A DNA stretch of 64,000 nucleotides from Bacteroidota bacterium. Lineage in GTDB: Bacteria > Bacteroidota > Bacteroidia > UBA8524. The translations under genes were made by a program, and so were the position numbers. The notes under the pieces are model-generated. The model saw only the letters and a program-made list of their open reading frames with translations. It searched no databases and had not been told where the DNA came from. Positions 1 to 64,000 of this stretch are shown here, in pieces (positions within the stretch are counted from its first letter, which is position 1; each line of letters begins with the position of its first letter). The stretch is taken from positions 124,001 through 188,000 of the forward strand of contig WBUH01000006.1 in the NCBI GenBank assembly GCA_008933805.1, in the 5' to 3' direction.

Positions 1-399
1 GCGCTTGTAACCACATATGTCGTAAAACTTCCTTGTTAATTCAAACTCAGGTAAGCCGGACGTCTCAACCAACAAAATACGATTACCATGTGAGTTGAGC
101 AGGTGCTCAACATAACTCATTAGTTTTCTGCCTATACCTTTCCCTTGAAAATCTTTATGAACAGCAATCAAATAAAGATTATATGTGCCTACAGTAAGCC
201 TTTCGGGGGCACAATAAGCAACAGCAATGGGTTTATTATTGTAAAGTTGTGTTAACCAAATATCCTGTGTTTCAGGGTTAGAAAAATAATCAGAAACCAT
301 ACCTTCGAGCAAATCGGGAGGAAAAAGTCCACTTGTAGCTATTACATTCTTAAGGTCATCTAAATCGCTCTTATTTATTGCTCTGATGTTGTCTGACAT
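1..399 (-). CDS. GNAT family N-acetyltransferase (3' part cut by window edge)
   Basis: The reading frame starts at ATG 399 and runs open on the minus strand to base 1, giving 133 residues without a stop, so the C-terminus lies outside the window. The segment LIAVHKDFQGKGIGRKLMSY is the acetyl-CoA pyrophosphate-binding motif A (Q/R-x-x-G-x-G/A) of GNAT acetyltransferases. It is followed by a strand and helix containing LLVETSG and FYDICGY, typical of motif B. The family moves an acetyl group from acetyl-CoA to an amine; the substrate cannot be told. It precedes the AraC-type regulator gene on the same strand, 32 bases downstream of that gene's stop, so the two may be co-transcribed. Confidence 0.85.
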   Translation of the reverse strand, partial: MSDNIRAINKSDLDDLKNVIATSGLFPPDLLEGMVSDYFSNPETQDIWLTQLYNNKPIAVAYCAPERLTVGTYNLYLIAVHKDFQGKGIGRKLMSYVEHLLNSHGNRILLVETSGLPEFELTRKFYDICGYKR

Positions 400-431
400 T
401 TTTCTTAGTGTTTATTAATGGTAGAGCAAAG

Positions 432-1178
432 CTATGATGGATTAACGGGCAATACTTGTACGGTTCTGCTATTGTATGCTTTTGAGGGTTTAATGCCTAA
501 CATACTTTTGAAACTTTTACTAAAATGAGGTTGATCGTAGAACCCGCTATTAATTAGTGCATAAAATAAATCCTCTTTATTGTTTAAATGCTCCTTTATG
601 GCTGATTTCAACTTGACCCAAACAAGGTATTTTTTTAATGAAATGCCGACATTAGTTTTAAAAAGATGAGAAAGTCTGCTCTCTGAAAGATTAGTAACAG
701 ATTGCAGCTTTTTTATTGTTATGCTGTGTTCGTAAGTATTGGTATTTAAAAAATCAATAACTGTCCTTATACGGCGGTCATATTCCGTTGCAAAACTTCC
801 CTTCATCGTTTGTTGTAAAATTACATCAATGGTTTTGTGCGCTTTTTCGTACAATGATTCAATGAAGAAACCATTTTTCAAGTCAATTTTTGCAAAAGTT
901 AAGCAGTCATTTATCTGTTTATTATGATGTTCAAACATAAATACTTTTAGCCCACAATTTTTTGCACAAAGTCTGTGCTTTTGATTAGCTCCAATAATTG
1001 CAAACTTTAAGTTTGAAAAACCCTCTAGGCCGTTCCATAAGGTAAATGTCCCATATTTAGCAATGATAACTTCAATCGCGGGGTGTTTGTGATATTCTGT
1101 CTCAACATCATCTTCAAACTCAAAGAAATAGAGCCCTTTGTTGGTATCAAACTCTTTGACTATCATTGTTTTTACCAT
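432..1178 (-). CDS. AraC family transcriptional regulator
   Basis: A 248-residue protein with an N-terminal cupin-like half (about 1-120) and a C-terminal double helix-turn-helix of the AraC/XylS type (about 137-235). In the second half the pattern SVTNLSESRLSHLFKTNVGI is the first HTH and GFYDQPHFSKSFKSMLGIKP the second, the usual AraC signature. It is probably a DNA-binding regulator responding to a small ligand; the ligand is unknown. The start ATG 1178 has a good Bacteroidota -7 element 17 bases upstream. A second in-frame Met lies four codons in. The acetyltransferase gene follows on the same strand and is a candidate target. Confidence 0.88.
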   Translation of the reverse strand: MVKTMIVKEFDTNKGLYFFEFEDDVETEYHKHPAIEVIIAKYGTFTLWNGLEGFSNLKFAIIGANQKHRLCAKNCGLKVFMFEHHNKQINDCLTFAKIDLKNGFFIESLYEKAHKTIDVILQQTMKGSFATEYDRRIRTVIDFLNTNTYEHSITIKKLQSVTNLSESRLSHLFKTNVGISLKKYLVWVKLKSAIKEHLNNKEDLFYALINSGFYDQPHFSKSFKSMLGIKPSKAYNSRTVQVLPVNPS

Positions 1179-1194
1179 CTAACGGAACAATTAG

Positions 1195-1202
1195 CAAAAG
1201 TA
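1195..1202 (-). promoter_or_regulatory. Bacteroidota -7 promoter element for the AraC-type gene
   Basis: TACTTTTG on the minus strand is a perfect match to TAnnTTTG and ends 16 bases before ATG 1178. No clear -33 TTG was seen at the usual distance. Confidence 0.5.
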
Positions 1203-1329
1203 AACTACACTTTGTGTAATACCCTTATTCATTTTTTAAAACGACAACGAACATAAGCACTGAGTGTTTATTTGACAGCCAGCATTCATTATCAAGTAAT
1301 GCGTATAGCTATCAACAAAAAGAAGGCAC

Positions 1330-2079
1330 TTAACTCTTCTTCCAGCTATACAGTATAGAAACCCCTACAGGAAATTTTGAGAAACGAAGCCAGCTTAGTT
1401 CAATCCTGAAAAATGCTGCCAATAGTTTATTGGTAAAACCGTTGTTGAACACCCCGAAATCTGATCCTGAGTTGTTTTTTGTGCTACGCTTGGGCAATAG
1501 TTTTGAAAGCACCCTGAACACAAAAATGGGAGGAAACAGCAGCGAGTTGAAATAACTTGAAAATCGCTCTGAGCCGTCGGTATCTTTTTCAAACAAGGCT
1601 CTTACACCACTCATCTTATAGCGACGGAAGTGATGGTTCACCTCGTCGTGTTGGCTCCAAAGCACCATCAGCGCAGGAACGGTAATAAACAAATCTCCGC
1701 CGGGTTTGCACACGCGCTTCATTTCGCGTACGGCCAGCGTATCATCCTCTACGTGTTCAATCACATCAAACGCACACACCAAATCATATTCGCCGGCACC
1801 AAACGGCAGCTCAAGTACTGAACCGTTAATCACCTCCTTATTCAACTCTTCACGCAAAAAGGCACAACAATCCGCATCATATTCCAGCGAGGTAACCTCA
1901 CCAAACTTTGCCAGCATATCACTGGTAGCACCCGTTGCCACCCCAACGTTCAAAATTTTAAGCGGGCTGCCTTTATATATATTCCTGCGAACATAATCCT
2001 CCAATATTTGGGCACGCACGGTAAACCACCAATGCCCGCGTTCTAGAGTGTAATACTCTTTGTAGTAGCGTTTATCCAT
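1330..2079 (-). CDS. class I SAM-dependent methyltransferase
   Basis: A 249-residue protein. Motif I of Rossmann-type methyltransferases is ILNVGVATGATSDML (about 42-56, with a relaxed glycine pattern). The motif II/III region is DLVCAFDVIEHVEDD, and CKPGGDLFITVPA is the post-III strand. The IEHV plus KPGG combination is typical of the UbiG/Methyltransf_11 group. The N-terminus (YYTLERGHWWFTVR) resembles methyltransferases encoded next to glycosyltransferases. The acceptor is unknown; the nearby glycosyltransferases at 2.6-5.2 kb are on the other strand. The ATG at 2079 is the only good start. Confidence 0.8.
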   Translation of the reverse strand: MDKRYYKEYYTLERGHWWFTVRAQILEDYVRRNIYKGSPLKILNVGVATGATSDMLAKFGEVTSLEYDADCCAFLREELNKEVINGSVLELPFGAGEYDLVCAFDVIEHVEDDTLAVREMKRVCKPGGDLFITVPALMVLWSQHDEVNHHFRRYKMSGVRALFEKDTDGSERFSSYFNSLLFPPIFVFRVLSKLLPKRSTKNNSGSDFGVFNNGFTNKLLAAFFRIELSWLRFSKFPVGVSILYSWKKS

Positions 2080-2102
2080 TTTGAGGGTGCAATTTATGCC
2101 CT

Positions 2103-2137
2103 GATTTTTAGGATTGGTAAGGATTTTTAGGATTTTT
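2103..2137. repeat. left inverted repeat flanking the GxxExxY gene
   Basis: An AT-rich 35-base segment made of short GGATTTTTAG-type words. Its reverse complement aligns, with a few gaps, to bases 2568-2602 on the far side of the GxxExxY gene. The two share an 11-base identical core (AAAAATCCTTA) and a similar CCAATCC tail. Confidence 0.6.
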
Positions 2138-2189
2138 CATCCTGTCGCTCTTTTTTTGCGGTTAAAGTTAACTCATTAGCTATTTATTT

Positions 2190-2597
2190 ATGATTTACGA
2201 AGAGACCACTCATACGATTATCGGATGCTGCATGACAGTTCATTCAAAGATAGGCTGTGGTTTTCAGGAAGTGATTTACCAAAGGGCGTTGGCAATTGAG
2301 CTTACTAAAAACAACGTTTCTTTTGTTAGAGAAAAGGAAATGAAGATTTTTTACGACGAAACTGAAATTGGAACCCGTCGCGTAGATTTTCTGATTGATG
2401 ATATAATATGCTTGGAATTAAAAGCCGTAGGAGCATTTGAGGATTATCATTTTGTGCAAGCATTGAATTATCTTGAAGTTTATAACCTGCCTATGGGTTT
2501 ACTTATTAATTTTGGAGCAAAGAGTTTAGAGTTTAAACGGATATATAATAAAAAACACCCCTTAAACAAAAAATCCTTAAATCAACCCAATCCCTAA
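2190..2597 (+). CDS. GxxExxY family protein (PD-(D/E)XK-like)
   Basis: A 135-residue protein with the diagnostic motif G24-F-Q-E27-V-I-Y30. A nuclease-like core follows: D66 in RRVDFLID and E76-L-K78 in CLELKA, fitting the PD-(D/E)XK fold assigned to this family (PF13366/TIGR04256). Function is not established; these small genes are multicopy in many Bacteroidota. The protein's last residues (KSLNQPNP) are encoded by the right-hand inverted repeat, so gene and repeat seem to be one unit. The methyltransferase upstream is divergent. The downstream glycosyltransferase starts 17 bases after the stop, but that may be chance insertion. Confidence 0.88.
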   Translation: MIYEETTHTIIGCCMTVHSKIGCGFQEVIYQRALAIELTKNNVSFVREKEMKIFYDETEIGTRRVDFLIDDIICLELKAVGAFEDYHFVQALNYLEVYNLPMGLLINFGAKSLEFKRIYNKKHPLNKKSLNQPNP

Positions 2598-2602
2598 TAA
2601 TC
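2568..2602. repeat. right inverted repeat flanking and overlapping the GxxExxY gene end
   Basis: Inverted, imperfect copy of bases 2103-2137. It overlaps the last ten codons and stop of the GxxExxY gene and ends 12 bases before the next start. Confidence 0.6.
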
Positions 2603-2614
2603 AAGGTAAACCGG

Positions 2615-4252
2615 ATGGTAAAAAAAGAAACTCCCAAAAAAGAAACTGCCGCAGCTACTGTTGGCCAACAAGAGGGCTTTGGCAGTAAAGAGTCGCATTT
2701 GTGGATACTTACTGCCGCCGCATTGGTGGGCTTTTACTTTTACTCCACCAAATCTGTAGGGTTTTATCAGGACGATGAGATTGCCCACTTTATGAGTATG
2801 CTGGGCTTTTGGGACGACCCTACCAGCGTAATGGGTAACTGGGCAAAACCCGGCTACAAGCTGCTGTACGCCTTGCCCGCCTTATTGGGCTATAAGTTTG
2901 TAGTATTGTTTAACTGCGCCATAAGTGCCTTGGGATGCTGGCTGGCTGCTAAAACTGCCCAGCATTTTAATAAAAAAGCGGCTGTGCTTGCCTTTGTATT
3001 AGCTGCCCTACAACCTGTTTGGATTGAAATTTCTTTCCGCAACTACGCCGATATACTTTCGGGCGTATTGCTCATCGGCTCCGTTTATCTGGCTTTAAAA
3101 GAGAAATGGCTGTTTAGCTCCCTGTTGCTTTCGTATGATGTGTTAATCCGCCAAGAACTTATTCCCTTAGCCCTTTTAATGGGCTTGTATCTGTTAATTA
3201 AGCGCAAGTGGGTGCCTATGATTGCTTTGGGTGTTTTCCCGCTTCTATACGCTTTGTGGACACTTAGTGCCAAAGGTGATTTTTGGTACATGATTACTGA
3301 AGCTGCTGCCACATCAGCAGCCTATGCTAAAGAATATCCCAAACAAGGATTGGAGCATTACATATTAATGTCGGCAGTAGTTTTTGGAGCTATCCAAATA
3401 GCATTGCTCGCCGTAGCCACCTATCAAATACTTAAAGCCGCAGTATCAAAAGGATGGTTGAAAAGCAAAGACTCAGAAGTATTGTTTGTGTTTGTGCCCT
3501 TTGTATTCTTCTTTGCCATTCACTGTATATTTAACCTTAAAAGCCCTGAAATTGGCCCTGCAACCGGCGGTAACTTGCGCTATATGACGGCCATTTCGCC
3601 ACTGGTAGCAACCTTAGGAGCACTAAGTTTGCTGTGGCTTAAACGCCCTAGTTTATCAGAGTTAGGAATTGTTTTGGGCGCTCTTGCTGTATTCGTACTG
3701 ATTTTTATGACTTACGAGCATAGCTACCTGAAATTTACCATCGACCCAAAAACAGAAGATAAAATAAAAGACTTTTTCCCCTTTGTGTTTGTGTTGGCAG
3801 GGGCTGCACTTTACTTTATCCCGTTGAAAGGATTGGCACTAACGGGTGTGGTTACAGGATTGGGTTTACTGTATGCCAGCAAAGAGGTGCACCCATACAA
3901 ACTATCGGAAGAAAATGTATCGGTGCGTCAATTGGTGCAGCGCCTTAACAAGCAAGGCGATTTGAAAGACCGCCCCTTGTATTGCAACCACTCAAACATT
4001 TGGTACTATTGGCTTACTGAAACCAACAGCCGCAAAGAAAAAACAGGCACGCTTGATAGTGCCAGCATTATGGCGGCCCCGGTGGGTAGCTTAATGGTTT
4101 GGGACAGCCACTACGGCTACCGCCCCAACCGTACACCCGGCAGTGTAATGCCTGAATATTTTGAACAAAACGGATATAAATTTTTAGAACCGCTGATGGT
4201 TACTGCCAAAGACAGGAGTTTCCAGATAGCAGTTTTTGAGAAAGTTAAATAA
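2615..4252 (+). CDS. GT-C type membrane glycosyltransferase
   Basis: A 545-residue integral membrane protein with about ten to twelve hydrophobic segments from residue 30 on. The first external loop carries QDDEIAHF, the acidic pair expected for GT-C enzymes (ArnT/PMT/EmbC-like) that use polyprenyl-phosphate sugars. A C-terminal soluble part (about 440-545) follows the membrane region. The N-terminus is Lys/Glu-rich (MVKKETPKKETAA). Its stop codon is directly followed by the ATG of a dolichol-phosphate-mannose-synthase-like GT2. The pair probably works in series: the GT2 makes the lipid-linked sugar and this enzyme transfers it outside the cytoplasm. The acceptor is unknown. Confidence 0.75.
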   Translation: MVKKETPKKETAAATVGQQEGFGSKESHLWILTAAALVGFYFYSTKSVGFYQDDEIAHFMSMLGFWDDPTSVMGNWAKPGYKLLYALPALLGYKFVVLFNCAISALGCWLAAKTAQHFNKKAAVLAFVLAALQPVWIEISFRNYADILSGVLLIGSVYLALKEKWLFSSLLLSYDVLIRQELIPLALLMGLYLLIKRKWVPMIALGVFPLLYALWTLSAKGDFWYMITEAAATSAAYAKEYPKQGLEHYILMSAVVFGAIQIALLAVATYQILKAAVSKGWLKSKDSEVLFVFVPFVFFFAIHCIFNLKSPEIGPATGGNLRYMTAISPLVATLGALSLLWLKRPSLSELGIVLGALAVFVLIFMTYEHSYLKFTIDPKTEDKIKDFFPFVFVLAGAALYFIPLKGLALTGVVTGLGLLYASKEVHPYKLSEENVSVRQLVQRLNKQGDLKDRPLYCNHSNIWYYWLTETNSRKEKTGTLDSASIMAAPVGSLMVWDSHYGYRPNRTPGSVMPEYFEQNGYKFLEPLMVTAKDRSFQIAVFEKVK

Positions 4253-5200
4253 ATGAGCGAACAACTTAGGCTATCGGTAATTATCCCCTGCTATAACGAA
4301 GAAGACGTTATAGCCACCACTTTTGACCGATTAATGGGGGTGATAAATGCCAACGGCTACCACACCAACTACGAGGTTATTTTTATTGACGACGGCAGTC
4401 GTGATAGCACGCTTTCTATTTTAGAAGAACGCGCGGCCACCAACCCCAACATTAAACTGCTTTCGTTTTCGCGCAATTTTGGGCATCAGCCTGCCGTGTG
4501 CGCAGGTATTTGCGAAGCTACGGGCGACGTTGCCATTATTATTGATGCCGATTTGCAAGACCCTCCGGAGCTTTTCCCCGATATTATTGCAAAGTATAAA
4601 GAAACACAGGCCAACGTGGTGTACTGCGTACGCCAAAACAGAGAGGGCGTTGGTTTCTTTAAAAAACTGGCCTACAAAGGCTTTTACCGCACGGTGAATT
4701 ACCTTTCAGAAGTGGATTTGCCCTTAGATTCGGGCGACTTCCGTTTGATTGACCGCCACGTGATAGATGCCTTCAAGCAATTCCGCGAGAAGAACAAATA
4801 CGTTCGCGGTATTATCAGTTGGATGGGCTTTTCGCAAACACCGTTCTACTACAACCGCCCGGGTCGTGCCGGCGGCGAAACCAAATACTCGCTGCGCAAA
4901 TTGTTGCACTTAGCCAGCATCGGGATGTTCTATTTCAGCAAAAAGCCACTGAAACTTGCCCTTAATCTTGGGTTGGTAAGCATACTTATCGGGTTGATTT
5001 TAACCACCGTTGTAGTTGTTGAAAAGGTAAGCGGTGATTTGGAAGAAGTACCCGGTTGGGCTTCGCTCATTATCACTATTATCTTTTTTGGCGGGGTTCA
5101 GCTAATTACCGTAGGCGTATTGGGCGAATACATCGGAAACATTTTCGACGAAGTGAAAGACCGCCCTGAGTACATTGTGAAAAAGAAGGTGAATGTTTAG
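4253..5200 (+). CDS. GT2 family polyprenyl-phosphate glycosyltransferase (DPMS/GtrB-like)
   Basis: A 315-residue protein. The GT-A domain (about 6-225) opens with LSVIIPCYNEEDVI and has IDDGSRDST and the metal-binding IDADLQDPPEL. Two C-terminal membrane helices follow (about 237-258 and 272-295), the layout of GtrB/ArnC-like enzymes. These move a sugar from a nucleotide donor to undecaprenyl phosphate at the inner membrane. The start codon follows the stop of the GT-C gene with no gap, which argues for translational coupling and a shared pathway. Confidence 0.88.
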   Translation: MSEQLRLSVIIPCYNEEDVIATTFDRLMGVINANGYHTNYEVIFIDDGSRDSTLSILEERAATNPNIKLLSFSRNFGHQPAVCAGICEATGDVAIIIDADLQDPPELFPDIIAKYKETQANVVYCVRQNREGVGFFKKLAYKGFYRTVNYLSEVDLPLDSGDFRLIDRHVIDAFKQFREKNKYVRGIISWMGFSQTPFYYNRPGRAGGETKYSLRKLLHLASIGMFYFSKKPLKLALNLGLVSILIGLILTTVVVVEKVSGDLEEVPGWASLIITIIFFGGVQLITVGVLGEYIGNIFDEVKDRPEYIVKKKVNV

Positions 5201-5249
5201 TTAAACAAAACCTTTAAATTAGCTAAAACAAGACGGCTATTTCCTTTTG

Positions 5250-6425
5250 ATGAAATCATCTTTTGCAATAAAAAAAAGCCCATATTTTCTTATTCTTATG
5301 GGTTTCGTTGGCTTTATCACAAGTCATTTCATCATTTTTGGAAACGACTTATTTGATTTAACGGCTAAACCTAAGTCTGTTTTTTCGGAAATCATCTTTA
5401 CTCCACCGTGTCCAACAAAAGACAGCAGTTATTGTGGCAAAATCATAGCATTTTATGGAGACAGTAACCGCAAGCTTACCATCAGTTATTGGGGGCACGG
5501 AATGGCTAATAATGTTAAGGCCCAAAAGGACTCTATAACTAAAACCCTTGACACTGTATTAATTACTTATGATACAGTTAAAAAGATAACTATTACACAG
5601 TCACAGCTTATACAAGATTACCAAAAACAATACACCTCTGATATAGAGTTTTTTAGAAAAAACCCTGCTTTCCTCATTTGGGCAACATTTATCATTGCAA
5701 TGTTTGTTATGTGGTTTGCTTCTTTTTTCCCTTTATGGGTTTTAGCTGAGGAAATTAATAAAAGTGAACACTTTTCAACTTACGGGCTGTGGAAGAAGCG
5801 ATGGGCTTATTTTGGGTTCTCCTTCTTTATTCTTTTAGGCTTCCATATCACATTATTTTCATCCATTCTCGATTCAACTCCGCTGTTCACAACACTTTTC
5901 ATACCCGAATGGGACGGACGTTTTTTACTAATGAACCTAATTGGCTTTATTGCTTGTGGACCAATTTTCATGGGAATGATGTTTATCTATAGGCTGTCGT
6001 CAGAATTATCAAGTGATGAAACGGTTAAAGTGACCTACCTCAAAGAGAGACTGAAGCTTTTTTTATTGGCTATTTCAATAGGCTTTTCATTTGTTATGAT
6101 TACAACATCGCTACTGTATACTGCTACAAACCAATTACAGTTAATACAAAAGGTAACAAAAGATATGGGTAAAAGCCCTATACATAATGATTTTGTTATT
6201 GCCTATGGTTTAATCTATAGTTTGTTAATAGCTATCTTTTATCTGCCTGCAGCCTTAAAATTGTACCACTTACAAGCTCAGCAACCAAGAGTTAATGATG
6301 ATAACTCGAAACCGCTAAAAATCGATGATTCTATAAAGGGCGTTATTGGTGAAATTCTCAAATCTTCTGCTCCTCTTGCCACAGGAATTATTTCATCGTT
6401 ATTAGGTATTCTTTTCCAGTCCTGA
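5250..6425 (+). CDS. polytopic membrane protein, unknown function
   Basis: I do not recognise this 391-residue protein. It has an N-terminal hydrophobic helix (about 12-31) and a soluble, probably external segment of about 105 residues with paired Cys (CPTKDSSYC). Five more membrane helices follow (about 140-166, 186-207, 225-247, 269-291, 314-337), then a hydrophobic C-terminus (about 368-390). A TTG three bases upstream is possible as a start, but ATG 5250 is more natural. Its DNA is richer in A+T than the glycosyltransferase genes before it, a hint of separate origin. It sits alone between a plus-strand pair and a minus-strand gene. Confidence 0.7.
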   Translation: MKSSFAIKKSPYFLILMGFVGFITSHFIIFGNDLFDLTAKPKSVFSEIIFTPPCPTKDSSYCGKIIAFYGDSNRKLTISYWGHGMANNVKAQKDSITKTLDTVLITYDTVKKITITQSQLIQDYQKQYTSDIEFFRKNPAFLIWATFIIAMFVMWFASFFPLWVLAEEINKSEHFSTYGLWKKRWAYFGFSFFILLGFHITLFSSILDSTPLFTTLFIPEWDGRFLLMNLIGFIACGPIFMGMMFIYRLSSELSSDETVKVTYLKERLKLFLLAISIGFSFVMITTSLLYTATNQLQLIQKVTKDMGKSPIHNDFVIAYGLIYSLLIAIFYLPAALKLYHLQAQQPRVNDDNSKPLKIDDSIKGVIGEILKSSAPLATGIISSLLGILFQS

Positions 6426-6465
6426 TAACCTTATACTTCCCGCACTGCTTGCTAACAATAAAAGA

Positions 6466-7362
6466 TTATAGCAAAAGCACCAACAGCCATTGCAGTAACA
6501 TGATACCGTCAACGGCTATATCATAAAACCACCAAGGCAATTTGTACAAGGGCAAAAACGTATAAACGGCTAAAAGGCCGAACACGCCCGCATAACACAA
6601 CATAAAACCACCCGACGGCAACACCGTAGTAGCTACTGAAATGCTTAACAAGCAAAGCAACAGCAACAATTTTTTGGTTGGCGCAATGCCCAACCCCACA
6701 GGCCACGTGCGTATGCCCGCCAAACGGTCGGCTTCTTCATCACGTATATCAAACAGCACACTCAGCACCAACATCAAAACATATTGCAGAAACAGCAGCC
6801 ATTTATCCGTAATGGTTAAATAAGTGACAAAACAACTTACATCATCTGCCTTATCTATTGCTACTACATAGGCACCCATGTACCACCACACAAACGCCAG
6901 TAAAAAAGGTTTTAGCCAGCCTATTTGTCGCAAAGCCATAAAACGTCCCCTAAAACGTATTAAAGGCAGCTCGTAGAAAACCGTAAGCAGGCCAACAGGT
7001 GCGCTGTAATACAATAAGCGTAAAAACACATCTAAGTAAAAAAAGGCCATAGCGAGCGTAGCCAGTGCCACCAAAGTAGTTGTGATGTATAAACGGTTCA
7101 GTCGTTTCTCAACCCATAACTGGCGGGGGTTTGATGCCCGTATCACCCCCTTGGCACCGTAATACAAAAACGGCAGCACATACAACACGTAACTGCCCAA
7201 CGCAAGAATTACCGAGTAAACAGAGACTCCTTCTACCTCAGTAAACAGTACAAACGCTGTTTGTGTAAACGCAAAAACACAAAAAGCCACCCATAAGCGG
7301 CTATATATTAATGTTTTAATAACATACTGAAGGTAATAATATACGGTTGGTTGTTTATCCAC
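6466..7362 (-). CDS. UbiA-like prenyltransferase-related membrane protein
   Basis: A 298-residue protein with eight to nine membrane helices. The sequence DIRDEEADRLAGIRTWPVGL (about 217-236) matches the second Asp-rich motif of UbiA-type aromatic prenyltransferases. The first NDxxDxxxD motif is not recognisable at the expected place (around SNPRQLWVEKRLNR), so activity is doubtful or the site has changed. The start is GTG 7362: an in-frame TAA lies immediately upstream and no ATG is near. It is divergent from the LpxH-like gene with about 97 bases between them. Confidence 0.65.
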   Translation of the reverse strand: MDKQPTVYYYLQYVIKTLIYSRLWVAFCVFAFTQTAFVLFTEVEGVSVYSVILALGSYVLYVLPFLYYGAKGVIRASNPRQLWVEKRLNRLYITTTLVALATLAMAFFYLDVFLRLLYYSAPVGLLTVFYELPLIRFRGRFMALRQIGWLKPFLLAFVWWYMGAYVVAIDKADDVSCFVTYLTITDKWLLFLQYVLMLVLSVLFDIRDEEADRLAGIRTWPVGLGIAPTKKLLLLLCLLSISVATTVLPSGGFMLCYAGVFGLLAVYTFLPLYKLPWWFYDIAVDGIMLLQWLLVLLL

Positions 7363-7459
7363 TTAAAACCCTGCTTTTCTGTTAGTTTTATTAAACGAAG
7401 CGTAACACAATGGTAAGAATTACTTTAAAACTTCGTACCACATTCGCCCATTAATTTTT

Positions 7460-8317
7460 ATGGCTAAACGACCGCTTGATATTTGCGTAGTATCTGATGT
7501 ACACCTTGGTACGTATGGCTGCCACGCTAAGGAACTGAACAAGTACCTTAAAAAAATTAACCCCAAGATATTGATACTCAACGGGGACATCATTGATATA
7601 TGGCAGTTTAACAAACGCTTTTGGCCCGAAAGCCACATGAAGGTGGTGCAACGCATTGTGAAAATGATAAACAACGGCACACAGGTGCATTATCTTACCG
7701 GAAACCACGATGAAATGCTGCGCCGCTTTGCCGATTTTGAGCTGAACAACTTTAAGATTGACAACAAGTTGGTGCTTGAAATGGACGGCAAAAAGATGTG
7801 GTTTTTTCACGGTGATGTGTTTGATATTACCATGAAGCACAGTAAGTGGCTGGCCAAGCTGGGTGGTTGGGGCTATGATTTGCTGATATTGCTAAACCGC
7901 TTTGTAAACTTTATTTCTGAAAATATATTGCGCCGCGGTAAGGTATCGTTATCAAAAAAGATAAAAAGCGGGGTGAAGCAGGCCATTAAGTTTATTGATG
8001 ATTTTGAGCACACTGCGGTAGAGATTGCCATTGAAAGCGGCTACGATTACGTGGCTTGCGGGCATATACACCAACCCATGATGAAAGAAGTGGTGACCGA
8101 AAAGGGCAAAGTGGTGTACCTTAACAGCGGCGATTGGGTAGAGAACCTAACCTCGTTGGAATATGTGAACGGTGAGTGGAAGGTGTTTAATTTTTATAAA
8201 GATATGGGCTATGATAAGGCTGAGGATGCTTTGGATAAGGATGAGATTGATGCGTTGATTGCCCCCAAAATACAGCACGTTTATGAAGATATTATACGCC
8301 ATACAGGGGACAGGTAA
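7460..8317 (+). CDS. UDP-2,3-diacylglucosamine diphosphatase-like metallophosphoesterase (LpxH family)
   Basis: A 285-residue calcineurin-like phosphoesterase with the full metal-site series: VSDVHLGTYG, NGDIIDIW, TGNHDEMLRRF, FFHGDVFD and CGHIHQP. The DxH/GD/GNHDE/GHxH order plus a central helical insertion (about 125-185) fits the LpxH group, which cleaves UDP-2,3-diacylglucosamine to lipid X in lipid A synthesis at the inner membrane. Its 3' end overlaps a glycosyltransferase gene by 35 bases, a pairing that suggests envelope glycolipid work. A Bacteroidota genome may carry more than one such phosphatase, so lpxH itself is not certain. Confidence 0.8.
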   Translation: MAKRPLDICVVSDVHLGTYGCHAKELNKYLKKINPKILILNGDIIDIWQFNKRFWPESHMKVVQRIVKMINNGTQVHYLTGNHDEMLRRFADFELNNFKIDNKLVLEMDGKKMWFFHGDVFDITMKHSKWLAKLGGWGYDLLILLNRFVNFISENILRRGKVSLSKKIKSGVKQAIKFIDDFEHTAVEIAIESGYDYVACGHIHQPMMKEVVTEKGKVVYLNSGDWVENLTSLEYVNGEWKVFNFYKDMGYDKAEDALDKDEIDALIAPKIQHVYEDIIRHTGDR

Positions 8318-9284
8318 CGGCCACGTGAGCCGTGCAAGGGAGATTATCCCCCATTTGGCAAATAACGGTGAGTTGGATGTGCTTATCAGCGGAACCCAAA
8401 GTGAGGTGAACGTGAACCACCCCGTGAAATATAAAATGCACGGCTGGAGTTTTACGTTTGGAAAGAAAGGCGGGGTTGATTTTTGGGATAGCTGGAAAAA
8501 CATGCGAACCTTCACACTAATGAAGGATGTGTGGGATTTTCCGGTGCACAACTACGATTTGATAATTAACGATTTTGAACCCGTTACGGCATGGGCTTGC
8601 AAACTGCGCGGAAAAACCTGCGTAGCCATGAGCCACCAAGCGGCGTTTCTATCGCCGCACACGCCGCGCCCTGATAAAAAGAACCCTTTTGTGGAGTGGG
8701 TGTTTCGTAATTACTCGCCCTCGCAAGAACATATCGGTTTTCACTTTGAGCGGTACGACGATTTTATACGTACCCCCGTTATCCGCGAGGATATACGAAG
8801 GCTTGAGCCTGAAAATCTCGGCCATGTTACGGTGTATTTACCCGCCCACGATGATAAGTTTTTGGTGACAAAATTTACCAAAGTAAACGGGGTAAAGTTT
8901 GAGGTATTCAGCAAGCACACAAAAGCCCCTTACAGGGTCGAAAACACGTTTGTGTACCCAATTAACAGCGAAGCTTATACAAAGAGCCTGGAGGGCTGTA
9001 TGGGCTTAATTACCGCCGGCGGATTTGAAGCACCTACCGAGGCTATTTTCTTAAACAAAAAAGTGATGGTAGTACCCATGATTGGCCAATACGAACAACA
9101 TTGCAATGCTTTGGGTGCTAAAAAGGCGGGCTGTACGGTGATTACTGAAATAAACGGAAACTTTTTGAACCAGCTGAACAGCTGGATTGAATACGGCAAG
9201 CACATACACATTGATTACCCCGATGAAACCGCTGACTTTGTGGGCGAACTGGTGGCAAAACACCGCAAATTGGTAATGGTGTAA
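8283..9284 (+). CDS. GT28/GT1-like glycosyltransferase (Glyco_trans_1_3)
   Basis: A 333-residue protein. I chose ATG 8283 because MKILYAIQGTGNGHVSRARE is the usual start of this family; an upstream in-frame start at 8259 adds only eight unlike residues. The N-terminal GxGNGHxxRA loop and the C-terminal GGFEAPTEAIFLNKKVMVVP segment resemble MurG-type GT-B enzymes, with the donor site in the C-terminal half. Substrates are unknown. It overlaps the end of the LpxH-like gene by 35 bases, so coupled expression is likely. Confidence 0.82.
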   Translation: MKILYAIQGTGNGHVSRAREIIPHLANNGELDVLISGTQSEVNVNHPVKYKMHGWSFTFGKKGGVDFWDSWKNMRTFTLMKDVWDFPVHNYDLIINDFEPVTAWACKLRGKTCVAMSHQAAFLSPHTPRPDKKNPFVEWVFRNYSPSQEHIGFHFERYDDFIRTPVIREDIRRLEPENLGHVTVYLPAHDDKFLVTKFTKVNGVKFEVFSKHTKAPYRVENTFVYPINSEAYTKSLEGCMGLITAGGFEAPTEAIFLNKKVMVVPMIGQYEQHCNALGAKKAGCTVITEINGNFLNQLNSWIEYGKHIHIDYPDETADFVGELVAKHRKLVMV

Positions 9285-9329
9285 CCGCCTTGTGTAGTAG
9301 AAGAAAACAGAACCCTGATTTATATAAAG

Positions 9330-9377
9330 CCACTAAGGCGCAAAGACACTAAATAAAGTGTTTTCGCGCCTTAGTGG
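9330..9377. terminator. long inverted repeat between convergent genes
   Basis: Arms CCACTAAGGCGC (9330-9341) and GCGCCTTAGTGG (9366-9377) are perfect. Inside, nine more positions pair with two mismatches, leaving a six-base loop: a stem of about 21 base pairs. It lies between the convergent glycosyltransferase and thioredoxin-like genes and could end both transcripts. There is no strong T-run, so it may also be a dispersed repeat. Confidence 0.5.
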
Positions 9378-9396
9378 TTTAAGTGTGTGCTGTTAG

Positions 9397-9984
9397 CTAT
9401 CGTAAGCTTTCAAGGGCTTTATCAAGGTCGGCACCACGAAGGTTTTTAGCTACCACAACGCCCTTTTCGTTTAGCAAAAAGTTGGCTGGTATCGCTTCAA
9501 CTCCGTAGGTAGTCACAGGGCCTGATTCCCACTTTAACATATCCGATACGTGGTATTCCCAGCTCAAACGGTCTTTATCAATGGCCGCTTGCCAGCTGCT
9601 TTTGCTATTATCTAACGATACGCTGAATACGGTAAACTCCGAGGCGTTTTTAAAGCCTATGCTTTTATACTTGTTGTAAGTTTTAACAAGGTTTACATTT
9701 TCTGAACGGCAAGGCTTGCACCACGATGCCCAAAAATCAATCAATACAATTTTTCCTTTTAATGCTGATAAGCGAAGCGTATCACCATTAGGGGTAGGTA
9801 AAGCAATTTCGGGAGCAGCATCACCCACTTCGGGCGGGTTTTGCGTAATCGCCTCGGTGATTGAAGCACGCTCGCTCTCTTTGGTTTTTTTGGTAACATC
9901 AACCGCAAAGGCCAAACCAATACCAAAAACCATTACTAATGGAAGTGCATAAAGGGTGTATTTCTTCATTTTGGTTTTATCCAT
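9397..9984 (-). CDS. TlpA/ResA-like membrane-anchored thioredoxin
   Basis: A 195-residue protein with an N-terminal hydrophobic anchor (about 9-28) and a thioredoxin fold (about 52-195). The redox site is WASWCKPC (C89, C92), preceded by the typical GKIVLIDFWASWC strand and followed by a cis-Pro region (VEAIPANFLL). This arrangement is that of TlpA/ResA proteins, which reduce disulfides in the periplasm, for example in cytochrome c maturation. An alternative start is Met6 (9969). It follows murA on the minus strand after 53 bases and may be in the same transcript. Confidence 0.85.
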   Translation of the reverse strand: MDKTKMKKYTLYALPLVMVFGIGLAFAVDVTKKTKESERASITEAITQNPPEVGDAAPEIALPTPNGDTLRLSALKGKIVLIDFWASWCKPCRSENVNLVKTYNKYKSIGFKNASEFTVFSVSLDNSKSSWQAAIDKDRLSWEYHVSDMLKWESGPVTTYGVEAIPANFLLNEKGVVVAKNLRGADLDKALESLR

Positions 9985-10037
9985 TTCTATACCTCACACA
10001 AAAACAGTTCCGTTTTTATCGGGTTGTACGTGTTTAT

Positions 10038-11354
10038 TTATTCAAAGCGTTCAATCTGGGCACCAAGTGCTTTCAAACGACTGTCAATGTTTTCGTAACC
10101 TCGGTCTATTTGCTCAATGTTGTGTATAATGCTGGTTCCGTTTGCACTTAATGCAGCAATCAATAACGAAACCCCGGCGCGTATATCGGGAGACGACATG
10201 GTGATACCTTTTAGTGTAGAGCGACGGTTAAGCCCCATAACGTTGGCACGGTGCGGGTCGCACAAAATAATCTGCGCGCCCATATCAATCAGGTTATCTA
10301 CAAAAAACAGGCGGCTTTCAAACATCTTTTGGTGTATCAGCACGTTACCTTCGGCCTGTGTAGCCACTACCAGCATAATACTGATAAGATCGGGGGTAAA
10401 CAACGGCCAAGGTCCGTCGGCAATGGTAAGTATCGAGCCGTCCATAAACGTATCCACCCTGTACTTTTCTTGCGCGGGGATAAAGATATCATCGCCCCTA
10501 AACTCCATTTGTATGCCTAAACGGCCAAACGTTTGGGGAATGATCCCCAAGTGTTCAATGCCTGCATTTTTTATCGTGATTTCGGATTGAGTCATGGCGG
10601 CAAGACCAATGAAACTTCCTACCTCAATCATATCGGGCAACATGGTATGTGTACAACCGCCCAAATATTCTACGCCTTCAATAGTTATCAGGTTTGAGCC
10701 GTAACCGCTGATTTTAGCACCCATGCTGTTTAGCATTTTGCTAAGTTGCTGTATGTAGGGCTCGCAAGCGGCGTTGTAAATAGTGGTGATGCCTTTTGCC
10801 ATCACAGCAGCCATAATAATATTGGCCGTACCTGTTACCGATGGTTCATCCAGCAACATATAAGTGCCTTGCAGCTTTTCAGCCTCAAGACGGTATAGGG
10901 CATTGCCTGCCTCGTCGTATTGAACCGACGTAACAGCCCCAAGTTTTTCAAAGCCTAAAAAGTGCGTATCTAAGCGACGGCGACCTATTTTATCACCGCC
11001 CGGTTTTGGCATATAGCCGCGGCCGAAACGGGTAAGCAAAGGCCCCACCACCATGATAGAACCCCTAAGTCCGCCCCCTTTTTTGCGAAAATCATCAGAG
11101 CGCAGGTAATCAAGGTTTACGTTTTTTGCTTCAAAACTGTAGCTGTTTGGGCCCAGCTGCTCAACAGCAACGCCCATATCGCCCAACAGTTCTATAAGCT
11201 TTAATACATCGCGGATGGCGGGTATTTTATGAATGGTTACTTTTTCGGGTGTCAGCAATACTGCTGATAATATTTGCAGGGCTTCGTTTTTGGCCCCTTG
11301 CGGCGTAACCTCGCCTTGTAGCTTTTTACCCCCCTGTATTTTAAAAAAAGCCAT
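10038..11354 (-). CDS. murA: UDP-N-acetylglucosamine 1-carboxyvinyltransferase
   Basis: A 438-residue EPSP-synthase fold enzyme, the first committed step of peptidoglycan synthesis: it adds enolpyruvate from PEP to UDP-GlcNAc in the cytosol. The family start GGKKLQGEVTPQGAKNEAL is present, with the essential Lys22-Asn23. The catalytic loop reads MPKPGGDKIGRRRLDTHF. Asp121 therefore sits where most MurA enzymes have the Cys that fosfomycin alkylates. From studied Cys-to-Asp MurAs, this predicts an active but fosfomycin-insensitive enzyme. It follows the DUF4290 gene after nine bases. Confidence 0.95.
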   Translation of the reverse strand: MAFFKIQGGKKLQGEVTPQGAKNEALQILSAVLLTPEKVTIHKIPAIRDVLKLIELLGDMGVAVEQLGPNSYSFEAKNVNLDYLRSDDFRKKGGGLRGSIMVVGPLLTRFGRGYMPKPGGDKIGRRRLDTHFLGFEKLGAVTSVQYDEAGNALYRLEAEKLQGTYMLLDEPSVTGTANIIMAAVMAKGITTIYNAACEPYIQQLSKMLNSMGAKISGYGSNLITIEGVEYLGGCTHTMLPDMIEVGSFIGLAAMTQSEITIKNAGIEHLGIIPQTFGRLGIQMEFRGDDIFIPAQEKYRVDTFMDGSILTIADGPWPLFTPDLISIMLVVATQAEGNVLIHQKMFESRLFFVDNLIDMGAQIILCDPHRANVMGLNRRSTLKGITMSSPDIRAGVSLLIAALSANGTSIIHNIEQIDRGYENIDSRLKALGAQIERFE

Positions 11355-11363
11355 AGCAGCGTA

Positions 11364-12059
11364 TTAGTATTTGCGGCGTTGTTTTTGGTTTTGGTTTTGG
11401 TTTTGATTGTTGCGGTTTTTGTGGCCGTTGTTACGGTTTTTAAAGTTGTTGTTCCGCTGGTTGTTGTTGGGCCTGTAATTGTTGTTGGGTTGATAGCGGC
11501 CCACATCGCTAAGGGTAAGGTCTTCGGCACGCACTTTCAGTCTACCTTCTGACAATACTTCAATATGGTCTGCAATAGCCTCTGCTGAAAGATTTTCGTC
11601 GTTCCAGTTTTTACTGCTGTTACGCATAAACGAAGCTATCATGTTGATGAAGTACTGCTTCTCTTCTCCTTCTTCCATTTCGGCAGCCTTTTTCACCATC
11701 GACTGCACGTTGCGGCCATAAAACCTGAACTTGATATGGTTGCCCAAATAAGGAACTCTGTCCGGCTTTTTGTTAATGGTTTCTGGTGTTGGAATTGGGT
11801 ACGGTGAGTCAACATCTAACGTAAAGTTAGACATGGCAAACAGGTGATCCCACAACTTGTGTTTATAGTCGGCAGTATCGCGCAAGTGGGGGTTTAAGTT
11901 CCCCATAATGGCAATTACTGTATTGGCTTTGCGGTTGCGTTCTTCACGGTCTTTTATCGTGCCAAGGTACTCAACCAAGCGTTGTACGTTGCGTCCGTAC
12001 TCTGAAAAAACAAGGTGGTTGCGTACCGTATTATATTCCGGTAATTTGTAGTCGGTCAT
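11364..12059 (-). CDS. DUF4290 domain protein
   Basis: A 231-residue protein. The first 170 residues are the DUF4290 region (starting DYKLPEYNTVRNHLVFSEYG), known almost only from Bacteroidota and commonly encoded just before murA, as here (nine-base gap). The last 40 residues are almost entirely Asn, Arg, Gln and Lys (for example NNNYRPNNNQRNNNFKNRNN), a low-complexity basic tail that could bind nucleic acid. No biochemical role is known to me. The conserved link to murA suggests a cell-wall or growth-related function. Confidence 0.85.
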   Translation of the reverse strand: MTDYKLPEYNTVRNHLVFSEYGRNVQRLVEYLGTIKDREERNRKANTVIAIMGNLNPHLRDTADYKHKLWDHLFAMSNFTLDVDSPYPIPTPETINKKPDRVPYLGNHIKFRFYGRNVQSMVKKAAEMEEGEEKQYFINMIASFMRNSSKNWNDENLSAEAIADHIEVLSEGRLKVRAEDLTLSDVGRYQPNNNYRPNNNQRNNNFKNRNNGHKNRNNQNQNQNQKQRRKY

Positions 12060-12458
12060 TTGCTATAAGCTAAAAAGAGTTCGCAATTTAATCGTTAATA
12101 TTTATAAATGTATGGTTAGTGCACACAGAACAATATTTAGTGATGCCATTGACGGATAAATCGTTAACTATTTGCCTCAACCCAGGTGCTTACCCGGCTA
12201 AAAGTGTCTCAACTTTTCCCTCCCATGTAGGGAAGACGATTATGGGTTGACGGCAGGTCTTTGTACCTGCCGCTATTGATAGATTGCCAGCACTCTATCA
12301 ATAGCATCGGGATTTATTCCCGATGGTTTTGGACGTTGTCAAGAAGCGAGATTCCCAATCAAGTTGGGAATGACAGGGGCAGGCAAAGCGATAAACAAGA
12401 AACTACAGCCAAACAAGTTTACCTTGTTCACGGTGGGAGTGCTTGTAAATAAAAAGGG
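12060..12458. repeat. 399-base intergenic region with clustered palindromic repeats
   Basis: No gene was found. Four hairpins stand close together: 12251-12272 (arms CGGCAGGT/ACCTGCCG), 12273-12304 (arms CTATTGATAGA/TCTATCAATAG), 12305-12325 (arms CATCGGGA/TCCCGATG) and 12351-12371 (arms ATTCCCAA/TTGGGAAT). The second and third recur in inverted orientation near 27.3 kb. The first 120 bases next to the DUF4290 gene are AT-rich and probably hold its promoter, but no perfect TAnnTTTG was found. Confidence 0.7.
12273..12325 (+). repeat. 53-base dispersed double-hairpin repeat, copy 1
   Basis: Two adjacent hairpins, 11-base-pair arms with a 10-base loop and 8-base-pair arms with a 5-base loop. 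The reverse complement matches 27276-27328 at 52 of 53 positions. Confidence 0.85.
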
Positions 12459-13202
12459 TTAAATCTTAAAGGTTTTCTTAAGCTCGCTAAAGAAGTTGCG
12501 GCTTATTTCAAACGGCTCGTTGACGTTTTTAAGGTACATACGGCCGGTATCGTTGGTCCACTTGTCAATCTTAATCACATTCAGCAGGTTAACAATAGTA
12601 GAGCGGTGTATTTGGAAAAACGCTTCTTTGGGCAAACGGTGCATCCAGTTTTTGATAGAGCCGTATGTAACATACATCTTGTTATCTTCAAGAAACACTT
12701 TGGTGTAGTTACCGTATGCAGATATGTAGTTGATGTCTTTTACCTTAATAAGCACCATTTTATGCTCGGCGTTTACCATTATCATCTGGTCGAGCTTAAA
12801 CTTAGAGTTATCAGAAAGACTATCTTCCTCCTCCCCTTCGTTCATCTGGTCGGTTATTTTGGCAACCGTTTTATTCAACCTTTCAAGGCTGATGGGTTTT
12901 AAAATATAGTCGGTAGCATTAACCTCAAACGCCTTTACTGCCTGTGTAGGGCTGGCAGTTATAAATACAATTTTGCAGGTAGGTTTTATGTAGGGAATTA
13001 AATCAAACGAACTGGCGCCGTTAAGGTCTATATCTAAAAAAATAATTTCAGGGTCACTGTCTTCAATGGCATCTTTTGCAGATAGTAGCGTATTTGCACT
13101 GCCTACTACAGTTAAGGCATCAAAGTTTTTTAGTTGTTCTTTGATAAGCTCCTGAGTCATCAGGTCGTCTTCCACTACTAAAACCCTGTATTTTTTGTTC
13201 AT
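12459..13202 (-). CDS. LytTR-type response regulator (LytR/AlgR family)
   Basis: A 247-residue regulator. The receiver domain (1-120) has the acidic pocket VVEDD (10-13), the phospho-acceptor Asp57 in IIFLDIDLNG and conserved Lys in YILKPIS. The LytTR DNA-binding domain (about 148-247) includes YISAYGNYTKVFLEDN and FFQIHRSTIVNLLNV. It should be phosphorylated by a membrane sensor kinase, but none is encoded next to it. I chose ATG 13202: it begins MNKKYRVLVVEDD, the natural start of a receiver, while the longer frame would need TTG at 13220. Confidence 0.92.
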   Translation of the reverse strand: MNKKYRVLVVEDDLMTQELIKEQLKNFDALTVVGSANTLLSAKDAIEDSDPEIIFLDIDLNGASSFDLIPYIKPTCKIVFITASPTQAVKAFEVNATDYILKPISLERLNKTVAKITDQMNEGEEEDSLSDNSKFKLDQMIMVNAEHKMVLIKVKDINYISAYGNYTKVFLEDNKMYVTYGSIKNWMHRLPKEAFFQIHRSTIVNLLNVIKIDKWTNDTGRMYLKNVNEPFEISRNFFSELKKTFKI

Positions 13203-13253
13203 AGGTATATTACTGCACAAGACAGTTTATGTGTTCATTCAATTATTCGCAAA

Positions 13254-14399
13254 TTATGAAACTTTTGCCAAATGTTTTTCAATCACTTTTTCATAAAGTA
13301 ATTCATATTGTGGCATAATTACGTCTAAACCAAAGTTTTTAGACTGTTCAAAGGCTGCTTTTTTAAATTGTTGATGCACTTCAGGCAATTGAAGAATTTT
13401 TAAAGCATTGGCTGCCATATCGTCCACATCGCCCACATTTGAAGTAAAGCCGGTAACCCCGTGAATATTCAACTCAGGCAAACCGCCCGTGTTTGATGAT
13501 ATTACAGGAACTTCACAGGCCATTGCTTCTAACGCAGCTAAACCAAAACTCTCACTTTCAGAAGGAAGTATGAATAAATCACACACCGATAAAATTTCTT
13601 CAATCGGTTCCAGTTTGCCCAAAAACACCACTTTATCACCGCACAATTCCAGCTCGCGGCATTCTTTTTCAATATTTATACGTTCAGGCCCGTCGCCTAT
13701 CAGTAGTAGTTTTGCGGGTAGTTTTTCAGATATTTTTTTAAACACCTGCAACACATCTCCTACCCTTTTCACTTTTCTAAAGTTTGAGGTATGTGCAATT
13801 AAAAATTCACCGTAGGGCGCAATTGCTTTTTTGAAATAATCGCGAGGCTTTTTGCTGAATTTCTCAAAATCGATAAAGTTGTATATCACCTCAATATCGT
13901 TGGTGATTTTAAAGTTTTCAAACGTTTGCTGCCGTAAACTTTCCGAAACGGCTGTTACTCCGTCGCTTTGATTGATAGAGTATGATACCACAGGCTCGTA
14001 AGTAGGGTCTTTACCAATCAGCGTAATATCCGTGCCGTGCAAGGTGGTAACCACCGGTAGGTTTATTCCTTCCAACGCAAGTATTTGCTTGGCAAAAACT
14101 GCCGCCGCCGCATGCGGAATGGCATAATGCACATGCACAATGTCAAGCTTCTCAAACTTAGCAATATCTATTAGTTTACCCGTTAAGGCGGTTTCGTAAG
14201 GCGGGTATTCAAACAGGGGATAACTGCTCACCCCTACTTCATGGAAGAAAATATTCTGCGAAAAAAAATCTAATCGTGCCGGCTGGCTATATGAAATGAA
14301 ATGAACTTTGTGCCCTTTCATGGCAAGGGCCTTTCCTAACTCTGTGGCAACCACACCACTACCACCAAAAGTGGGGTAGCATACTATTCCGATATTCAT
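13254..14399 (-). CDS. bshA: N-acetyl-alpha-D-glucosaminyl L-malate synthase
   Basis: A 381-residue GT4 glycosyltransferase. The start MNIGIVCYPTFGGSGVVATE and the following HFISYSQPARLDF and VHVHYAIPHA segments are specific to BshA. The C-terminal donor site SESESFGLAALEAMACEVP has the E-x7-E pattern of retaining GT-B enzymes. BshA joins UDP-GlcNAc and L-malate, the first step of bacillithiol synthesis, giving the low-molecular-weight thiol used by many Bacteroidota in place of glutathione. bshB and bshC are not in this window. A Bacteroidota -7 element lies 16 bases upstream. Confidence 0.94.
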   Translation of the reverse strand: MNIGIVCYPTFGGSGVVATELGKALAMKGHKVHFISYSQPARLDFFSQNIFFHEVGVSSYPLFEYPPYETALTGKLIDIAKFEKLDIVHVHYAIPHAAAAVFAKQILALEGINLPVVTTLHGTDITLIGKDPTYEPVVSYSINQSDGVTAVSESLRQQTFENFKITNDIEVIYNFIDFEKFSKKPRDYFKKAIAPYGEFLIAHTSNFRKVKRVGDVLQVFKKISEKLPAKLLLIGDGPERINIEKECRELELCGDKVVFLGKLEPIEEILSVCDLFILPSESESFGLAALEAMACEVPVISSNTGGLPELNIHGVTGFTSNVGDVDDMAANALKILQLPEVHQQFKKAAFEQSKNFGLDVIMPQYELLYEKVIEKHLAKVS

Positions 14400-14415
14400 G
14401 TGCTCAATTTAACAT

Positions 14416-14423
14416 CAAAACTA
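14416..14423 (-). promoter_or_regulatory. Bacteroidota -7 promoter element for bshA
   Basis: TAGTTTTG on the minus strand fits TAnnTTTG exactly; 16 bases separate it from ATG 14399. No convincing -33 TTG was seen. Confidence 0.5.
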
Positions 14424-14490
14424 AGTGTTTTGTTTCATAAGCAGTTTGCCATAGCGTGAATTTTGTGGCACTTTTGTGCAACAGTATAAA

Positions 14491-14934
14491 ATGGATACAA
14501 TTTTTACAGATGAGTATTTTATGCGTGTTGCCTTACGCGAGGCACAGCGGGCTTTTGAGGAGGATGAAATTCCTGTGGGAGCGGTTGTGGTTTGCAACAA
14601 CAAGGTGATAGGCAAAGGCTATAATCAAACAGAAAAACTTACGGATGTAACAGCACACGCTGAAATGCTTGCCATTACTGCGGCCAGTAATTATTTAGGC
14701 GGTAAGTTTTTAGAGGAGTGCACACTATACGTTACCCTTGAACCTTGCGTGATGTGCGCCGGAGCCATCTTTTGGGCTCGGCCTGAAAGAGTTGTGTTTG
14801 GCGCAGGAGATGAGAAGAGGGGTTTTGCAAAACACGGAAACTTGCTGCACCCCAAAACCGAATTGATAACCGGGGTACTTGAGCACGAATGCTCGGTATT
14901 GCTGAAAGAGTTTTTTAAGGCAAAAAGAAAATAA
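14491..14934 (+). CDS. tadA: tRNA-specific adenosine deaminase
   Basis: A 147-residue cytidine/deoxycytidylate-deaminase fold protein. Zinc ligands and catalytic Glu are H56-A-E58 and P85-C86-V-M-C89. It deaminates the wobble adenosine of tRNA-Arg(ACG) to inosine; the length and the DEIPVGAVVV and GRPERVVFGA-like segments favour TadA over guanine deaminase. I chose ATG 14491; a GTG at 14476 would add five residues and lies within the likely promoter. It is divergent from bshA and is followed after 15 bases by the pdeM-like gene. Confidence 0.88.
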   Translation: MDTIFTDEYFMRVALREAQRAFEEDEIPVGAVVVCNNKVIGKGYNQTEKLTDVTAHAEMLAITAASNYLGGKFLEECTLYVTLEPCVMCAGAIFWARPERVVFGAGDEKRGFAKHGNLLHPKTELITGVLEHECSVLLKEFFKAKRK

Positions 14935-14949
14935 AGGGCAGTAAACACC

Positions 14950-15585
14950 ATGGAGTCTCTAGTGGTTTGCGGAGAAGAGTTGGTTTTATTGCCTGAAAAG
15001 GCAATATGGTGGCCCGCACAACAAACACTGATACTGGCCGATTTGCACTTGGGTAAAAGTATGCACTTTCGCAAGGCCGGAATCCCGTTGCCGTTACTAA
15101 GTCAGCAAAAAGATTTTGTAGTGCTTGAAAAATTGCTGCAAACTCCGCAGCTAAAACAGGTATTGTTTTTGGGTGATTTATTTCACAGCAGTTATAATAG
15201 CGATTGGGAATTGCTGGGTCAATTAATCAGCAAGCATCAACACTTGCACTATACTTTGGTGCAAGGCAACCACGATATTTTACACGAGAACGAATACAAA
15301 CGGTTTGGCTTTGAGGTGTTTGATTTTTTGCATTTGGGTCCCTTTTTATTTACGCACGAGCCGGTAGAAAACCCGTCGGCCTATAATGTTTACGGGCATA
15401 TTCATCCCGGAGTAAGGCTTGCGGGAGGCGGTGGCCAAAGGCTTAGGCTTCCCTGTTTCTTTTTTTCAGAAAAATATGCGGTATTGCCTTCTTTTGGCAA
15501 GCTAACAGGCTTGTTTGCCTTAGCGCCAAAAAAAACCGACCGTATTTTTGCCATAAGCGAGGATAAAATTTTTAGATTGAGTTGA
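14950..15585 (+). CDS. pdeM: PdeM-like metallophosphoesterase (ligase-associated endonuclease family)
   Basis: A 211-residue calcineurin-like phosphoesterase with LADLHLGKSMHFRKAGIPLP, FLGDLFHS, GNHD, FTHEPVE and YGHIHPG, covering the di-metal site. The DLHLGK..HFRKAGIP sequence is the hallmark of PdeM, found in other bacteria with an ATP-dependent DNA ligase, an exonuclease and an Lhr-like helicase in a DNA-damage cluster. Here none of these partners is adjacent; the neighbours are tadA (15 bases upstream) and secreted-protein genes. The role in DNA repair is therefore inferred from family only. Confidence 0.82.
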   Translation: MESLVVCGEELVLLPEKAIWWPAQQTLILADLHLGKSMHFRKAGIPLPLLSQQKDFVVLEKLLQTPQLKQVLFLGDLFHSSYNSDWELLGQLISKHQHLHYTLVQGNHDILHENEYKRFGFEVFDFLHLGPFLFTHEPVENPSAYNVYGHIHPGVRLAGGGGQRLRLPCFFFSEKYAVLPSFGKLTGLFALAPKKTDRIFAISEDKIFRLS

Positions 15586-15645
15586 TTTTGTCGAAAAAAG
15601 CCCTGTTTATAGATATTAGCGACAAAAAATCCAGAAATTAGCACC

Positions 15646-17082
15646 ATGAAAAGAATATTTCTATCTATTTTATTGTTTGGCTGCCTATTGCCCTTATCGG
15701 CCACACACCTTCTTCAAGGGAATTTACAATACAAATACAAAGGGACAGACAACAATGGTGATTTGGTTTACCTAGTAACACTGGAGTTGGTTAGAGATTG
15801 TTCGTCACAAACAAACAAACCTCTACGTTTTGATAACACTATAACGGTGGGTCTTTACAAACTTGACAATGGTAAATATATACTAGACCAATCAATAAAT
15901 ATGAGTTTAGGCGGCGAATCTAAAATACAAGGCCGGGGAGTTCATACAAAACCCGATTCAACATTATGTCTTTGGAGGGGTTTTTATGAAAAAGAAATTA
16001 CGCTTAAATCAACAATAGCCAGTTATTATTTAGCTTGGACCCGCTGTTGCAGGTATGGTTCAGATAACCTTACCAATGCGGCCGATAACGGCAATCTGTT
16101 TTATGTAAAAATTAACACAGGTTCTTCTGCCCAAAACGTTTCTCCATATGTTGAAGACGAATCACCGTTGATTATGAATGCAGCAACACATTTTGTTACT
16201 TCGTTTGCAAACATAGATGAAGACGGAGACAGCCTAAGCTACCATTGGGTAAACGCCATAAATGAAGGAGACCCGGTTAACCCAATTCCAAGCCCGAAAA
16301 ATGAAATATTTCCCCCGTTTACTCAAGCAGGTTATGTAAACGGATACAGTGTAAATGCGCAATTGGGAACCACCAATAGCTATACGATATTAGACAGTAT
16401 AAGGGGAACGCTGTACGCAAAAGCAGCTTCTGTGGGCAGGTACACGCTTTCTTATGAAGTACGCGAATGGCGAGGCGGAACTCTTATAGGCAGCTATTAC
16501 AGAGAGAAAGCAGTTATTGTGTTGGCTAATAATCAATCTCAACTTGAGAAAATTGACCTTGTGGCTAACGCTCCTGATATTAAAAAGAAAAGAATAGGAG
16601 TATTGTGGAGCCATACTTTACAAGGCTCGGTTACCTCTTTTACATTGGAAAGGAGAAGGAAGGACTCTACCAGCTGGAACACCATTGCGGTTTTAGATAG
16701 TCAGACAACATCGTATGTTGACACTAACATTGAGTTTGATTTTTATTATTTTTATAAAGTAACCGCTAACTCTAGTGCTAATCCTACATCAGATGCTGAT
16801 TCGGCTATTGTTAGAAATAAAACACTATCTGCCCAAAGCATTCCGCAGTATAGCGTTGCTATTTATCCAAACCCATCAAACGACAGGGTGTATGTAAGCA
16901 CTGCTCCTGATGTGAAAATCACCAAGGCGCAACTGATAGATATTACCGGAAAAGTAATAACTACGATTAAAGGGGAAGATGTATCAGAAGGAATTTCAGT
17001 AAAAGGGCTGCCACAAGGCATTTACCTGATTAAGATTTACGACGGAAGCGCAGTGCTAACCGAAAGAATAAGCGTGTATTAA
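15646..17082 (+). CDS. secreted protein with T9SS type A sorting domain, tandem paralogue 1
   Basis: A 478-residue protein with a signal peptide (about 1-19, ending before THLLQG). The mature start ATHLLQGNLQYKYKG and the RDCSSQ and RCCRYG segments resemble an N-terminal domain common in large Bacteroidota adhesins. A DEDGDSLSYHW motif lies mid-protein, a fibronectin-III-like region at about 300-380, and a C-terminal sorting domain at about 400-478 (YPNPSNDRVYVS, ITGKVI, LPQGIYLIKI). It should cross the outer membrane through T9SS and be surface-attached or released. First of three tandem paralogues; identity falls along the array. Confidence 0.82.
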   Translation: MKRIFLSILLFGCLLPLSATHLLQGNLQYKYKGTDNNGDLVYLVTLELVRDCSSQTNKPLRFDNTITVGLYKLDNGKYILDQSINMSLGGESKIQGRGVHTKPDSTLCLWRGFYEKEITLKSTIASYYLAWTRCCRYGSDNLTNAADNGNLFYVKINTGSSAQNVSPYVEDESPLIMNAATHFVTSFANIDEDGDSLSYHWVNAINEGDPVNPIPSPKNEIFPPFTQAGYVNGYSVNAQLGTTNSYTILDSIRGTLYAKAASVGRYTLSYEVREWRGGTLIGSYYREKAVIVLANNQSQLEKIDLVANAPDIKKKRIGVLWSHTLQGSVTSFTLERRRKDSTSWNTIAVLDSQTTSYVDTNIEFDFYYFYKVTANSSANPTSDADSAIVRNKTLSAQSIPQYSVAIYPNPSNDRVYVSTAPDVKITKAQLIDITGKVITTIKGEDVSEGISVKGLPQGIYLIKIYDGSAVLTERISVY

Positions 17083-17102
17083 TACGTTAATTAAACTCAT
17101 TG

Positions 17103-17130
17103 AAAAGGGCCGCGGTTTTGCGGCCCTTTT
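17103..17130 (+). terminator. rho-independent terminator after paralogue 1
   Basis: Perfect 11-base arms AAAAGGGCCGC and GCGGCCCTTTT around a six-base loop, ending in a T-run. It lies 20 bases after the stop of the first T9SS paralogue and separates it from the second. Confidence 0.88.
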
Positions 17131-17204
17131 TTGTTTTCGATAAACGTACAATACTGTTTAAACCTTACCGATTGTTATCGCGTTGTATTGTAAACCAATA
17201 ACCT

Positions 17205-18578
17205 ATGGGCAAGTTGTTTACTATCTTTTTATTGCTGATTTCGGGGTTTGCGGTGGCAAATACTCCGCTCACCGTTGAACTGCGGTATCAGTATTTGCAA
17301 CCCACAGGAACGGATAGTATGTTGCTGCGGGTTGAGCTTATCAATTATTATTCGTCATACATTGCCCTGCCGAACTCATCGCTAAGGCCGACAATAAGTG
17401 TTTATGAAACCAAAAAAAGCGGGAAAATAGTATTGAGAGATACACTTAGGATTGAGTCTGTAACCGAGGAACTGCCCAATTTCTCACCCGGCACTTCAAC
17501 AGCGTATAGCTTATACAAGGTAGTTTTTTCAGATACGTTAGCCGTTCCAAACACAGCAACGGGTTACACGCTGTACTACAGGGAAAACCCGCTTTACGGA
17601 CGACAAGCTTCGCTTTCAAGTGCTACTTGTGCCGTTCCGCCTAACACCGCCCAACACACGATGCATGAACATAATTTGGCCGGATACCACGCAATGGCAA
17701 TGGGCGAAACGTTTGTTATAAACGCACAATCAACGGATAAAGACGGCGACAGTCTTACCTACGAGTTTGCCCCTGTACTTTATAACAACTTAAGCTCTTA
17801 TGAAAGAATACCGGACGTGTTTGATTCGTCAAAACTTTTTTGGCCCATGGGAGATATTGCTACAGCAGCAGCAAAGCTTGGCGGCGATATTACGCTAAAT
17901 GCATCGGGGCAAATTACCTGCAAATCAACCAACCCCGTAGGCGTATTGTTTGGTTTTTCAGTAACCGAGTGGAGAAATGGGGCAGCCATTGCCAGCTACT
18001 ACAAACAAATACTGCTGTATTCTGTATTGCCTAAAAATCCTGACAATGCCTATATTGATTTGTGGGGAAACACCGATAAAAACGGTACTGTTTTATCTTG
18101 GCAGCACTCACTAAACGGGAGCGAGGTTTTTACCGTTGACCGCCGAATAGATACGGGAATTTGGGTAACATTGGGGACGGTCTCTTCCCAAAACTACTGG
18201 AAGGATAATCAGCTTTTTGCAGATACAATACTTCGGTTGTATCGGATAAGAGCGATAGGGAATAAAAACAGTAAGGCGGTAAAGGTGCTTTCAAACCAAT
18301 GGACTGTCGGAGGTAAAAAGACTGCATTACAAGTAGCCAGCCCTTTTGAAACCAAAGAAATAAGAGTTTTCCCTAACCCAACCACCAATACGGTTTTTAT
18401 TGAAACAGACGAACCGCTTAGTAACGTTGTAATTGCTGATTTGACCGGTAAAACACTTCTTACAGTGCAATACGCTGCGGCACAAGGCGTTGATGTTTCG
18501 GGCTTGGGCGCAGGTATTTATGTGCTTACTATTGTGAGCGAGAAATTAGTTAATACGCTACGCTTTGTGAAACAATAG
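17205..18578 (+). CDS. secreted protein with T9SS type A sorting domain, tandem paralogue 2
   Basis: A 457-residue paralogue of the gene before it. The signal peptide (about 1-18) ends at VANTP; the ATH start typical of the family is lost. The central STDKDGDSLTYEF motif and VTEWRNGAAIASYYK match the other two copies (VREWRGGTLIGSYYR, VSEYRNGQLITQHNR). The sorting domain starts at VFPNPTTNTVFIETDEPLS. That domain is very close to the one in paralogue 3, at DNA as well as protein level. Function is unknown; surface or secreted structural role is inferred from T9SS. Confidence 0.8.
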   Translation: MGKLFTIFLLLISGFAVANTPLTVELRYQYLQPTGTDSMLLRVELINYYSSYIALPNSSLRPTISVYETKKSGKIVLRDTLRIESVTEELPNFSPGTSTAYSLYKVVFSDTLAVPNTATGYTLYYRENPLYGRQASLSSATCAVPPNTAQHTMHEHNLAGYHAMAMGETFVINAQSTDKDGDSLTYEFAPVLYNNLSSYERIPDVFDSSKLFWPMGDIATAAAKLGGDITLNASGQITCKSTNPVGVLFGFSVTEWRNGAAIASYYKQILLYSVLPKNPDNAYIDLWGNTDKNGTVLSWQHSLNGSEVFTVDRRIDTGIWVTLGTVSSQNYWKDNQLFADTILRLYRIRAIGNKNSKAVKVLSNQWTVGGKKTALQVASPFETKEIRVFPNPTTNTVFIETDEPLSNVVIADLTGKTLLTVQYAAAQGVDVSGLGAGIYVLTIVSEKLVNTLRFVKQ

Positions 18579-18619
18579 TAAATTACATCAGCAAACAGGA
18601 ACAACCTAAAAAACCCCGC

Positions 18620-20005
18620 ATGAAAACCCTTATCCCTACCCTTTTATTAGTGCTTAGTTGTTTCACTGCATCAGCCACCCACATCATAAACAGCAGTATT
18701 CAATACGACTTTAAAGGGCTAAACCAACAAGGGCAGGAGGTGTATGAAATAAGCTTGGTTGCTTACCGTGATTGTAATGCTTCACAGATTGTTTTTGATG
18801 ATACTGTTCTAATTGCAATATACGATGATCCCAGCCAAAACCTTTTAAAAACAGTTAAGCAAGCATTAACAAAAGAAGAAGCTGTATTTGCCGCTATGCA
18901 GCCATCAGCGGTTTTAATTTCACCGGGATGTTACCGCACAGGTATTTACACGTTTACTTTTATTGCTCCTTTGGGGCACAATGGGTTTCAGTTAGTATGG
19001 CAGCGTTGTTGCCGAAGCACAATTTCTAACATTGTTGACGAAACGGGAAGTACCGCATTGGCTTATATACCTGCTGAAGGCGTCCAAAACAGTTCCCCGC
19101 GGGTATTGGGATTTAAAGAAAACATGGTGATGGGTATAAACGTATTTACAGAGCTTGATTTTTCTAACTACGATGCTGATGGAGATAGCCTTGTTTATTC
19201 TCTATCAACACCTCTGAGCGGTTTAACAGCAGCGAACCCGATTGCCACCAGCTACCCGTCGACGCTAACAGTTTTTCCAGTCGCTTTATATAGAAACAGC
19301 TATAGTTTCAGCTTTCCGCTGGGCACTAATACAAATTTTAAACTGGATAGAAACTCAGGCAAAGCAACTTTTTTTGGCACAAATACAGGCAGGTTTTTGG
19401 TAGGATTAACCGTGAGTGAGTACAGAAATGGCCAGCTGATTACCCAACACAATAGGGAACATCTTTTATTTTTAATAGAACCTCAACACCCCAACGGAAT
19501 TTACTTAGATGTAATTCCATTTGGCAAGAAAGGGCTTGAATGTAAATGGAGTGATTTTACGTTAGACTCTGCTTTGAGCTACCGGCTTTTTAAGCGCAAG
19601 GAAAACACAAGCCTTTGGGATACAATACCCGTAACGGGTAAAAGCTATATTGATACAGCGATTGAAACAGATACCGTTTACGAATACTTTGTAAAAGGCA
19701 TAACAAATGAAACCGCATGGTATTCACTAATTAAAAAAGGGAAAAGAGGATTGGGCATTTTTGTTAATGAGCAAAATACACCTTCACTGAAAATTTACCC
19801 CAACCCTACGGCCAACGCGTTGTTTATTGAGACCAACGAACCTCTTAGTACAGTTGTAATTACTGATTTGGCAGGAAAAACTGTTCTGCATGAGCAGCAT
19901 ATGCCAACTCAAGGCATTGATGTTTCGGGGTTAGCAGTGGGCACTTACATTGTGCAGGTAATGAGCAATAGCGGCATTGCCACCGCTAAGTTTTATAAAA
20001 ACTGA
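18620..20005 (+). CDS. secreted protein with T9SS type A sorting domain, tandem paralogue 3
   Basis: A 461-residue paralogue. The signal peptide is about 1-19, followed by ATHIINSSIQYDFKG and a YRDCNAS segment. The Cys pair in QRCCRS and the YDADGDSLVYSLS motif align with paralogue 1. The C-terminus IYPNPTANALFIETNEPLST begins the type A sorting domain. It starts 41 bases after paralogue 2 with no terminator between them, so those two are probably co-transcribed. It converges on the small acetyltransferase gene with only seven bases between stops. Confidence 0.82.
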   Translation: MKTLIPTLLLVLSCFTASATHIINSSIQYDFKGLNQQGQEVYEISLVAYRDCNASQIVFDDTVLIAIYDDPSQNLLKTVKQALTKEEAVFAAMQPSAVLISPGCYRTGIYTFTFIAPLGHNGFQLVWQRCCRSTISNIVDETGSTALAYIPAEGVQNSSPRVLGFKENMVMGINVFTELDFSNYDADGDSLVYSLSTPLSGLTAANPIATSYPSTLTVFPVALYRNSYSFSFPLGTNTNFKLDRNSGKATFFGTNTGRFLVGLTVSEYRNGQLITQHNREHLLFLIEPQHPNGIYLDVIPFGKKGLECKWSDFTLDSALSYRLFKRKENTSLWDTIPVTGKSYIDTAIETDTVYEYFVKGITNETAWYSLIKKGKRGLGIFVNEQNTPSLKIYPNPTANALFIETNEPLSTVVITDLAGKTVLHEQHMPTQGIDVSGLAVGTYIVQVMSNSGIATAKFYKN

Positions 20006-20012
20006 GGCGGTA

Positions 20013-20294
20013 TTACCTCAACACATCTTGTATTTCAGTTTTCTTATCAAAAACGCTTTTTGCAAAAGGGCATAACGGAATAATCTTAAGCCCGTTTTTG
20101 CGGGCATACTCCACTCCTGCCATTACCAGTTGCAGCCCTGCGCCTTTTCCACGCAGCGAATCGCCTACTTCGGTGTGGTCGATAATCATAGTGGTGTCGC
20201 CCGCCATACTATACGTCATTTCTGCTTGTATCAAGCCGTCGCCCTCAATATAAAAACTGCCTTTGTGGCCTTCTTCTCTGTGTTTAATTTCCAT
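20013..20294 (-). CDS. small GNAT-like N-acetyltransferase (YjdJ type)
   Basis: A 93-residue protein of the short Gcn5-related group (PF14542). It begins with the strand pair GSFYIEGDGLIQAEMTY, then TMIIDHTEVGDSLRGKGAGL, where RGKGAG is the CoA-binding loop, and ends in PLCPFAKSVFDK, the family's CPF(A)-x-x-x-F tail. Physiological substrates of these mini-acetyltransferases are unknown. It is a single minus-strand gene upstream of which lies the SGNH hydrolase gene on the same strand, 53 bases away. Confidence 0.88.
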   Translation of the reverse strand: MEIKHREEGHKGSFYIEGDGLIQAEMTYSMAGDTTMIIDHTEVGDSLRGKGAGLQLVMAGVEYARKNGLKIIPLCPFAKSVFDKKTEIQDVLR

Positions 20295-20347
20295 AACTGT
20301 ACAACAAACATCGGATATTTTTATTGAGTTTGTCTTTACACCGAATG

Positions 20348-21049
20348 TTAAAAATTTGCCCGTATTCTGTCAAACATCAAATCAACCCACAAGGCATACA
20401 TTTTACCCGAAGGGTGCAACTCATCGTACGCCACCAGTGATAAATCGTTTTTTGCCAAACGGCTGATGGGGGTAATGTCAAAATAGGCTACCTGTAACGA
20501 GTCGGCAAAATGTTTATTCACCGCATTGTACTCGTCAATCTCTTTGCCTATTCGTGCTGCATCACCCTCGCCTATTGGGGTCGCGCCGTAATCAGGAATG
20601 CTGATCACCACCACTTTGTTTTTATCCCCGCCCGCAAACGTAATAGCCGTTTGCAGCAGTTGCGGAAATTCTGATTGGTACAACGCCATCGGCTTACGTT
20701 GGTATTGGTTGTTTACCCCAATTAGCAGCGTTACCAAGTCGAAAGTGTCGGCAATGTTGGCGTTTTTTATTGCGTTACTAAGGTTGGTGGTCGTCCATCC
20801 CGTTTGGGCAATAACTTGCAGTTTAGCAACTTCCAGTTCTCCCGTTGCTTCTAAGCGGTCTTTCAACAAATACGGAAACGAAACCGCCTGAGCTACGCCT
20901 TCGCCTTTGGTGTAAGAGTCGCCCAGAGCCAATATTTTTATCTTTTTTGCTGCGGGTTGCATTGTTGCGGGCTCATCCGCCTTACGGCAATTTACAAACA
21001 ATGTAAAAGCCAGTAAGGGGAATAGTAGAGTTTTCAGTACCTTGTTCAT
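20348..21049 (-). CDS. SGNH/GDSL-type hydrolase, probable lipoprotein
   Basis: A 233-residue esterase-like protein. Block I is LALGDSYTKGEG (Ser45), block III is LLIGVNNQYQ and block V is YDELHPSGKM (Asp and His of the triad). The N-terminus is a signal sequence ending at VNCRK, where Cys21 could be lipidated. The family hydrolyses esters or acetyl groups on lipids and carbohydrates. The particular substrate is not predictable. It is divergent from the small membrane protein gene. Confidence 0.85.
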   Translation of the reverse strand: MNKVLKTLLFPLLAFTLFVNCRKADEPATMQPAAKKIKILALGDSYTKGEGVAQAVSFPYLLKDRLEATGELEVAKLQVIAQTGWTTTNLSNAIKNANIADTFDLVTLLIGVNNQYQRKPMALYQSEFPQLLQTAITFAGGDKNKVVVISIPDYGATPIGEGDAARIGKEIDEYNAVNKHFADSLQVAYFDITPISRLAKNDLSLVAYDELHPSGKMYALWVDLMFDRIRANF

Positions 21050-21103
21050 GCCAACTGTTTATAAACATACGTAGCGGCAGGCACTTAGGTTTGTTGCCGC
21101 CAT

Positions 21104-21111
21104 TATATTTG
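21104..21111 (+). promoter_or_regulatory. Bacteroidota -7 promoter element
   Basis: TATATTTG, perfect TAnnTTTG, nine bases before ATG 21121 of the small membrane protein gene. Confidence 0.5.
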
Positions 21112-21120
21112 CAGTAGTAT

Positions 21121-21372
21121 ATGGAGATGGATTTGTATGCGGTAATCGGTTGGGTAGGGGCAGGCCTGTTGCTCACGGGCTACTTGCTGTTTTCAGTAGG
21201 TAAGTTTGATGGGAAACTTTGGCTGTACCATTGTTTCAATCTGTTTAGTTCAGCACTGTTGCTGGTTAATGCCATTTACAATGCCTCGGGCCCGTTTATT
21301 TTGGTAAACGGTGTTTGGTGCTGCATCTCTGTTTACGGAATTATTAAATCGCTGAAAGCAAAAGGGGATTAA
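21121..21372 (+). CDS. small membrane protein, CBU_0592-like
   Basis: An 83-residue protein with three hydrophobic helices (about 5-25, 33-52, 55-76) and the pattern VIGWVGAGLLLTGYLLFS, then LYHCFNLFSSALLLVNA. This matches the small CBU_0592 family of inner-membrane proteins, whose function is unknown. A second Met two codons in is also possible as start. A -7 element is just upstream, and lutB follows 52 bases after its stop with its own -7 element. Confidence 0.65.
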   Translation: MEMDLYAVIGWVGAGLLLTGYLLFSVGKFDGKLWLYHCFNLFSSALLLVNAIYNASGPFILVNGVWCCISVYGIIKSLKAKGD

Positions 21373-21401
21373 ACACCCTTTTAAATACCCAGTTAAAATT
21401 A

Positions 21402-21409
21402 TAGGTTTG
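21402..21409 (+). promoter_or_regulatory. Bacteroidota -7 promoter element for the lutB-amidohydrolase operon
   Basis: TAGGTTTG, perfect TAnnTTTG, 15 bases before ATG 21425. Confidence 0.5.
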
Positions 21410-21424
21410 TATTAACCGCTATTT

Positions 21425-22801
21425 ATGGCCGCCAAAGACACTTTTACAAAAACCGTTGCTAACACCGCTTTTGATTTTGCCAAAATACAACTGCTGGAGA
21501 ACCATTTGGACAAACACGCCCAAGCTACGGCCAATGGAAAAGAGCAATTTAAAAACCTGCCTTTGGCACGCAACCGCGCCGAACATATACGCTGGCGCGC
21601 GATAGAAAACCTTGATAAATACCTGCTGGAGTTTGAAACCAACTGCACGCGCAACGGGATAAAGCTGTTGTGGGCTCCCGAAGCGGCCGATGCTTTACTG
21701 GAAATAGAGGAGATATTTAAAAAACACAAAATCACTTCGGCGGTAAAATCAAAATCATCGGTTTGTGAAGAGATAGGGTTGAGTAAGCACCTTGAGGCAA
21801 AAGGGTTCAACATTACCGAAACCGATGTAGCCGATACCGTAATTAAGAAAACAGGCGATACCTCGTCGCATGTGATACTTCCTGCACTGCATAAAAAGCA
21901 TCAGGAGATTATACCTCATTTTAGGGCGCAGTTGCCCGAAGACAGAGAGCAAACCATAGAAGATACGGTGAACGTGATAGCCAACGGTACACGCAAAAAA
22001 TACTTTGAGGCTCAAGCGGGTATCACGGGCTGCAACTTTTTGATTGCCGACCCCGGCAGCATTGCCCTTACCGAAAACGAAGGCAATATCATTTTCTCGT
22101 CAGGCATACCGCAAGTACACATTGTGTTGGCGGGCATTGATAAAATAATCCCCTCGATGGGTGATTTGGATACTCTTTGGCCATTGCTTGCCACCTACGG
22201 AACGGGGCAGAGAATCACCTCGTATAATACCATTATCAACGGCCCCAAAGGGGCAAAAGATACCGACGGTCCGCAAGAAGTATACGTAGTTTTGATTGAT
22301 AACGGACGCAGCAGCCTGTTGGCAAAAAAGGAGCAACGCCCGGCACTGACGTGCATAAAATGCGGAGCTTGTTCAAACGTATGCCCTGTTTACAAAACCA
22401 TTGGTGGTCATGCTTATGGCATTATCAATCCCGGACCTATCGGAGCGGTAACCGCCCAGCACTTGCAGCCCAAAGAGGGCTTTACCCACTTAAGCGGGGC
22501 ATCGACCCTGTGCGGCAAATGCGACCAAGTTTGTCCGGTTAATATTGAGATACACAACCTGTTAGTCGAAAACAGACGGGAGAACGCCGAAAACCAAAAA
22601 CACGGCCTGATAGAAAACTATGTTTGGAAAATGATTATCGGGGCGATGCTTAACCGCAAAAAGATGAATCGGGGCGAAACGTTTAAAAACCTGATTATTA
22701 AATCATCGTACAAAAAAGATTGGGGCGAGCGTCGCGAGTTTCCTGAATTGGCCAAGAAATCATTTAACCAACTTTGGAGAGAACAACACAATGAGAAATA
22801 A
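21425..22801 (+). CDS. lutB: LutB-like iron-sulfur protein (lactate utilisation family)
   Basis: A 458-residue protein. The N-terminal LUD domain (about 60-300) is followed by two 4Fe-4S motifs, CIKCGACSNVCPVYK (about 308-322) and CGKCDQVCPV (about 358-367), then a C-terminal LutB helix region. LutABC oxidises L-lactate to pyruvate in the cytosol or at the membrane. lutA and lutC are not adjacent here. The stop overlaps the start of the first amidohydrolase by 11 bases, so translation of the two is probably linked although their pathways are not obviously related. Confidence 0.88.
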   Translation: MAAKDTFTKTVANTAFDFAKIQLLENHLDKHAQATANGKEQFKNLPLARNRAEHIRWRAIENLDKYLLEFETNCTRNGIKLLWAPEAADALLEIEEIFKKHKITSAVKSKSSVCEEIGLSKHLEAKGFNITETDVADTVIKKTGDTSSHVILPALHKKHQEIIPHFRAQLPEDREQTIEDTVNVIANGTRKKYFEAQAGITGCNFLIADPGSIALTENEGNIIFSSGIPQVHIVLAGIDKIIPSMGDLDTLWPLLATYGTGQRITSYNTIINGPKGAKDTDGPQEVYVVLIDNGRSSLLAKKEQRPALTCIKCGACSNVCPVYKTIGGHAYGIINPGPIGAVTAQHLQPKEGFTHLSGASTLCGKCDQVCPVNIEIHNLLVENRRENAENQKHGLIENYVWKMIIGAMLNRKKMNRGETFKNLIIKSSYKKDWGERREFPELAKKSFNQLWREQHNEK

Positions 22802-25800
22802 ACTGTTGTGGGTACTTTGGGTACTGCTTTGCCCAGTATTGGCGCAAGCACAAAGCACCTTCCCCGTAAACGGGGTGAACAATCCGCAAATTAGCCGTTA
22901 CACTTTTATCAATGCTACCATTTACGTTTCGGCAGAGTTGGTGATTGAGGGCGGAACGCTGGAGATAGAAGACGGCAAAATAAAAGCAGTAAAAAAGAAA
23001 GGGGAGAAGTACGACACCACCGCGATACTAATAGACGTGGAGGGAAACTACATTTATCCCTCGTTTATAGATGTGTATAGCAGCTACGGGATGCCTGCCA
23101 CCGCTGAAAAAAAACGCGAGCGCGGCGGAATGCCTCAATACGAAACCAATACCAAAGGAGCTTTTGGCTGGAATGAAGCGTTGAAGCCCGAAACCCAAGC
23201 CTCGCTATTGTTTATACACAACCCCAAAGATGCCGAAGAACTGCGCAAGGCGGGCTTTGGTACAGTGGTGAGCTTTGTGCCCGATGGGATAGCAAGGGGT
23301 ACATCGGCACTGATTGCGCTGAACAACGAGAAAGAAAACAAAGCGGTTTTAAACACAACCGCAGGAGCAAACTTCTCCTTCAAAAAGGGGAGTAGCGGGC
23401 AAATATACCCCGCCTCGTTAATGGGTTCGGTAGCCCTTATCCGTCAAACGTTTTACGATGCGCAAGCCTACCAACGCGGCTATTTTGCCGAAACCAATCT
23501 TTCGCTGGAGGCATTGAACACCCAATTAAAACTGCCTTTGTTTTTTGAAGCATCGAACCGCTGGGACATTGCCCGCATTCAAAGAATAGGGAAGGAGTTT
23601 GGCCACAATTACATTATAAAAACCAACGGCGATGAATACCTGTTGTCCGATGCGCTAAAAAAATCGCCGGCCAACTTGGTAATACCTGTTAACTATCCTG
23701 CTCCCTTAGAAATTAAAACCTATTTTGATGCGGCGGCAGCAAGTTTTAACAACTTAAAACACCGCCATTTAGCCCCTTGGAATGCGTACTTGCTGCAACA
23801 AAAAAACATCACGTTTGCGTTTACCGCCGACGGACTAAAAAGTAAAGCCGATTTTTTAAAGAACATTCGAGAGGCAGTAACCGGCGGATTGGATGAAAAG
23901 ACCGCGCTGAATGCACTCACTATTATTCCTGCGCGGTATGTAAAAGCTGATGATAAACTGGGTACGCTTGAAAAAGGCAAGCTGGCCAGCTTTATTATTG
24001 CCACAGGCAATATTTTTAATAAGGAGACCCAATTGCTTGAGAACTGGGTGCAAGGCAACCGCTTTGTAATAGGAGCGGAGCCGCCCTACTTTTTAGGGTT
24101 TAATTACAACCTGTTTATTGACGGCCGACCTGAAACCGAAATAGAATTTGGGTTTAAGAAGGACAAGAAATTTGACATTATGCCCGTTCCTTCAAATTCA
24201 ACTAATAAAATAGATAAAATTATTTATAATCAAGAAAATCAAAATATTAGCTTTTGCTTAAAAACGGATAAAGATACTTTTTTATTAAGCGGTTGGAAAG
24301 AAGGTGATAACCTGTATGGAACCGGAACCAACCGTTTGGGACAAACCGTAAAGTGGGAGGGACGCGAAAAAGAAAGTGCGGATACCGTCAATACAAGCGG
24401 TCCAAAGAAAATTAAAGCGTTTCCTGAGTACACTGTTGGTTTGCCTTACGCGTATGCGAAAAAAGAAAGCAACACCTTTTTGGTGCGTAATGTAACGGTG
24501 TGGACGAACGAAAAAGAGGGCGTGCTGCGCAATACCGATGTGCTAGTTAAAAACGGAAAAGTGGTTTCGGTAGGTGAAACCGATTTGAAGAAACACGGCA
24601 TTGCCGATGCTTCAACCATTACAGTGATTAACGGCACCGGAAAACACCTTACCGCAGGCATTATCGATGAACACTCGCACATTGGCATTATGGGCGGAGT
24701 GAATGAGGGCAGCCAATCGGTTACCGCCGAGGTTAGCATAGAAGATGTATTAGACCCCGAGGACATAAATATTTACAGGCAATTGGCCGGCGGTGTAACT
24801 ACCTCACAACTATTGCACGGTTCGGCCAACGTAATAGGCGGCCAAAGCGCGGTGATAAAACTTAAATGGGGACAGATGCCCGATAGTATGCTATTTGCCG
24901 GCGCACCCGGCCGCATAAAGTTTGCTTTGGGCGAAAACGTGAAGCAAGCGAATTGGGGCGACCGATTTACCGAGCGTTTTCCGCAAACACGGATGGGGGT
25001 AGAGCAGGTATTTGACGACGCGTTTATCCGTGCCGCCGAGTATGAAAAGGCGTGGGCGGATTATAAATCGGGTAAAGTTAAAAAAGAACCCCGCAAAGAC
25101 CTTGAACTTGAAGTACTATTAGAGGTAATAAAAGGTAAACGGTTAGTAACCTGTCACTCCTACAATCAGCAAGAAATTAACATGCTGATAAAAACCGCCG
25201 AGAAACACGGGTTTAACATCAACATATTTACCCACGTGTTAGAAGGCTATAAAATTGCCGATAAAATAAAAGAACACGGGGCAGGAGCCAGCAGCTTTGC
25301 CGATTGGTGGGGCTACAAATACGAAGTGATTGAAGCCACACCATACAATCCTGCATTACTTACCAAAGTAGGGGTGGTTACTTGCATCAATTCAGACGAT
25401 GCCGAAATGGGTCGCCGATTGAACCAAGAAGCAGCGAAAGCGATTAAATATGGGGGCATGAGCGAAGAAGAGGCCCTTAAAATGGTTACGCTTAATCCTG
25501 CCAAACTAATGCGGATAGATAACCGTGTGGGCAGTATCAAAGCAGGTAAAGATGCCGATTTGGTGCTGTGGAGCGGTCATCCTTTATCGGTATATTCAAA
25601 ACCGATAAAAACATTTATTGAGGGGGTAGCTTATTTCGATGCCGAGGAGCACCAAAAGGCCGAAGCCCAACTGCTGAAAGAGAAGCAGGCGTTGATTGAA
25701 GAAATGAATAAGGCCATTGCCGAAGGCAAAACAGGAGAGAAGCCCAAAACGGAAGAACATAAAACCTACCACTGCGACGACGAAGAAATATACGGAGAGG

Positions 25801-25814
25801 AGGACGGACAATGA
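22791..25814 (+). CDS. exported double-domain amidohydrolase
   Basis: A 1007-residue protein with a signal peptide (about 1-20, ending AQAQ). It contains two amidohydrolase-like halves. The first (about 30-430) has the fold's framing segments but shows YPSFIDVYSSYG where HxH metal ligands are expected. The second (about 570-960) has IIDEHSHIGIMGG with the HxH pair, TCHSYN and NIFTHV as further His ligands, NSDDAEMGRR with the catalytic Asp, and the closing LGxxxxGKDADLVLW-type beta segment. Periplasmic hydrolysis of a cyclic amide or peptide-like substrate is inferred. It overlaps lutB by 11 bases and the next gene by four. Confidence 0.82.
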   Translation: MRNKLLWVLWVLLCPVLAQAQSTFPVNGVNNPQISRYTFINATIYVSAELVIEGGTLEIEDGKIKAVKKKGEKYDTTAILIDVEGNYIYPSFIDVYSSYGMPATAEKKRERGGMPQYETNTKGAFGWNEALKPETQASLLFIHNPKDAEELRKAGFGTVVSFVPDGIARGTSALIALNNEKENKAVLNTTAGANFSFKKGSSGQIYPASLMGSVALIRQTFYDAQAYQRGYFAETNLSLEALNTQLKLPLFFEASNRWDIARIQRIGKEFGHNYIIKTNGDEYLLSDALKKSPANLVIPVNYPAPLEIKTYFDAAAASFNNLKHRHLAPWNAYLLQQKNITFAFTADGLKSKADFLKNIREAVTGGLDEKTALNALTIIPARYVKADDKLGTLEKGKLASFIIATGNIFNKETQLLENWVQGNRFVIGAEPPYFLGFNYNLFIDGRPETEIEFGFKKDKKFDIMPVPSNSTNKIDKIIYNQENQNISFCLKTDKDTFLLSGWKEGDNLYGTGTNRLGQTVKWEGREKESADTVNTSGPKKIKAFPEYTVGLPYAYAKKESNTFLVRNVTVWTNEKEGVLRNTDVLVKNGKVVSVGETDLKKHGIADASTITVINGTGKHLTAGIIDEHSHIGIMGGVNEGSQSVTAEVSIEDVLDPEDINIYRQLAGGVTTSQLLHGSANVIGGQSAVIKLKWGQMPDSMLFAGAPGRIKFALGENVKQANWGDRFTERFPQTRMGVEQVFDDAFIRAAEYEKAWADYKSGKVKKEPRKDLELEVLLEVIKGKRLVTCHSYNQQEINMLIKTAEKHGFNINIFTHVLEGYKIADKIKEHGAGASSFADWWGYKYEVIEATPYNPALLTKVGVVTCINSDDAEMGRRLNQEAAKAIKYGGMSEEEALKMVTLNPAKLMRIDNRVGSIKAGKDADLVLWSGHPLSVYSKPIKTFIEGVAYFDAEEHQKAEAQLLKEKQALIEEMNKAIAEGKTGEKPKTEEHKTYHCDDEEIYGEEDGQ

Positions 25815-27052
25815 AAAAACTACTGATTACAGCTGCCGCCCTGCTGGGCTTGTGTTCTTTGAACGCTCAGGTTGACAGCACCGAACGCTGGTTTACCGGA
25901 GCTGATATTTACACGGCTACGGGTGCCGTATACAACAACGGAGCGTTGGGCATACGCAACGGGAAGATAATTTATGTAGGTGCTAAAGAGGGTGCGCCGA
26001 TACAAGGTCAAACCGTTGATGTGAGCGGAAAACGCATTTACCCCGGTTTGATAGCATTAAACACCATTTTAGGACTTAGTGAAATTGAGGCAGTACGCGC
26101 CACCAATGATTTTAACGAAACGGGCAGCAACAATGCCAACGTGCGCTCGGCAATAGCGTTTAATACGGATAGTAAGGTAATCCCTACGGTGGTTTCAAAC
26201 GGTATTCTTACCGCACAGGTGTGCCCGCGCGGCGGAATAATTTCGGGTCAATCATCGGTAATGATGTTGCAAAACCGAAATTGGGAAGAAGCCACTTATG
26301 CCGCCGATAACGGCATACATATTAACTGGCCTAACTTCAACGGGGAAGAGAAAAACGACAAGGCAGCCGCTGAACAAGTGGCAAAAATTGTGGGTTGGTT
26401 GCAGCAGGCAAAAAGTTACTCGCAACAAAAAACTACTGAAATCAACCTTAAAAACGAGGCTCTGAAAGCGGCATTGGCAGGCACCAAAAAAGTGTTTGTA
26501 CATACGGACAATGCCCGCGCGATGGTAAACGCCATCCAAACCCTGCGCGAGTTTTCTATCACCCCCATTATTGTGGGGGGAGCTGAGAGCGGACAGATTA
26601 CCCATATTTTAAAACTAAACAATGTGGCGGTAATTATCAGCCGTACCCATCGCTTGCCCGATAGTTACGACGAAAGTTATGAGGAGCCCTATGCGCTGCC
26701 CGCTCTTTTGTGGCGCGATAGCATTCCGTTTGCCATTAGCGATATTAACTTTTGGGAGCAACGCAACTTGCCTTTTCAAGCAGGACAAGCGGTTGCTTTC
26801 GGGTTGCCTTACGAAGAGGCTATAAAGTCTATAACTCTTTACCCCGCTCAGTTATTGGGTATTGAAAAAACTACGGGCAGCTTGCAAACAGGCAAAGACG
26901 CTACGTTTATTGTTACTGCGGGTGATGTGCTGGATATGCGCAGCAGCAAGGTGGAGCAAGCCTTTTTACAAGGCCGCTCACTTGATTTAAATGACCCCCA
27001 ACGTCAGCTGTACGAAAAGTACCACGAGCTGATTTTGGGCGAGAAGCCGTAA
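25811..27052 (+). CDS. exported amidohydrolase-like protein, probably inactive
   Basis: A 413-residue protein with a signal peptide (about 1-19). It has the amidohydrolase frame (GKRIYPGLIALNTILGLSE near the start, TGSLQTGKDATFIVTAGDVL near the end). The HxH pair is replaced by LNT, and further His ligands are not obvious. It resembles the inactive first half of the gene before it and may form a complex with it. The start ATG overlaps the upstream stop (ATGA), and an AGGAGG lies seven bases upstream, unusual for Bacteroidota. A hairpin terminator follows at 27345-27373. Confidence 0.78.
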   Translation: MKKLLITAAALLGLCSLNAQVDSTERWFTGADIYTATGAVYNNGALGIRNGKIIYVGAKEGAPIQGQTVDVSGKRIYPGLIALNTILGLSEIEAVRATNDFNETGSNNANVRSAIAFNTDSKVIPTVVSNGILTAQVCPRGGIISGQSSVMMLQNRNWEEATYAADNGIHINWPNFNGEEKNDKAAAEQVAKIVGWLQQAKSYSQQKTTEINLKNEALKAALAGTKKVFVHTDNARAMVNAIQTLREFSITPIIVGGAESGQITHILKLNNVAVIISRTHRLPDSYDESYEEPYALPALLWRDSIPFAISDINFWEQRNLPFQAGQAVAFGLPYEEAIKSITLYPAQLLGIEKTTGSLQTGKDATFIVTAGDVLDMRSSKVEQAFLQGRSLDLNDPQRQLYEKYHELILGEKP

Positions 27053-27275
27053 TACCCTACCCGATTCATCATTAGCCCGACGTTCCCACTGTCGCCTTCA
27101 CCTAAAGAGGAGGGAAATGTTAAGACTCTGCCTGCACCCCGTCATTCCCGCGTAGGCGGGAATCTAATGAGCCCAACAATAGTCTCAGTTATCAGAACTT
27201 TTTCGTCGATCAAAGGATTGCGCGTGGCTTCCCTCCTTGATAAGGAGGGGCTGAGGGGGGTGTGCTTGCCCAAAT

Positions 27276-27328
27276 CATCGGGAATAAATCCCGATGCTAT
27301 TGATAGAGTGCTGGCAATCTATCCATAG
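27276..27328 (-). repeat. 53-base dispersed double-hairpin repeat, copy 2 (inverted)
   Basis: Reverse complement of 12273-12325 with a single difference, which falls in one hairpin arm (TCTATCCATAG instead of TCTATCAATAG). Confidence 0.85.
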
Positions 27329-27344
27329 CGCAGGGCTAAAATAA

Positions 27345-27373
27345 AAAACCCGAAGCTCATCACTTCGGGTTTT
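27345..27373. terminator. bidirectional terminator between convergent genes
   Basis: Perfect 11-base arms AAAACCCGAAG and CTTCGGGTTTT around loop CTCATCA, with A-run before and T-run after. It can serve both the amidohydrolase operon and the pseudouridine synthase gene. Confidence 0.88.
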
Positions 27374-27398
27374 TAGTTATATACGTATACTAAATAGC

Positions 27399-28688
27399 TT
27401 AGCCGGCATTATCTAAGGCTTCCCTTAGTTTTGAAGCTTGGCGTTTCAAATCACGCACTTCTTCTTCGCTCATAAAACGGTAGCGTCCACGTGGAAGATC
27501 TTTCTTCGTCAAACCTGCATAATACACACGGTCAAGCTGGTCTACAGTGTAGCCCAAGTGCTCAAACATACGGTGAATTATGCGGTTACGTCCGCTATGT
27601 ATTTCTACACCCACACGGGTTTTATCGCCTTGTATGTAGGCAATGTTATCTACCGCAATAGGGCCGTCCTCAAGCTCAATACCACGCAATAGAGCATCCA
27701 TATCCGCATCGGTCAAGTTTTTGTCCAAAACAGCTATGTAAACCTTTTTAACGTTGTATTTAGGGTGAGTAAGCACCTGTGCCAAATCTCCGTCGTTAGT
27801 AAACAATAAAACACCAGTGGTATTCCTGTCCAAACGACCTACGGGGAAAATGCGCTCCTTAGTGGCTTGACCCATAATATCCATTACGGTTTTGCGCCCT
27901 TCAGGGTCATTCATTGTAGTAATATAATCTTTTGGCTTGTTCAGCAACAAGTACACATAATCTTCGCGGCCAATTACTTGTCCGTTGTAGCGTACGATAT
28001 CACCTGGGCGAACGCGGCATCCCAATTCTGTTACTACCTCGTTGTTGATGGTGATAATACCTTGCTGGATTAGTTTGTCAGCCTCGCGACGTGAGCAAAT
28101 ACCTGAGTTTGAAAGGAATTTGTTCAAACGTACTTCTGTGTTCTCGTCGTACTGAAACTGGTGAGTTGTGTAGCTGTGCTTGTTCTTTTCTTTCGGAACT
28201 CGCTTTTTCTTAACAAAATTTCCGCCGGGCTTAGTACCAAAAGGTTTTTTGCCAAACTTATTATTGTTGTTATTGTTAAACGGCCTTTTAAAACCGCCAC
28301 CACCGCCTGAACGGTTGTCGCCGCCTCGGTCGCGATTGTAACCGCCACCACCGCCGTAACTGTTTCCGCCGCCTTCGTTATTGCGTCGGTAGTTAGGGTT
28401 GTAGGGTCGGTCGGTTCTTGGAGGGCGGTCGCCGTAGTTTTGGCGATCACCATAATTAGGGCGGTCTCCTTGTGGTCGATCACCTTGTGGGCGGTCGTAA
28501 GGTTTCTTGTAGGGACGGTTGTACTCTACTTTTTCAAAACGCGATTTATCATCGTCGTTTCTTTTTTCTTCAGTGCCGTCAGAATCTTTTTTAATAATAA
28601 TTCTTTTGCGGAAGCGCTTGCGCGGGCCATTGTCGCCCGAGTCAGAGCTGAATCCACCTTCCCGGCGGTTCAAGTCATCGTTACTCAT
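27399..28688 (-). CDS. RNA pseudouridine synthase (RluB/RsuA family) with Gly/Arg/Asn-rich N-terminus
   Basis: A 429-residue protein. Residues 1-165 are low complexity, rich in Arg, Gly, Asn, Asp and Pro, with repeated DRPQGDRPNYGDR-type units and GGGG runs. An S4 RNA-binding domain follows (about 185-235, RLNKFLSNSGICSRREADKL). The catalytic domain (about 240-400) has GRLDRNTTGVLLFTNDGDLA with the catalytic Asp. It should isomerise uridine in the large-subunit rRNA, as RluB does. Such disordered heads are common in Bacteroidota RluB-like proteins. A -7 element is 26 bases upstream. Confidence 0.9.
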   Translation of the reverse strand: MSNDDLNRREGGFSSDSGDNGPRKRFRKRIIIKKDSDGTEEKRNDDDKSRFEKVEYNRPYKKPYDRPQGDRPQGDRPNYGDRQNYGDRPPRTDRPYNPNYRRNNEGGGNSYGGGGGYNRDRGGDNRSGGGGGFKRPFNNNNNNKFGKKPFGTKPGGNFVKKKRVPKEKNKHSYTTHQFQYDENTEVRLNKFLSNSGICSRREADKLIQQGIITINNEVVTELGCRVRPGDIVRYNGQVIGREDYVYLLLNKPKDYITTMNDPEGRKTVMDIMGQATKERIFPVGRLDRNTTGVLLFTNDGDLAQVLTHPKYNVKKVYIAVLDKNLTDADMDALLRGIELEDGPIAVDNIAYIQGDKTRVGVEIHSGRNRIIHRMFEHLGYTVDQLDRVYYAGLTKKDLPRGRYRFMSEEEVRDLKRQASKLREALDNAG

Positions 28689-28714
28689 GAATCTGTGTTG
28701 TTTAAAAGATGTTA

Positions 28715-28722
28715 CAAAGGTA
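28715..28722 (-). promoter_or_regulatory. Bacteroidota -7 promoter element for the pseudouridine synthase gene
   Basis: TACCTTTG on the minus strand, perfect TAnnTTTG, 26 bases before ATG 28688. It is divergent from the M16 gene promoter about 50 bases away. Confidence 0.5.
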
Positions 28723-28771
28723 AGGCTATTCTGTTAAATATAGTTTTAAATTTTGTTCAAAAGCTTTTAAT

Positions 28772-28779
28772 TACTTTTG
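28772..28779 (+). promoter_or_regulatory. Bacteroidota -7 promoter element very close to the M16 start
   Basis: TACTTTTG, perfect TAnnTTTG, only five bases before ATG 28785. A TTG lies 16 bases upstream of it. The expected transcript start would fall at or next to the start codon, suggesting a leaderless mRNA. Confidence 0.5.
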
Positions 28780-28784
28780 CGCTA

Positions 28785-30023
28785 ATGCTACATTATACGC
28801 GATTTGAACTGGAAAACGGGTTAGTTGTATTGCATCATTTTGATGCAACCACACCCATTGCCGCAGTAAATATTTTATACAACGTTGGCGCAAAAGACGA
28901 AGACCCACACCGTACGGGCTTTGCACACTTGTTTGAACATTTGATGTTTGGCGGTAGCGCCAACATTTCCAATTACGACAGCGAATTGCAAAAGGCCAGT
29001 GGTGAGAATAATGCTTTTACTACTAACGATATAACCAACTACTATATTACGCTTCCCGTAAATAATATTGAGACCGCGCTTTGGTTAGAGTCTGATAGGA
29101 TGAAGGCTCTTGATTTCAGCGAGAAATCATTGGATGTGCAACGTAACGTAGTAATTGAAGAATTTAAACAGCGTTACCTAAACCAACCCTACGGCGATGC
29201 TTGGTTAAAAATTCGTCCGTTGGCTTATAAAGTGCACCCTTATTTGTGGGCAACCATCGGTAAAGAAATTAAGCACATTGAAGAGGCAACTTTGGAAGAC
29301 GTAAAAGCCTTCTTTTACAATTTCTACCGACCAAACAATGCTGTAATGACTATTGCCGGCAATATCTCTTTGGAAACTACCAAAGAGTTGGCCAACAAAT
29401 GGTTTGGAGATATTGAAAGTGCGCCCGTAAAACGCAACAACATTCAAAAAGAACCCAAACAAACCGCCGAGCGCAGAGAAAGTACCAAAGGCAATGTGCC
29501 TTACGATGCACTTTATATGGCTTGGCATTGCAGCAACCGCAGCGATGATAAATACTACACCACTGAATTAATCACCAACATACTTTCGGGCTCATCTTCT
29601 TCTCGCTTATACAACCGCTTAGTGAAAGAGCAGGAAATGTTTTCAGAATTGTATTGTTACCAAACCGATAGTACCGATGAAGGTTTGGTGATTGTGCAAG
29701 GAAATTTGGCCGAAGGAAAAACACTTGAAGAAGGAGAGAAGGCGGTACTGGATGAATTAGCGGTATTGCTTGAAAACGGTTGCAGCGATGCGGAACTTGA
29801 AAAAGTGAAGAACAAAAAAGAAACGGTATTTACTTACAGCGAAACAGAAATATTGACTAAAGCGATGAACCTATCGTTTTATGAATACTTGGGCGATGCT
29901 AACCTGATAAATACTGAGATGGATAAATTTAGAAAGGTGAACGCGGATGACATTAAAACTGTTTCACGTGAAATTTTTACGGCTGAAAACCGCTCGGTGT
30001 TGTACTACTTAAAAGAGAACTAA
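28785..30023 (+). CDS. M16 family zinc peptidase, catalytic subunit
   Basis: A 412-residue insulinase-family protein with the inverted zinc motif HLFEH (H48, E51, H52) and the downstream Glu region VVIEEFKQRY. I chose ATG 28785 (MLHYTRFELENGLVVLHHFD), the normal start of the family; the open frame runs another 115 codons upstream through promoter sequence and the divergent gene. No signal peptide is seen, so it may be cytoplasmic. It is followed four bases later by a second M16 gene lacking the zinc motif, the classic active/inactive pair. A near-parS site lies inside at 29960-29975. Confidence 0.9.
   Translation: MLHYTRFELENGLVVLHHFDATTPIAAVNILYNVGAKDEDPHRTGFAHLFEHLMFGGSANISNYDSELQKASGENNAFTTNDITNYYITLPVNNIETALWLESDRMKALDFSEKSLDVQRNVVIEEFKQRYLNQPYGDAWLKIRPLAYKVHPYLWATIGKEIKHIEEATLEDVKAFFYNFYRPNNAVMTIAGNISLETTKELANKWFGDIESAPVKRNNIQKEPKQTAERRESTKGNVPYDALYMAWHCSNRSDDKYYTTELITNILSGSSSSRLYNRLVKEQEMFSELYCYQTDSTDEGLVIVQGNLAEGKTLEEGEKAVLDELAVLLENGCSDAELEKVKNKKETVFTYSETEILTKAMNLSFYEYLGDANLINTEMDKFRKVNADDIKTVSREIFTAENRSVLYYLKEN
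29960..29975. other. parS-like site (14/16)
   Basis: TGTTTCACGTGAAATT compared with the parS consensus TGTTTCACGTGAAACA; the last two positions differ. It is inside the 3' part of the M16 gene. Confidence 0.65.
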
Positions 30024-30027
30024 AAAC

Positions 30028-31287
30028 ATGCTTGATAGAACCAAAGCACCTGCCATGCAGCAGGTTGAAAACATACATTTCCTTAACCCTGAGTTGTTTA
30101 CCCTTGATAATGGCGTAATAGTATATGCCCTCAAAGGTGGAGAACAAGAGATTATAAAAACCGATTTTGTGCTGGATGCCGGCAGCTTATTGGGCAATAA
30201 CCGCTTAGTGGCCTCAACTGCCAGCGACTTATTGTTTACCGGTGCCAACGGTAAATCCTCAGAAGAGATTGCCAACGAATTTGACTTTTACGGAGCATTC
30301 AACAGTAAATCGTGTCATTTTACAGATAACCTTATCACAAATTTTTGTTTAACAAAACACAGCGACAGTGTATATGGTTTATTAAGTGATTACATTAACA
30401 ATGCTTCGTTTACAAGCAATGAATTAGAGGTTTACAAATTTGTTAAAATACAGAACTTAACGGTTAGCAAACAGAAAACCTCGTACATAGCCCGTAAGGC
30501 ATTTACACAAGCTCTTTTTGAGGGCCATCCCTATGGATATTTTACTGAAGTAGAAGACTATAAAAATTTGACTATAAATGAAATAGAGAATTTTTATAAC
30601 GCTAACAAAAAACTAAAATACATTATTCTTTCTGGCGCTTATACGGCAGAAACCATTGCACAGCTAAACAAGTACTTTGGTAAATATGAAGTGCGCGGCA
30701 GTTGGGTGTATAACGATAGTTTCAGCAGCTCGCCTGAGAAAATCATACACATACCCAAGGCCGATGCAATGCAGTGCACGGTAAGGTTGGGTTTCAAAAC
30801 CATTAACCGTTTACACCCTGATTATCCTAAACTGGGTATTTTAGTTACATTGTTGGGTGGTTTCTTCGGCTCTCGTTTAATGAAGAATATTCGCGAGGAC
30901 AAGGGCTATACATACGGCATTCATGCATCAGTAATTTCTTATCCCGATTGTGGTGTTTTCGGTATTCAAACCGATGTGCGCAAAGAGGTGTACAACGACA
31001 CTGTGAGTGAAATATTTAAGGAAATAAATCGTTTAAAAAATGAGCCGATTAGCGACGAGGAGATAGATATACTTTCAAACTACAGCTTAGGGTCATTCCT
31101 TCGCAGTATTGATGGAGCTTTTGCAGTATCAGAAAAGTATAAAACCCTCTTAGATTTCGGCCAAGATTACAACTATTACCACAACTACATACGTCTTTTA
31201 AAGAACATCGACCGTGATGAGTTGATGCAGATAGCACGAACCTATTTTGTGGATGAAGATATTTACCAGGTGGTGGCAGGGGTTTAA
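30028..31287 (+). CDS. M16 family peptidase-like protein, non-catalytic partner
   Basis: A 419-residue M16 protein. Where the zinc motif should be it reads SSEEIANEFDFYGA, with no HxxEH. The C-terminal substrate-binding signature is kept (GGFFGSRLMKNIREDKGYTY, with the R...Y pair). It should form the second half of the peptidase clamshell with the upstream protein, four bases away. The 3' end overlaps the next gene's start by 35 bases. Confidence 0.88.
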   Translation: MLDRTKAPAMQQVENIHFLNPELFTLDNGVIVYALKGGEQEIIKTDFVLDAGSLLGNNRLVASTASDLLFTGANGKSSEEIANEFDFYGAFNSKSCHFTDNLITNFCLTKHSDSVYGLLSDYINNASFTSNELEVYKFVKIQNLTVSKQKTSYIARKAFTQALFEGHPYGYFTEVEDYKNLTINEIENFYNANKKLKYIILSGAYTAETIAQLNKYFGKYEVRGSWVYNDSFSSSPEKIIHIPKADAMQCTVRLGFKTINRLHPDYPKLGILVTLLGGFFGSRLMKNIREDKGYTYGIHASVISYPDCGVFGIQTDVRKEVYNDTVSEIFKEINRLKNEPISDEEIDILSNYSLGSFLRSIDGAFAVSEKYKTLLDFGQDYNYYHNYIRLLKNIDRDELMQIARTYFVDEDIYQVVAGV

Positions 31288-33061
31288 AAAATCCAACCCT
31301 TTAATTTCCGTTTGTGCCGGGCTGGGGATGCTATGCTCTGCCGCAACGGTATCTGCCCAAACCTTTCCTGATTTACGCCACGTATGCGCCCAAGGAATTG
31401 GAAACGATATTAATATCACATGGTCGCCAATTACTGACGGCTGTGCGGGTTTCCAAAAAATATACGTCTATGGTCGTGTTGATGCCCTGCAACCTTTTCA
31501 GCTGATTGATAGCATCGCAACGCTGGCTCAAAGCCAATACACACACGTAGGAGCCAAAGCAATATCCACCACGTGGAACTATTTTGTGGTGTACAAATTC
31601 TTGTGTAATGGAGATTCGTCAGTTTCCCGCACCTTGGCAATAGATTTCAATCAACCCGGAATTTCTAATATCGATTCGGTAAGTGTAGATTTAACCACAG
31701 GAAAAGTAGTAGTAGGGTGGAGGCCGAATCCTGTTCCCGATTTAATGGCTTATGTGGTTTGGATTAATCAAGGGGTAAATAACCTGCCCATAGATACACT
31801 AACAAATACCGTTTTTACTGATACTGCTTCAAATCCGTCAAACACTTCACTGGCTTACACATTAACAGCCGTTGATAGTTGTTGGAACCAGAGCATTATT
31901 AATACGGTGCACCGTACTGTTTTCTTGCAAAACAGTTTTGATAATTGCGGCAAAAGCATCCAGCTGAATTGGACGGCATACATGGGTTGGACAAACGTAG
32001 CCGGTTATGATGTATATGTTAGAAACGGAACTTCCGGTGGCTTTACGCTTACGGCTTCAAATACAAGCACACAATTATCACATTTATATACCGCCTTTGG
32101 CTACGGTGATACGCTTGAGTTTTATATTAAAGCAAAAGACGGAACCAATGGTTTCACGAGCACTTCTAATAAAATAAGAATAATTACCAGAGCACGTAAA
32201 TTTTCAAGCCGTAATTATTTAAGCTATGCCACGGTAATTGATTCGACATCCATAGAACTAAAATTGCTTTGCGATACGGCATCTGATACAAGAAAGTATT
32301 TCATCTTCCGCAGAAAAGAAAACGATCCTTTTGCAAAAGTTGCCGAACTAAACTACAACGGTATTGCCCAAACGTTAACCTATACCGATAACAACGTTGA
32401 ACCTTATTTGTATTCATATCAATATCGGTTTATTACTACAGATGTTTGCGATAAAGACTTAGATACCTCTAACACTGCCAAAACAATTTTTCTTTCCATT
32501 AAAAGCACTGATTTTGGGAACGACCTTGTGTGGAACAGGTATAGTATATGGGATGCAGGGGTAAACCAGTATGCTATTTATAGAGGTTTTGATTTCGGTG
32601 CCGGTTTCACGTGGAACAGTATAACAACGACTGTAAATACTGATAGCGTTTATAGTGATAATGGACTTCCGTTAGATATGGGAATAAGCGGTGTATGCTA
32701 CTATATTGAAGCTACAGAGCAGTTAGGTAACAAATATGGTGTACAAGAACTATCGCAATCAAATACAGTTTGTTTGGTTGATGATGTTACCATCTACTTC
32801 CCAAATGCATTTGCTCCAAATGAAATAAACAAACTATTCAAACCCATTGGAGCTAATATTGATTACAGGCGTACTAATATGCAAATATATGCTCGTAACG
32901 GCCAACTGCTAAAAAACATAACCGATATACGTGAAGGATGGAACGGCACGGACCTTGAGAACAATCCCTGCCAAGACGGGGTTTATTTGTATATTTGCGA
33001 AGTTTTTGGACTAAACGATAGGAAACTTAATTTTAAAGGTACGCTGCACTTACTACGATGA
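31253..33061 (+). CDS. secreted protein with T9SS type B (gliding-motility C-terminal) domain
   Basis: A 602-residue protein. ATG 31253 gives a good signal peptide (MKIFTRWWQGFKKSNPLISV... ending VSAQ near residue 37); an upstream TTG is less likely. Several fibronectin-III-like repeats follow (about 45-510). The C-terminus (about 515-602: YFPNAFAPNEINKLFKP, NMQIYARNGQLL, WNGTDLENNPCQDGVYLY) is the CHU_C / type B sorting domain seen in SprB-like proteins, which targets export through T9SS. It overlaps the M16 gene by 35 bases and ybeY by four, so it is locked in an otherwise housekeeping operon. Confidence 0.85.
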   Translation: MKIFTRWWQGFKKSNPLISVCAGLGMLCSAATVSAQTFPDLRHVCAQGIGNDINITWSPITDGCAGFQKIYVYGRVDALQPFQLIDSIATLAQSQYTHVGAKAISTTWNYFVVYKFLCNGDSSVSRTLAIDFNQPGISNIDSVSVDLTTGKVVVGWRPNPVPDLMAYVVWINQGVNNLPIDTLTNTVFTDTASNPSNTSLAYTLTAVDSCWNQSIINTVHRTVFLQNSFDNCGKSIQLNWTAYMGWTNVAGYDVYVRNGTSGGFTLTASNTSTQLSHLYTAFGYGDTLEFYIKAKDGTNGFTSTSNKIRIITRARKFSSRNYLSYATVIDSTSIELKLLCDTASDTRKYFIFRRKENDPFAKVAELNYNGIAQTLTYTDNNVEPYLYSYQYRFITTDVCDKDLDTSNTAKTIFLSIKSTDFGNDLVWNRYSIWDAGVNQYAIYRGFDFGAGFTWNSITTTVNTDSVYSDNGLPLDMGISGVCYYIEATEQLGNKYGVQELSQSNTVCLVDDVTIYFPNAFAPNEINKLFKPIGANIDYRRTNMQIYARNGQLLKNITDIREGWNGTDLENNPCQDGVYLYICEVFGLNDRKLNFKGTLHLLR

Positions 33062-33474
33062 TTAGCTTTTTTACTGAAGACGTTGATTATACCCTGAAAG
33101 ATAAACTTAAAATCAAACGTTGGATACAACAAACGGTAGCTTCTGAAAGCAAAAAAACCGGAGATATTAATATCATTTTTTGCAGCGATGAGTACTTGCT
33201 AGAGGTAAACAAACAATACCTCGACCATGATTACTATACCGATATTATTACCTTTAACTACAATACTGATAAAATAAACGGAGATTTGTTTATCAGTTTG
33301 GATAGAATAGTAGATAATGCGAATCAAAATAATGTTCCACGTGAAACAGAACTTTTACGAGTAATCATTCACGGGGTATTACACTTGGTTGGCTATAATG
33401 ATAAAACAGCCAAAGAAGAAAAAGAAATACGGGCAAAAGAAGATTCGTGTATTAAAAATTACCAAGAACTATAA
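33058..33474 (+). CDS. ybeY: endoribonuclease / rRNA maturation factor
   Basis: A 138-residue UPF0054 protein. It acts in the cytosol in 16S rRNA 3' maturation and ribosome quality control. The metal motif reads HGVLHLVGYND (about 110-120): the first two His are kept, but the third ligand His of the E. coli form is Asp, a variation I associate with Bacteroidota. The start overlaps the previous stop by four bases. A 15/16 parS-like site lies inside, and an exact parS sits just after the stop. Confidence 0.9.
   Translation: MISFFTEDVDYTLKDKLKIKRWIQQTVASESKKTGDINIIFCSDEYLLEVNKQYLDHDYYTDIITFNYNTDKINGDLFISLDRIVDNANQNNVPRETELLRVIIHGVLHLVGYNDKTAKEEKEIRAKEDSCIKNYQEL
33333..33348. other. parS-like site (15/16)
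   Basis: TGTTCCACGTGAAACA differs from parS at position 5 only. It is inside the ybeY coding region. Confidence 0.75.
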
Positions 33475-33487
33475 TAAGAGTGTGAAA

Positions 33488-33503
33488 TGTTTCACGTGAA
33501 ACA
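33488..33503. other. parS centromere site (exact)
   Basis: TGTTTCACGTGAAACA is an exact 16-of-16 match to the bacterial parS consensus, a perfect palindrome. It lies in the 47-base gap between ybeY and mnmG. ParB binds such sites to organise and separate newly copied origins. Confidence 0.9.
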
Positions 33504-33510
33504 TTAATAT

Positions 33511-33516
33511 AAGGAG
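33511..33516 (+). promoter_or_regulatory. Shine-Dalgarno-like site of mnmG
   Basis: AAGGAG five bases before ATG 33522. Most genes in this window lack such a site, as usual in Bacteroidota. Confidence 0.5.
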
Positions 33517-33521
33517 TACAA

Positions 33522-35384
33522 ATGTTTGATAATTACGATATAATAGTAGTAGGTGGAGGCCATGCAGGCTGTGAAGCAGCGGCATCGGCAGCAAATATGG
33601 GTAGCAAAGTACTACTGGTTACAATGAATATGCAAACCATTGCCCAAATGAGCTGTAATCCGGCGATGGGTGGGGTGGCAAAAGGACAAATAGTGCGTGA
33701 GATAGATGCATTGGGTGGATATAGCGGTATTGTAACGGATAAAACCATGATACAATTCCGTATGCTTAACAAAAGCAAAGGTGCAGCTATGTGGAGCCCT
33801 CGGGCTCAAAGCGACCGTTGGTTGTTTGCCCAAGAGTGGAGAATGATGTTAGAGCGTACACCAAACGTTGATTTCTTTCAGGATACCGTAAAGAGTCTTA
33901 TAGTAAAAGATAATAGCGTACAGGGTGTTGTTACTTCTATGGGAATGACTTTTCATTGCAAAGCAGTAGTACTTACCAATGGTACTTTCTTGAACGGATT
34001 AATACACATAGGAGCTAAACAATTTGGAGGTGGACGTATGGGGGAGAAATCAGCCACAGGTATTACTGAACAATTGGTTGAATTAGGTTTTGAAGCCGGA
34101 CGTATGAAGACAGGTACGCCGCCCAGAGTGGATGGACGTAGTTTAAATTACGAAGCAATGGAAGAACAACAAGGGGATGAAGTACCTTCTAAATTCTCGT
34201 ACAGTTCAGAAACTAAACCGTTAGAAAAACAACGCAGCTGTTACATTACCTATACCAATTCTAGCGTTCACGAAACCCTTAGAACAGGTTTTGATGAATC
34301 ACCCATGTACAATGGTACTATTCAAAGTATAGGCCCTAGGTATTGCCCCTCGATTGAAGATAAAATAAACCGTTTTGCAGAGCGCGACAGGCATCAAATA
34401 TTTGTAGAACCCGAAGGTTGGGATACTGTAGAAGTATATGTAAATGGTTTTTCTACATCATTGCCCGATCATGTTCAAGTAAAAGCGTTGCAACAAATAC
34501 CCGGATTTGAGAATGCTAAAATATTCCGTCCCGGTTATGCTATCGAATATGATTACTTTCCACCCACCCAGCTAAAACAAACATTAGAAACCAAACTGGT
34601 GGAGAATCTATACTTCGCTGGCCAAATAAATGGTACCACAGGATATGAAGAGGCTGCTTGCCAAGGATTGATGGCAGGTATCAATGCTCATTTAAAAGTA
34701 ACAGAACAAAACCCATTTATCCTTTCTCGTTCTGATGCTTATATCGGTGTATTAATTGATGACCTTATTAATAAAGGTACAGAAGAACCTTACCGTATGT
34801 TTACTTCAAGAGCTGAGTATAGGATTTTGCTTCGTCAGGATAATACTGATATACGTTTAACTGAAAAAGGATATCAAATTGGTTTGGCTAAACAGGATAG
34901 ATACGATGCTGTTAAAAGGAAAATTGAAGCTTCTGAGTCAATAGTTAAACACCTAAAAAAGACCAGTATTACACCTACTGAAATAAACGGTTTATTAAAC
35001 GAATTGGGTACTGCTGAAATTAATCAGAACTATAAGCTTGGCCAGCTTTTATTACGTCCTCAAATAAACATTACCGACTTAGAAAAACTAGGCACAGTTT
35101 CTGAGTATCTTTCAGCATTTAGCGAAGAAGAAAAACTTCAGGCAGAAATAAGCATCAAATACGAAAGCTACATTGAGAAAGAAGTGGAAACGGTAGAGAA
35201 AATGACAAGGTTAGAAAACATCAAAATACCTACCTCATTTAACTACAAGGGACTAAACTCTCTTTCAGCAGAAGCCAGAGAAAAACTTACTAAAATTAAA
35301 CCAGATACCTTAGGACAGGCATCAAGGATTAGTGGAGTTTCTCCCTCTGATATTTCTGTATTGATGATACATTTCGGAAGATAG
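33522..35384 (+). CDS. mnmG: tRNA uridine-5-carboxymethylaminomethyl modification enzyme
   Basis: A 620-residue FAD protein (GidA). The dinucleotide-binding motif VVGGGHAGCEAA is at about 9-20. Family segments MGGVAKGQIVREIDALGG, KTGTPPRVDGRS and FAGQINGTTGYEEAACQG are all present, and the C-terminal tRNA/MnmE-binding region ends with ASRISGVSPSDISVL. With MnmE it modifies the wobble uridine of several tRNAs. The gene is often near the replication origin; here it stands beside an exact parS site. It has a Shine-Dalgarno-like AAGGAG. Confidence 0.97.
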   Translation: MFDNYDIIVVGGGHAGCEAAASAANMGSKVLLVTMNMQTIAQMSCNPAMGGVAKGQIVREIDALGGYSGIVTDKTMIQFRMLNKSKGAAMWSPRAQSDRWLFAQEWRMMLERTPNVDFFQDTVKSLIVKDNSVQGVVTSMGMTFHCKAVVLTNGTFLNGLIHIGAKQFGGGRMGEKSATGITEQLVELGFEAGRMKTGTPPRVDGRSLNYEAMEEQQGDEVPSKFSYSSETKPLEKQRSCYITYTNSSVHETLRTGFDESPMYNGTIQSIGPRYCPSIEDKINRFAERDRHQIFVEPEGWDTVEVYVNGFSTSLPDHVQVKALQQIPGFENAKIFRPGYAIEYDYFPPTQLKQTLETKLVENLYFAGQINGTTGYEEAACQGLMAGINAHLKVTEQNPFILSRSDAYIGVLIDDLINKGTEEPYRMFTSRAEYRILLRQDNTDIRLTEKGYQIGLAKQDRYDAVKRKIEASESIVKHLKKTSITPTEINGLLNELGTAEINQNYKLGQLLLRPQINITDLEKLGTVSEYLSAFSEEEKLQAEISIKYESYIEKEVETVEKMTRLENIKIPTSFNYKGLNSLSAEAREKLTKIKPDTLGQASRISGVSPSDISVLMIHFGR

Positions 35385-35409
35385 TATCTTCGCGCAGCAA
35401 TACTAAAAC

Positions 35410-37014
35410 ATGCTACGCACAAAAATAACCCCGTTAGTACTCCTTTTTCTTTGTTCCTGCGCAAGCATAGTATCGCCAACAGGCGGTCCTAAAGATACCA
35501 CACCTCCGGTTTGTACCAAACAAATACCGGCAGCTAATACCACTCGTTTTAACGAAAAGAAGATTGCATTTGTATTTGATGAGTTTGTGGTATTAAACGA
35601 TGTTACCAATCAATTTATCATGTCTCCGCCTATGGAGAAGAACCCAGAGATAAAAGTGGTAGGTAAACGCATAGAAATTGAATTTAAAGAAGCTTTACTA
35701 CCCAATACTACCTACACACTAAACTTTGGTAATTCGATAGCAGATAATAACGAAGCAAACCAATTACAAGGGTTAACCTATACGTTCTCTACAGGCAATT
35801 ATATAGACAGTTTAAAGCTAAACGGATCCGTAAAGGATGCTTTTACATTATTACCGGATAAGAACATCGCTGTAGCCTTGTACGAAACAAAAGACGATTC
35901 TACCATCTTTAAAACAAAACCATCGTATTTAGTACGTCCGGATAGTACGGGTAATTTTAAGTTTAATTACCTACGCCCTGCTGAGTATGAGCTGGTAGCT
36001 TTTGAGGACATTAATAAGAATCTTAAAATTGAAACCAACGAAAAAGTAGGGTTCTATTCAACAAAAATAAACCTCGCTTATAATCAGCAAGACAGTTCAT
36101 CAACTGCCTATAACCTGATGGTATCACCACAACCGAGCAATCTAAAACCACAGGTTATTACAGCAAAAGAAAAATCAAAAGGAAAATACGAGGTAATTGT
36201 AACAGGTAGTAATTGTAAACTCTTTGTAGAAGAGCCCGGAGCAAATAAAAAAGCTACGTTTATTCAGCAAGTATCAGGAAAATTATGCGACACACTGATG
36301 CTGTATACCGATATAAATTTTATAGACTCAGTTATATTACCTGTAACCATTGATACAGTGGTTGAAAATGCTACAATCACTTGTAAGTCAAAACAATACG
36401 ATAAATTTAAGTTAACTTCTCAAGAAAATATTCTTAACTACGATTTCAGCAAACCTTTATCGGTTGGATTTACCAACCCCGTGACTGAAATCCGCAAGCA
36501 ACTTGTTTATTTAAAAGAAGATAGCATAGAAGTAACTGATTTCACACTTACCAACGATAGTATTAACCCCTTGCTGTTTCACGTGAACAAACAATGGAAA
36601 GACGACAAGAATTACACCCTAATCTTCTCAAAAGGAGCGATTAAGGACTTGTTTGGTCAAGAATGTGATTCAACCATCATCCAACTTAAAACAGCTCCTT
36701 CAACGGCTTTTGGTAATCTTACAATCAATATCGATAACAAGGCAAACACAAATTTAATCGTTCAATTACTTGATAATCAAAACACTATAGTAAAAGAACA
36801 AACCATTGATAAGTCGCAGGATATTACCTACCAAAACCTGTTTCCAGGTCAATACTTCGTAAAAGTGATAGAAGACACCAATAAAAACGGCCGTTGGGAC
36901 GGTGCAAACTACCAAAAAAAGAAGCAGGAAGAAAGGGTATTTATCACCCTACAATCCATTGAAGTCCGCGCCAATTGGGACTTAACGGATATTAAAATAG
37001 TTACGGGCTTTTAA
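35410..37014 (+). CDS. Ig-like domain lipoprotein
   Basis: A 534-residue protein with a lipoprotein signal (MLRTKITPLVLLFLCSC; lipidated Cys about 17) and the hallmark SPTGGPKDTTPP next to it. An SbsA-type Ig-like domain (about 32-135) follows with IAFVFDEFVVLND and NTTYTLNFGNSIADNNE. A carboxypeptidase-regulatory-like region comes next (about 140-240), then more Ig-like sequence. This family is general in Bacteroidota; the function is unknown, perhaps an envelope structural protein. A 14/16 parS-like site lies inside the gene. Confidence 0.85.
   Translation: MLRTKITPLVLLFLCSCASIVSPTGGPKDTTPPVCTKQIPAANTTRFNEKKIAFVFDEFVVLNDVTNQFIMSPPMEKNPEIKVVGKRIEIEFKEALLPNTTYTLNFGNSIADNNEANQLQGLTYTFSTGNYIDSLKLNGSVKDAFTLLPDKNIAVALYETKDDSTIFKTKPSYLVRPDSTGNFKFNYLRPAEYELVAFEDINKNLKIETNEKVGFYSTKINLAYNQQDSSSTAYNLMVSPQPSNLKPQVITAKEKSKGKYEVIVTGSNCKLFVEEPGANKKATFIQQVSGKLCDTLMLYTDINFIDSVILPVTIDTVVENATITCKSKQYDKFKLTSQENILNYDFSKPLSVGFTNPVTEIRKQLVYLKEDSIEVTDFTLTNDSINPLLFHVNKQWKDDKNYTLIFSKGAIKDLFGQECDSTIIQLKTAPSTAFGNLTINIDNKANTNLIVQLLDNQNTIVKEQTIDKSQDITYQNLFPGQYFVKVIEDTNKNGRWDGANYQKKKQEERVFITLQSIEVRANWDLTDIKIVTGF
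36575..36590. other. parS-like site (14/16)
   Basis: TGTTTCACGTGAACAA, two differences from parS at positions 14 and 15. It is inside the Ig-like lipoprotein gene. Confidence 0.6.
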
Positions 37015-37396
37015 TGTTAACAACTGTGAATTAGTGTTGATTACTAAAGGGTTCTTAACATCTCAACAGAGCTTGAAAAATTGAGTGTTTACAGAAAAGG
37101 ATAAGTAGGTGGTTATCCTCATCCACGCACACAAAAAAGAGGAAAAAGGATATTAACAATAAGCCCTGTATAAAGATATAAGCATGTTAAGAATATCTTA
37201 ACTTAGTGTTAAAAATCAACTACTTAACTGCGGTATAGCTACGTCAGCAAAAAGTTAATAAGTAAAAAGCAATAGGTGCTGAGAGGAGGTTATCTACAAA
37301 TCCACACAGACTATATATACAACATAATTATTTTAAATATATTTTGTTTTTAGTGTTGGGGACAACGGGGATTTTCAAAAATCAACCGAATTGAAA
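37015..37396. other. candidate replication origin (AT-rich region with DnaA-box-like words)
   Basis: The 417-base gap before pheS has no gene. It holds TTATCCTCA (37113-37121) and TTATCTACA (37290-37298), each 8 of 9 to the DnaA box TTATCCACA. Each is followed at once by a further ATCCAC word (37121-37126, 37300-37305). A palindrome GTTAAGA-ATA-TCTTAAC stands near 37186-37202. An almost pure A+T stretch (37309-37352) could be the unwinding element. Together with the parS sites nearby this suggests oriC, but no box is exact and dnaA is not adjacent. Confidence 0.5.
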
Positions 37397-37404
37397 TATC
37401 TTTG
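37397..37404 (+). promoter_or_regulatory. Bacteroidota -7 promoter element for pheS
   Basis: TATCTTTG, perfect TAnnTTTG, 27 bases before ATG 37432. It overlaps an in-frame TTG at 37402, which therefore is not likely to be the start codon. Confidence 0.5.
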
Positions 37405-37431
37405 ATACTTGAAATAAGCGGAAGTGAACCG

Positions 37432-38445
37432 ATGATTGAAGAAATTGAACTCTTAAAAAAAGAAGCCGACCAGTTTGAGATAAGCGAAAAAAATTCGCTG
37501 GAAGAATACCGCCTGAAATTTCTTTCGAGAAACGGGCTTATGAACAAATTGTTTGAAAACTTCAAACTTGTTCCCAATGAGCAAAAACGCGAAATGGGAC
37601 AAAAAATCAACGTTTTAAAAACCTTTGTTCAACAAAAATTTGACGAGGCTTCTCAACGCTTGGAAGAAAGTGCGACATCTGCGGATGATGGAACTGATTA
37701 CTCGATGCCTACCCAACAAACCATTGGAAGCAGGCATCCGCTAAACATCATCCAAAACCAAATACTCGAAATCTTTGCCAAACTTGGATTTGAAGTAGGA
37801 GAAGGTCCGGAAATAGAGCACGACTGGTATAATTTTTCGGCGCTAAATTTCCCCGAAAACCACCCTGCCCGCGATATGCAGGATACCTTTTTTGTGGATA
37901 AGGAATATGCCTTACGTACTCACACGACTTCGGTGCAGGTAAGGGTGTTAGAAAATACCAAACCTCCCGTTCGTATGGTTTCGCCCGGCAGAGTGTACCG
38001 CAACGAGGCGATATCAGCGCGTGCCCACTGCTTTTTCCATCAGGTGGATGGCTTTTATGTGGACAAAGGCGTATCATTTGCCGACCTTAAACATACCCTT
38101 TATACATTTGTAAATCAGCTATTTGGTAGCGACACTAAAGTGCGTTTCCGTCCTTCTTATTTTCCGTTTACCGAAGTAAGTGCCGAAATGGACTGTACTT
38201 GCTTTTTGTGTAAGGGCAAAGGTTGCAATGTTTGCAAATACACAGGCTGGGTAGAGATTTTGGGAAGCGGTATGATTGACCCTGCTGTATTGAAAAACTG
38301 CGGAATTGATCCCGAAGAATACAGTGGGTTTGCTTTTGGTATGGGCGTTGAACGTATTACCATGCTGAAATACGACGTGAAGGATTTACGGATGTACTCA
38401 GAAAACAACGTTAAATTCCTTAGTCAATACAAAGGGGTTGTATAG
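37432..38445 (+). CDS. pheS: phenylalanine-tRNA ligase alpha subunit
   Basis: A 337-residue class II aminoacyl-tRNA synthetase subunit. The N-terminal coiled coil (1-80) binds tRNA. Then come motif 1 (GSRHPLNIIQNQILEIFAKL), motif 2 (RMVSPGRVYRNEAISARAHC, FHQVDGFY) and motif 3 (GFAFGMGVERITMLKY). A Cys-rich insertion CTCFLCKGKGCNVC is typical of Bacteroidota PheS. It pairs with PheT, which is not in the window. I chose ATG 37432; the longer TTG start would lie inside the promoter. Confidence 0.96.
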   Translation: MIEEIELLKKEADQFEISEKNSLEEYRLKFLSRNGLMNKLFENFKLVPNEQKREMGQKINVLKTFVQQKFDEASQRLEESATSADDGTDYSMPTQQTIGSRHPLNIIQNQILEIFAKLGFEVGEGPEIEHDWYNFSALNFPENHPARDMQDTFFVDKEYALRTHTTSVQVRVLENTKPPVRMVSPGRVYRNEAISARAHCFFHQVDGFYVDKGVSFADLKHTLYTFVNQLFGSDTKVRFRPSYFPFTEVSAEMDCTCFLCKGKGCNVCKYTGWVEILGSGMIDPAVLKNCGIDPEEYSGFAFGMGVERITMLKYDVKDLRMYSENNVKFLSQYKGVV

Positions 38446-38536
38446 CAATCATTTACCTTTTGCGGTAAAAAAGGTATAAATTAAAAAAATCGCGGCCCAA
38501 GGCCGCATAGCATACACATTACCGAAAAACCAGCCA
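38446..38536. terminator. hairpins between pheS and the caspase operon
   Basis: Two short stems: TACCTTTT/AAAAGGTA (38454-38476) and GCGGCC/GGCCGC (38492-38506). The second is preceded by an A-run, so as a terminator it would act on the minus strand; on the plus strand its role is unclear. Confidence 0.35.
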
Positions 38537-40735
38537 ATGAAAAAAGTTCTTTTATCCGCCCTATTTATAGCTTGTGCCGCAGTTGCCATGTCGCAAACCA
38601 AGCGTGCACTTTTCATAGGCATCAATACCTATTTGCCCGAAGGAGAAAAAGCAACGGGGAGTAGAGATGCACCGCCAAACCTGAACGGTTGTGTAAACGA
38701 TGCCCTATCGGTAAAAGAAATCATGATTACCCGCTTTGGGTTTGATGATAAAAACACTGCTACACTTTTTAACCAAGAGGCCAGTCGCGATGCCATTATC
38801 AAGGCTATTGAAAAACTGATTACCGATTCAAAATCAGGTGATGTGGTTTTTATCTTTTATGCTGGGCATGGGTCGCAGGTAAATAATTCATTATCAAAAG
38901 AAAACGACAAAAAAGACGAAACCATAGTTCCCGCCGATGCCTACAAGGGTGTTTTTGACATCCGCGATAAGGAAATGGCGGTATTACTGAATAAATTGGT
39001 AGAAAAGGGTGTAAAACTGACTGCGATATTTGACAGTTGCCACAGTGGGTCATTATCAAGAGGGGATAATGAATATAGATTCTCTCCCGGCGATAGTCGC
39101 GACGTGAAAGATGCTTCTGAACCAACCCCTCCGGAAGAAAAAGGAGCGTTGATTATCAGTGCAGCCCGCGATGTAGAACCCGCAAAAGAAGTAAAAGACG
39201 AACAAGGCTACCCACACGGAGGATTCACTCTTGCTTTGATAAAAGTACTGAGGGATGAGCCGGTTACATCTACCGTTCAAAAGTTGTTTAACCGTATCGA
39301 GGCCATCATGGAGTATTACAACCTTACCCAAAAACCCGTTTTGGCTGCAAACGATGAACGCCGAATAGGTACATTTTTAGGAGTTGACCGCTCACAGTTG
39401 CCTGATAAAATGGTGATACCCGTTATAAAAGTAGATAACGGATTGGTATTGTTGCAAGCAGGTATGCCCTCACGATTGAGCCCGAAAAGTCAGCTGCAAC
39501 GCAAAACCGACAAAGGCATTTTAAAAATTGAGGTGGTACGTCTTGACGGTCCTAACCGTTGTTATGCAAAAATAATTGAGGGTGACCCCAAAGGATTGAA
39601 ACCCGGCGATGATTTTGAAGTTACCAATGTGGTAATGGATGCCTCGGCAGCAGTGAAAATCTACATATACAACAGCGCATTTGATTATAAAAGTTTGGTG
39701 GCGAGTGCCAAAACGCTTGCCGATAAAAACTACAAAGCATCGGCCAATTCGTTTTCGTACCAAGAGATATACTACGATAAAAACAACTGGATAGTAACCT
39801 ACGCCGACAAAAACCCCGAAACCATCGGAACCCAGCTAAAAACCGATAAACTGATTACCGATTCTACCCTTGCCATTAACCTACCGGCAACCCAAGCGTT
39901 GGCCAAGGTATTGCAAGAACGGTTTAAGAAATTTTCGATAGTAACGATGGTAAACAACCCCGCTGACGCTGATTACGTGTTAGTAGGTCGTTACAAAAAC
40001 AACAAAATAGAGTATGCATTGGTGAACCCCGACCGTCAATACGACGACGGTACCCGCAGCTACTCAATGCCTGCGCGCACCAACTATTTTGAAATCAACG
40101 AAAACCAAGGAGTTGAACAATCGTTGGCAGATAGTTTAGAAGAATACATTTTGCGTATTGCCAAAGTGAAATCGTGGTTAACGCTGCAAAGCCCTCCCGA
40201 TGACGGCAGTTTCCCTTTTTCGTTCTCACTTAGGAAATCATCAAACGGTCAGTTGTTGGGCGACGGTGCCGAGGTAATGTACGGCGATACGATGGGTCTT
40301 GTATTTACAGTAGATGAAGTAAACGAAGCGTATTGGGACCGAAACAAACGCTACGTGTATATCTTCTCGATTGATAAAAATTCAAAAATGACGTTGTTGT
40401 TCCCCCGCAGTATTACGGGCGAAAACACTTACCCTGCCGTTGACAAACAAACGTTTGAAATTAAGCAAAATGCGCCGTTGGGCGCTGCGCGCCTCTTTAG
40501 AGTTAGCGATAGTGTAGGAACGTTGAATTACATGATGTTTACCAGCGCTGAACCCATCAACAACCTTGAAATATTTAAACAAGAGGGTGTGCTAAGGGAA
40601 AAATCAGGAGAAAGGGGAGGAAGCCCGCTGGAACAACTGCTAAAAGGGGTTGGCGAAAGCACCCGCGATGAATTAATAGCTCCCGCCAATTGGTCAATTA
40701 CAAGAATTTCAGTAAAATGCGTACCACGTAAATAA
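38537..40735 (+). CDS. exported caspase-family protein with DUF4384
   Basis: A 732-residue protein with a signal peptide (1-19, ending AMSQ). The caspase p20-like domain (about 22-290) has FIFYAGHGSQ with catalytic His111 and IFDSCHSGS with catalytic Cys168, as in metacaspases. A middle region (about 300-540) is unassigned. A DUF4384-like domain (about 545-680: SFSLRKSSNGQLLGDGAEVM, YVYIFSIDKNSKMTLLFP) follows. It should work in the periplasm or at the envelope. It is the first gene of a four-gene operon with a CHASE2 protein, a FecR-like protein and a second caspase. Its protein targets are unknown. Confidence 0.88.
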   Translation: MKKVLLSALFIACAAVAMSQTKRALFIGINTYLPEGEKATGSRDAPPNLNGCVNDALSVKEIMITRFGFDDKNTATLFNQEASRDAIIKAIEKLITDSKSGDVVFIFYAGHGSQVNNSLSKENDKKDETIVPADAYKGVFDIRDKEMAVLLNKLVEKGVKLTAIFDSCHSGSLSRGDNEYRFSPGDSRDVKDASEPTPPEEKGALIISAARDVEPAKEVKDEQGYPHGGFTLALIKVLRDEPVTSTVQKLFNRIEAIMEYYNLTQKPVLAANDERRIGTFLGVDRSQLPDKMVIPVIKVDNGLVLLQAGMPSRLSPKSQLQRKTDKGILKIEVVRLDGPNRCYAKIIEGDPKGLKPGDDFEVTNVVMDASAAVKIYIYNSAFDYKSLVASAKTLADKNYKASANSFSYQEIYYDKNNWIVTYADKNPETIGTQLKTDKLITDSTLAINLPATQALAKVLQERFKKFSIVTMVNNPADADYVLVGRYKNNKIEYALVNPDRQYDDGTRSYSMPARTNYFEINENQGVEQSLADSLEEYILRIAKVKSWLTLQSPPDDGSFPFSFSLRKSSNGQLLGDGAEVMYGDTMGLVFTVDEVNEAYWDRNKRYVYIFSIDKNSKMTLLFPRSITGENTYPAVDKQTFEIKQNAPLGAARLFRVSDSVGTLNYMMFTSAEPINNLEIFKQEGVLREKSGERGGSPLEQLLKGVGESTRDELIAPANWSITRISVKCVPRK

Positions 40736-40741
40736 ACTGCC

Positions 40742-41929
40742 ATGCAAGGTAAATATCTTATACGCGACAGTATTGGTGCCACCATAGGGGTTTTCCTTGT
40801 GATGGCACTTTTTGCTTACATCCCGTTTAACTTTAAAATACTGGATCCGTTGAAACACGGGCTAAAGGATTTTGAGTTCAGCGATATTTACTTCACCAAA
40901 ATAAAAAAAGAAGCCCCGATAGACAGTAACATCATTATTGTAAATGTGGGCTATAACAACCGTTTCGGTTTGCTGCAACAGTTACAACGCATTAAACAAG
41001 CAGGCCCCGCGGTGATAGGGTTTGACATACAACTGCTAAAAAATAAAGACCCCTTTATTGATTCGCTGTTAACGGCTGAAATCAATAACACGCCCAATAT
41101 GGTAATGGCTTCATACCTTTCAGGGAAAGGCCATGAAAATTACCGCTCGGAAGTAGTAACTACGGCGTTACCCCTCACCAACCCAACGTGGGGCTATATA
41201 AATTTCATAGGCAAAGACTCCACCTATCCCGTGCGCTACTTCAAACCCTTTTATGAGTTTACCAAAACTCCCCAAGAAGCGTTTGCCACAGCCATTGTTA
41301 AAAAATACAATCCGGCCGCCTATGAAGCGTTGAAAGGCAGGGGCAAACCCCTTGAAACCATTAATTACAGCCGCAGGCAAGATCAATACCACATAATAGA
41401 TGCCTTTGAGCTGGAAGACACTGCACTTGACATCAATGTGATGAAGGACAAAATAGTGTTGATGGGTTTCTTAGGGCCGGATTTAAAAACCAAAGTGATA
41501 GAAGAAAACCGCTTCACGCCCATGAACCCAAAGTTCAGCGGCAAAGCTTTCCCTGATATGTACGGCGTCATTATCCATGCAAACATTATCAGCTCAATCC
41601 TTGAAGGAAAATACATCAACAAAGTGCCATCGTGGTTGTCAATGGTACTGGCCTTTATTATTTGCTGGATACACGTGTTCTTTTTTACCAAGTTTTACAT
41701 CCGTCAGCACAAATTCTTCCACTTGGTAACCAAAATCATACAGCTGCTCACGTTTGTGTTAATGGTGTATCTTTCGTTTTTCTTCCTGTCGAAATTCGGG
41801 CTGAAAATAGATATGTCGCCCATATTGGCGGGTATCGCCCTGTCGGTAGATGTATTGTATTTTTACGACGGGTTTGCTACCTGGCTAAAAGAAAAGTACG
41901 GCTACCACACCGTTTTTGGCCACCACTAA
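40742..41929 (+). CDS. CHASE2 domain membrane protein without output domain
   Basis: A 395-residue protein. An N-terminal helix (about 10-29) leads to a CHASE2 extracytoplasmic sensor domain (about 35-285: SNIIIVNVGYNNRFGLLQQL, GPAVIGFDIQLLKNKD, DKIVLMGFLGPDLKTK, YGVIIHANIISSILEGKYIN). Three membrane helices follow (about 292-312, 326-350, 355-378). In other bacteria CHASE2 is joined to a kinase, cyclase or phosphatase; here the protein ends 15 residues after the last helix. It starts six bases after the caspase gene, so signal output through the neighbouring proteins is inferred. Confidence 0.88.
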   Translation: MQGKYLIRDSIGATIGVFLVMALFAYIPFNFKILDPLKHGLKDFEFSDIYFTKIKKEAPIDSNIIIVNVGYNNRFGLLQQLQRIKQAGPAVIGFDIQLLKNKDPFIDSLLTAEINNTPNMVMASYLSGKGHENYRSEVVTTALPLTNPTWGYINFIGKDSTYPVRYFKPFYEFTKTPQEAFATAIVKKYNPAAYEALKGRGKPLETINYSRRQDQYHIIDAFELEDTALDINVMKDKIVLMGFLGPDLKTKVIEENRFTPMNPKFSGKAFPDMYGVIIHANIISSILEGKYINKVPSWLSMVLAFIICWIHVFFFTKFYIRQHKFFHLVTKIIQLLTFVLMVYLSFFFLSKFGLKIDMSPILAGIALSVDVLYFYDGFATWLKEKYGYHTVFGHH

Positions 41930-42005
41930 AAGGTATAATTTCAAACATTTAACAACATAGTATTTACCAAATTGTAACTAAACGTATATAAACCAAAAGT
42001 AAGCG

Positions 42006-42947
42006 ATGAAAAACCTGATAATCATATTCTTTGCCCTATTGACAATAAGCCTTAGGGCCAATGGCGGCGATAATGAGTTTGTGGCCTTCTCGCTAAAAGG
42101 TAAAGTACAATACAAAAACAAAGCGGCCGACAAAGCATGGACGGCTGTTGCCACCAAAACCCCCTTCTACAAAGGAGCGGTGGTAAAAATAGGCAAGGGC
42201 GAAGAATTGGTGCTGTTGCACAAAAACTACAAAACCATAAAGCTTATCAAAGCCGGCGAGTACAAAATAGATAATCTTATTAAAGAGGCTGAAAAACAAC
42301 CCGCCGACGAAAGCACTGCCTATTTGCAGTTTATATGGAAAGAGTTTAACAAAAAACACAAAGATGCTGAAAGCTACCACAGTGAGTATATGCAAACCAA
42401 AGGCGGCGTGGAGCGCAGCGGCTGCACACGCCCGTTGATGCTAACCCCCGTGTATGGCGAAAAGAAACACGGTGAAAACATCACCCTTACATGGGCACAG
42501 GATAGCGGCACTACTACCTATACTGTAGTGTTTTTTGAGAACGAAAACGAAGACACCAAGTTGTTGGAGTTGGATGTAAACGGCACATCGCTCACCCTTT
42601 CGGCACAAACATTTTGGTTTCGTCCCGGCAAAACCTATTACTGGGTGGCCTATCCCAAAGGCAAACCCAACTGCGCCCGCTACACATTCAGCATAATAAA
42701 AGACGAAGAAGCCCAAGCGTTTCTTTCAGGGATAGCGAAACAATTAGAAACGTATACTGTAACGGCTCTTGATTATGTAAAAGCCGCATCACAATTAGAA
42801 GAAGCAGGCTATATGCAAGAAGCAGGGGAGTACTACAAGAACGCAATGGTACTATCCAATTATGCCGACGAATTCAAAATAATCTATAGTGGTTGGCTGG
42901 CTCGCGCAGGCAACTTTGAAGAAGCCCGCAAATGGTGGGTAGCATAA
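42006..42947 (+). CDS. exported FecR-like protein
   Basis: A 313-residue protein with a signal peptide (about 1-20, ending RANGG). Residues 25-95 resemble a FecR domain (SLKGKVQYKN..AWTAVATKTPFYKGAVVKIGKGEELVLL...IKLIKAGEYKI). A beta-rich Ig-like middle (about 145-230) and a helical, TPR-like C-terminus (about 240-313: AASQLEEAGYMQEAGEYYKN) follow. There is no sigma factor or TonB receptor nearby, so it is not a standard FecR relay. It sits 14 bases before the TPR-caspase gene and probably acts with it in the periplasm. Confidence 0.7.
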   Translation: MKNLIIIFFALLTISLRANGGDNEFVAFSLKGKVQYKNKAADKAWTAVATKTPFYKGAVVKIGKGEELVLLHKNYKTIKLIKAGEYKIDNLIKEAEKQPADESTAYLQFIWKEFNKKHKDAESYHSEYMQTKGGVERSGCTRPLMLTPVYGEKKHGENITLTWAQDSGTTTYTVVFFENENEDTKLLELDVNGTSLTLSAQTFWFRPGKTYYWVAYPKGKPNCARYTFSIIKDEEAQAFLSGIAKQLETYTVTALDYVKAASQLEEAGYMQEAGEYYKNAMVLSNYADEFKIIYSGWLARAGNFEEARKWWVA

Positions 42948-42961
42948 CAATCCTAAATGTC

Positions 42962-45900
42962 ATGAGAAAAACCGTATTGGTTATAGTTTCCCTGTTTGTG
43001 TTTGCTCACTTGCAAGCACAGATAGAGCTTATCAAACAAAAGCCGGATGCCATAAACGGCAAAGGCAAAATATACGCCTTGATTATCGGGATTTCGGATT
43101 ACGAAAACATAGGTGACCTGAACTATGCCGATGAGGACGCCCAAGACTTTTACGACTTTTTAGTAAAAGAATCAGACTTAGGAGTCGACTCAAACAACGT
43201 GCGCTTATTGCTGAACAAAAACGCGACTTCGGCCAACGTGGGTAAAGAGTTGCTTAAACTCAAAAACCGCATGGAAGAAGGCAGCACCTTCTTTTTCTAT
43301 TTTGCCGGACACGGCGATGCCAACGGCGAAGCACAGGCGTTTTTGTTGGCCTCGGATTTACCGCCTGTTGAAGACCCCAGCCTGTATGCCTTTGGCGGCG
43401 GGGTGATTCACGTGTACTTTATCAAAGACGAAATCCGTAAAATAATCACAGAGAAAAAGACCAACGTAATATTGGTAACCGATGCCTGCCGCACCAACGA
43501 ATTGGCCGGAAGCAAAGAGGGCACCAAGGCCTACGTAAATAAAATCATGGAGCAGAACAGCGGCGAAATTCAATTTATAAGCTGTGCTGCCGATGAAAAA
43601 TCAGAAGAGAGCGACTCTTGGGGACAAGGAAGAGGGGTGTTCTCTTACTTTTTTATGAACGGACTACGCGGTTTGGCTGACAGTCGCCCTGCCGATGGCA
43701 AAGTAACCGTGCGTGAATTGTACGACTATGTTCAACGCAACGTAGAAGAAGCAACCATTGTTACCGACGAAGACCTGATTGCCGTAACGGGCAAAGCGTT
43801 CCGTCAAAGTCCTCAGTATTGCTGCACCGAAAAGCAAAACGCCACCCTTGTATTGGTAAATGATGCGGTGAAACAAAACGCCATTGCAAAAATGGCCGCC
43901 GCAGAGCACACCATTAAACTGGCCTCAAACAAAGGCCGCTCGGCAATACGCACCCTGCAAACCAGCGATAGCGTATTAAAAGAGTTGTACAACAAATTTT
44001 ATGATGCACTAGACAATAAAAAGCTGACCTCACCCAAGGGAAAATCGGCATGGGATTATTACACAGCCTTTAAAAACCGAGCGGGCAAAAACGGCCCCGG
44101 TGTTTTTGATGCCACCGAAGACATAAAAGCAGCCTTACTTAACGATGCGCAAATCACCATTAATGCGTTTTACAGCTACAACGATAAGTGGGGAATGAGC
44201 GATAAAACCAAACGCGACTTTTACGAAGAAGGGGTAGAGAAACTACGCAAGGCCCGCAGTTTGATGGCTCCCGACGACCCCAACTCACCCATTGTAAAAC
44301 TTACCCGCCAGTGCATGGAGGCCGCGGGAATATTTGCCTCAAACCAACCCGACGACTGGAAACGTGGAATAAAGATGATGGATAGCGCAATTACAGCATT
44401 CCCTAAAAATCCATTGCCATTATTTTTAAAAGGCAGGCTGCTATACAATATGGCAAGCTACGATTCAGCCTTGGTGTACCTGCGCAAAAGCCATAGCATC
44501 GCTCCACGCTGGAGCATGCCTACTATTGGCATATCGGACGTTTACAGTGAGTTGGAGCAGTACGATAGTGTGGAAGTGCTACTGAATGAAGTGATAGAAA
44601 AGAACCCCGTAGCCATTGCCTATTTTAAATTAGGCTACCACTACGGAGAACACAAAGAAGACTATGAGAGTGCTGTGTTTTACAGCAAAATGGCACACGA
44701 ACTGGCTCCTGAAAAAACCAACATCATTAACAACATCGGAGCCTATTACGAAAAACAAGGCGAAGAAGACTCTGCGCTTGTGTATTATGAAATGGCGTAT
44801 AGCCTAGACTCGAACAACGCCTTTACGCTGTGCAACATTGGTAAATACCACCTTGAAAAAGGATATTACGAAAAGGCAGAGGAAGCCCTTTTAAGGGCGC
44901 TTAAAGCCGACTCAACGGAATCGGTTGCCTATCGAAGCTTGGGAGATTTGTATCTTAAAAAGAGCGATTTCTACCAATATAAATTGGGTCAACGGTTAAA
45001 GTTCTGGAACTTATCTATTGCCAACTATGAAAAGGCAATTAAGTACAAACCGGCCGACAAATATTTATACTCAATAAAAGCATCTGCTGAGTCGGTGATG
45101 GACATTGCTTTATCAGAAGCAACCATGAACCGATATCTAAAATATGGTAAACCTGACGCGGACTATTACAACGAGTTTGCATTAATATACCTGCACAACG
45201 AAGACACAGCAAAAGCAATGAACCTCTTTAAAAAGGGGATAGAGGCCGATAGCAACTTCTATTATCCGTATTTTAACATTGGCGAGATATTTTATTACAA
45301 CAGCCAATGGGATAGTGCCCTTAAGTATTATGAAAAGGCAATCAGCATTGATGATAAAATCAATTATTTAGGCTACAAGACAGAAAGAATAAACGAAAAG
45401 ATACAAGAGGAGCTGGATAGAACAGAATTAATAGCTACAAAAGAAAGATTGTTGGTTACTCAGCAAACAGATATTAACTCGGCTCTTGAGTTGGCAAACA
45501 TATACCTTAGCGAAGGCAACAACGATAGCGCGTATGCACTGTATTTGCGAGTGATAGAAAATGATCCTCAAACCTCGTCGGATACCTATTTAAGCCTTTT
45601 CCAAAGTGCGCGCTACAGCTACGAACACACTGTAGATACCGCGATAATGTATTTAGCCAAGGCAGCTCGTGAACGTAAAGATATTTCGCTGGCGTATGAA
45701 TACATCTATTATGTAAAAGACAATAGTGGATATTTATACAATGAAGAAGCGGCTGAGTGCGGGAAACTTTACTTTGCTTGTGAACCTACCCAGCCGGATG
45801 ATTACAGACTTGGCGATATGGCGTATTACATAGCGATGGTTTACAACAACAGCGGGGATACTGAAAAAACGCTGGGTTGGCTGGAAGAAAGCCTTAAAAA

Positions 45901-46042
45901 AGGCTATTGGGCAAGCAATCTTACAATGGACTACAACTTTGATAACCTTGCGGAGAACAAACAGTTTAAAAAGCTGATTAAAAAATACGGCAAGAAACAA
46001 AAGCAACAAGCACCCGTAGAAGATGAATATAATTGGCGGTAA
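42962..46042 (+). CDS. exported caspase-TPR protein
   Basis: A 1026-residue protein with signal peptide (1-20, ending LQAQ). I chose ATG 42962 because it starts at MRKTVLVIVSLFVF; an upstream in-frame Met at 42932 would bury the signal. The caspase domain (about 35-280) has FYFAGHGDA with His117 and LVTDACRTNE with Cys176. From about 400 to 1000 it is a long array of tetratricopeptide repeats (such as AIAYFKLGYHYGEHKEDYES and KALKYYEKAISIDDKI-like units). TPRs bind partner proteins. The stop codon overlaps a promoter-like TAACTTTG for the next gene. Confidence 0.88.
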   Translation: MRKTVLVIVSLFVFAHLQAQIELIKQKPDAINGKGKIYALIIGISDYENIGDLNYADEDAQDFYDFLVKESDLGVDSNNVRLLLNKNATSANVGKELLKLKNRMEEGSTFFFYFAGHGDANGEAQAFLLASDLPPVEDPSLYAFGGGVIHVYFIKDEIRKIITEKKTNVILVTDACRTNELAGSKEGTKAYVNKIMEQNSGEIQFISCAADEKSEESDSWGQGRGVFSYFFMNGLRGLADSRPADGKVTVRELYDYVQRNVEEATIVTDEDLIAVTGKAFRQSPQYCCTEKQNATLVLVNDAVKQNAIAKMAAAEHTIKLASNKGRSAIRTLQTSDSVLKELYNKFYDALDNKKLTSPKGKSAWDYYTAFKNRAGKNGPGVFDATEDIKAALLNDAQITINAFYSYNDKWGMSDKTKRDFYEEGVEKLRKARSLMAPDDPNSPIVKLTRQCMEAAGIFASNQPDDWKRGIKMMDSAITAFPKNPLPLFLKGRLLYNMASYDSALVYLRKSHSIAPRWSMPTIGISDVYSELEQYDSVEVLLNEVIEKNPVAIAYFKLGYHYGEHKEDYESAVFYSKMAHELAPEKTNIINNIGAYYEKQGEEDSALVYYEMAYSLDSNNAFTLCNIGKYHLEKGYYEKAEEALLRALKADSTESVAYRSLGDLYLKKSDFYQYKLGQRLKFWNLSIANYEKAIKYKPADKYLYSIKASAESVMDIALSEATMNRYLKYGKPDADYYNEFALIYLHNEDTAKAMNLFKKGIEADSNFYYPYFNIGEIFYYNSQWDSALKYYEKAISIDDKINYLGYKTERINEKIQEELDRTELIATKERLLVTQQTDINSALELANIYLSEGNNDSAYALYLRVIENDPQTSSDTYLSLFQSARYSYEHTVDTAIMYLAKAARERKDISLAYEYIYYVKDNSGYLYNEEAAECGKLYFACEPTQPDDYRLGDMAYYIAMVYNNSGDTEKTLGWLEESLKKGYWASNLTMDYNFDNLAENKQFKKLIKKYGKKQKQQAPVEDEYNWR

Positions 46043-46047
46043 CTTTG
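46040..46047 (+). promoter_or_regulatory. Bacteroidota -7 promoter element just before the RsmB/NOP gene
   Basis: TAACTTTG, perfect TAnnTTTG. It uses the TAA stop of the caspase-TPR gene and ends four bases before ATG 46052, so the transcript would be leaderless. Confidence 0.4.
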
Positions 46048-46051
46048 GCGC

Positions 46052-47425
46052 ATGATAAGGGAATTGCCCGAGCCTTTTTCAATCAGGATGCAGCAACAAC
46101 TGCAAACCGGATTTAACGAATATGTCGCTGCCATTGGTGCTGACGCACCGGTATCGTTACGGATAAACCCCGAAAAGATAAAAACAACGCTGCCTTACCC
46201 AAAGGTAGCTTGGTGCAACGACGGGTATTACCTGCCCGCTCGCCCTGTTTTTACCTTCGACCCCTTGTTTCAGGCAGGAGCCTACTATGTGCAAGAAGCG
46301 GCGAGTATGTTCACGGGCTATGCCCTGCAACAAATCAACCCGCAAAACAAAGCGATAAAAGTATTGGATTTGTGCGCAGCGCCGGGGGGTAAAAGCACTC
46401 AATTAGTAAGTACGATATCGAAAGACAGTCTATTGGTGGCAAACGAGGTGATAAAAACACGCGTGGGGGTATTGCGCGATAACCTTGAAAAATGGGGCTA
46501 CCCCAACACCATTGTTACCAATAACGACCCTAAAGATTTTGAAGCCCTTGAAGGTTTTTTTGACGTAGTGGTTTGTGATGCACCGTGCAGCGGGGAAGGA
46601 CTTTTCCGCAAAGAACCCGAATCAGTTAAAGAATGGAGCGAAGCCAACGTGCAACTGTGCAGTCAACGCCAGCAGCGCATATTGGTATCAGCCATCAAGA
46701 CACTGAAAGACGGCGGGCACTTGATTTATTCAACCTGTACCCATGCTCCCGAAGAAAACGAACTAAACGTAGAGTGGATGTGCCGTGAATTCGGCCTTGA
46801 AGAAGTGAAACTGACATTACCCCAAGGCGCAGGCATTGTCGAGTCGAATATCGGGTATCGTTTTTATCCCCACTTAGTAAAAGCCGAAGGGTTTTATTGC
46901 GCGGTTTTGCAAAAGAAAGGCGATAACGAAACCAAGCTTTCAAGAACAAAGAAACCTCTTTTTATAGCGGCAAGAAAAATAGGCGCAGAACTATCCAACT
47001 ACTTTAGCGCAGATTATCCGTTGGCCTTTTTCGAGCGTAATATCATGTGGTGTGCTTTTCCCGCGAAGTACGATGAAGACCTTAATCTGTTGGCAGAGAA
47101 ACTGTACATTGTTTCATTCGGAACAGAAACAGGAGAGTTAATGAAAGGCGAGTTACTACCCGCACAAGGATTGGCCAACTCTATCATCCGCAACAAAGAA
47201 ATTTTTGAAAGCTATGAGTTAGAAATAACCGAGGCGGTAAAGTATTTACGCAAAGACGCCATTTTTGACGATAGCGGCATCAAAGGCTGGAAACTTGCTA
47301 CTTTTCAGGGCATCGGCCTGGGTTACTTCAAAAACCTTGGCAACCGCACCAACAATTATTTCCCCAAAGAGCGCAGGATTTTAAAAACCCCTTTGCAAGA
47401 AGAAATAGGTACGCTTACAATGTAA
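46052..47425 (+). CDS. RsmB/NOP family rRNA (cytosine-5) methyltransferase (RsmF-like)
   Basis: A 457-residue protein. The N-terminal region (PVSLRINPEK) leads to a Rossmann methyltransferase domain. SAM is bound at VLDLCAAPGGKST (about 109-121). The two catalytic Cys are in VVCDAPCSGEG (motif IV) and IYSTCTHAPEENE (motif VI). The C-terminus (about 330-457) is a PUA-like RsmF domain. It methylates cytosine at C5 in rRNA; the exact site cannot be told. Confidence 0.92.
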   Translation: MIRELPEPFSIRMQQQLQTGFNEYVAAIGADAPVSLRINPEKIKTTLPYPKVAWCNDGYYLPARPVFTFDPLFQAGAYYVQEAASMFTGYALQQINPQNKAIKVLDLCAAPGGKSTQLVSTISKDSLLVANEVIKTRVGVLRDNLEKWGYPNTIVTNNDPKDFEALEGFFDVVVCDAPCSGEGLFRKEPESVKEWSEANVQLCSQRQQRILVSAIKTLKDGGHLIYSTCTHAPEENELNVEWMCREFGLEEVKLTLPQGAGIVESNIGYRFYPHLVKAEGFYCAVLQKKGDNETKLSRTKKPLFIAARKIGAELSNYFSADYPLAFFERNIMWCAFPAKYDEDLNLLAEKLYIVSFGTETGELMKGELLPAQGLANSIIRNKEIFESYELEITEAVKYLRKDAIFDDSGIKGWKLATFQGIGLGYFKNLGNRTNNYFPKERRILKTPLQEEIGTLTM

Positions 47426-47520
47426 ACGGCGCGCATTAGCACAAGGGATTCACTTGTTTATCAACAAATCCAAAAACTTTACGAACTTTGCCCCTTGCGG
47501 CAAAACCCGCTTCTACGCAC

Positions 47521-48261
47521 ATGCAACAACAGGTAATATACGGTGTGAGGCCCGTAATTGAGGCTATTGAAGCCGGTAAAACCATCGATAGGGTATATAT
47601 TGAAGAAAACGCACGGGGAGAACTGGTAACACAGCTTCGCCGAATGCTGAAAGAACAGGAAATTCCACACCAAATCCTGCCCCAATACCGCTTTTTTAAA
47701 GTAGCCGACCGTAACAAAAACCACCAAGGTGTGGTGGCGTATGCTGCATTGGTAGAGTATCAGGAAATTGATGAAGTGGTGCAACAAGCCTTTGAGCGCG
47801 GCGAAACTCCGTTAGTGTTGGTACTTGACCGCATTACCGATGTGCGCAACTTTGGTGCATTGGCCCGTACCGCAGAGTGTATGGGGGTTCATGCCCTGCT
47901 GATACCCTCAAAAGGGGCGGCAGCAATAAATGAAGACGCCATTAAAACCAGTGCGGGCGCATTGATGAAAATACCCGTGTGCCGTACCCATAACCTTAAA
48001 AACGCATTAGAATACCTGCACGACTCAGGCTTGCAACTGGCGGCTGCTACTGAAAAAGGAGCGGTAAACTGCTGGCAAGCCGACCTTAAAACTCCGCTGG
48101 CATTGATAATGGGCAACGAAGAAGAAGGTGTTTCGCCCGAATACCTGAAACGCTGCGACACCTTACTAAAAGTACCCATGACAGGCACAATAGAATCGTT
48201 AAACGTATCGGTAGCCGCCGGAATGTTGTTGTACGAATGTGCACGACAAAGAGGTCATTAG
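47521..48261 (+). CDS. rlmB: 23S rRNA (guanosine-2'-O)-methyltransferase (RlmB/TrmH family)
   Basis: A 246-residue SPOUT-class enzyme. The N-terminal substrate-binding part (1-75) begins YGVRPVIEAIEAGKTIDRVY. The knotted catalytic domain has DRITDVRNFGALARTAEC (motif 1), LIMGNEEEGVSPEYL (motif 2) and VPMTGTIESLNVSVAAGMLL (motif 3). This fits RlmB, which methylates G2251 of 23S rRNA. I chose ATG 47521 since MQQQVIYGVRP is the family start; the open frame extends eleven codons upstream without similarity. Confidence 0.9.
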   Translation: MQQQVIYGVRPVIEAIEAGKTIDRVYIEENARGELVTQLRRMLKEQEIPHQILPQYRFFKVADRNKNHQGVVAYAALVEYQEIDEVVQQAFERGETPLVLVLDRITDVRNFGALARTAECMGVHALLIPSKGAAAINEDAIKTSAGALMKIPVCRTHNLKNALEYLHDSGLQLAAATEKGAVNCWQADLKTPLALIMGNEEEGVSPEYLKRCDTLLKVPMTGTIESLNVSVAAGMLLYECARQRGH

Positions 48262-48306
48262 TCGTTTTAGTTTGGTTAAAAAGAAATAAAACCCGTTGTT
48301 GCAACA

Positions 48307-49344
48307 ATGATAGCATTCCATACACACGAAATAGAGCAGATAAAGCAAACCGCAATAGAGGCCGAAAGAAACAAGCGGCTTCCTCAGTCGGTTTTGGAGT
48401 TGCTATACAAATACAAATTACTAAAGCTGTTTGTACCCAAAGAACTGGGCGGTGCTGAAGCAACCCTGCCGCAAGCACTAGCGGTATTTGAAAACTGCTC
48501 CTATATTGATGGTACATTAGGCTGGATGGCCGCCATTGGAAGCGGAGGAAATTATTTTACAGGCTACTACAGCGAGGAGACTGCGCAAAAACTGTTTTCT
48601 GCTGAGAACGCCGTGTTGGCCGGCAGCGGACATGTTGGTACAGCCAAAAAAACGAACGGAGGATACACAATAAACGGAAGCTGGAAGTATTGCAGCGGAA
48701 CCGGCATAGCTACATTTTTTACTGTATCGGCGACCGATGAAAATGGCGAGATAAAAGCATTTACACTGACGCCGGAACAAGTTAATGTATTACAAGACTG
48801 GGACGCTTTTGGGCTAAAAGCCACCGAAAGCAACTCGATACAAGTAACGGACGCATTTGTACCTGATGAGTTAGTATTTGATTTATCAAAACCTCAGTTA
48901 AGCTACAACCACTATAAAGTGTACAGCTTTCCGTTTACATTGTTTGCACAATACTCTTTTGGCGCGGTAGTATTGGGATTGTATCGTTCATTTGTTGAAG
49001 AAGCAGAAAAATACGCCAAGCAACACGCGGACAATAGCGAGCGCAGCAAAACAATAAACCAACTGCTGAACAAAGCGCGCATTAGTGTAGATAAACACGC
49101 AGCAGCATTTCATAAATCGGCGCAGGCCACTTGGGATGCGCACATAAGCGGAACAGGAATAGGAGAAGCATTAATGATTGAGGGAGCCGAAACAGTATTG
49201 GCTATATCAGCATGGGTGCCCCAAATAACCACCAACATCTTTTCGCATTTGGGAATGACAGCCCTTATGGAAAAGCAACAGCTTAACCGCGTGTACCGTA
49301 ACCTGCTTACCGCCAATCAGCACATACTTTTAAGAAAGTATTAA
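48307..49344 (+). CDS. acyl-CoA dehydrogenase-like flavoprotein
   Basis: A 345-residue protein. The N-terminal helices include FVPKELGGAEATLPQALAVF, and the middle beta region has SWKYCSGTGIATFFTVSAT and LKATESNSIQVTDAFVPDE. The C-terminal helical domain is as in HpaH/NcnH-type acyl-CoA dehydrogenase relatives, which include flavin-dependent monooxygenases. The catalytic Glu of true acyl-CoA dehydrogenases is not evident to me. The substrate is unknown. It is 45 bases after rlmB. Confidence 0.78.
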   Translation: MIAFHTHEIEQIKQTAIEAERNKRLPQSVLELLYKYKLLKLFVPKELGGAEATLPQALAVFENCSYIDGTLGWMAAIGSGGNYFTGYYSEETAQKLFSAENAVLAGSGHVGTAKKTNGGYTINGSWKYCSGTGIATFFTVSATDENGEIKAFTLTPEQVNVLQDWDAFGLKATESNSIQVTDAFVPDELVFDLSKPQLSYNHYKVYSFPFTLFAQYSFGAVVLGLYRSFVEEAEKYAKQHADNSERSKTINQLLNKARISVDKHAAAFHKSAQATWDAHISGTGIGEALMIEGAETVLAISAWVPQITTNIFSHLGMTALMEKQQLNRVYRNLLTANQHILLRKY

Positions 49345-49392
49345 ATTATTTTGATGCAAAGAGGTTGGATTATAAACACTCAACCTATTTAC

Positions 49393-49400
49393 TACATTTG
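49393..49400 (+). promoter_or_regulatory. Bacteroidota -7 promoter element
   Basis: TACATTTG, perfect TAnnTTTG, 29 bases before ATG 49430 of the oxygenase gene. A TTG lies 25 bases upstream, a little far for a -33 element. Confidence 0.45.
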
Positions 49401-49429
49401 TAATCTTTCTAAATAAGAACATCAGTACA

Positions 49430-50224
49430 ATGAAACATATCAGCGAAAGGTTGTTAGTCCCTGAAACCGTTGCCGCCATGTCGAACGAGTTTAAAACCAA
49501 CCATCCGTACCCACATATAATTATCGATGATTTTTTAAAGCCTGAAACTGCCTCGGCAGCGTTTGACAACTTCCCTCCATACGAGTTGTTCAACAAAAAA
49601 TACAAAGGGCTGAACGAGAAAAAGGCAGAAGGAAGTAACATTGAAGACTTTAACCCTATTTTCTCTGAAATCATCAACGATTTGTCATCGCCTGATATGT
49701 ACAAATGGATACAACAGGTATGTAATATAAAAGAAGAAGTGGTGATGACTGACGATGCCGAAGGCCGCGGATTGCACCAAGGAGGCAAAGGCAGCTTTTT
49801 GGATATACACATCGATTTTAACATACATCGCAAACACAACCTGCACCGCAGGTTAAACATACTTATCTACCTTAATAAGCACTGGTTGCCCGAGTATGGG
49901 GGTGGCTTAGAAATGTGGAACCCCGATGTAACCAAAATGGAAAAGGTAGCAGAGCCTAAATTTAACCGCTGCCTTATTTTTGAAACGAACGAGATAAGCT
50001 ACCACGGTTACGGTCGCATAAACGTACCCGAAAACGAAAGTCGTAAAAGCATTTACGGCTACTATTATACCCAAACCCGCGATGGTGCAGTACCCTATCA
50101 CGACACAGTGTTTAAGGCACGTCCGGAGGAAGGAAAATTGAAGCAAATACAGACGGATTTGAAGGAAACTACTAAAAACACCATCAAAAGGGTGTTAAAA
50201 AAAGTAGGAATAACCTTTAAATAA
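49430..50224 (+). CDS. 2-oxoglutarate/Fe(II)-dependent oxygenase
   Basis: A 264-residue protein of the 2OG-FeII_Oxy_3 type. The iron ligands are H127-x-D129 in FLDIHIDFN and His192 in SYHGYG, and Arg205 in ESRKSIYGYYYT should bind 2-oxoglutarate. YPHIIIDDFLKPETA near the N-terminus is the usual start of this prolyl-hydroxylase-like fold. It hydroxylates an unknown substrate, perhaps a protein, sugar or small molecule. The C-terminus is Lys-rich. Confidence 0.85.
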   Translation: MKHISERLLVPETVAAMSNEFKTNHPYPHIIIDDFLKPETASAAFDNFPPYELFNKKYKGLNEKKAEGSNIEDFNPIFSEIINDLSSPDMYKWIQQVCNIKEEVVMTDDAEGRGLHQGGKGSFLDIHIDFNIHRKHNLHRRLNILIYLNKHWLPEYGGGLEMWNPDVTKMEKVAEPKFNRCLIFETNEISYHGYGRINVPENESRKSIYGYYYTQTRDGAVPYHDTVFKARPEEGKLKQIQTDLKETTKNTIKRVLKKVGITFK

Positions 50225-50310
50225 TTGATTGTTTGGCCTTGCCAAAAGCAAGTAACAATTCTTTAACCTTTACTTAACAATCCACTAACTGGCAAAAATT
50301 TGTTGAGAAA

Positions 50311-50318
50311 TACTTTTG
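50311..50318 (+). promoter_or_regulatory. Bacteroidota -7 promoter element for the TonB receptor gene
   Basis: TACTTTTG, perfect TAnnTTTG, 19 bases before ATG 50338. Confidence 0.5.
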
Positions 50319-50337
50319 CGGCAGCAAAAAGTATTAT

Positions 50338-53136
50338 ATGAAATTAAAAATCCTGGGTTCTTTATTGTTAATGCTATTGGCATTATCATCGTTTGCCCAA
50401 AACGGCACTATTTCAGGAAAAGTGGTTGATGAAGCAACCGGCGAAGAAATGGTGGGCGTTACCATACAGGTACTAAACAACGGTAAGTTTACTACAACCG
50501 ATCTTTTTGGCGACTATGCCATCCGCGATTTAGCCCCCGGTACTTACACCATAGAGGTTAAATACGTTTCTTACTCAACAAAACGCATCAGCGATATTAT
50601 TGTTGCCAAAGGCGCTAACGTAACGGTTAACGTTACCATGCAGGAAGTGATAAGTGAAGTGGGCGAAGTAGTAGTTGAGGCTACCTATAAAAAGGAATCG
50701 ATTAACGCACTGCTGGTTCAGCAAAAAACAGCTATCCAAATCGGTGACGGTATATCAGCCGACATTATAAAGCAATCACCTGTGAGCAACTCGGGCGATG
50801 TGCTTAAAAAGGTGAGCGGCGCCAGTATACAAGGCGGTAAGTTTGCGGTAATACGCGGCTTGAACGACCGTTATAACACAGCCTACCTGAACGGCGCACC
50901 ACTACCCAGCACCGAACCTGACCGTCGTGCATTTTCGTTTGACATTATCCCTGCGGGTATGTTGGACAACATGGTGATTAGCAAAGCTGCTACACCTGAT
51001 ATGCCCGGTGATTTCTCGGGTGGTATTATCCAATTGAACACAAGGGATTTCCCCGCTGCTAATTATTACAACTTTTCACTTAGCACCGGATACAACACAG
51101 TTACTACCGGAAAAACATTTTTTGATTATGAAGGCGGAAGCCTTGACTGGGCCGGTTTTGATAACAGCCGCAAATTGCCCGAAGGCTTAACACAAGACAA
51201 TTTAGGCAGGATGGAAAAAACAACTGCCAACTCGCAAAAGTTTAAAAACGATTGGGGTAGTACCAAAATGACGGCAATGCCCAACGCCAGCCTTTCATTC
51301 TCAATGGGACAAGTGTTTAAAAAAGACTCGTCTGAATCTGAATTTGCAAGTGTATTTGGACTTAGCTATAGCCACTCATACAAAACCAACCCTATACGCC
51401 GCCAACAACGTTTGGTAGAAAGTACCGATAACCAATTACTATTGGATGTAAACGATACCCAGTATATAACCGAAGTTTTGTGGGGTGCTTTGTGGAACTT
51501 GTCGTATAAAATCAACAAGAACAACAAAATATCGTTGAAAAACCTTTACAACGTTAATGCTGAAGACCAAACTATTCACCGTTGGGGAACCAACTACGAT
51601 GCTGACCAAAACCAAAAGGCGGAGTCGTATTTTTATACCCAAAACCACATTTACTCAGCACAGCTTACCGGAGAACACATGTTCCCCAAAAACAAGATTA
51701 AATTTACTTGGACCGGCGGTTACAACAACATCCAACGCGATATACCTAATTACCGTATTATTCAATACCAAAAAGGAACTACAGCTCCTGATAGTACTTA
51801 CAACGTATTCTTAGGGCCCGCCCCCAGTGAGCGTTTTGGCGCACGCTTTTTCCAACGCCTGAAAGAAGAGCTTGCCAGCGTAGGCGGTGATGTGTTGATT
51901 CCGTTGAAGCAAATACGCAGTGTAAAAACCGACATGAAGGTAGGTGCTTACTTCCAAACCCGTAGCCGTAGCTTTGATGCGCGCTTTACAGGTTATACCG
52001 CAAACATTGGCGGTTTAGACCCACGTTTCTACTTACCGGTTGATAAAATATTTGCACAAGAAAACGGGTTTTTGATGGCTGAAGCCACTAACCCTAACGA
52101 TAAATACACTGCAAGCTCAGACTTGCGTGCTGCTTACATAATGTTTGACAACCGTATTGGCCGCAGGATTAGGGCTGTATGGGGTGTTCGCTACGAGAGC
52201 TTTGTACAACGTTTGGATTCGCGTAAGCAAGGTTCCGGTGACCCTGTGAGCATTGGCAAAGAAAACGCTGACCCATTGCCCTCTATCAACTTAACGTATG
52301 AAATGTCGGCCACAACCAACATTCGTGCATCATACAGCCGCACAGTTTCAAGGCCTGAGTTTAGGGAACTAGCCCCCTTCGGTTTCTTTGACTACAACAA
52401 CTTTAGCGTAGTAACCGGTAACGATTCGTTGGTACGCGCTACAATTAACAACTTCGACATTCGCTACGAAATTTACCCCGGCGAAGGACAGCTACTTTCA
52501 GTATCTGCGTTTTATAAAGACTTTACAAACCCTATTGAAGGTATTATTATTCCTAACGCGGGTGCAGGTTCATTTAACGCATCTTACAAAAACGCCCCTA
52601 AAGCTACTTTGTACGGTATTGAAATAGAAGCCCGCCGCAACCTTGGCTTTATTAAAAAGAACAGCGAGTTCTTTAAGAACTTTGTGTTGTTTGGAAACTT
52701 TGCCTACATCATCGGTGAGGTAGATTTGAGCAACGTTACCAGCTCTACTCAAAAAAGCCGCCCAATGCAAGGTCAATCTCCTTACGTGTTGAACGTTGGT
52801 GCACAAATGAAGGAATTGAAATCAGGCTTGCAGATTGCAACATCGGTTAACCGTGTAGGTCGTCGTATTGTGTTTGTAGGTACAGGTGATGCAGGTTTGT
52901 TCCCTCACTTGTGGGAAAACCCACGTACCGTTTGGGATTTGCAAATAAGCCGCAAGTTTGGCAAGTTTGATTTGAAACTGAGCGTATCAGACATTCTTGC
53001 ACAAAAACTAATCTTCTACCAAGACCGTAACAAAAACGGTAAGATGGATAGTTTTGAGAGCAACGAAGACATTCACTTTACCTCTTACACCCAAGGCCGT
53101 ACAATCAGCTTTGGTGCCTCGTACAGCCTACGTTAA
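50338..53136 (+). CDS. TonB-dependent outer-membrane receptor with carboxypeptidase-like N-domain
   Basis: A 932-residue protein. The signal peptide is 1-21 (ending SSFAQ). A CarboxypepD_reg-like domain (about 23-105: GTISGKVVDEATGEEMVGVT) is followed by the plug (about 130-230: SNSGDVLKKVSGASIQGGKF, FSFDIIPAGMLDNMVISKAA). The beta-barrel runs to the C-terminus (TQGRTISFGASYSLR, aromatic-poor end). It imports or senses a ligand across the outer membrane using TonB energy. It is followed, after a terminator, by a large T9SS protein; such pairs recur in Bacteroidota and may act together. Confidence 0.92.
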   Translation: MKLKILGSLLLMLLALSSFAQNGTISGKVVDEATGEEMVGVTIQVLNNGKFTTTDLFGDYAIRDLAPGTYTIEVKYVSYSTKRISDIIVAKGANVTVNVTMQEVISEVGEVVVEATYKKESINALLVQQKTAIQIGDGISADIIKQSPVSNSGDVLKKVSGASIQGGKFAVIRGLNDRYNTAYLNGAPLPSTEPDRRAFSFDIIPAGMLDNMVISKAATPDMPGDFSGGIIQLNTRDFPAANYYNFSLSTGYNTVTTGKTFFDYEGGSLDWAGFDNSRKLPEGLTQDNLGRMEKTTANSQKFKNDWGSTKMTAMPNASLSFSMGQVFKKDSSESEFASVFGLSYSHSYKTNPIRRQQRLVESTDNQLLLDVNDTQYITEVLWGALWNLSYKINKNNKISLKNLYNVNAEDQTIHRWGTNYDADQNQKAESYFYTQNHIYSAQLTGEHMFPKNKIKFTWTGGYNNIQRDIPNYRIIQYQKGTTAPDSTYNVFLGPAPSERFGARFFQRLKEELASVGGDVLIPLKQIRSVKTDMKVGAYFQTRSRSFDARFTGYTANIGGLDPRFYLPVDKIFAQENGFLMAEATNPNDKYTASSDLRAAYIMFDNRIGRRIRAVWGVRYESFVQRLDSRKQGSGDPVSIGKENADPLPSINLTYEMSATTNIRASYSRTVSRPEFRELAPFGFFDYNNFSVVTGNDSLVRATINNFDIRYEIYPGEGQLLSVSAFYKDFTNPIEGIIIPNAGAGSFNASYKNAPKATLYGIEIEARRNLGFIKKNSEFFKNFVLFGNFAYIIGEVDLSNVTSSTQKSRPMQGQSPYVLNVGAQMKELKSGLQIATSVNRVGRRIVFVGTGDAGLFPHLWENPRTVWDLQISRKFGKFDLKLSVSDILAQKLIFYQDRNKNGKMDSFESNEDIHFTSYTQGRTISFGASYSLR

Positions 53137-53174
53137 CAAAACGTTAACTGTTTTAGATAAAATTATAGTTTAAG

Positions 53175-53200
53175 CGCCCCTTTACTAAAGGGGCGTTTTT
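53175..53200 (+). terminator. rho-independent terminator after the TonB receptor gene
   Basis: Arms CGCCCCTTT and AAAGGGGCG with a three-base loop, followed by TTTTT; 38 bases after the stop. Confidence 0.88.
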
Positions 53201-53329
53201 ATTATACGGCTTATTTACAGGGAATTGTGTTTTTATCAAATAGGCATTTAACATTCTTTTAACCAAGTTTTAACACACACACAAAGTGGGGCTTCTAATC
53301 TTGCACCCAAAGAAAAATCATCAAGAAAC

Positions 53330-56300
53330 ATGAAAAAATTATTTTTTACTTTACTTGCCGTGTTTGCAGCAAGCTTCATGTTCGGACAGATAGTAGTGAA
53401 TGCCGACATTACTACTAACACCACATGGACTGCTAACAACAGGTACGAACTAAAGAACATTGTGTTCGTTACCAACGGAGCAACTCTAACAATTGAGCCC
53501 GGTACCGTTATTATGGGTGACTCAGCATCCAAAGGTACTTTGGTTATTACCCCCGGCTCTAAAATATATGCCGTAGGTTCAGTAGAAAAACCGATAGTAT
53601 TTACCAGCAACCAACCTGCAGGAAGCCGTACTCGCGGTAGCTGGGGTGGTTTGGTACTTTTAGGTAATGCAAAAATCAACGTACCGGGTGGTACTGCAAA
53701 AGTAGAAGGCATTATTGATGCTAAAGGTACTTACGGTGGTAACGACGACGATGATTCATCAGGTGTTTTGAAATACATCCGTATTGAATTTGCCGGTGTT
53801 CCTTTGAACCCTAACCAAGAGATTAACTCACTTACTATGGGTGGTGTAGGTCGCAAAACCTCAATCTCTCACATTATGGTTACCGAAGCTTATGACGACT
53901 CTTACGAGTGGTTTGGCGGTACTGTAAACGCTAAATACCTTATTGCTAACCGCGGTTGGGATGATGATTTTGATACAGATTTCGGTTATACTGGTAAAGT
54001 ACAGTTTGGTGTTGTTGTTCGCGACCCGGCTATCGCCGACCCAGGTTCAGGTTCTTCATCATTTTTCGAATCAGATAACGACGGTACAGGTTCAACCAAC
54101 ACTCCTCAAACAGCTCCTGTATTCTCAAACATTACTGTTATCGGGCCATTGCAAACGTCTTCAACCAGCATCAACACAAACTTCGTTCGTGCTGCGCAAT
54201 TGCGTCGTAACACAGCCCTATCACTATTCAACTCAGTAGTTACCGGTTACCCTCGCGGTATTATGGTTGACGGTGCTGCAGCTGTTGCCAACGCAACCGC
54301 AGGTACTCTAGATGTTCGTAACACATTGTTTGCAGGTATCCCAACCAACCAAAAATTCTACACCAACCAAGGCTCTTTTGATGCTTACGCTTGGGGTAAC
54401 GCTACAGGAAAAGGTAACGACAGCGTAACTAACAGTTCTGATATTAACGTTGTTAACCAAACTACTTTCAACGCTCTTGATTTGAGGCCAAACACAGGTT
54501 CTCCTGCTTTAACAGGTGCTGCTTTTGCTGATGCTAAACTACAAGGCGGTTTCTTCTCAACTACTACTTACCGTGGTGCGTTTTCACAAAACGATACTTG
54601 GGCTGATTGCTGGTGTAAGTGGGATGCTCAAGGCGAAAACTACACCAACGGTGTTAACTATACTGCTACTTCTGATTTTACAGTAAACGTAAACGGTGCC
54701 ACAGTATCAGTAACTAACAACTCAACCAACGCTACTTCATACTCTTGGAACTTTGGTGACCCTAACAGCACAAACGACGTGTTTACTGTTCAATCACCAG
54801 CTCCTTACACTTATACCTCAAACGGTACTTACAACATCACTTTAGTGGTTCGTAACGGTAACTGTCCTCCAAAAACCATCACTAAATCAATTCAAATCAC
54901 TTCATTGGTTTCTCAAACTGTAGTTGTTGCCGGAGATATCACCACTAACACTACTTGGACCAGCGACAAAATTTATGAATTGAAAAACATCGTGTTTGTT
55001 ACAAACAACGCTGAACTTACAATCCAACCCGGTACTATTATCAAAGGTGACTCTGCTACTAAAGGTACTTTGGTTATCACTCGCGGTTCAAAACTATTTG
55101 CAATAGGAACTAAAACTCAACCTATCGTTTTCACATCTAACCAACCAGCAGGTAGCCGCAAACGTGGTAGCTGGGGTGGTGTAGTATTGTTGGGTAGGGC
55201 TACTATCAACGTTCCCGGCGGTACTGCTATTGTTGAAGGTATTACCGATGTTAAAGGTACTTACGGTGGTAACGACGATGCTGATAACTCAGGTGAATTG
55301 AAATACGTTCGTATTGAATATGCAGGTGTTCCTTTGAACCCTAACCAAGAGATTAACTCACTTACTATGGGCGGTGTAGGTAGCGGAACAAAAATCAGCT
55401 ACGTACAAGTAACCGAAGCTTTTGACGACTCTTACGAGTGGTTTGGCGGTACTGTAGATGGTAAATACCTTATCTGTAACCGTGGATGGGATGATGATTT
55501 TGATACTGACTTCGGTTTCCGTGGTAAAATTCAATTTGGTGTAGTATTGCGCGACCCAGCTATCGCTGACCCAGGTTCTGGCTCTTCAGCTTCATTTGAA
55601 TCTGATAACGATGCTGCCGGTTCAAGCAACACTCCTCAAACATCTCCTGTATTCTCAAACATTACCGTTGTAGGTCCTCGCGCTGTTGCTGGTCAATCAA
55701 TCAACAGCAACTACGTTCGTGCTTTGCAAATCCGTCGTAACTCAGCTACTTCAGTATTCAACTCAGCATTTGCCGGTTACACTGATGGTTTGTTTATCGA
55801 TGGTTCAGCTTCATCAACCAACGCTACCAACGGTGCTCTTGCATTCAAAAACAACGTAATGGCCGGTTTCACAAGGAACTTCCGTAGCAACACTGCTTCG
55901 TTTGATATTAACACTTGGGTAAAAACTACAGGTTTCAACAACGATACTGTTGTTCTTTCAACCGACTTGCGTTTGAACGATCCTTATACATTTGCTAACC
56001 CTGATTTGAAACCTAACGCTACTTCACCATTGCTAACCGGCGCCAACTTTACTGATGCTAAATTGCAAAATGCGTTCTTTACTACTACAACTTACCGTGG
56101 TGCATTTGCACAAAACGATACTTGGACTGATTGCTGGACTAAGTGGGATCCACAAAGTGAAACTTACAACTCAGCTATCAACTACGTAAAAGCTACTGCA
56201 CAAGGTAACGGTCAAGTACAATTTGGTGGTTACACTTACAAATTCACCAACAGCTCACTAAACGCTGATAAGTATTTCTGGGATTTTGGTAACGGTGATA

Positions 56301-56695
56301 CCGATACTGCTAAAAACCCAACCTATACGTTCCCTTCAGACGGTCCTAAAGCAGTTAAGCTTATTGCCTTCTCTGGTTGCGGAAACGACAGCACAACCAT
56401 CAACATCACTGTTGTGAACGTTCCTGAAGTTGCCCGTAAAGTAGAAGCGTTGGTATATCCAAACCCTGCTCAAAACATTCTTAATGTTGAGTTTAACATG
56501 CCGGTTATGGAAAATGTTAAAATCATCGTTACAGATATCACAGGTAAAACAGTTGTAAATGCTTACGAAGTTGAAAACGCCTTCGGTCGTCAAAACCTAA
56601 GCCTAAATACATCTGAATTTAACAACGGTGTGTACTTCATCAACATTAGCACTCCTACTGCTATGGGTACTCACAAGTTTGTTATCATCAAGTAA
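53330..56695 (+). CDS. large T9SS type A secreted protein with internal duplication and PKD domains
   Basis: A 1121-residue protein with signal peptide 1-19. Two homologous blocks of about 410 residues (about 22-430 and 532-960), offset by 510 codons, carry beta-helix-like sequence (ELKNIVFVTNGATLTIEPGT, PIVFTSNQPAGSR). Each is followed by a PKD-like domain (YSWNFGD; YFWDFGNGDTDTAKNPTYTF). The sorting domain (about 1045-1121: VYPNPAQNILNVEF, ITGKTVV, NNGVYFINI) ends in KFVIIK. Codons are strongly biased to GGT, AAC, GTT, CGT and similar, unlike neighbouring genes. It is probably an abundant surface protein. Paired with the TonB receptor upstream. Confidence 0.88.
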   Translation: MKKLFFTLLAVFAASFMFGQIVVNADITTNTTWTANNRYELKNIVFVTNGATLTIEPGTVIMGDSASKGTLVITPGSKIYAVGSVEKPIVFTSNQPAGSRTRGSWGGLVLLGNAKINVPGGTAKVEGIIDAKGTYGGNDDDDSSGVLKYIRIEFAGVPLNPNQEINSLTMGGVGRKTSISHIMVTEAYDDSYEWFGGTVNAKYLIANRGWDDDFDTDFGYTGKVQFGVVVRDPAIADPGSGSSSFFESDNDGTGSTNTPQTAPVFSNITVIGPLQTSSTSINTNFVRAAQLRRNTALSLFNSVVTGYPRGIMVDGAAAVANATAGTLDVRNTLFAGIPTNQKFYTNQGSFDAYAWGNATGKGNDSVTNSSDINVVNQTTFNALDLRPNTGSPALTGAAFADAKLQGGFFSTTTYRGAFSQNDTWADCWCKWDAQGENYTNGVNYTATSDFTVNVNGATVSVTNNSTNATSYSWNFGDPNSTNDVFTVQSPAPYTYTSNGTYNITLVVRNGNCPPKTITKSIQITSLVSQTVVVAGDITTNTTWTSDKIYELKNIVFVTNNAELTIQPGTIIKGDSATKGTLVITRGSKLFAIGTKTQPIVFTSNQPAGSRKRGSWGGVVLLGRATINVPGGTAIVEGITDVKGTYGGNDDADNSGELKYVRIEYAGVPLNPNQEINSLTMGGVGSGTKISYVQVTEAFDDSYEWFGGTVDGKYLICNRGWDDDFDTDFGFRGKIQFGVVLRDPAIADPGSGSSASFESDNDAAGSSNTPQTSPVFSNITVVGPRAVAGQSINSNYVRALQIRRNSATSVFNSAFAGYTDGLFIDGSASSTNATNGALAFKNNVMAGFTRNFRSNTASFDINTWVKTTGFNNDTVVLSTDLRLNDPYTFANPDLKPNATSPLLTGANFTDAKLQNAFFTTTTYRGAFAQNDTWTDCWTKWDPQSETYNSAINYVKATAQGNGQVQFGGYTYKFTNSSLNADKYFWDFGNGDTDTAKNPTYTFPSDGPKAVKLIAFSGCGNDSTTINITVVNVPEVARKVEALVYPNPAQNILNVEFNMPVMENVKIIVTDITGKTVVNAYEVENAFGRQNLSLNTSEFNNGVYFINISTPTAMGTHKFVIIK

Positions 56696-56724
56696 TAATA
56701 AACCACTTTTTAAAAGTTGATAAG

Positions 56725-56750
56725 GCCCGCACTATGTGCGGGCTTTTTTG
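56725..56750 (+). terminator. rho-independent terminator after the duplicated T9SS gene
   Basis: Perfect arms GCCCGCAC and GTGCGGGC with loop TAT, followed by TTTTTT. Confidence 0.9.
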
Positions 56751-56916
56751 TTTTTCGGGCTGCAGCAAAAACTTCATGTTTTTTTGAACGCACCCAATAC
56801 TTATGTGTATAATGCAAAAGCAACGCTAGGGCACAGTTTGCCCATCTTGGGTTGTTAAGGGCGGGTTTAGCAAACGTTAAGCTATGTGTTTTTAGGTCAA
56901 TGTAATTGCATACCTA

Positions 56917-56946
56917 TTGGCAGGCTTAAAATCTTTGCTATTTTTG
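56917..56946 (+). promoter_or_regulatory. complete Bacteroidota promoter (-33 TTG and -7 TAnnTTTG)
   Basis: TTG at 56917-56919 and TATTTTTG at 56939-56946, spacer 19 bases, which is the best spacing in the window. It lies 17 bases before ATG 56964 and probably drives the methyltransferase and first DUF2723 gene. Confidence 0.65.
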
Positions 56947-56963
56947 CCGTTTGGAGATAATTT

Positions 56964-57746
56964 ATGGCTAAGATACACGACAGGGAAAGGCCTAGTTTTG
57001 AGCCTTCTAATAACGTAACAGTGCAACGCTGCTTTTATGCCTACGAATGGGCTGAAGAATTTGTGAAAGGCAAGCGCGTAGCCGATATAGGCTGTGGTAC
57101 CGGATACGGCACCATTCATTTGGCAAAATTTGCCGAAAGTGCCGTTGGGGTAGATTACAGTGTGGAAACGGTAGCACAAAACAAAAAAGACAACGCACAC
57201 ATTACCAACCTTGAGTTTATAAACTGCACGGTACCGCCTATTACGCTACCCGATGCAAGTTTTGACGTGGTAACGGCGTTTCAGTTTATTGAGCATTTGA
57301 ACGACCCCTTGGGTTTTATAAAAGAAGCTAAACGCATTTTGAAACCCGGCGGTGTGTTTTTGTGCACCACTGTAAACGCAAAAATGTCATTAGCCCGCAA
57401 CCCCTTCCACGTGTTTGAATACACGTTTGACGGCATGGAGGCTGATTTCCGCAAAGTTTTCGGCGATGTAGAAATGATTGGTTTGCAAGGAAACGACCGC
57501 GTAAACGAATACTACAAACAAAATGCTAAGTGGGTTCGCAGTATTATGAAGTGGGATATATTGGGATTGCACAAAATATTGCCCGGCAAAGTATTGGCGT
57601 TTCCGTATAACTTGCTTACCAGCATGATGCGTCGCAACCTTATGGAAGAGAACAAACAAACAACTGACATAAATACGTCGGATTTCTTTTTACAAAAAGA
57701 TAACCTTGATAAAACTTGGGATATATTCGTAATTGCAAAAAATTAA
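56964..57746 (+). CDS. class I SAM-dependent methyltransferase
   Basis: A 260-residue protein with motif I VADIGCGTGYGTIHLAKF (about 40-57), acidic loop VGVDYSVETV, motif IV FDVVTAFQFIEHLNDP and ILKPGGVFLCTTVNA. This is the Methyltransf_11/UbiG group. The N-terminus (RERPSFEPSNNVTVQR) resembles methyltransferases in glycan gene clusters. It stands 26 bases before a DUF2723 glycosyltransferase gene, with which it is likely co-transcribed; methylation of a sugar is possible but inferred. Confidence 0.82.
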   Translation: MAKIHDRERPSFEPSNNVTVQRCFYAYEWAEEFVKGKRVADIGCGTGYGTIHLAKFAESAVGVDYSVETVAQNKKDNAHITNLEFINCTVPPITLPDASFDVVTAFQFIEHLNDPLGFIKEAKRILKPGGVFLCTTVNAKMSLARNPFHVFEYTFDGMEADFRKVFGDVEMIGLQGNDRVNEYYKQNAKWVRSIMKWDILGLHKILPGKVLAFPYNLLTSMMRRNLMEENKQTTDINTSDFFLQKDNLDKTWDIFVIAKN

Positions 57747-57772
57747 AATTGCTTTCCGCTTAGAACTAAGAC

Positions 57773-60700
57773 ATGAACAATTACAAAAAGATAAATAACA
57801 TTTTCGGCTGGTTGTCGTTTGTGGCGGCTTTTGCCGTGTATGCGCTAACCATGGAGCCAACATCCAGCTTCTGGGATTGCGGCGAGTTTATTTCGGCATC
57901 ATACGGTTTGCAAGTAGTGCACCCGCCGGGCGCGCCCCTGTTTTTGATAATAGGCCGCTTCTTTTCATTGTTTGCCGGCGATAATCTGCAAATGGTTGCA
58001 CCGTTGGTAAACATGGTGTCGGTGCTTTCAAGCGCATTTTGCGTAATGTTTACTTTTTGGATTACCACCTACTTCGGTCGCAAACTGGTACAAAAAACCG
58101 TTGCACAACCGGGTATGGGTCATACAATAGCCATTATGGGTGCCGGTTTGGTGGCCGCACTTACCCTTACCTTTAGCGATACCTTCTGGTTTTCTGCTGT
58201 TGAGGCTGAGGTGTACGCTGCTTCATCATTCTTTACCGCCATTACCTTTTGGGCCATTTTGAAATGGGAAGAAAATGCAGACGACCCCACCAGCGACAAA
58301 TGGTTGGTGTTTATAGGTTACCTAATCGGTTTGGCAATTGGTGTCCATTTATTGAACCTGTTGGTTATTCCTGCAATTGTTTATGTGTACTACTTCCGCC
58401 GTTACAACGGTAAAATTACTCGCAAGGGTCTTATCCTTGCCGGTTTGTTGGGCGGTGTAATACTTGTGTTTGTTCAGTTGGGTGTTATTCCCGGTATTCC
58501 TTCAATTGCCGCAAAATTTGACTTGTTTTTTGTGAATTCACTAAAAACAGGCTTTGGTGTAGGTGCTATTTTCTTTATGGCATTGCTGATGGCCGCTACC
58601 GTTTACGGCATTATTTATACCCGCCGCAGGGGCAAAGTGTTCTTTAACACTATGTTGCTGTGCTTCTCGTTCATTATCATCGGTTACTCTTCATACACAA
58701 TGGTGTTGATACGCTCACGCGCCAACCCCCCCATTGACATGAACAACCCTGATGACCCCTTTAACCTTGTTTATTACCTGAACCGTGAACAATACGGCGA
58801 CCGTCCGTTGTTGCGCGGCCCATACTTTACCGTTAAGCGCGAAGACTATACGTTTGAAGAAAAATCAAAACGCTACCGCCGCATGGACAACAAGTATGCG
58901 GTAATTGGCCAAAACTATAAGTTTGTTTACAAAGACAAAGACCAAATATTCTTCCCACGTATATACGACCACAACGATGCCAGCCACGCACAAGGCTACC
59001 GTTTGTGGAGCGGCATGAGCGAAACGCAAAAGCCGAAGTATAAAAACAACATCAAGTTCTTTATTGATTACCAAATGAACTGGATGTATTTCCGCTACTT
59101 TATGTGGAACTTTAGCGGAAGGCAGAACGATGAGCAGGGTATGATAGGTTTGGTAAACGGTAACTGGATTTCAGGTATTCCGTTTGTTGACGAAGCCCGC
59201 CTTGGGCCTCAAGCCAATATCCCTGAAGATTATACCAAAAACAGAGGCCGCAACAAATACTACATGTTGCCCTTTATCTTAGGTATCATCGGTTTAATAT
59301 TCCATATTAAGAACGCTCGCGGAGACTCGTTTATCTTGGGAATACTATTCCTGATAACCGGTGCAGTACTGATAATTTACCTAAACCCGCCACCGTTTGA
59401 ACCCCGTGAACGTGATTACGTATTTGTGGGGTCATTCCAAGTATTCTGTACGTGGGTCGGTCTTGCAGTATTAGCCCTAGTAACGTGGTTAAGCAAAAGA
59501 ATTTCGCCAATGGCAGCAGCAGGAGCAGCTACCGTGGTGTGTCTGTTGGCTGCCCCTATGTTGATGGCCAGCCAAAACTGGGACGACCACGACCGCAGCA
59601 ACCGTTACATGACCATTGATTTTGCGAAAGACTACTTGAACTCGTGTCCTAAAAATGCCATCTTGTTTACCAATGGTGATAACGACACTTACCCGCTGTG
59701 GTATGCCCAAAACGTAGAGAAATACCGCACAGACGTGCGTGTAATTAACTACAGTTTGTTGGGTGATGGTGAATATGCCAACGGACTACGAAACGCAGCG
59801 TATGAATCAGCTCCGATTAAACTTTCGTTTTCTGTAGACCAATGCTTGATTGACAAGTACCAACACATACCTCATATACCCGGTAATCCTAAATACAGCC
59901 CGAATGAGTATTATGAGTTGAAAGATATGATGGCCTTTGCAGCAAGTACCAACGAGGCAAACATGTACTACAATACCAACGCAAACCCACCTGAGTACAT
60001 TCCTTATATCCCTGCTAAGAAATTCAAAATCACAGTGGATATGAATAAGTACATAGCCAACGGATGGGTAGCAGCCAACGATACCATTAACCGTGTGAAC
60101 GAATTAACGTTTGACCTACCCGGAAATGCTTTGTACAAAAACGGATTGTTGCTATTAGATATTATCGCAAACAACTCAGCCGACAGGCCGATATGCTTTA
60201 CCACTACTACCGGTAACGATGTGTACATGGGCTTAACCGATTATTTTGAAATGCGCGGATTGGTGTACCGTTTGGTACCCTTCAAAACCCCATCAACATC
60301 ACAAAACACTCACGGCCGTGTAAATACAGATACCTTGAACAAGTTGTTGGTAGAAACCTACGCATGGGGCGGTATGGAGAAATACCCAATGTATGTTGAC
60401 GACAAAGCCAAATTAGTTCCTTACAATGTTCGTAACCACTTTGGCCGATTGGCAGAAGCACTTGTAGCAGAAGGCAAAAACGAAAAAGCAATTGCAGCTA
60501 TCGACCACTGCTTGAAATCGATACCTAACGACAACTATCCATATACCGACAACATGGTGTACTTGGTTGATTTGTATTACGCCGCAGGAGCTAAAGAAAA
60601 AGGCCGTTCATTAATGAATGCCTTAATAAAGAGCGCCAAAGAAAGGTTTGAATACTTTGGAGCTTTTAAAGGCTCAAAAGCCAAAGACATTGGTGTATCA

Positions 60701-60826
60701 GAAGAAAAACGCTATGCTTTAGGCGCGTTGCAAAACTGTGCTTCAATAGCTAATAAATACGGCGAAAAACAAGTGGTTGACGAGTTGCAGAAATACATTC
60801 AGCAATTTCCCAACACCAATAATTAA
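57773..60826 (+). CDS. DUF2723 (TMEM260-like) membrane glycosyltransferase, copy 1
   Basis: A 1017-residue protein. The DUF2723 membrane domain (about 10-300, with further helices to about 610) has TSSFWDCGEFISASYGLQVV and HPPGAPLF in the first loop, the conserved acidic CGE site of this GT-C-like family. TFSDTFWFSAVEAEVYA follows. The C-terminal soluble part (about 620-1017) has QNWDDHDRSNRYM, FTNGDNDTYPLWYAQNVEKY and TPR-like helices. The human relative TMEM260 is a protein O-mannosyltransferase. The bacterial acceptor is unknown; an exported protein or glycan is inferred. Confidence 0.88.
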   Translation: MNNYKKINNIFGWLSFVAAFAVYALTMEPTSSFWDCGEFISASYGLQVVHPPGAPLFLIIGRFFSLFAGDNLQMVAPLVNMVSVLSSAFCVMFTFWITTYFGRKLVQKTVAQPGMGHTIAIMGAGLVAALTLTFSDTFWFSAVEAEVYAASSFFTAITFWAILKWEENADDPTSDKWLVFIGYLIGLAIGVHLLNLLVIPAIVYVYYFRRYNGKITRKGLILAGLLGGVILVFVQLGVIPGIPSIAAKFDLFFVNSLKTGFGVGAIFFMALLMAATVYGIIYTRRRGKVFFNTMLLCFSFIIIGYSSYTMVLIRSRANPPIDMNNPDDPFNLVYYLNREQYGDRPLLRGPYFTVKREDYTFEEKSKRYRRMDNKYAVIGQNYKFVYKDKDQIFFPRIYDHNDASHAQGYRLWSGMSETQKPKYKNNIKFFIDYQMNWMYFRYFMWNFSGRQNDEQGMIGLVNGNWISGIPFVDEARLGPQANIPEDYTKNRGRNKYYMLPFILGIIGLIFHIKNARGDSFILGILFLITGAVLIIYLNPPPFEPRERDYVFVGSFQVFCTWVGLAVLALVTWLSKRISPMAAAGAATVVCLLAAPMLMASQNWDDHDRSNRYMTIDFAKDYLNSCPKNAILFTNGDNDTYPLWYAQNVEKYRTDVRVINYSLLGDGEYANGLRNAAYESAPIKLSFSVDQCLIDKYQHIPHIPGNPKYSPNEYYELKDMMAFAASTNEANMYYNTNANPPEYIPYIPAKKFKITVDMNKYIANGWVAANDTINRVNELTFDLPGNALYKNGLLLLDIIANNSADRPICFTTTTGNDVYMGLTDYFEMRGLVYRLVPFKTPSTSQNTHGRVNTDTLNKLLVETYAWGGMEKYPMYVDDKAKLVPYNVRNHFGRLAEALVAEGKNEKAIAAIDHCLKSIPNDNYPYTDNMVYLVDLYYAAGAKEKGRSLMNALIKSAKERFEYFGAFKGSKAKDIGVSEEKRYALGALQNCASIANKYGEKQVVDELQKYIQQFPNTNN

Positions 60827-60841
60827 ATAACTCATTAAGCA

Positions 60842-60866
60842 AAAAAGCCCCGAACAGGGGCTTTTT
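60842..60866 (+). terminator. rho-independent terminator between the two DUF2723 genes
   Basis: Perfect ten-base arms AAAAAGCCCC and GGGGCTTTTT with loop GAACA; the T-run is part of the next gene's -33 region. Confidence 0.85.
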
Positions 60867-60896
60867 GCGTTATAAGCAAGGTATTTACTACTTTTG
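60865..60896 (+). promoter_or_regulatory. promoter of the second DUF2723 gene
   Basis: TTG at 60865-60867 and TACTTTTG at 60889-60896, spacer 21 bases. The -7 element ends four bases before GTG 60901, so the transcript is probably leaderless. Confidence 0.55.
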
Positions 60897-60900
60897 ATGC

Positions 60901-63885
60901 GTGGTAAATTTTTCCCGCACCAACAACATCATTGGCTGGCTACTTTTTTTTGCCGCCCTGCTGGTTTATGCCCTTACCCTTGAGCCGTATGTTAGCTACT
61001 GGGATTGCGGGGAATTTATTGCGGCCTCATACAAGCTGCAAGTGGTACACCCGCCCGGCGCACCGCTTTTCCAAATGCTGGGCAGGTTGTTTAGCCTGCT
61101 ATCGTTCGGCGATGAAACCCGCGTAGCTTTTTGGGTTAATATGCTTAGTGCAACATCAAGTGCGTTTTGCGTAATGTTTACCTACTTTATCACCATTCGT
61201 ATTGCCCAAAAACTGATTAATCCCGCCCAATTACCCATTACAAAAAACAAAGCCATTGTGCTGTGGGGCAGTGGCATCATTGCTGCGCTTACCCTCACCT
61301 TTAGCGACACCTTTTGGTTCTCAGCTGTTGAAGCCGAAGTATATGCCCTTTCCTCTTTTTTTACCATGCTGGTGTTTTGGGCAGCCCTTAAATACGACGA
61401 TTCGCAAGACAACAAGACCCAATGGTTGCTGTTTATCGCCTTTGCTGTAGGGTTATCCATAGGTGTGCACCTGCTCAACCTGCTGGTAGTTCCTGCCGTT
61501 GTATTAGTAATTGTGATGAGCGGAAAACCCTTTCAATGGTTGCGTTTACTGTGGGGCAGTGCATTAGGAGTGGCACTACTTCTTTTCATTCAGTTTATTG
61601 TTATTCCCAAATTGCCGCAATGGGCAGCCGACACCGACCGTTGGATGGTAAACGGTTTCGGGGCTTCTTACGGGATGGGCATTATATTGTTTTTTACCGC
61701 CCTGTTAATCATTGTAACCACCCTGCTGTTTATCAGCCATAAGAAACAGTGGGCAGCAGCGCAAATTGGGCTGTTGTGTGTGGTGTTTATACTGATTGGA
61801 TACTCTTCGTACCTTATGGTGCCTATTCGTGCCGCTGCCAAGCCTCCGGTAAATATCAACGCACCTGCTGATGCCTATTCGTTTCTCTCCTACCTGAACC
61901 GCGACCAGTATGGCAGCCGTTCACTATTGCACGGGCCGTATTTTAACGCCCCTATAAAAGACTTTACACTGGGCAAAGAGGCATGGAGGCCTTCGGGGGG
62001 CAAATACGAGGTTACAGGCCGCGAAAATGAATATAAGTTTGACCCCGCCTATACTACCTTCTTCCCCCGAATGGGAAATGCCTTCGACGGTTCAAGCCAA
62101 ACAGGTTACATAGGCTGGACAGGTGTTGACCCGTCAAAGCCGCCGACCTTCGACAAGAACCTTGAGTTCTTTTTCAAGTACCAAGTATTGCACATGTATG
62201 TGCGCTACCATCTTTGGAACTTTTCAGGTCGACAAAATAACCGTCAAGGACACGGGAACGCGGTGCACGGAAACGGCGTAAGCGGCATTAGCATTCTTGA
62301 TGAAACCATTTCTGCCCCCGAAGAAAACCTGCCCGCCATCCTTGCACAAAACAAAGGGCGCAATTTTTATTATTTATTACCACTACTATTAGGGTTGGCG
62401 GGATTGCTATACCACGCTTCGCCCAAAAACTACGGGTTTTGGCCGTTGTTTTTATTGTTTCTGTTCACAGGCTTTTTCCTTTGTTTGTACCTCAACATTC
62501 CTCCCTTTGAGCCACGTGAACGAGACTACGTGTTTGTGGGGTCGTTTCAGGTATTTAGTATTTGGGTAGGATTGGGCGCGCTGTGGCTGGCACAAACATT
62601 ACAGCGCCGAATACCCAAAGGAATATGGATAGGGTTAATAGCAGCATTTTTAGCGGCTCCGTGTTTAATGGCTGCCCAAAACTGGGACGACCACGACCGC
62701 AGCGGACGCAGCTTTACCCGCGATTTTGCCCGAAACTACCTGCAAAGCTTGGCTCCCAATGCTGTTTTGTTTGTGTACGGTGATAACGATACCTACCCGT
62801 TGTGGTACTTGCAAAACGTAGAAGGAGTGCGCCCCGATGTTCGCGTAGTAAACGCAAATCTTTTGAACACCGATTGGGCGGCAGCCGAGTTGACGGAAAA
62901 GAAATACGACTCAGAACCCCTGAAACTTTCCATTTCGCCTGATAAATATGTGTACGACCAGTTTGAGTTGGTGAAGATAGAAAACACAGGCAACGCGATG
63001 GAGCTTGAAAAAGCATTGGCATTGCTGGCTGCACCCCCTTCGGAAAAGAACAGGCACAAATACAATAACGGACGCGAGAGAAGCAAACTGTCGGCATCGG
63101 GAGTGTATCTCAACATTCCCCGTGAAAATGCAATCGGTATGATAGCCCCAACCGATACGATGTACAGGGTGGCTCGTTTTGAAGTTCCGTTAAGTTCTTC
63201 GGCGTTGTTTAGGGCTGAATTGTTGTTGTTGGACGTGATAGCCAATAACTTTTTAGAGAGGCCTATTTATTTCGCATCTCAAAGCGAGGCAGAAAACCTG
63301 AAACAACTGAACCGATATTTGCGTTTAGAAGGACTGGCTTACCGATTGGCACCCCTTCAATATCCCGATAGTGTAGGCTATTTCAATCGCCTTAACTCCC
63401 GCCAAATGTCAGGCATTTTAAAAGATTTTCAGCTAAACGGGTATAACAACCCGAAACTATATACCGACCCTGATGCCCTTTCGGCAGCGTTTCATTACAG
63501 AAACCTGTATTCCCTGACGGCTGAAAAGCTGATGGCCGAAGGAGATACAAGTACAGCCGGCCTTCTTGCCTCAAAATGTAACCAAGCATTTCCTTGTGCG
63601 ATTGTGGATTACAAACACCCCGCGACGGCTATTAACTTTATTAAAGCAATGAGCAGGGGTGGTTATCAAAAAGAGGCCGAGCAATTGATTACGGATTTTA
63701 CTACCCAACTGATGCAAAAGACGGTGTATTATAATAGCTTAAAAGGTGGAATTGCAGATTACGAGGGCAGAACAGAAACCGAAAAAGCGGTAAAAACACT
63801 TGGCGACTTAAAAGCGTTGTTGTTGCAACTAAACCAACCACAAAAGGCGGCAGAGATTGAAAAGTTTTTAGGGTTTTACAAATAA
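60901..63885 (+). CDS. DUF2723 (TMEM260-like) membrane glycosyltransferase, copy 2
   Basis: A 994-residue paralogue of the gene before it, alignable over its whole length (YVSYWDCGEFIAASYKLQVV, HPPGAPLF, TFSDTFWFSAVEAEVYA, QNWDDHDRSGRSFTRDFARN, VYGDNDTYPLWYLQNVEG). The start appears to be GTG 60901: it matches the paralogue's N-terminus (SRTNNIIGWLLFFAAL against KKINNIFGWLSFVAAF), and an ATG four bases upstream is out of frame. It has its own promoter after a terminator, so the pair can be expressed separately. Substrates of the two may differ. Confidence 0.87.
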   Translation: MVNFSRTNNIIGWLLFFAALLVYALTLEPYVSYWDCGEFIAASYKLQVVHPPGAPLFQMLGRLFSLLSFGDETRVAFWVNMLSATSSAFCVMFTYFITIRIAQKLINPAQLPITKNKAIVLWGSGIIAALTLTFSDTFWFSAVEAEVYALSSFFTMLVFWAALKYDDSQDNKTQWLLFIAFAVGLSIGVHLLNLLVVPAVVLVIVMSGKPFQWLRLLWGSALGVALLLFIQFIVIPKLPQWAADTDRWMVNGFGASYGMGIILFFTALLIIVTTLLFISHKKQWAAAQIGLLCVVFILIGYSSYLMVPIRAAAKPPVNINAPADAYSFLSYLNRDQYGSRSLLHGPYFNAPIKDFTLGKEAWRPSGGKYEVTGRENEYKFDPAYTTFFPRMGNAFDGSSQTGYIGWTGVDPSKPPTFDKNLEFFFKYQVLHMYVRYHLWNFSGRQNNRQGHGNAVHGNGVSGISILDETISAPEENLPAILAQNKGRNFYYLLPLLLGLAGLLYHASPKNYGFWPLFLLFLFTGFFLCLYLNIPPFEPRERDYVFVGSFQVFSIWVGLGALWLAQTLQRRIPKGIWIGLIAAFLAAPCLMAAQNWDDHDRSGRSFTRDFARNYLQSLAPNAVLFVYGDNDTYPLWYLQNVEGVRPDVRVVNANLLNTDWAAAELTEKKYDSEPLKLSISPDKYVYDQFELVKIENTGNAMELEKALALLAAPPSEKNRHKYNNGRERSKLSASGVYLNIPRENAIGMIAPTDTMYRVARFEVPLSSSALFRAELLLLDVIANNFLERPIYFASQSEAENLKQLNRYLRLEGLAYRLAPLQYPDSVGYFNRLNSRQMSGILKDFQLNGYNNPKLYTDPDALSAAFHYRNLYSLTAEKLMAEGDTSTAGLLASKCNQAFPCAIVDYKHPATAINFIKAMSRGGYQKEAEQLITDFTTQLMQKTVYYNSLKGGIADYEGRTETEKAVKTLGDLKALLLQLNQPQKAAEIEKFLGFYK

Positions 63886-63944
63886 CCTGATTTCATTGCT
63901 TTTACCTTTTAGAGCGAAGTAGTATATTGTTTATCCAAAGCTCG

Positions 63945-63964
63945 CCCCTGAGCCCGCCGAAGGG
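63945..63964. repeat. CTGAGCCxGxCGAAGG-type dispersed repeat word
   Basis: CCCCTGAGCCCGCCGAAGGG resembles the short intergenic repeat CTGAGCCTGTCGAAGG found in many bacterial genomes. It stands alone in the 115-base tail after the second DUF2723 gene, where no gene was seen. Confidence 0.4.
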
Positions 63965-64000
63965 AACAGTCGTTTGTCTAATACTTTAAATTAAACCCTG

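Follow-up and report, generated by a model that had tools for sequence, protein, structure and literature searches.

A 417-bp intergenic gap (positions 37015..37431) in a draft Bacteroidota genome is, judged from sequence, very probably the chromosomal replication origin (oriC), of the usual bacterial kind, beside mnmG and parS and not beside dnaA. The window, meaning the whole stretch of DNA analysed, is 64,000 nucleotides long (G000:C6:124001-188000) and belongs to a 4.29-Mb draft of 40 contigs. The gap had been put forward as a candidate origin in an initial annotation, and the proposal is supported by a parS cluster unique in the genome, by DnaA boxes conserved in the family and in Cytophagales-type loci, by a box pair at the edge of an A+T-rich stretch, and by the GC skew of relatives. 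A probable origin is thereby placed in a little-known order of Bacteroidota, on a draft genome and without using dnaA, and would let read-depth growth-rate estimates be centred correctly.

The gap separates a Big_5/DUF2141 protein gene (35410..37014, + strand), the marker directly before the origin in relatives, from pheS (37432..38445, + strand). The Big_5/DUF2141 gene is preceded by ybeY and mnmG (gidA; 33522..35384, + strand; TIGR00136), and the mnmG loci most similar to that of the window are Bacteroidota records, by the titles of the named loci. The gap was first drawn to 37396; it ends at 37431, the next base (37432) being the ATG of pheS. It was also described as an unusually long gene-free stretch, and in a crude list of open reading frames it is among the longest of the window but not the longest. 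As originally described, the main reading frames right of the gap are all on the + strand (up to 66 kb), and so are those to its left (28.4 to 37 kb), which had been raised as a counterpoint. Among the same-strand genes right of pheS (38537-46042) are one for a CHASE2 protein and two for caspase-like proteins (Peptidase_C14), of which one has TPR repeats. The locus does lack dnaA, which sits on contig C9; the region upstream of dnaA was rejected as an origin, as no box cluster occurs there.

Compared with the DnaA box TTATCCACA, the gap holds two 9-mers at one mismatch (TTATCCTCA at 37113 and TTATCTACA at 37290) versus 0.13 in dinucleotide shuffles (P ~0.007), and seven at up to two mismatches (five of them at two) versus 1.64 in shuffles, a count found in 0 of 300 shuffles. 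This excess, together with the matrix rank given below, identifies a DnaA-box cluster in an intergenic gap, as expected of a DnaA-dependent oriC. The four same-strand words noticed at first form two overlapping pairs on the + strand: TTATCCTCA overlapping TCATCCACG (37113..37127, offset 6) and, head to tail at the edge of the proposed unwinding region, TTATCTACA overlapping AAATCCACA (37290..37306, offset 8). The words had been scored as 8/9 matches, which is correct for one word of each pair, but the other is 7/9. Two weak boxes on the - strand (TAATTCACA and TAATCAACA, 37025..37043) lie at the Big_5 side, with boxes near this place in three family relatives, and a further weak box on the - strand (TTGTCCCCA, 37357..37365) lies at the pheS side, with TTAGCCACA at the matching place in relatives. 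The gap has no perfect TTATCCACA, the closest being one at 37893 within pheS, and the whole genome has 27 scattered exact matches, below the 45 of a reversed control, so a search for exact TTATCCACA finds no origin here.

The proposed DNA unwinding element is the lowest-GC 50-mer of the gap (37308..37357; 14% GC). It begins right after the box pair, as its counterparts do in relatives, which gives the A+T-rich element beside boxes expected of a DnaA-dependent oriC. A 44-base A+T run had been reported: the A+T-rich stretch is real, but it contains five G/C, and only 22 bases (37324-37345, inside the proposed element) are pure A/T, the longest such run in the window. Another 44-mer of the window (at 24203) is more A+T rich than that of the gap. 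The palindrome reported earlier was confirmed (37186..37202, GTTAAGA-ATA-TCTTAAC), with 7-base arms and a 3-base loop.

All five parS-like sites of the genome (≤2 mismatches, 4.29 Mb) fall at window positions 29960-36590, within 7.1 kb of the gap, versus two forward matches for the reversed pattern used as a control. One is perfect (TGTTTCACGTGAAACA, 33488..33503), 18 bases before mnmG; one has a single mismatch and lies inside ybeY (33333..33348); and three have two mismatches (29960..29975, 32603..32618, and 36575..36590, the last inside the Big_5 gene). The placement of parS at 0.4 to 7 kb from the gap therefore holds, all five sites lying to its left, around mnmG, and this proximity is that expected of a DnaA-dependent oriC. 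A single ParB passed the cut-off, on contig C18, where parA precedes the ParB gene, so that the parS cluster, ParB and ParA of a chromosomal ParABS centromere are all present. Of 40 class relatives, a number that includes the genome of the window, 30 carry parS at ≤1 mismatch and ten have none. By hand tally, parS lies ≤ ~310 bp from mnmG in 24 of these 30 (the exceptions being G010, G016, G018, G031, G036, and G039, with no mnmG found in G016), and at ≤2 mismatches it lies within 600 bp of mnmG in 57 of 73 named loci scanned; mnmG and parS thus travel together in the class. In some Bacteroidota genomes examined, parS occurs on both sides of mnmG.

The window's order comprises five searchable genomes, all of one family. 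The succession of mnmG, Big_5 gene, and gap is kept in all three same-family genomes compared (G001, G002, and G003), with pheS next in G001 and G003; the G002 contig ends at the pheS side of the gap. Gap lengths are 390 bp (G001) and 386 bp (G003), and boxes in G001, G003, and G002, respectively, number 3, 5, and 2 at ≤1 mismatch and 7, 10, and 8 at ≤2 mismatches. The total box score of the window's gap (61.9 at matrix threshold 2) is like that of the relatives (60.4-73.9). For four of the seven box-like sites in the window's gap, at least two of the three relatives carry a counterpart on the same strand no more than 10 bp away, against a mean of 1.3 sites at random (P 0.026); the positions of the pair at 37113..37127 are not common to two of the three. 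The best match to the pair motif described below lies, always on the + strand, 276 bases after the Big_5 stop in the window (0 mismatches) and 269, 273, and 267 bases after it in G001, G002, and G003 (2, 3, and 3 mismatches). In G013, a genome of another order, the gene order is the same except that an extra gene separates mnmG from Big_5, and one box at a single mismatch is present. An inverted repeat with 5-base arms, GTGGCTAACGCCAC, immediately precedes pheS in G001 and G003 and lies at the very point where the G002 contig breaks off (near 3505 in L047, 6115 in L048, and 12015 in L050); the window lacks it.

Further afield, 24 of the loci examined have a Big_5 homologue after mnmG. Ten of these were grouped by record title (Rufibacter, Flammeovirgaceae, Lunatimonas, Roseivirga, Emticicia, Runella, Aquirufa, Fibrivirga, Larkinella, and a Cytophagales MAG) as Cytophagales-type, the order to which we take them to belong. 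All ten of these loci have 2-12 boxes in the 500 bp that follow the Big_5 gene, where 0.2-0.7 would be expected. The same 500 bp hold 0-1 boxes in six Sphingobacteriales-type loci, so the position of the box cluster is not class-wide; in the latter, the best box clusters lie ~+3.4 to +5.5 kb from mnmG. L054, L063, and L068 have 1, 1, and 0 boxes there. These comparisons bear on a reading of the gap as promoter and leader of pheS, A+T rich for that reason and with box-like words arising by chance, which its A+T richness and its place directly before pheS would suit. We regard that reading as very unlikely: the boxes exceed those of shuffles, an Rfam scan of the gap before pheS found no RNA family at gathering score, and the box cluster and A+T edge occur at the same place in the Cytophagales-type loci, with no PheS match found downstream in the ten loci drawn.

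Several gaps end their series of boxes with a head-to-tail pair at offset 8, directly before the lowest-GC stretch. A pair motif, TTRTNYACAWATCCACA, was drawn by eye from L055, L057, L073, L079, and the window's own copy, leaving out L056, L059, L060, L077, and L083; only the remaining loci therefore test it freely. At ≤2 mismatches, the ten Cytophagales-type loci contain 11 matches in the 5 kb after Big_5 versus 2 in their other 210 kb, and 17 matches occur in 1.29 Mb of other loci. The motif is on the + strand in nine of the ten, and the 60 bases following the pair have 13-32% GC in all 13 copies examined, those nine included. Among the matches listed for this genome, the window's copy alone has 0 mismatches. 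At 1 mismatch, the 40 class relatives give 41 matches versus 35 for the reversed control, mostly background. Read by eye, G017 has one match 2.8 kb after mnmG, on the strand of mnmG, and G039 has two perfect matches ~4 kb from its parS. In most of the 13 copies (Cytophagales-type and same-family), the second box is followed within a few bases by the word TAATA, where the window has TATATA. A strict DnaA-trio test (≥3 NAN trios within 16 bases of the box) passes in 6 of 13 loci examined and fails for the window, measured from the second box.

It is conceivable, although we would put it somewhat short of even, that a lineage-specific origin core is common to Cytophagales and this small order: a 17-base, head-to-tail pair of DnaA boxes overlapping by one base and fixed at the edge of the unwinding element, with a TAATA word within a few bases in most copies, tied to mnmG, the Big_5 gene, and parS, with dnaA elsewhere. 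Such a core would be a variant of its own within the tandem-box unwinding module, with DnaA loaded through overlapping instead of separate boxes.

A box matrix derived from the gaps of the ten Cytophagales-type loci, none of them of the window's family, was applied to contig C6 and to sampled stretches of the genome, 20 of them 20 kb long and one 18 kb long (~647 kb in total, or 15% of the genome; 12,781 scanning windows). The gap ranked first of the 12,781 at threshold 2 and was the second locus at threshold 4; at threshold 6 it was outscored by the parA cluster on C18, a C7 site, and scanning windows within pheS. The C18 cluster scores above the gap at both thresholds 4 and 6, with three 9-mers at ≤1 mismatch (one perfect) within 240 bp before parA. 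It speaks for an origin beside parAB on C18 or, in the same reading, elsewhere in the parS neighbourhood, the pheS gap then being a DnaA-bound or ordinary regulatory region. Yet none of the three same-family genomes with full-length parA has such a box within 500 bp before it, and all three keep the boxes of the pheS gap; moreover, the C18 boxes lie in a coding gene (the intergenic gap there is only ~60 bp), and the locus around parA has no parS at ≤3 mismatches. An origin away from the pheS gap is accordingly improbable, and the cluster upstream of parA was rejected as an origin because it is not conserved in relatives. The C18 words (G000 C18:45860-45990; L209:15860-15990) fall inside the start of a divergent gene that reads by eye as solute-binding-protein-like; through these words, DnaA may control parAB in this species.

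A skew minimum at ~37 kb, the check originally named for an origin in the pheS gap, did not appear cleanly on the gap's own 229-kb contig, C6, in GC, AT, or fourfold-site skew. Cumulative GC skew has a shallow local low near 8-11 kb and its lowest point at the contig's right end, in a draft of unordered contigs, and fourfold-site skew shows no sign change. This weak own-contig skew is the main result against the origin claim. It would also be explained, along with the weak boxes, if the gap were a relic and the lineage now initiated elsewhere or without DnaA; the lack of a perfect box in the gap and of a clean skew turn on C6 points that way. The box pair and A+T edge are kept, though, the total box score is like that of relatives, and dnaA has an open reading frame whose DNA-binding end carries the word GGRDHSTVIHA, leaving a relic with the slightest probability of the alternatives weighed here. 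In relatives (three genomes, 20 sampled stretches per genome), skew is found to turn at or near the place corresponding to the proposed oriC. The change from - to + falls in the same sampled stretch as mnmG in G037 (mnmG at 1.348 Mb) and in Emticicia (G042; mnmG at ~1.276 Mb), and in Roseivirga (G041) it turns at ~406 kb, 20-25 kb from mnmG (~385-387 kb), with single stretches further out also changing sign; all three thus turn at mnmG or within ~25 kb.

For the pheS gap as oriC, we infer the following course, from DnaA binding through opening and firing to segregation. DnaA, encoded by dnaA on another contig, would bind boxes throughout the gap, its last anchor being the overlapping head-to-tail pair (37290-37306). 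From the pair it would extend onto the A+T-rich stretch at 37308-37357 and open it, the replicative helicase would be loaded there, and forks would leave both ways. ParB on the five parS sites left of the gap, around mnmG, would gather and move the new origins.

To our knowledge, Escherichia coli carries no chromosomal parS. Its oriC (gidA/mioC) is like the one proposed in the window in having mnmG as neighbour, gidA (mnmG) neighbouring oriC in E. coli and Yersinia according to the accessible part of PMC10225481; the window's oriC would lie 1.6 kb after mnmG, with the Big_5 gene between. For the Flavobacteriaceae Algorimicrobium (PMC12843772) and Mariniflexile (PMC11278836), the available portions of the papers describe an Ori-Finder oriC next to mnmG in agreement with GC skew, that of Mariniflexile being away from dnaA. 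These cases share the mnmG neighbour and are predictions in another order; unlike them, the gap of the window lies between a Big_5 gene and pheS, in a draft without skew support of its own. In PMC10197239, as far as its accessible text extends, ori was set from the parS cluster and skew in 12 gut bacteria, two of them Bacteroidetes, with read coverage in agreement and with an ori that is not in every case at dnaA. Muribaculum intestinale and Bacteroides caecimuris have their oriC at a parS cluster, as is proposed for the window, and belong to another order; that text gives neither their DnaA boxes nor their gene neighbours. Since mnmG-linked, dnaA-distant, and parS-cluster origins have already been reported in Bacteroidota, the origin proposed here is of a known kind. 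What is new is its position in this order and, perhaps, the overlapping box pair. A literature search, judged by paper listings and the passages found and with most subscription papers outside its reach, came upon no naming of such a pair in Bacteroidota. A common box pair would offer a signature of the origin, short and open to testing, in a phylum whose oriC commonly lies at a distance from dnaA, as stated for Bacteroidetes in the available part of PMC4755523. The nearest mechanistic comparison is the basal unwinding system of Bacillus subtilis oriC, for which the accessible part of PMC8287927 describes tandem DnaA boxes beside the opened stretch and trios, the upstream box tending to match better. 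The window is alike in its tandem boxes beside an A+T stretch, here read from the letters alone; unlike those of B. subtilis, its boxes overlap by one base (offset 8), and no three consecutive NTN triplets lie within 16 bases of the second one.

Follow-up and report, generated by a model that had tools for sequence, protein, structure and literature searches.

In receptors described elsewhere, a kinase or cyclase fused to the CHASE2 domain receives its signal. In Magnetospirillum, mtxA is followed by a gene for a CHASE2–adenylate cyclase, and deletion of mtxA caused no phenotype under standard conditions (PMC4439547). The BiofilmReg operon of Burkholderia encodes a response regulator, a LysM-FecR protein, a CHASE2 histidine kinase, and a DUF4136 protein (PMC5192318). 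A cluster in Campylobacterota encodes a CHASE2 adenylate cyclase, a FecR outer-membrane protein, a TPR protein, and a phosphodiesterase (PMC9239204). Bacterial metacaspases and orthocaspases occur with the partner domains TPR, WD40, and DUF4384, and rare fusions of CHASE2 with a caspase are present in Trichodesmium and in EACC2 systems (PMC3501461, PMC8195603). There are precedents for CHASE2 with MtxA or FecR partners, for bacterial caspases, and for rare fusions of CHASE2 to caspases. An output-free CHASE2–MtxA pair accompanied by exported caspases is not described in the open-access literature that we searched, nor did this literature yield CHAT combined with CHASE2 or a FecR domain with a periplasmic caspase. 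The module described here consists of a conserved CHASE2–MtxA pair and exchangeable peptidases, which are caspases of several clades, TPR-CHAT proteins, and papain-like proteins.

The window analyzed is a stretch of 64,000 nucleotides from a Bacteroidota bacterium. Four plus-strand genes are separated by gaps of 6, 76, and 14 bases (Table 1), and their coordinates and open reading frames agree with the original prediction. The longest open reading frame of cas2 begins at 42932, and the start that gives a signal peptide (MRKTVLV) is at 42962. As had been claimed, all four products are predicted to be exported or located in the membrane: hydropathy, rather than SignalP, indicates signal-peptide-like N-termini for cas1, the MtxA-like protein, and cas2, and four membrane segments for the CHASE2 protein. 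The hairpin at 38491-38507, upstream of cas1, is followed by a T tail only when read on the minus strand and is therefore not an obvious plus-strand terminator. The RNA-methyltransferase-like gene begins 9 bases past the end of cas2, which leaves the 3' end of the operon undefined; this gene is not considered part of the module.

Table 1. Features of the locus and of the corresponding site in related genomes. Coordinates are positions in the window unless a locus is named.
Feature	Position	Strand	Description
Gap between pheS and cas1	38446..38536	+	91 bases, likely module promoter region
cas1	38537..40735	+	732 aa, exported metacaspase-type protein; nearest solved structures are metacaspases
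cas1 Peptidase_C14 domain	38600-39349		Residues 22-271
cas1 His111	38867-38869		
cas1 Cys168	39038-39040		
cas1 weak DUF4384	40343-40552		Residues 603-672
CHASE2 gene	40742..41929	+	395 aa, stand-alone CHASE2 membrane protein
MtxA-like gene	42006..42947	+	313 aa, exported; FecR-like in the original prediction
cas2	42962..46042	+	1,026 aa, exported caspase with TPR array
cas2 His117	43310-43312		
cas2 Cys176	43487-43489		
RNA-methyltransferase-like gene	46052..47425	+	Downstream of cas2; named from sequence
Lone caspase after pheS	L222:2883-4931 (G003) and L223:5296-7332 (G001)		About 680 aa; site of cas1 in the window

The second gene encodes a CHASE2 membrane protein, as predicted. The Pfam match covers residues 79-310 (E 1.4e-20). 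Hydropathy places one N-terminal membrane segment at about 11-29 and three C-terminal segments at about 298-316, 332-350, and 361-379, with the CHASE2 domain in the periplasm. This is the architecture of CHASE2 receptors, with an N-terminal helix, an extracytoplasmic CHASE2 domain, and C-terminal helices. No cytosolic output domain (kinase, cyclase, or GGDEF) is present in the window protein, whose tail is about 16 aa, and none was seen among the family members examined. These have a median length of 406 aa (mostly 364-550 aa) and a median tail of 26 aa past the last helix. Because the members examined have no output domain, the output of CHASE2 is probably supplied by a partner protein. The Magnetospirillum CHASE2 protein, in contrast, has a cyclase output, and no caspases are mentioned in the available part of the report, whereas the window CHASE2 is output-free and lies beside caspases (PMC4439547). 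The Burkholderia operon resembles the window in that a CHASE2 receptor is encoded with a periplasmic partner, there of the FecR type, but its output is a histidine kinase and a response regulator, and it is described without a peptidase (PMC5192318). In the Campylobacterota cluster, CHASE2 and TPR proteins are likewise encoded together, again with a FecR-type partner, but the output is cAMP and no caspases are reported (PMC9239204).

The third gene had been labeled FecR-like, and this family assignment did not hold. FecR (PF04773) is absent from the window protein and from all of its 68 homologues (Pfam, E 0.01), and comparison of its profile with 13 true FecR proteins gave a probability of 12%; a FecR identity was rejected on these grounds. 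No other Pfam family matched the 313-aa protein convincingly. A model built with the 68 homologues (mean pLDDT 88) contains a beta domain (residues 25-87), an Ig/FN3 domain (145-230), and TPR-like helices (233-310). Among solved structures, Foldseek ranks the C-terminal domain of MtxA from Magnetospirillum first for this model (4z29, E 1.4e-6), and the profile of the protein weakly matches the N-terminal region of MtxA (E 0.0016). Like the window protein, with its signal-peptide-like N-terminus and adjacent CHASE2 gene, MtxA is an exported protein of about 313 aa with a beta region, an Ig-like domain, and TPRs, encoded next to CHASE2 (PMC4439547). Since model and profile both match MtxA, size and domain order are equal, and mtxA adjoins a CHASE2 gene, the third gene is better named MtxA-like; it is not demonstrably a FecR gene. 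In function, the earlier label is close, since the CHASE2 receptors of Burkholderia and Campylobacterota have FecR-type proteins encoded beside them (PMC5192318, PMC9239204).

The CHASE2 and MtxA-like genes form the conserved core of the locus, and the pair is conserved across Bacteroidota. Of 295 evenly drawn Bacteroidia genomes, 29 carry a member of the stand-alone CHASE2 family and 34 a member of the MtxA-like family, with three of these 34 matches weak and partial. Both occur together in 27 genomes, that is, in 27 of the 29 CHASE2-positive genomes; the two genes are adjacent in 21 of these and lie on separate contigs in 6. When 84,980 species genomes were scanned, 359 relatives were found. 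The best 80 of the 359 belong to Bacteroidota and Ignavibacteria/Kapaibacteria, almost all with an adjoining partner. An MtxA-like partner lies within three genes at 93 of 103 CHASE2 loci. Saprospiraceae loci (for example L157, L166, L168, and L188) have a recurring order of CHASE2, MtxA, a TPR protein, and a second MtxA-like gene.

Both outer genes of the window encode caspases that pass the Peptidase_C14 profile cut-off and, as claimed, keep the catalytic His and Cys (H111/C168 in cas1, H117/C176 in cas2), as do the L020 orthologues. They share the Peptidase_C14 domain and the His-Cys dyad with the bacterial metacaspases and orthocaspases. Unlike the CHASE2-fused metacaspases, the window has a separate output-free CHASE2, an MtxA-like partner, and exported caspases. 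The cas1 protein matches Peptidase_C14 with E 3e-27 (Pfam), and among solved structures it is closest, in sequence and in fold, to metacaspases of plants, yeast, and trypanosomes. The DUF4384 that had also been claimed for cas1 is weak, with 25.4 bits just under the curated cut-off of 27; it exceeds the cut-off in the cas1 homologues of L134 (28.9) and L200 (27.5). The structure model of cas1 (mean pLDDT 64) is poor beyond the caspase domain and too weak for a structural reading of that part, which was dropped. The description of cas2 as a caspase with a TPR array was borne out by a Peptidase_C14 match (E 2e-18) and many TPR models, mainly in the C-terminal half. An acidic residue ahead of the catalytic Cys sets the Arg/Lys preference of metacaspases. 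Both window caspases, and 48 of 53 caspases near CHASE2 genes, have Asp two residues before the Cys, and cleavage after Arg or Lys is therefore probable. A search of the order of genome G041 found no further cas1 orthologue. Close to the module in that genome, on one contig (G041:C145; L114, L020), lie a second cas2-like paralogue and a caspase of the WD40 type.

Caspases are concentrated around the CHASE2 genes. The window genome (4.29 Mb) has a single CHASE2 gene, which is flanked by two of the genome's three Peptidase_C14 genes; the clustering is more than chance. At the 103 non-duplicate CHASE2 loci, the near flank (up to 5 kb; 875 kb in total) contains 53 C14 genes and the far flank (5-10 kb; 579 kb in total) contains 6, a density six times higher in the near flank. 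The near-flank density is also far above the genome-wide background of 276 C14 genes in the 295 class-sample genomes. The catalytic His and Cys are retained in each of the 53 nearby caspases. A hydrophobic N-terminus is present in 50; of the rest, one is near the threshold, one has an open reading frame truncated by the end of its contig, and one has a start placed too far upstream. The link belongs to one branch of the CHASE2 family, since a caspase is found within 5 kb at 35 of the 75 named loci closest to the window CHASE2 (80 named loci had been chosen by rank of similarity to it) but at only 3 of the 28 CHASE2 loci of the even class sample. In the CHASE2 tree, 37 of 61 rows in the half that includes the window are caspase-linked versus 1 of 42 in the other half, which accounts for the low rate in the class sample, and the caspase labels change 14 times versus 31 when shuffled. 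The same trend is seen for TPR-CHAT proteins, with 12 in the near and 1 in the far flank, and for papain-like proteins, with 5 and 1. In Ignavibacteria (L154, L158, L164, L170, and L199), an exported papain-like peptidase is encoded behind the CHASE2–MtxA pair, two or three genes past CHASE2; the copies scanned match DUF4384 weakly, and a caspase is also close by.

The order of the genes recurs outside the window. L020, from an uncultured member of the Flavobacteriales, and L176 each contain orthologues of all four genes in a cluster. In two other lineages, the caspase–CHASE2–MtxA–(x)–caspase order is found again, with same-strand tight runs of C14–CHASE2–MtxA–C14 in the window, C14–CHASE2–MtxA–x–C14 in L200, and C14–CHASE2–MtxA–x–x–C14–C14 in L134. 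Gaps of 2-50 bases are seen at module loci in many lineages. In L130, L131, and L133, a caspase-TPR gene is divergent from CHASE2 at a spacing of 43-145 bases. A single protein encoded directly past CHASE2 in Ignavibacteria (L161:11124-13319) combines a caspase with a beta domain of the MtxA type and an outer-membrane beta-barrel, which suggests an outer-membrane-anchored caspase. A small exported protein of 134-167 aa is encoded at several caspase–CHASE2 loci (L020:7940-8347, L176:9329-9781, L183:9449-9853, and L200:7279-7782). It is absent between the window genes, has no Pfam match where scanned (L176), and may be an inhibitor or a substrate.

The original idea of a module, which would have failed had related genomes carried the genes apart and in no conserved order, passes this test through the clustering, the repeated order, and the caspase density, but the four genes are not a fixed set. 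In the closest relatives, G001 and G003 of the window's family, synteny is kept upstream to pheS, and pheS is followed by a single caspase gene that belongs to another clade; no CHASE2, MtxA, or cas2 gene is present at this site. In G073 and G070, cas1-like and cas2-like genes are paired without CHASE2. A fixed four-gene unit is ruled out by these two observations. The nearby caspases form several clades, some of whose members lie away from CHASE2. Taken with the caspase pairs that lack CHASE2 and the lone caspase of the sister genera, this indicates that the module was assembled from the pair and exchangeable peptidases. The pheS and methyltransferase genes lie apart in the relatives, so that no clean before/after site emerged; instead, the lone caspase gene follows pheS in G001 and G003.

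The arrangement suggests a protease signaling system that works outside the cytoplasm. We give about even weight, for and against, to a reading in which CHASE2–MtxA gates periplasmic proteolysis by the exported caspases, as an envelope signaling module of Bacteroidota. This reading is based on the recurrence of exported cysteine peptidases as partners and on the fusion of the sensor partner with a caspase in one lineage. The MtxA-like protein would sense an envelope condition or relay it to CHASE2, as the conserved pairing suggests. The CHASE2–MtxA complex would then, by presumed physical contact, hold or release the exported caspases, although the nearby caspases form no single clade. Released caspases may cut periplasmic or outer-membrane targets, for an envelope stress response or controlled self-damage. 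In one large branch, metacaspase-type exported cysteine peptidases would thus replace the missing CHASE2 output outside the cytoplasm. A more specific form of this proposal is tentative: CHASE2 and MtxA as sensor and switch, the metacaspase and the caspase-TPR protein as a two-step periplasmic protease cascade, and the periplasm rather than the cytosol as the site of caspase signaling in Bacteroidota.

The signal could also flow in reverse. The exported caspases would be sensors or triggers whose cleavage of the MtxA-like protein or CHASE2 starts or terminates a signal, in the manner of regulated proteolysis. Gene content and clustering would also fit, a CHASE2 without an output domain might be a substrate or an anchor, and the L161 fusion is compatible with this order of events. 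It is unlikely, as other phyla pair CHASE2 and MtxA or FecR with cytosolic outputs and no protease is reported there, for Magnetospirillum in the available part of the source (PMC5192318, PMC9239204, PMC4439547). The almost caspase-free half of the CHASE2 tree likewise implies that the pair can exist without cleavage. We also doubt, to a similar degree, that CHASE2–MtxA is self-standing with an output of its own and the caspases are mere neighbors, brought in by the clustering of envelope genes in caspase-rich Bacteroidota. The lone caspase of the sister genera, the caspase pairs without CHASE2, the several caspase clades, and the lack of a caspase at most class-sample CHASE2 loci would all be expected under such co-location. 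The six-fold enrichment within the same loci, the short gaps and repeated order in many lineages, the MtxA-domain–caspase fusion, and the genome-wide rarity of caspases argue against it. An anti-phage or abortive-infection role, in which the caspases would kill or damage the cell once a phage perturbs the envelope, is improbable and less likely than gating, reverse flow, or uncoupled co-location: caspases are known effectors of cytosolic defense systems (PMC8195603) and the PADLOC caspase model matches both window caspases, but a defense system was set aside because this generic model alone matches, over the caspase domain, with the EACC1/EACC2-type caspase model (NF047832) far under its cut-off (38.7 and 55.5 bits versus 140) and housekeeping genes (pheS, mnmG, and RNA methyltransferases) as neighbors.

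To our knowledge, neither the ligands of CHASE2 nor the role of MtxA is known. Its pairing with CHASE2 gives MtxA a role, as a partner of that receptor, that can be tested. The repeated occurrence of an output-free CHASE2 with exported caspases offers a simple system for finding out what is sensed by CHASE2–MtxA. The same Bacteroidota family, with cultured hosts in Labilibacter marinus, Lacibacter cauensis, and Neolewinella maritima, also offers a route to the function of bacterial caspases outside the cytoplasm.
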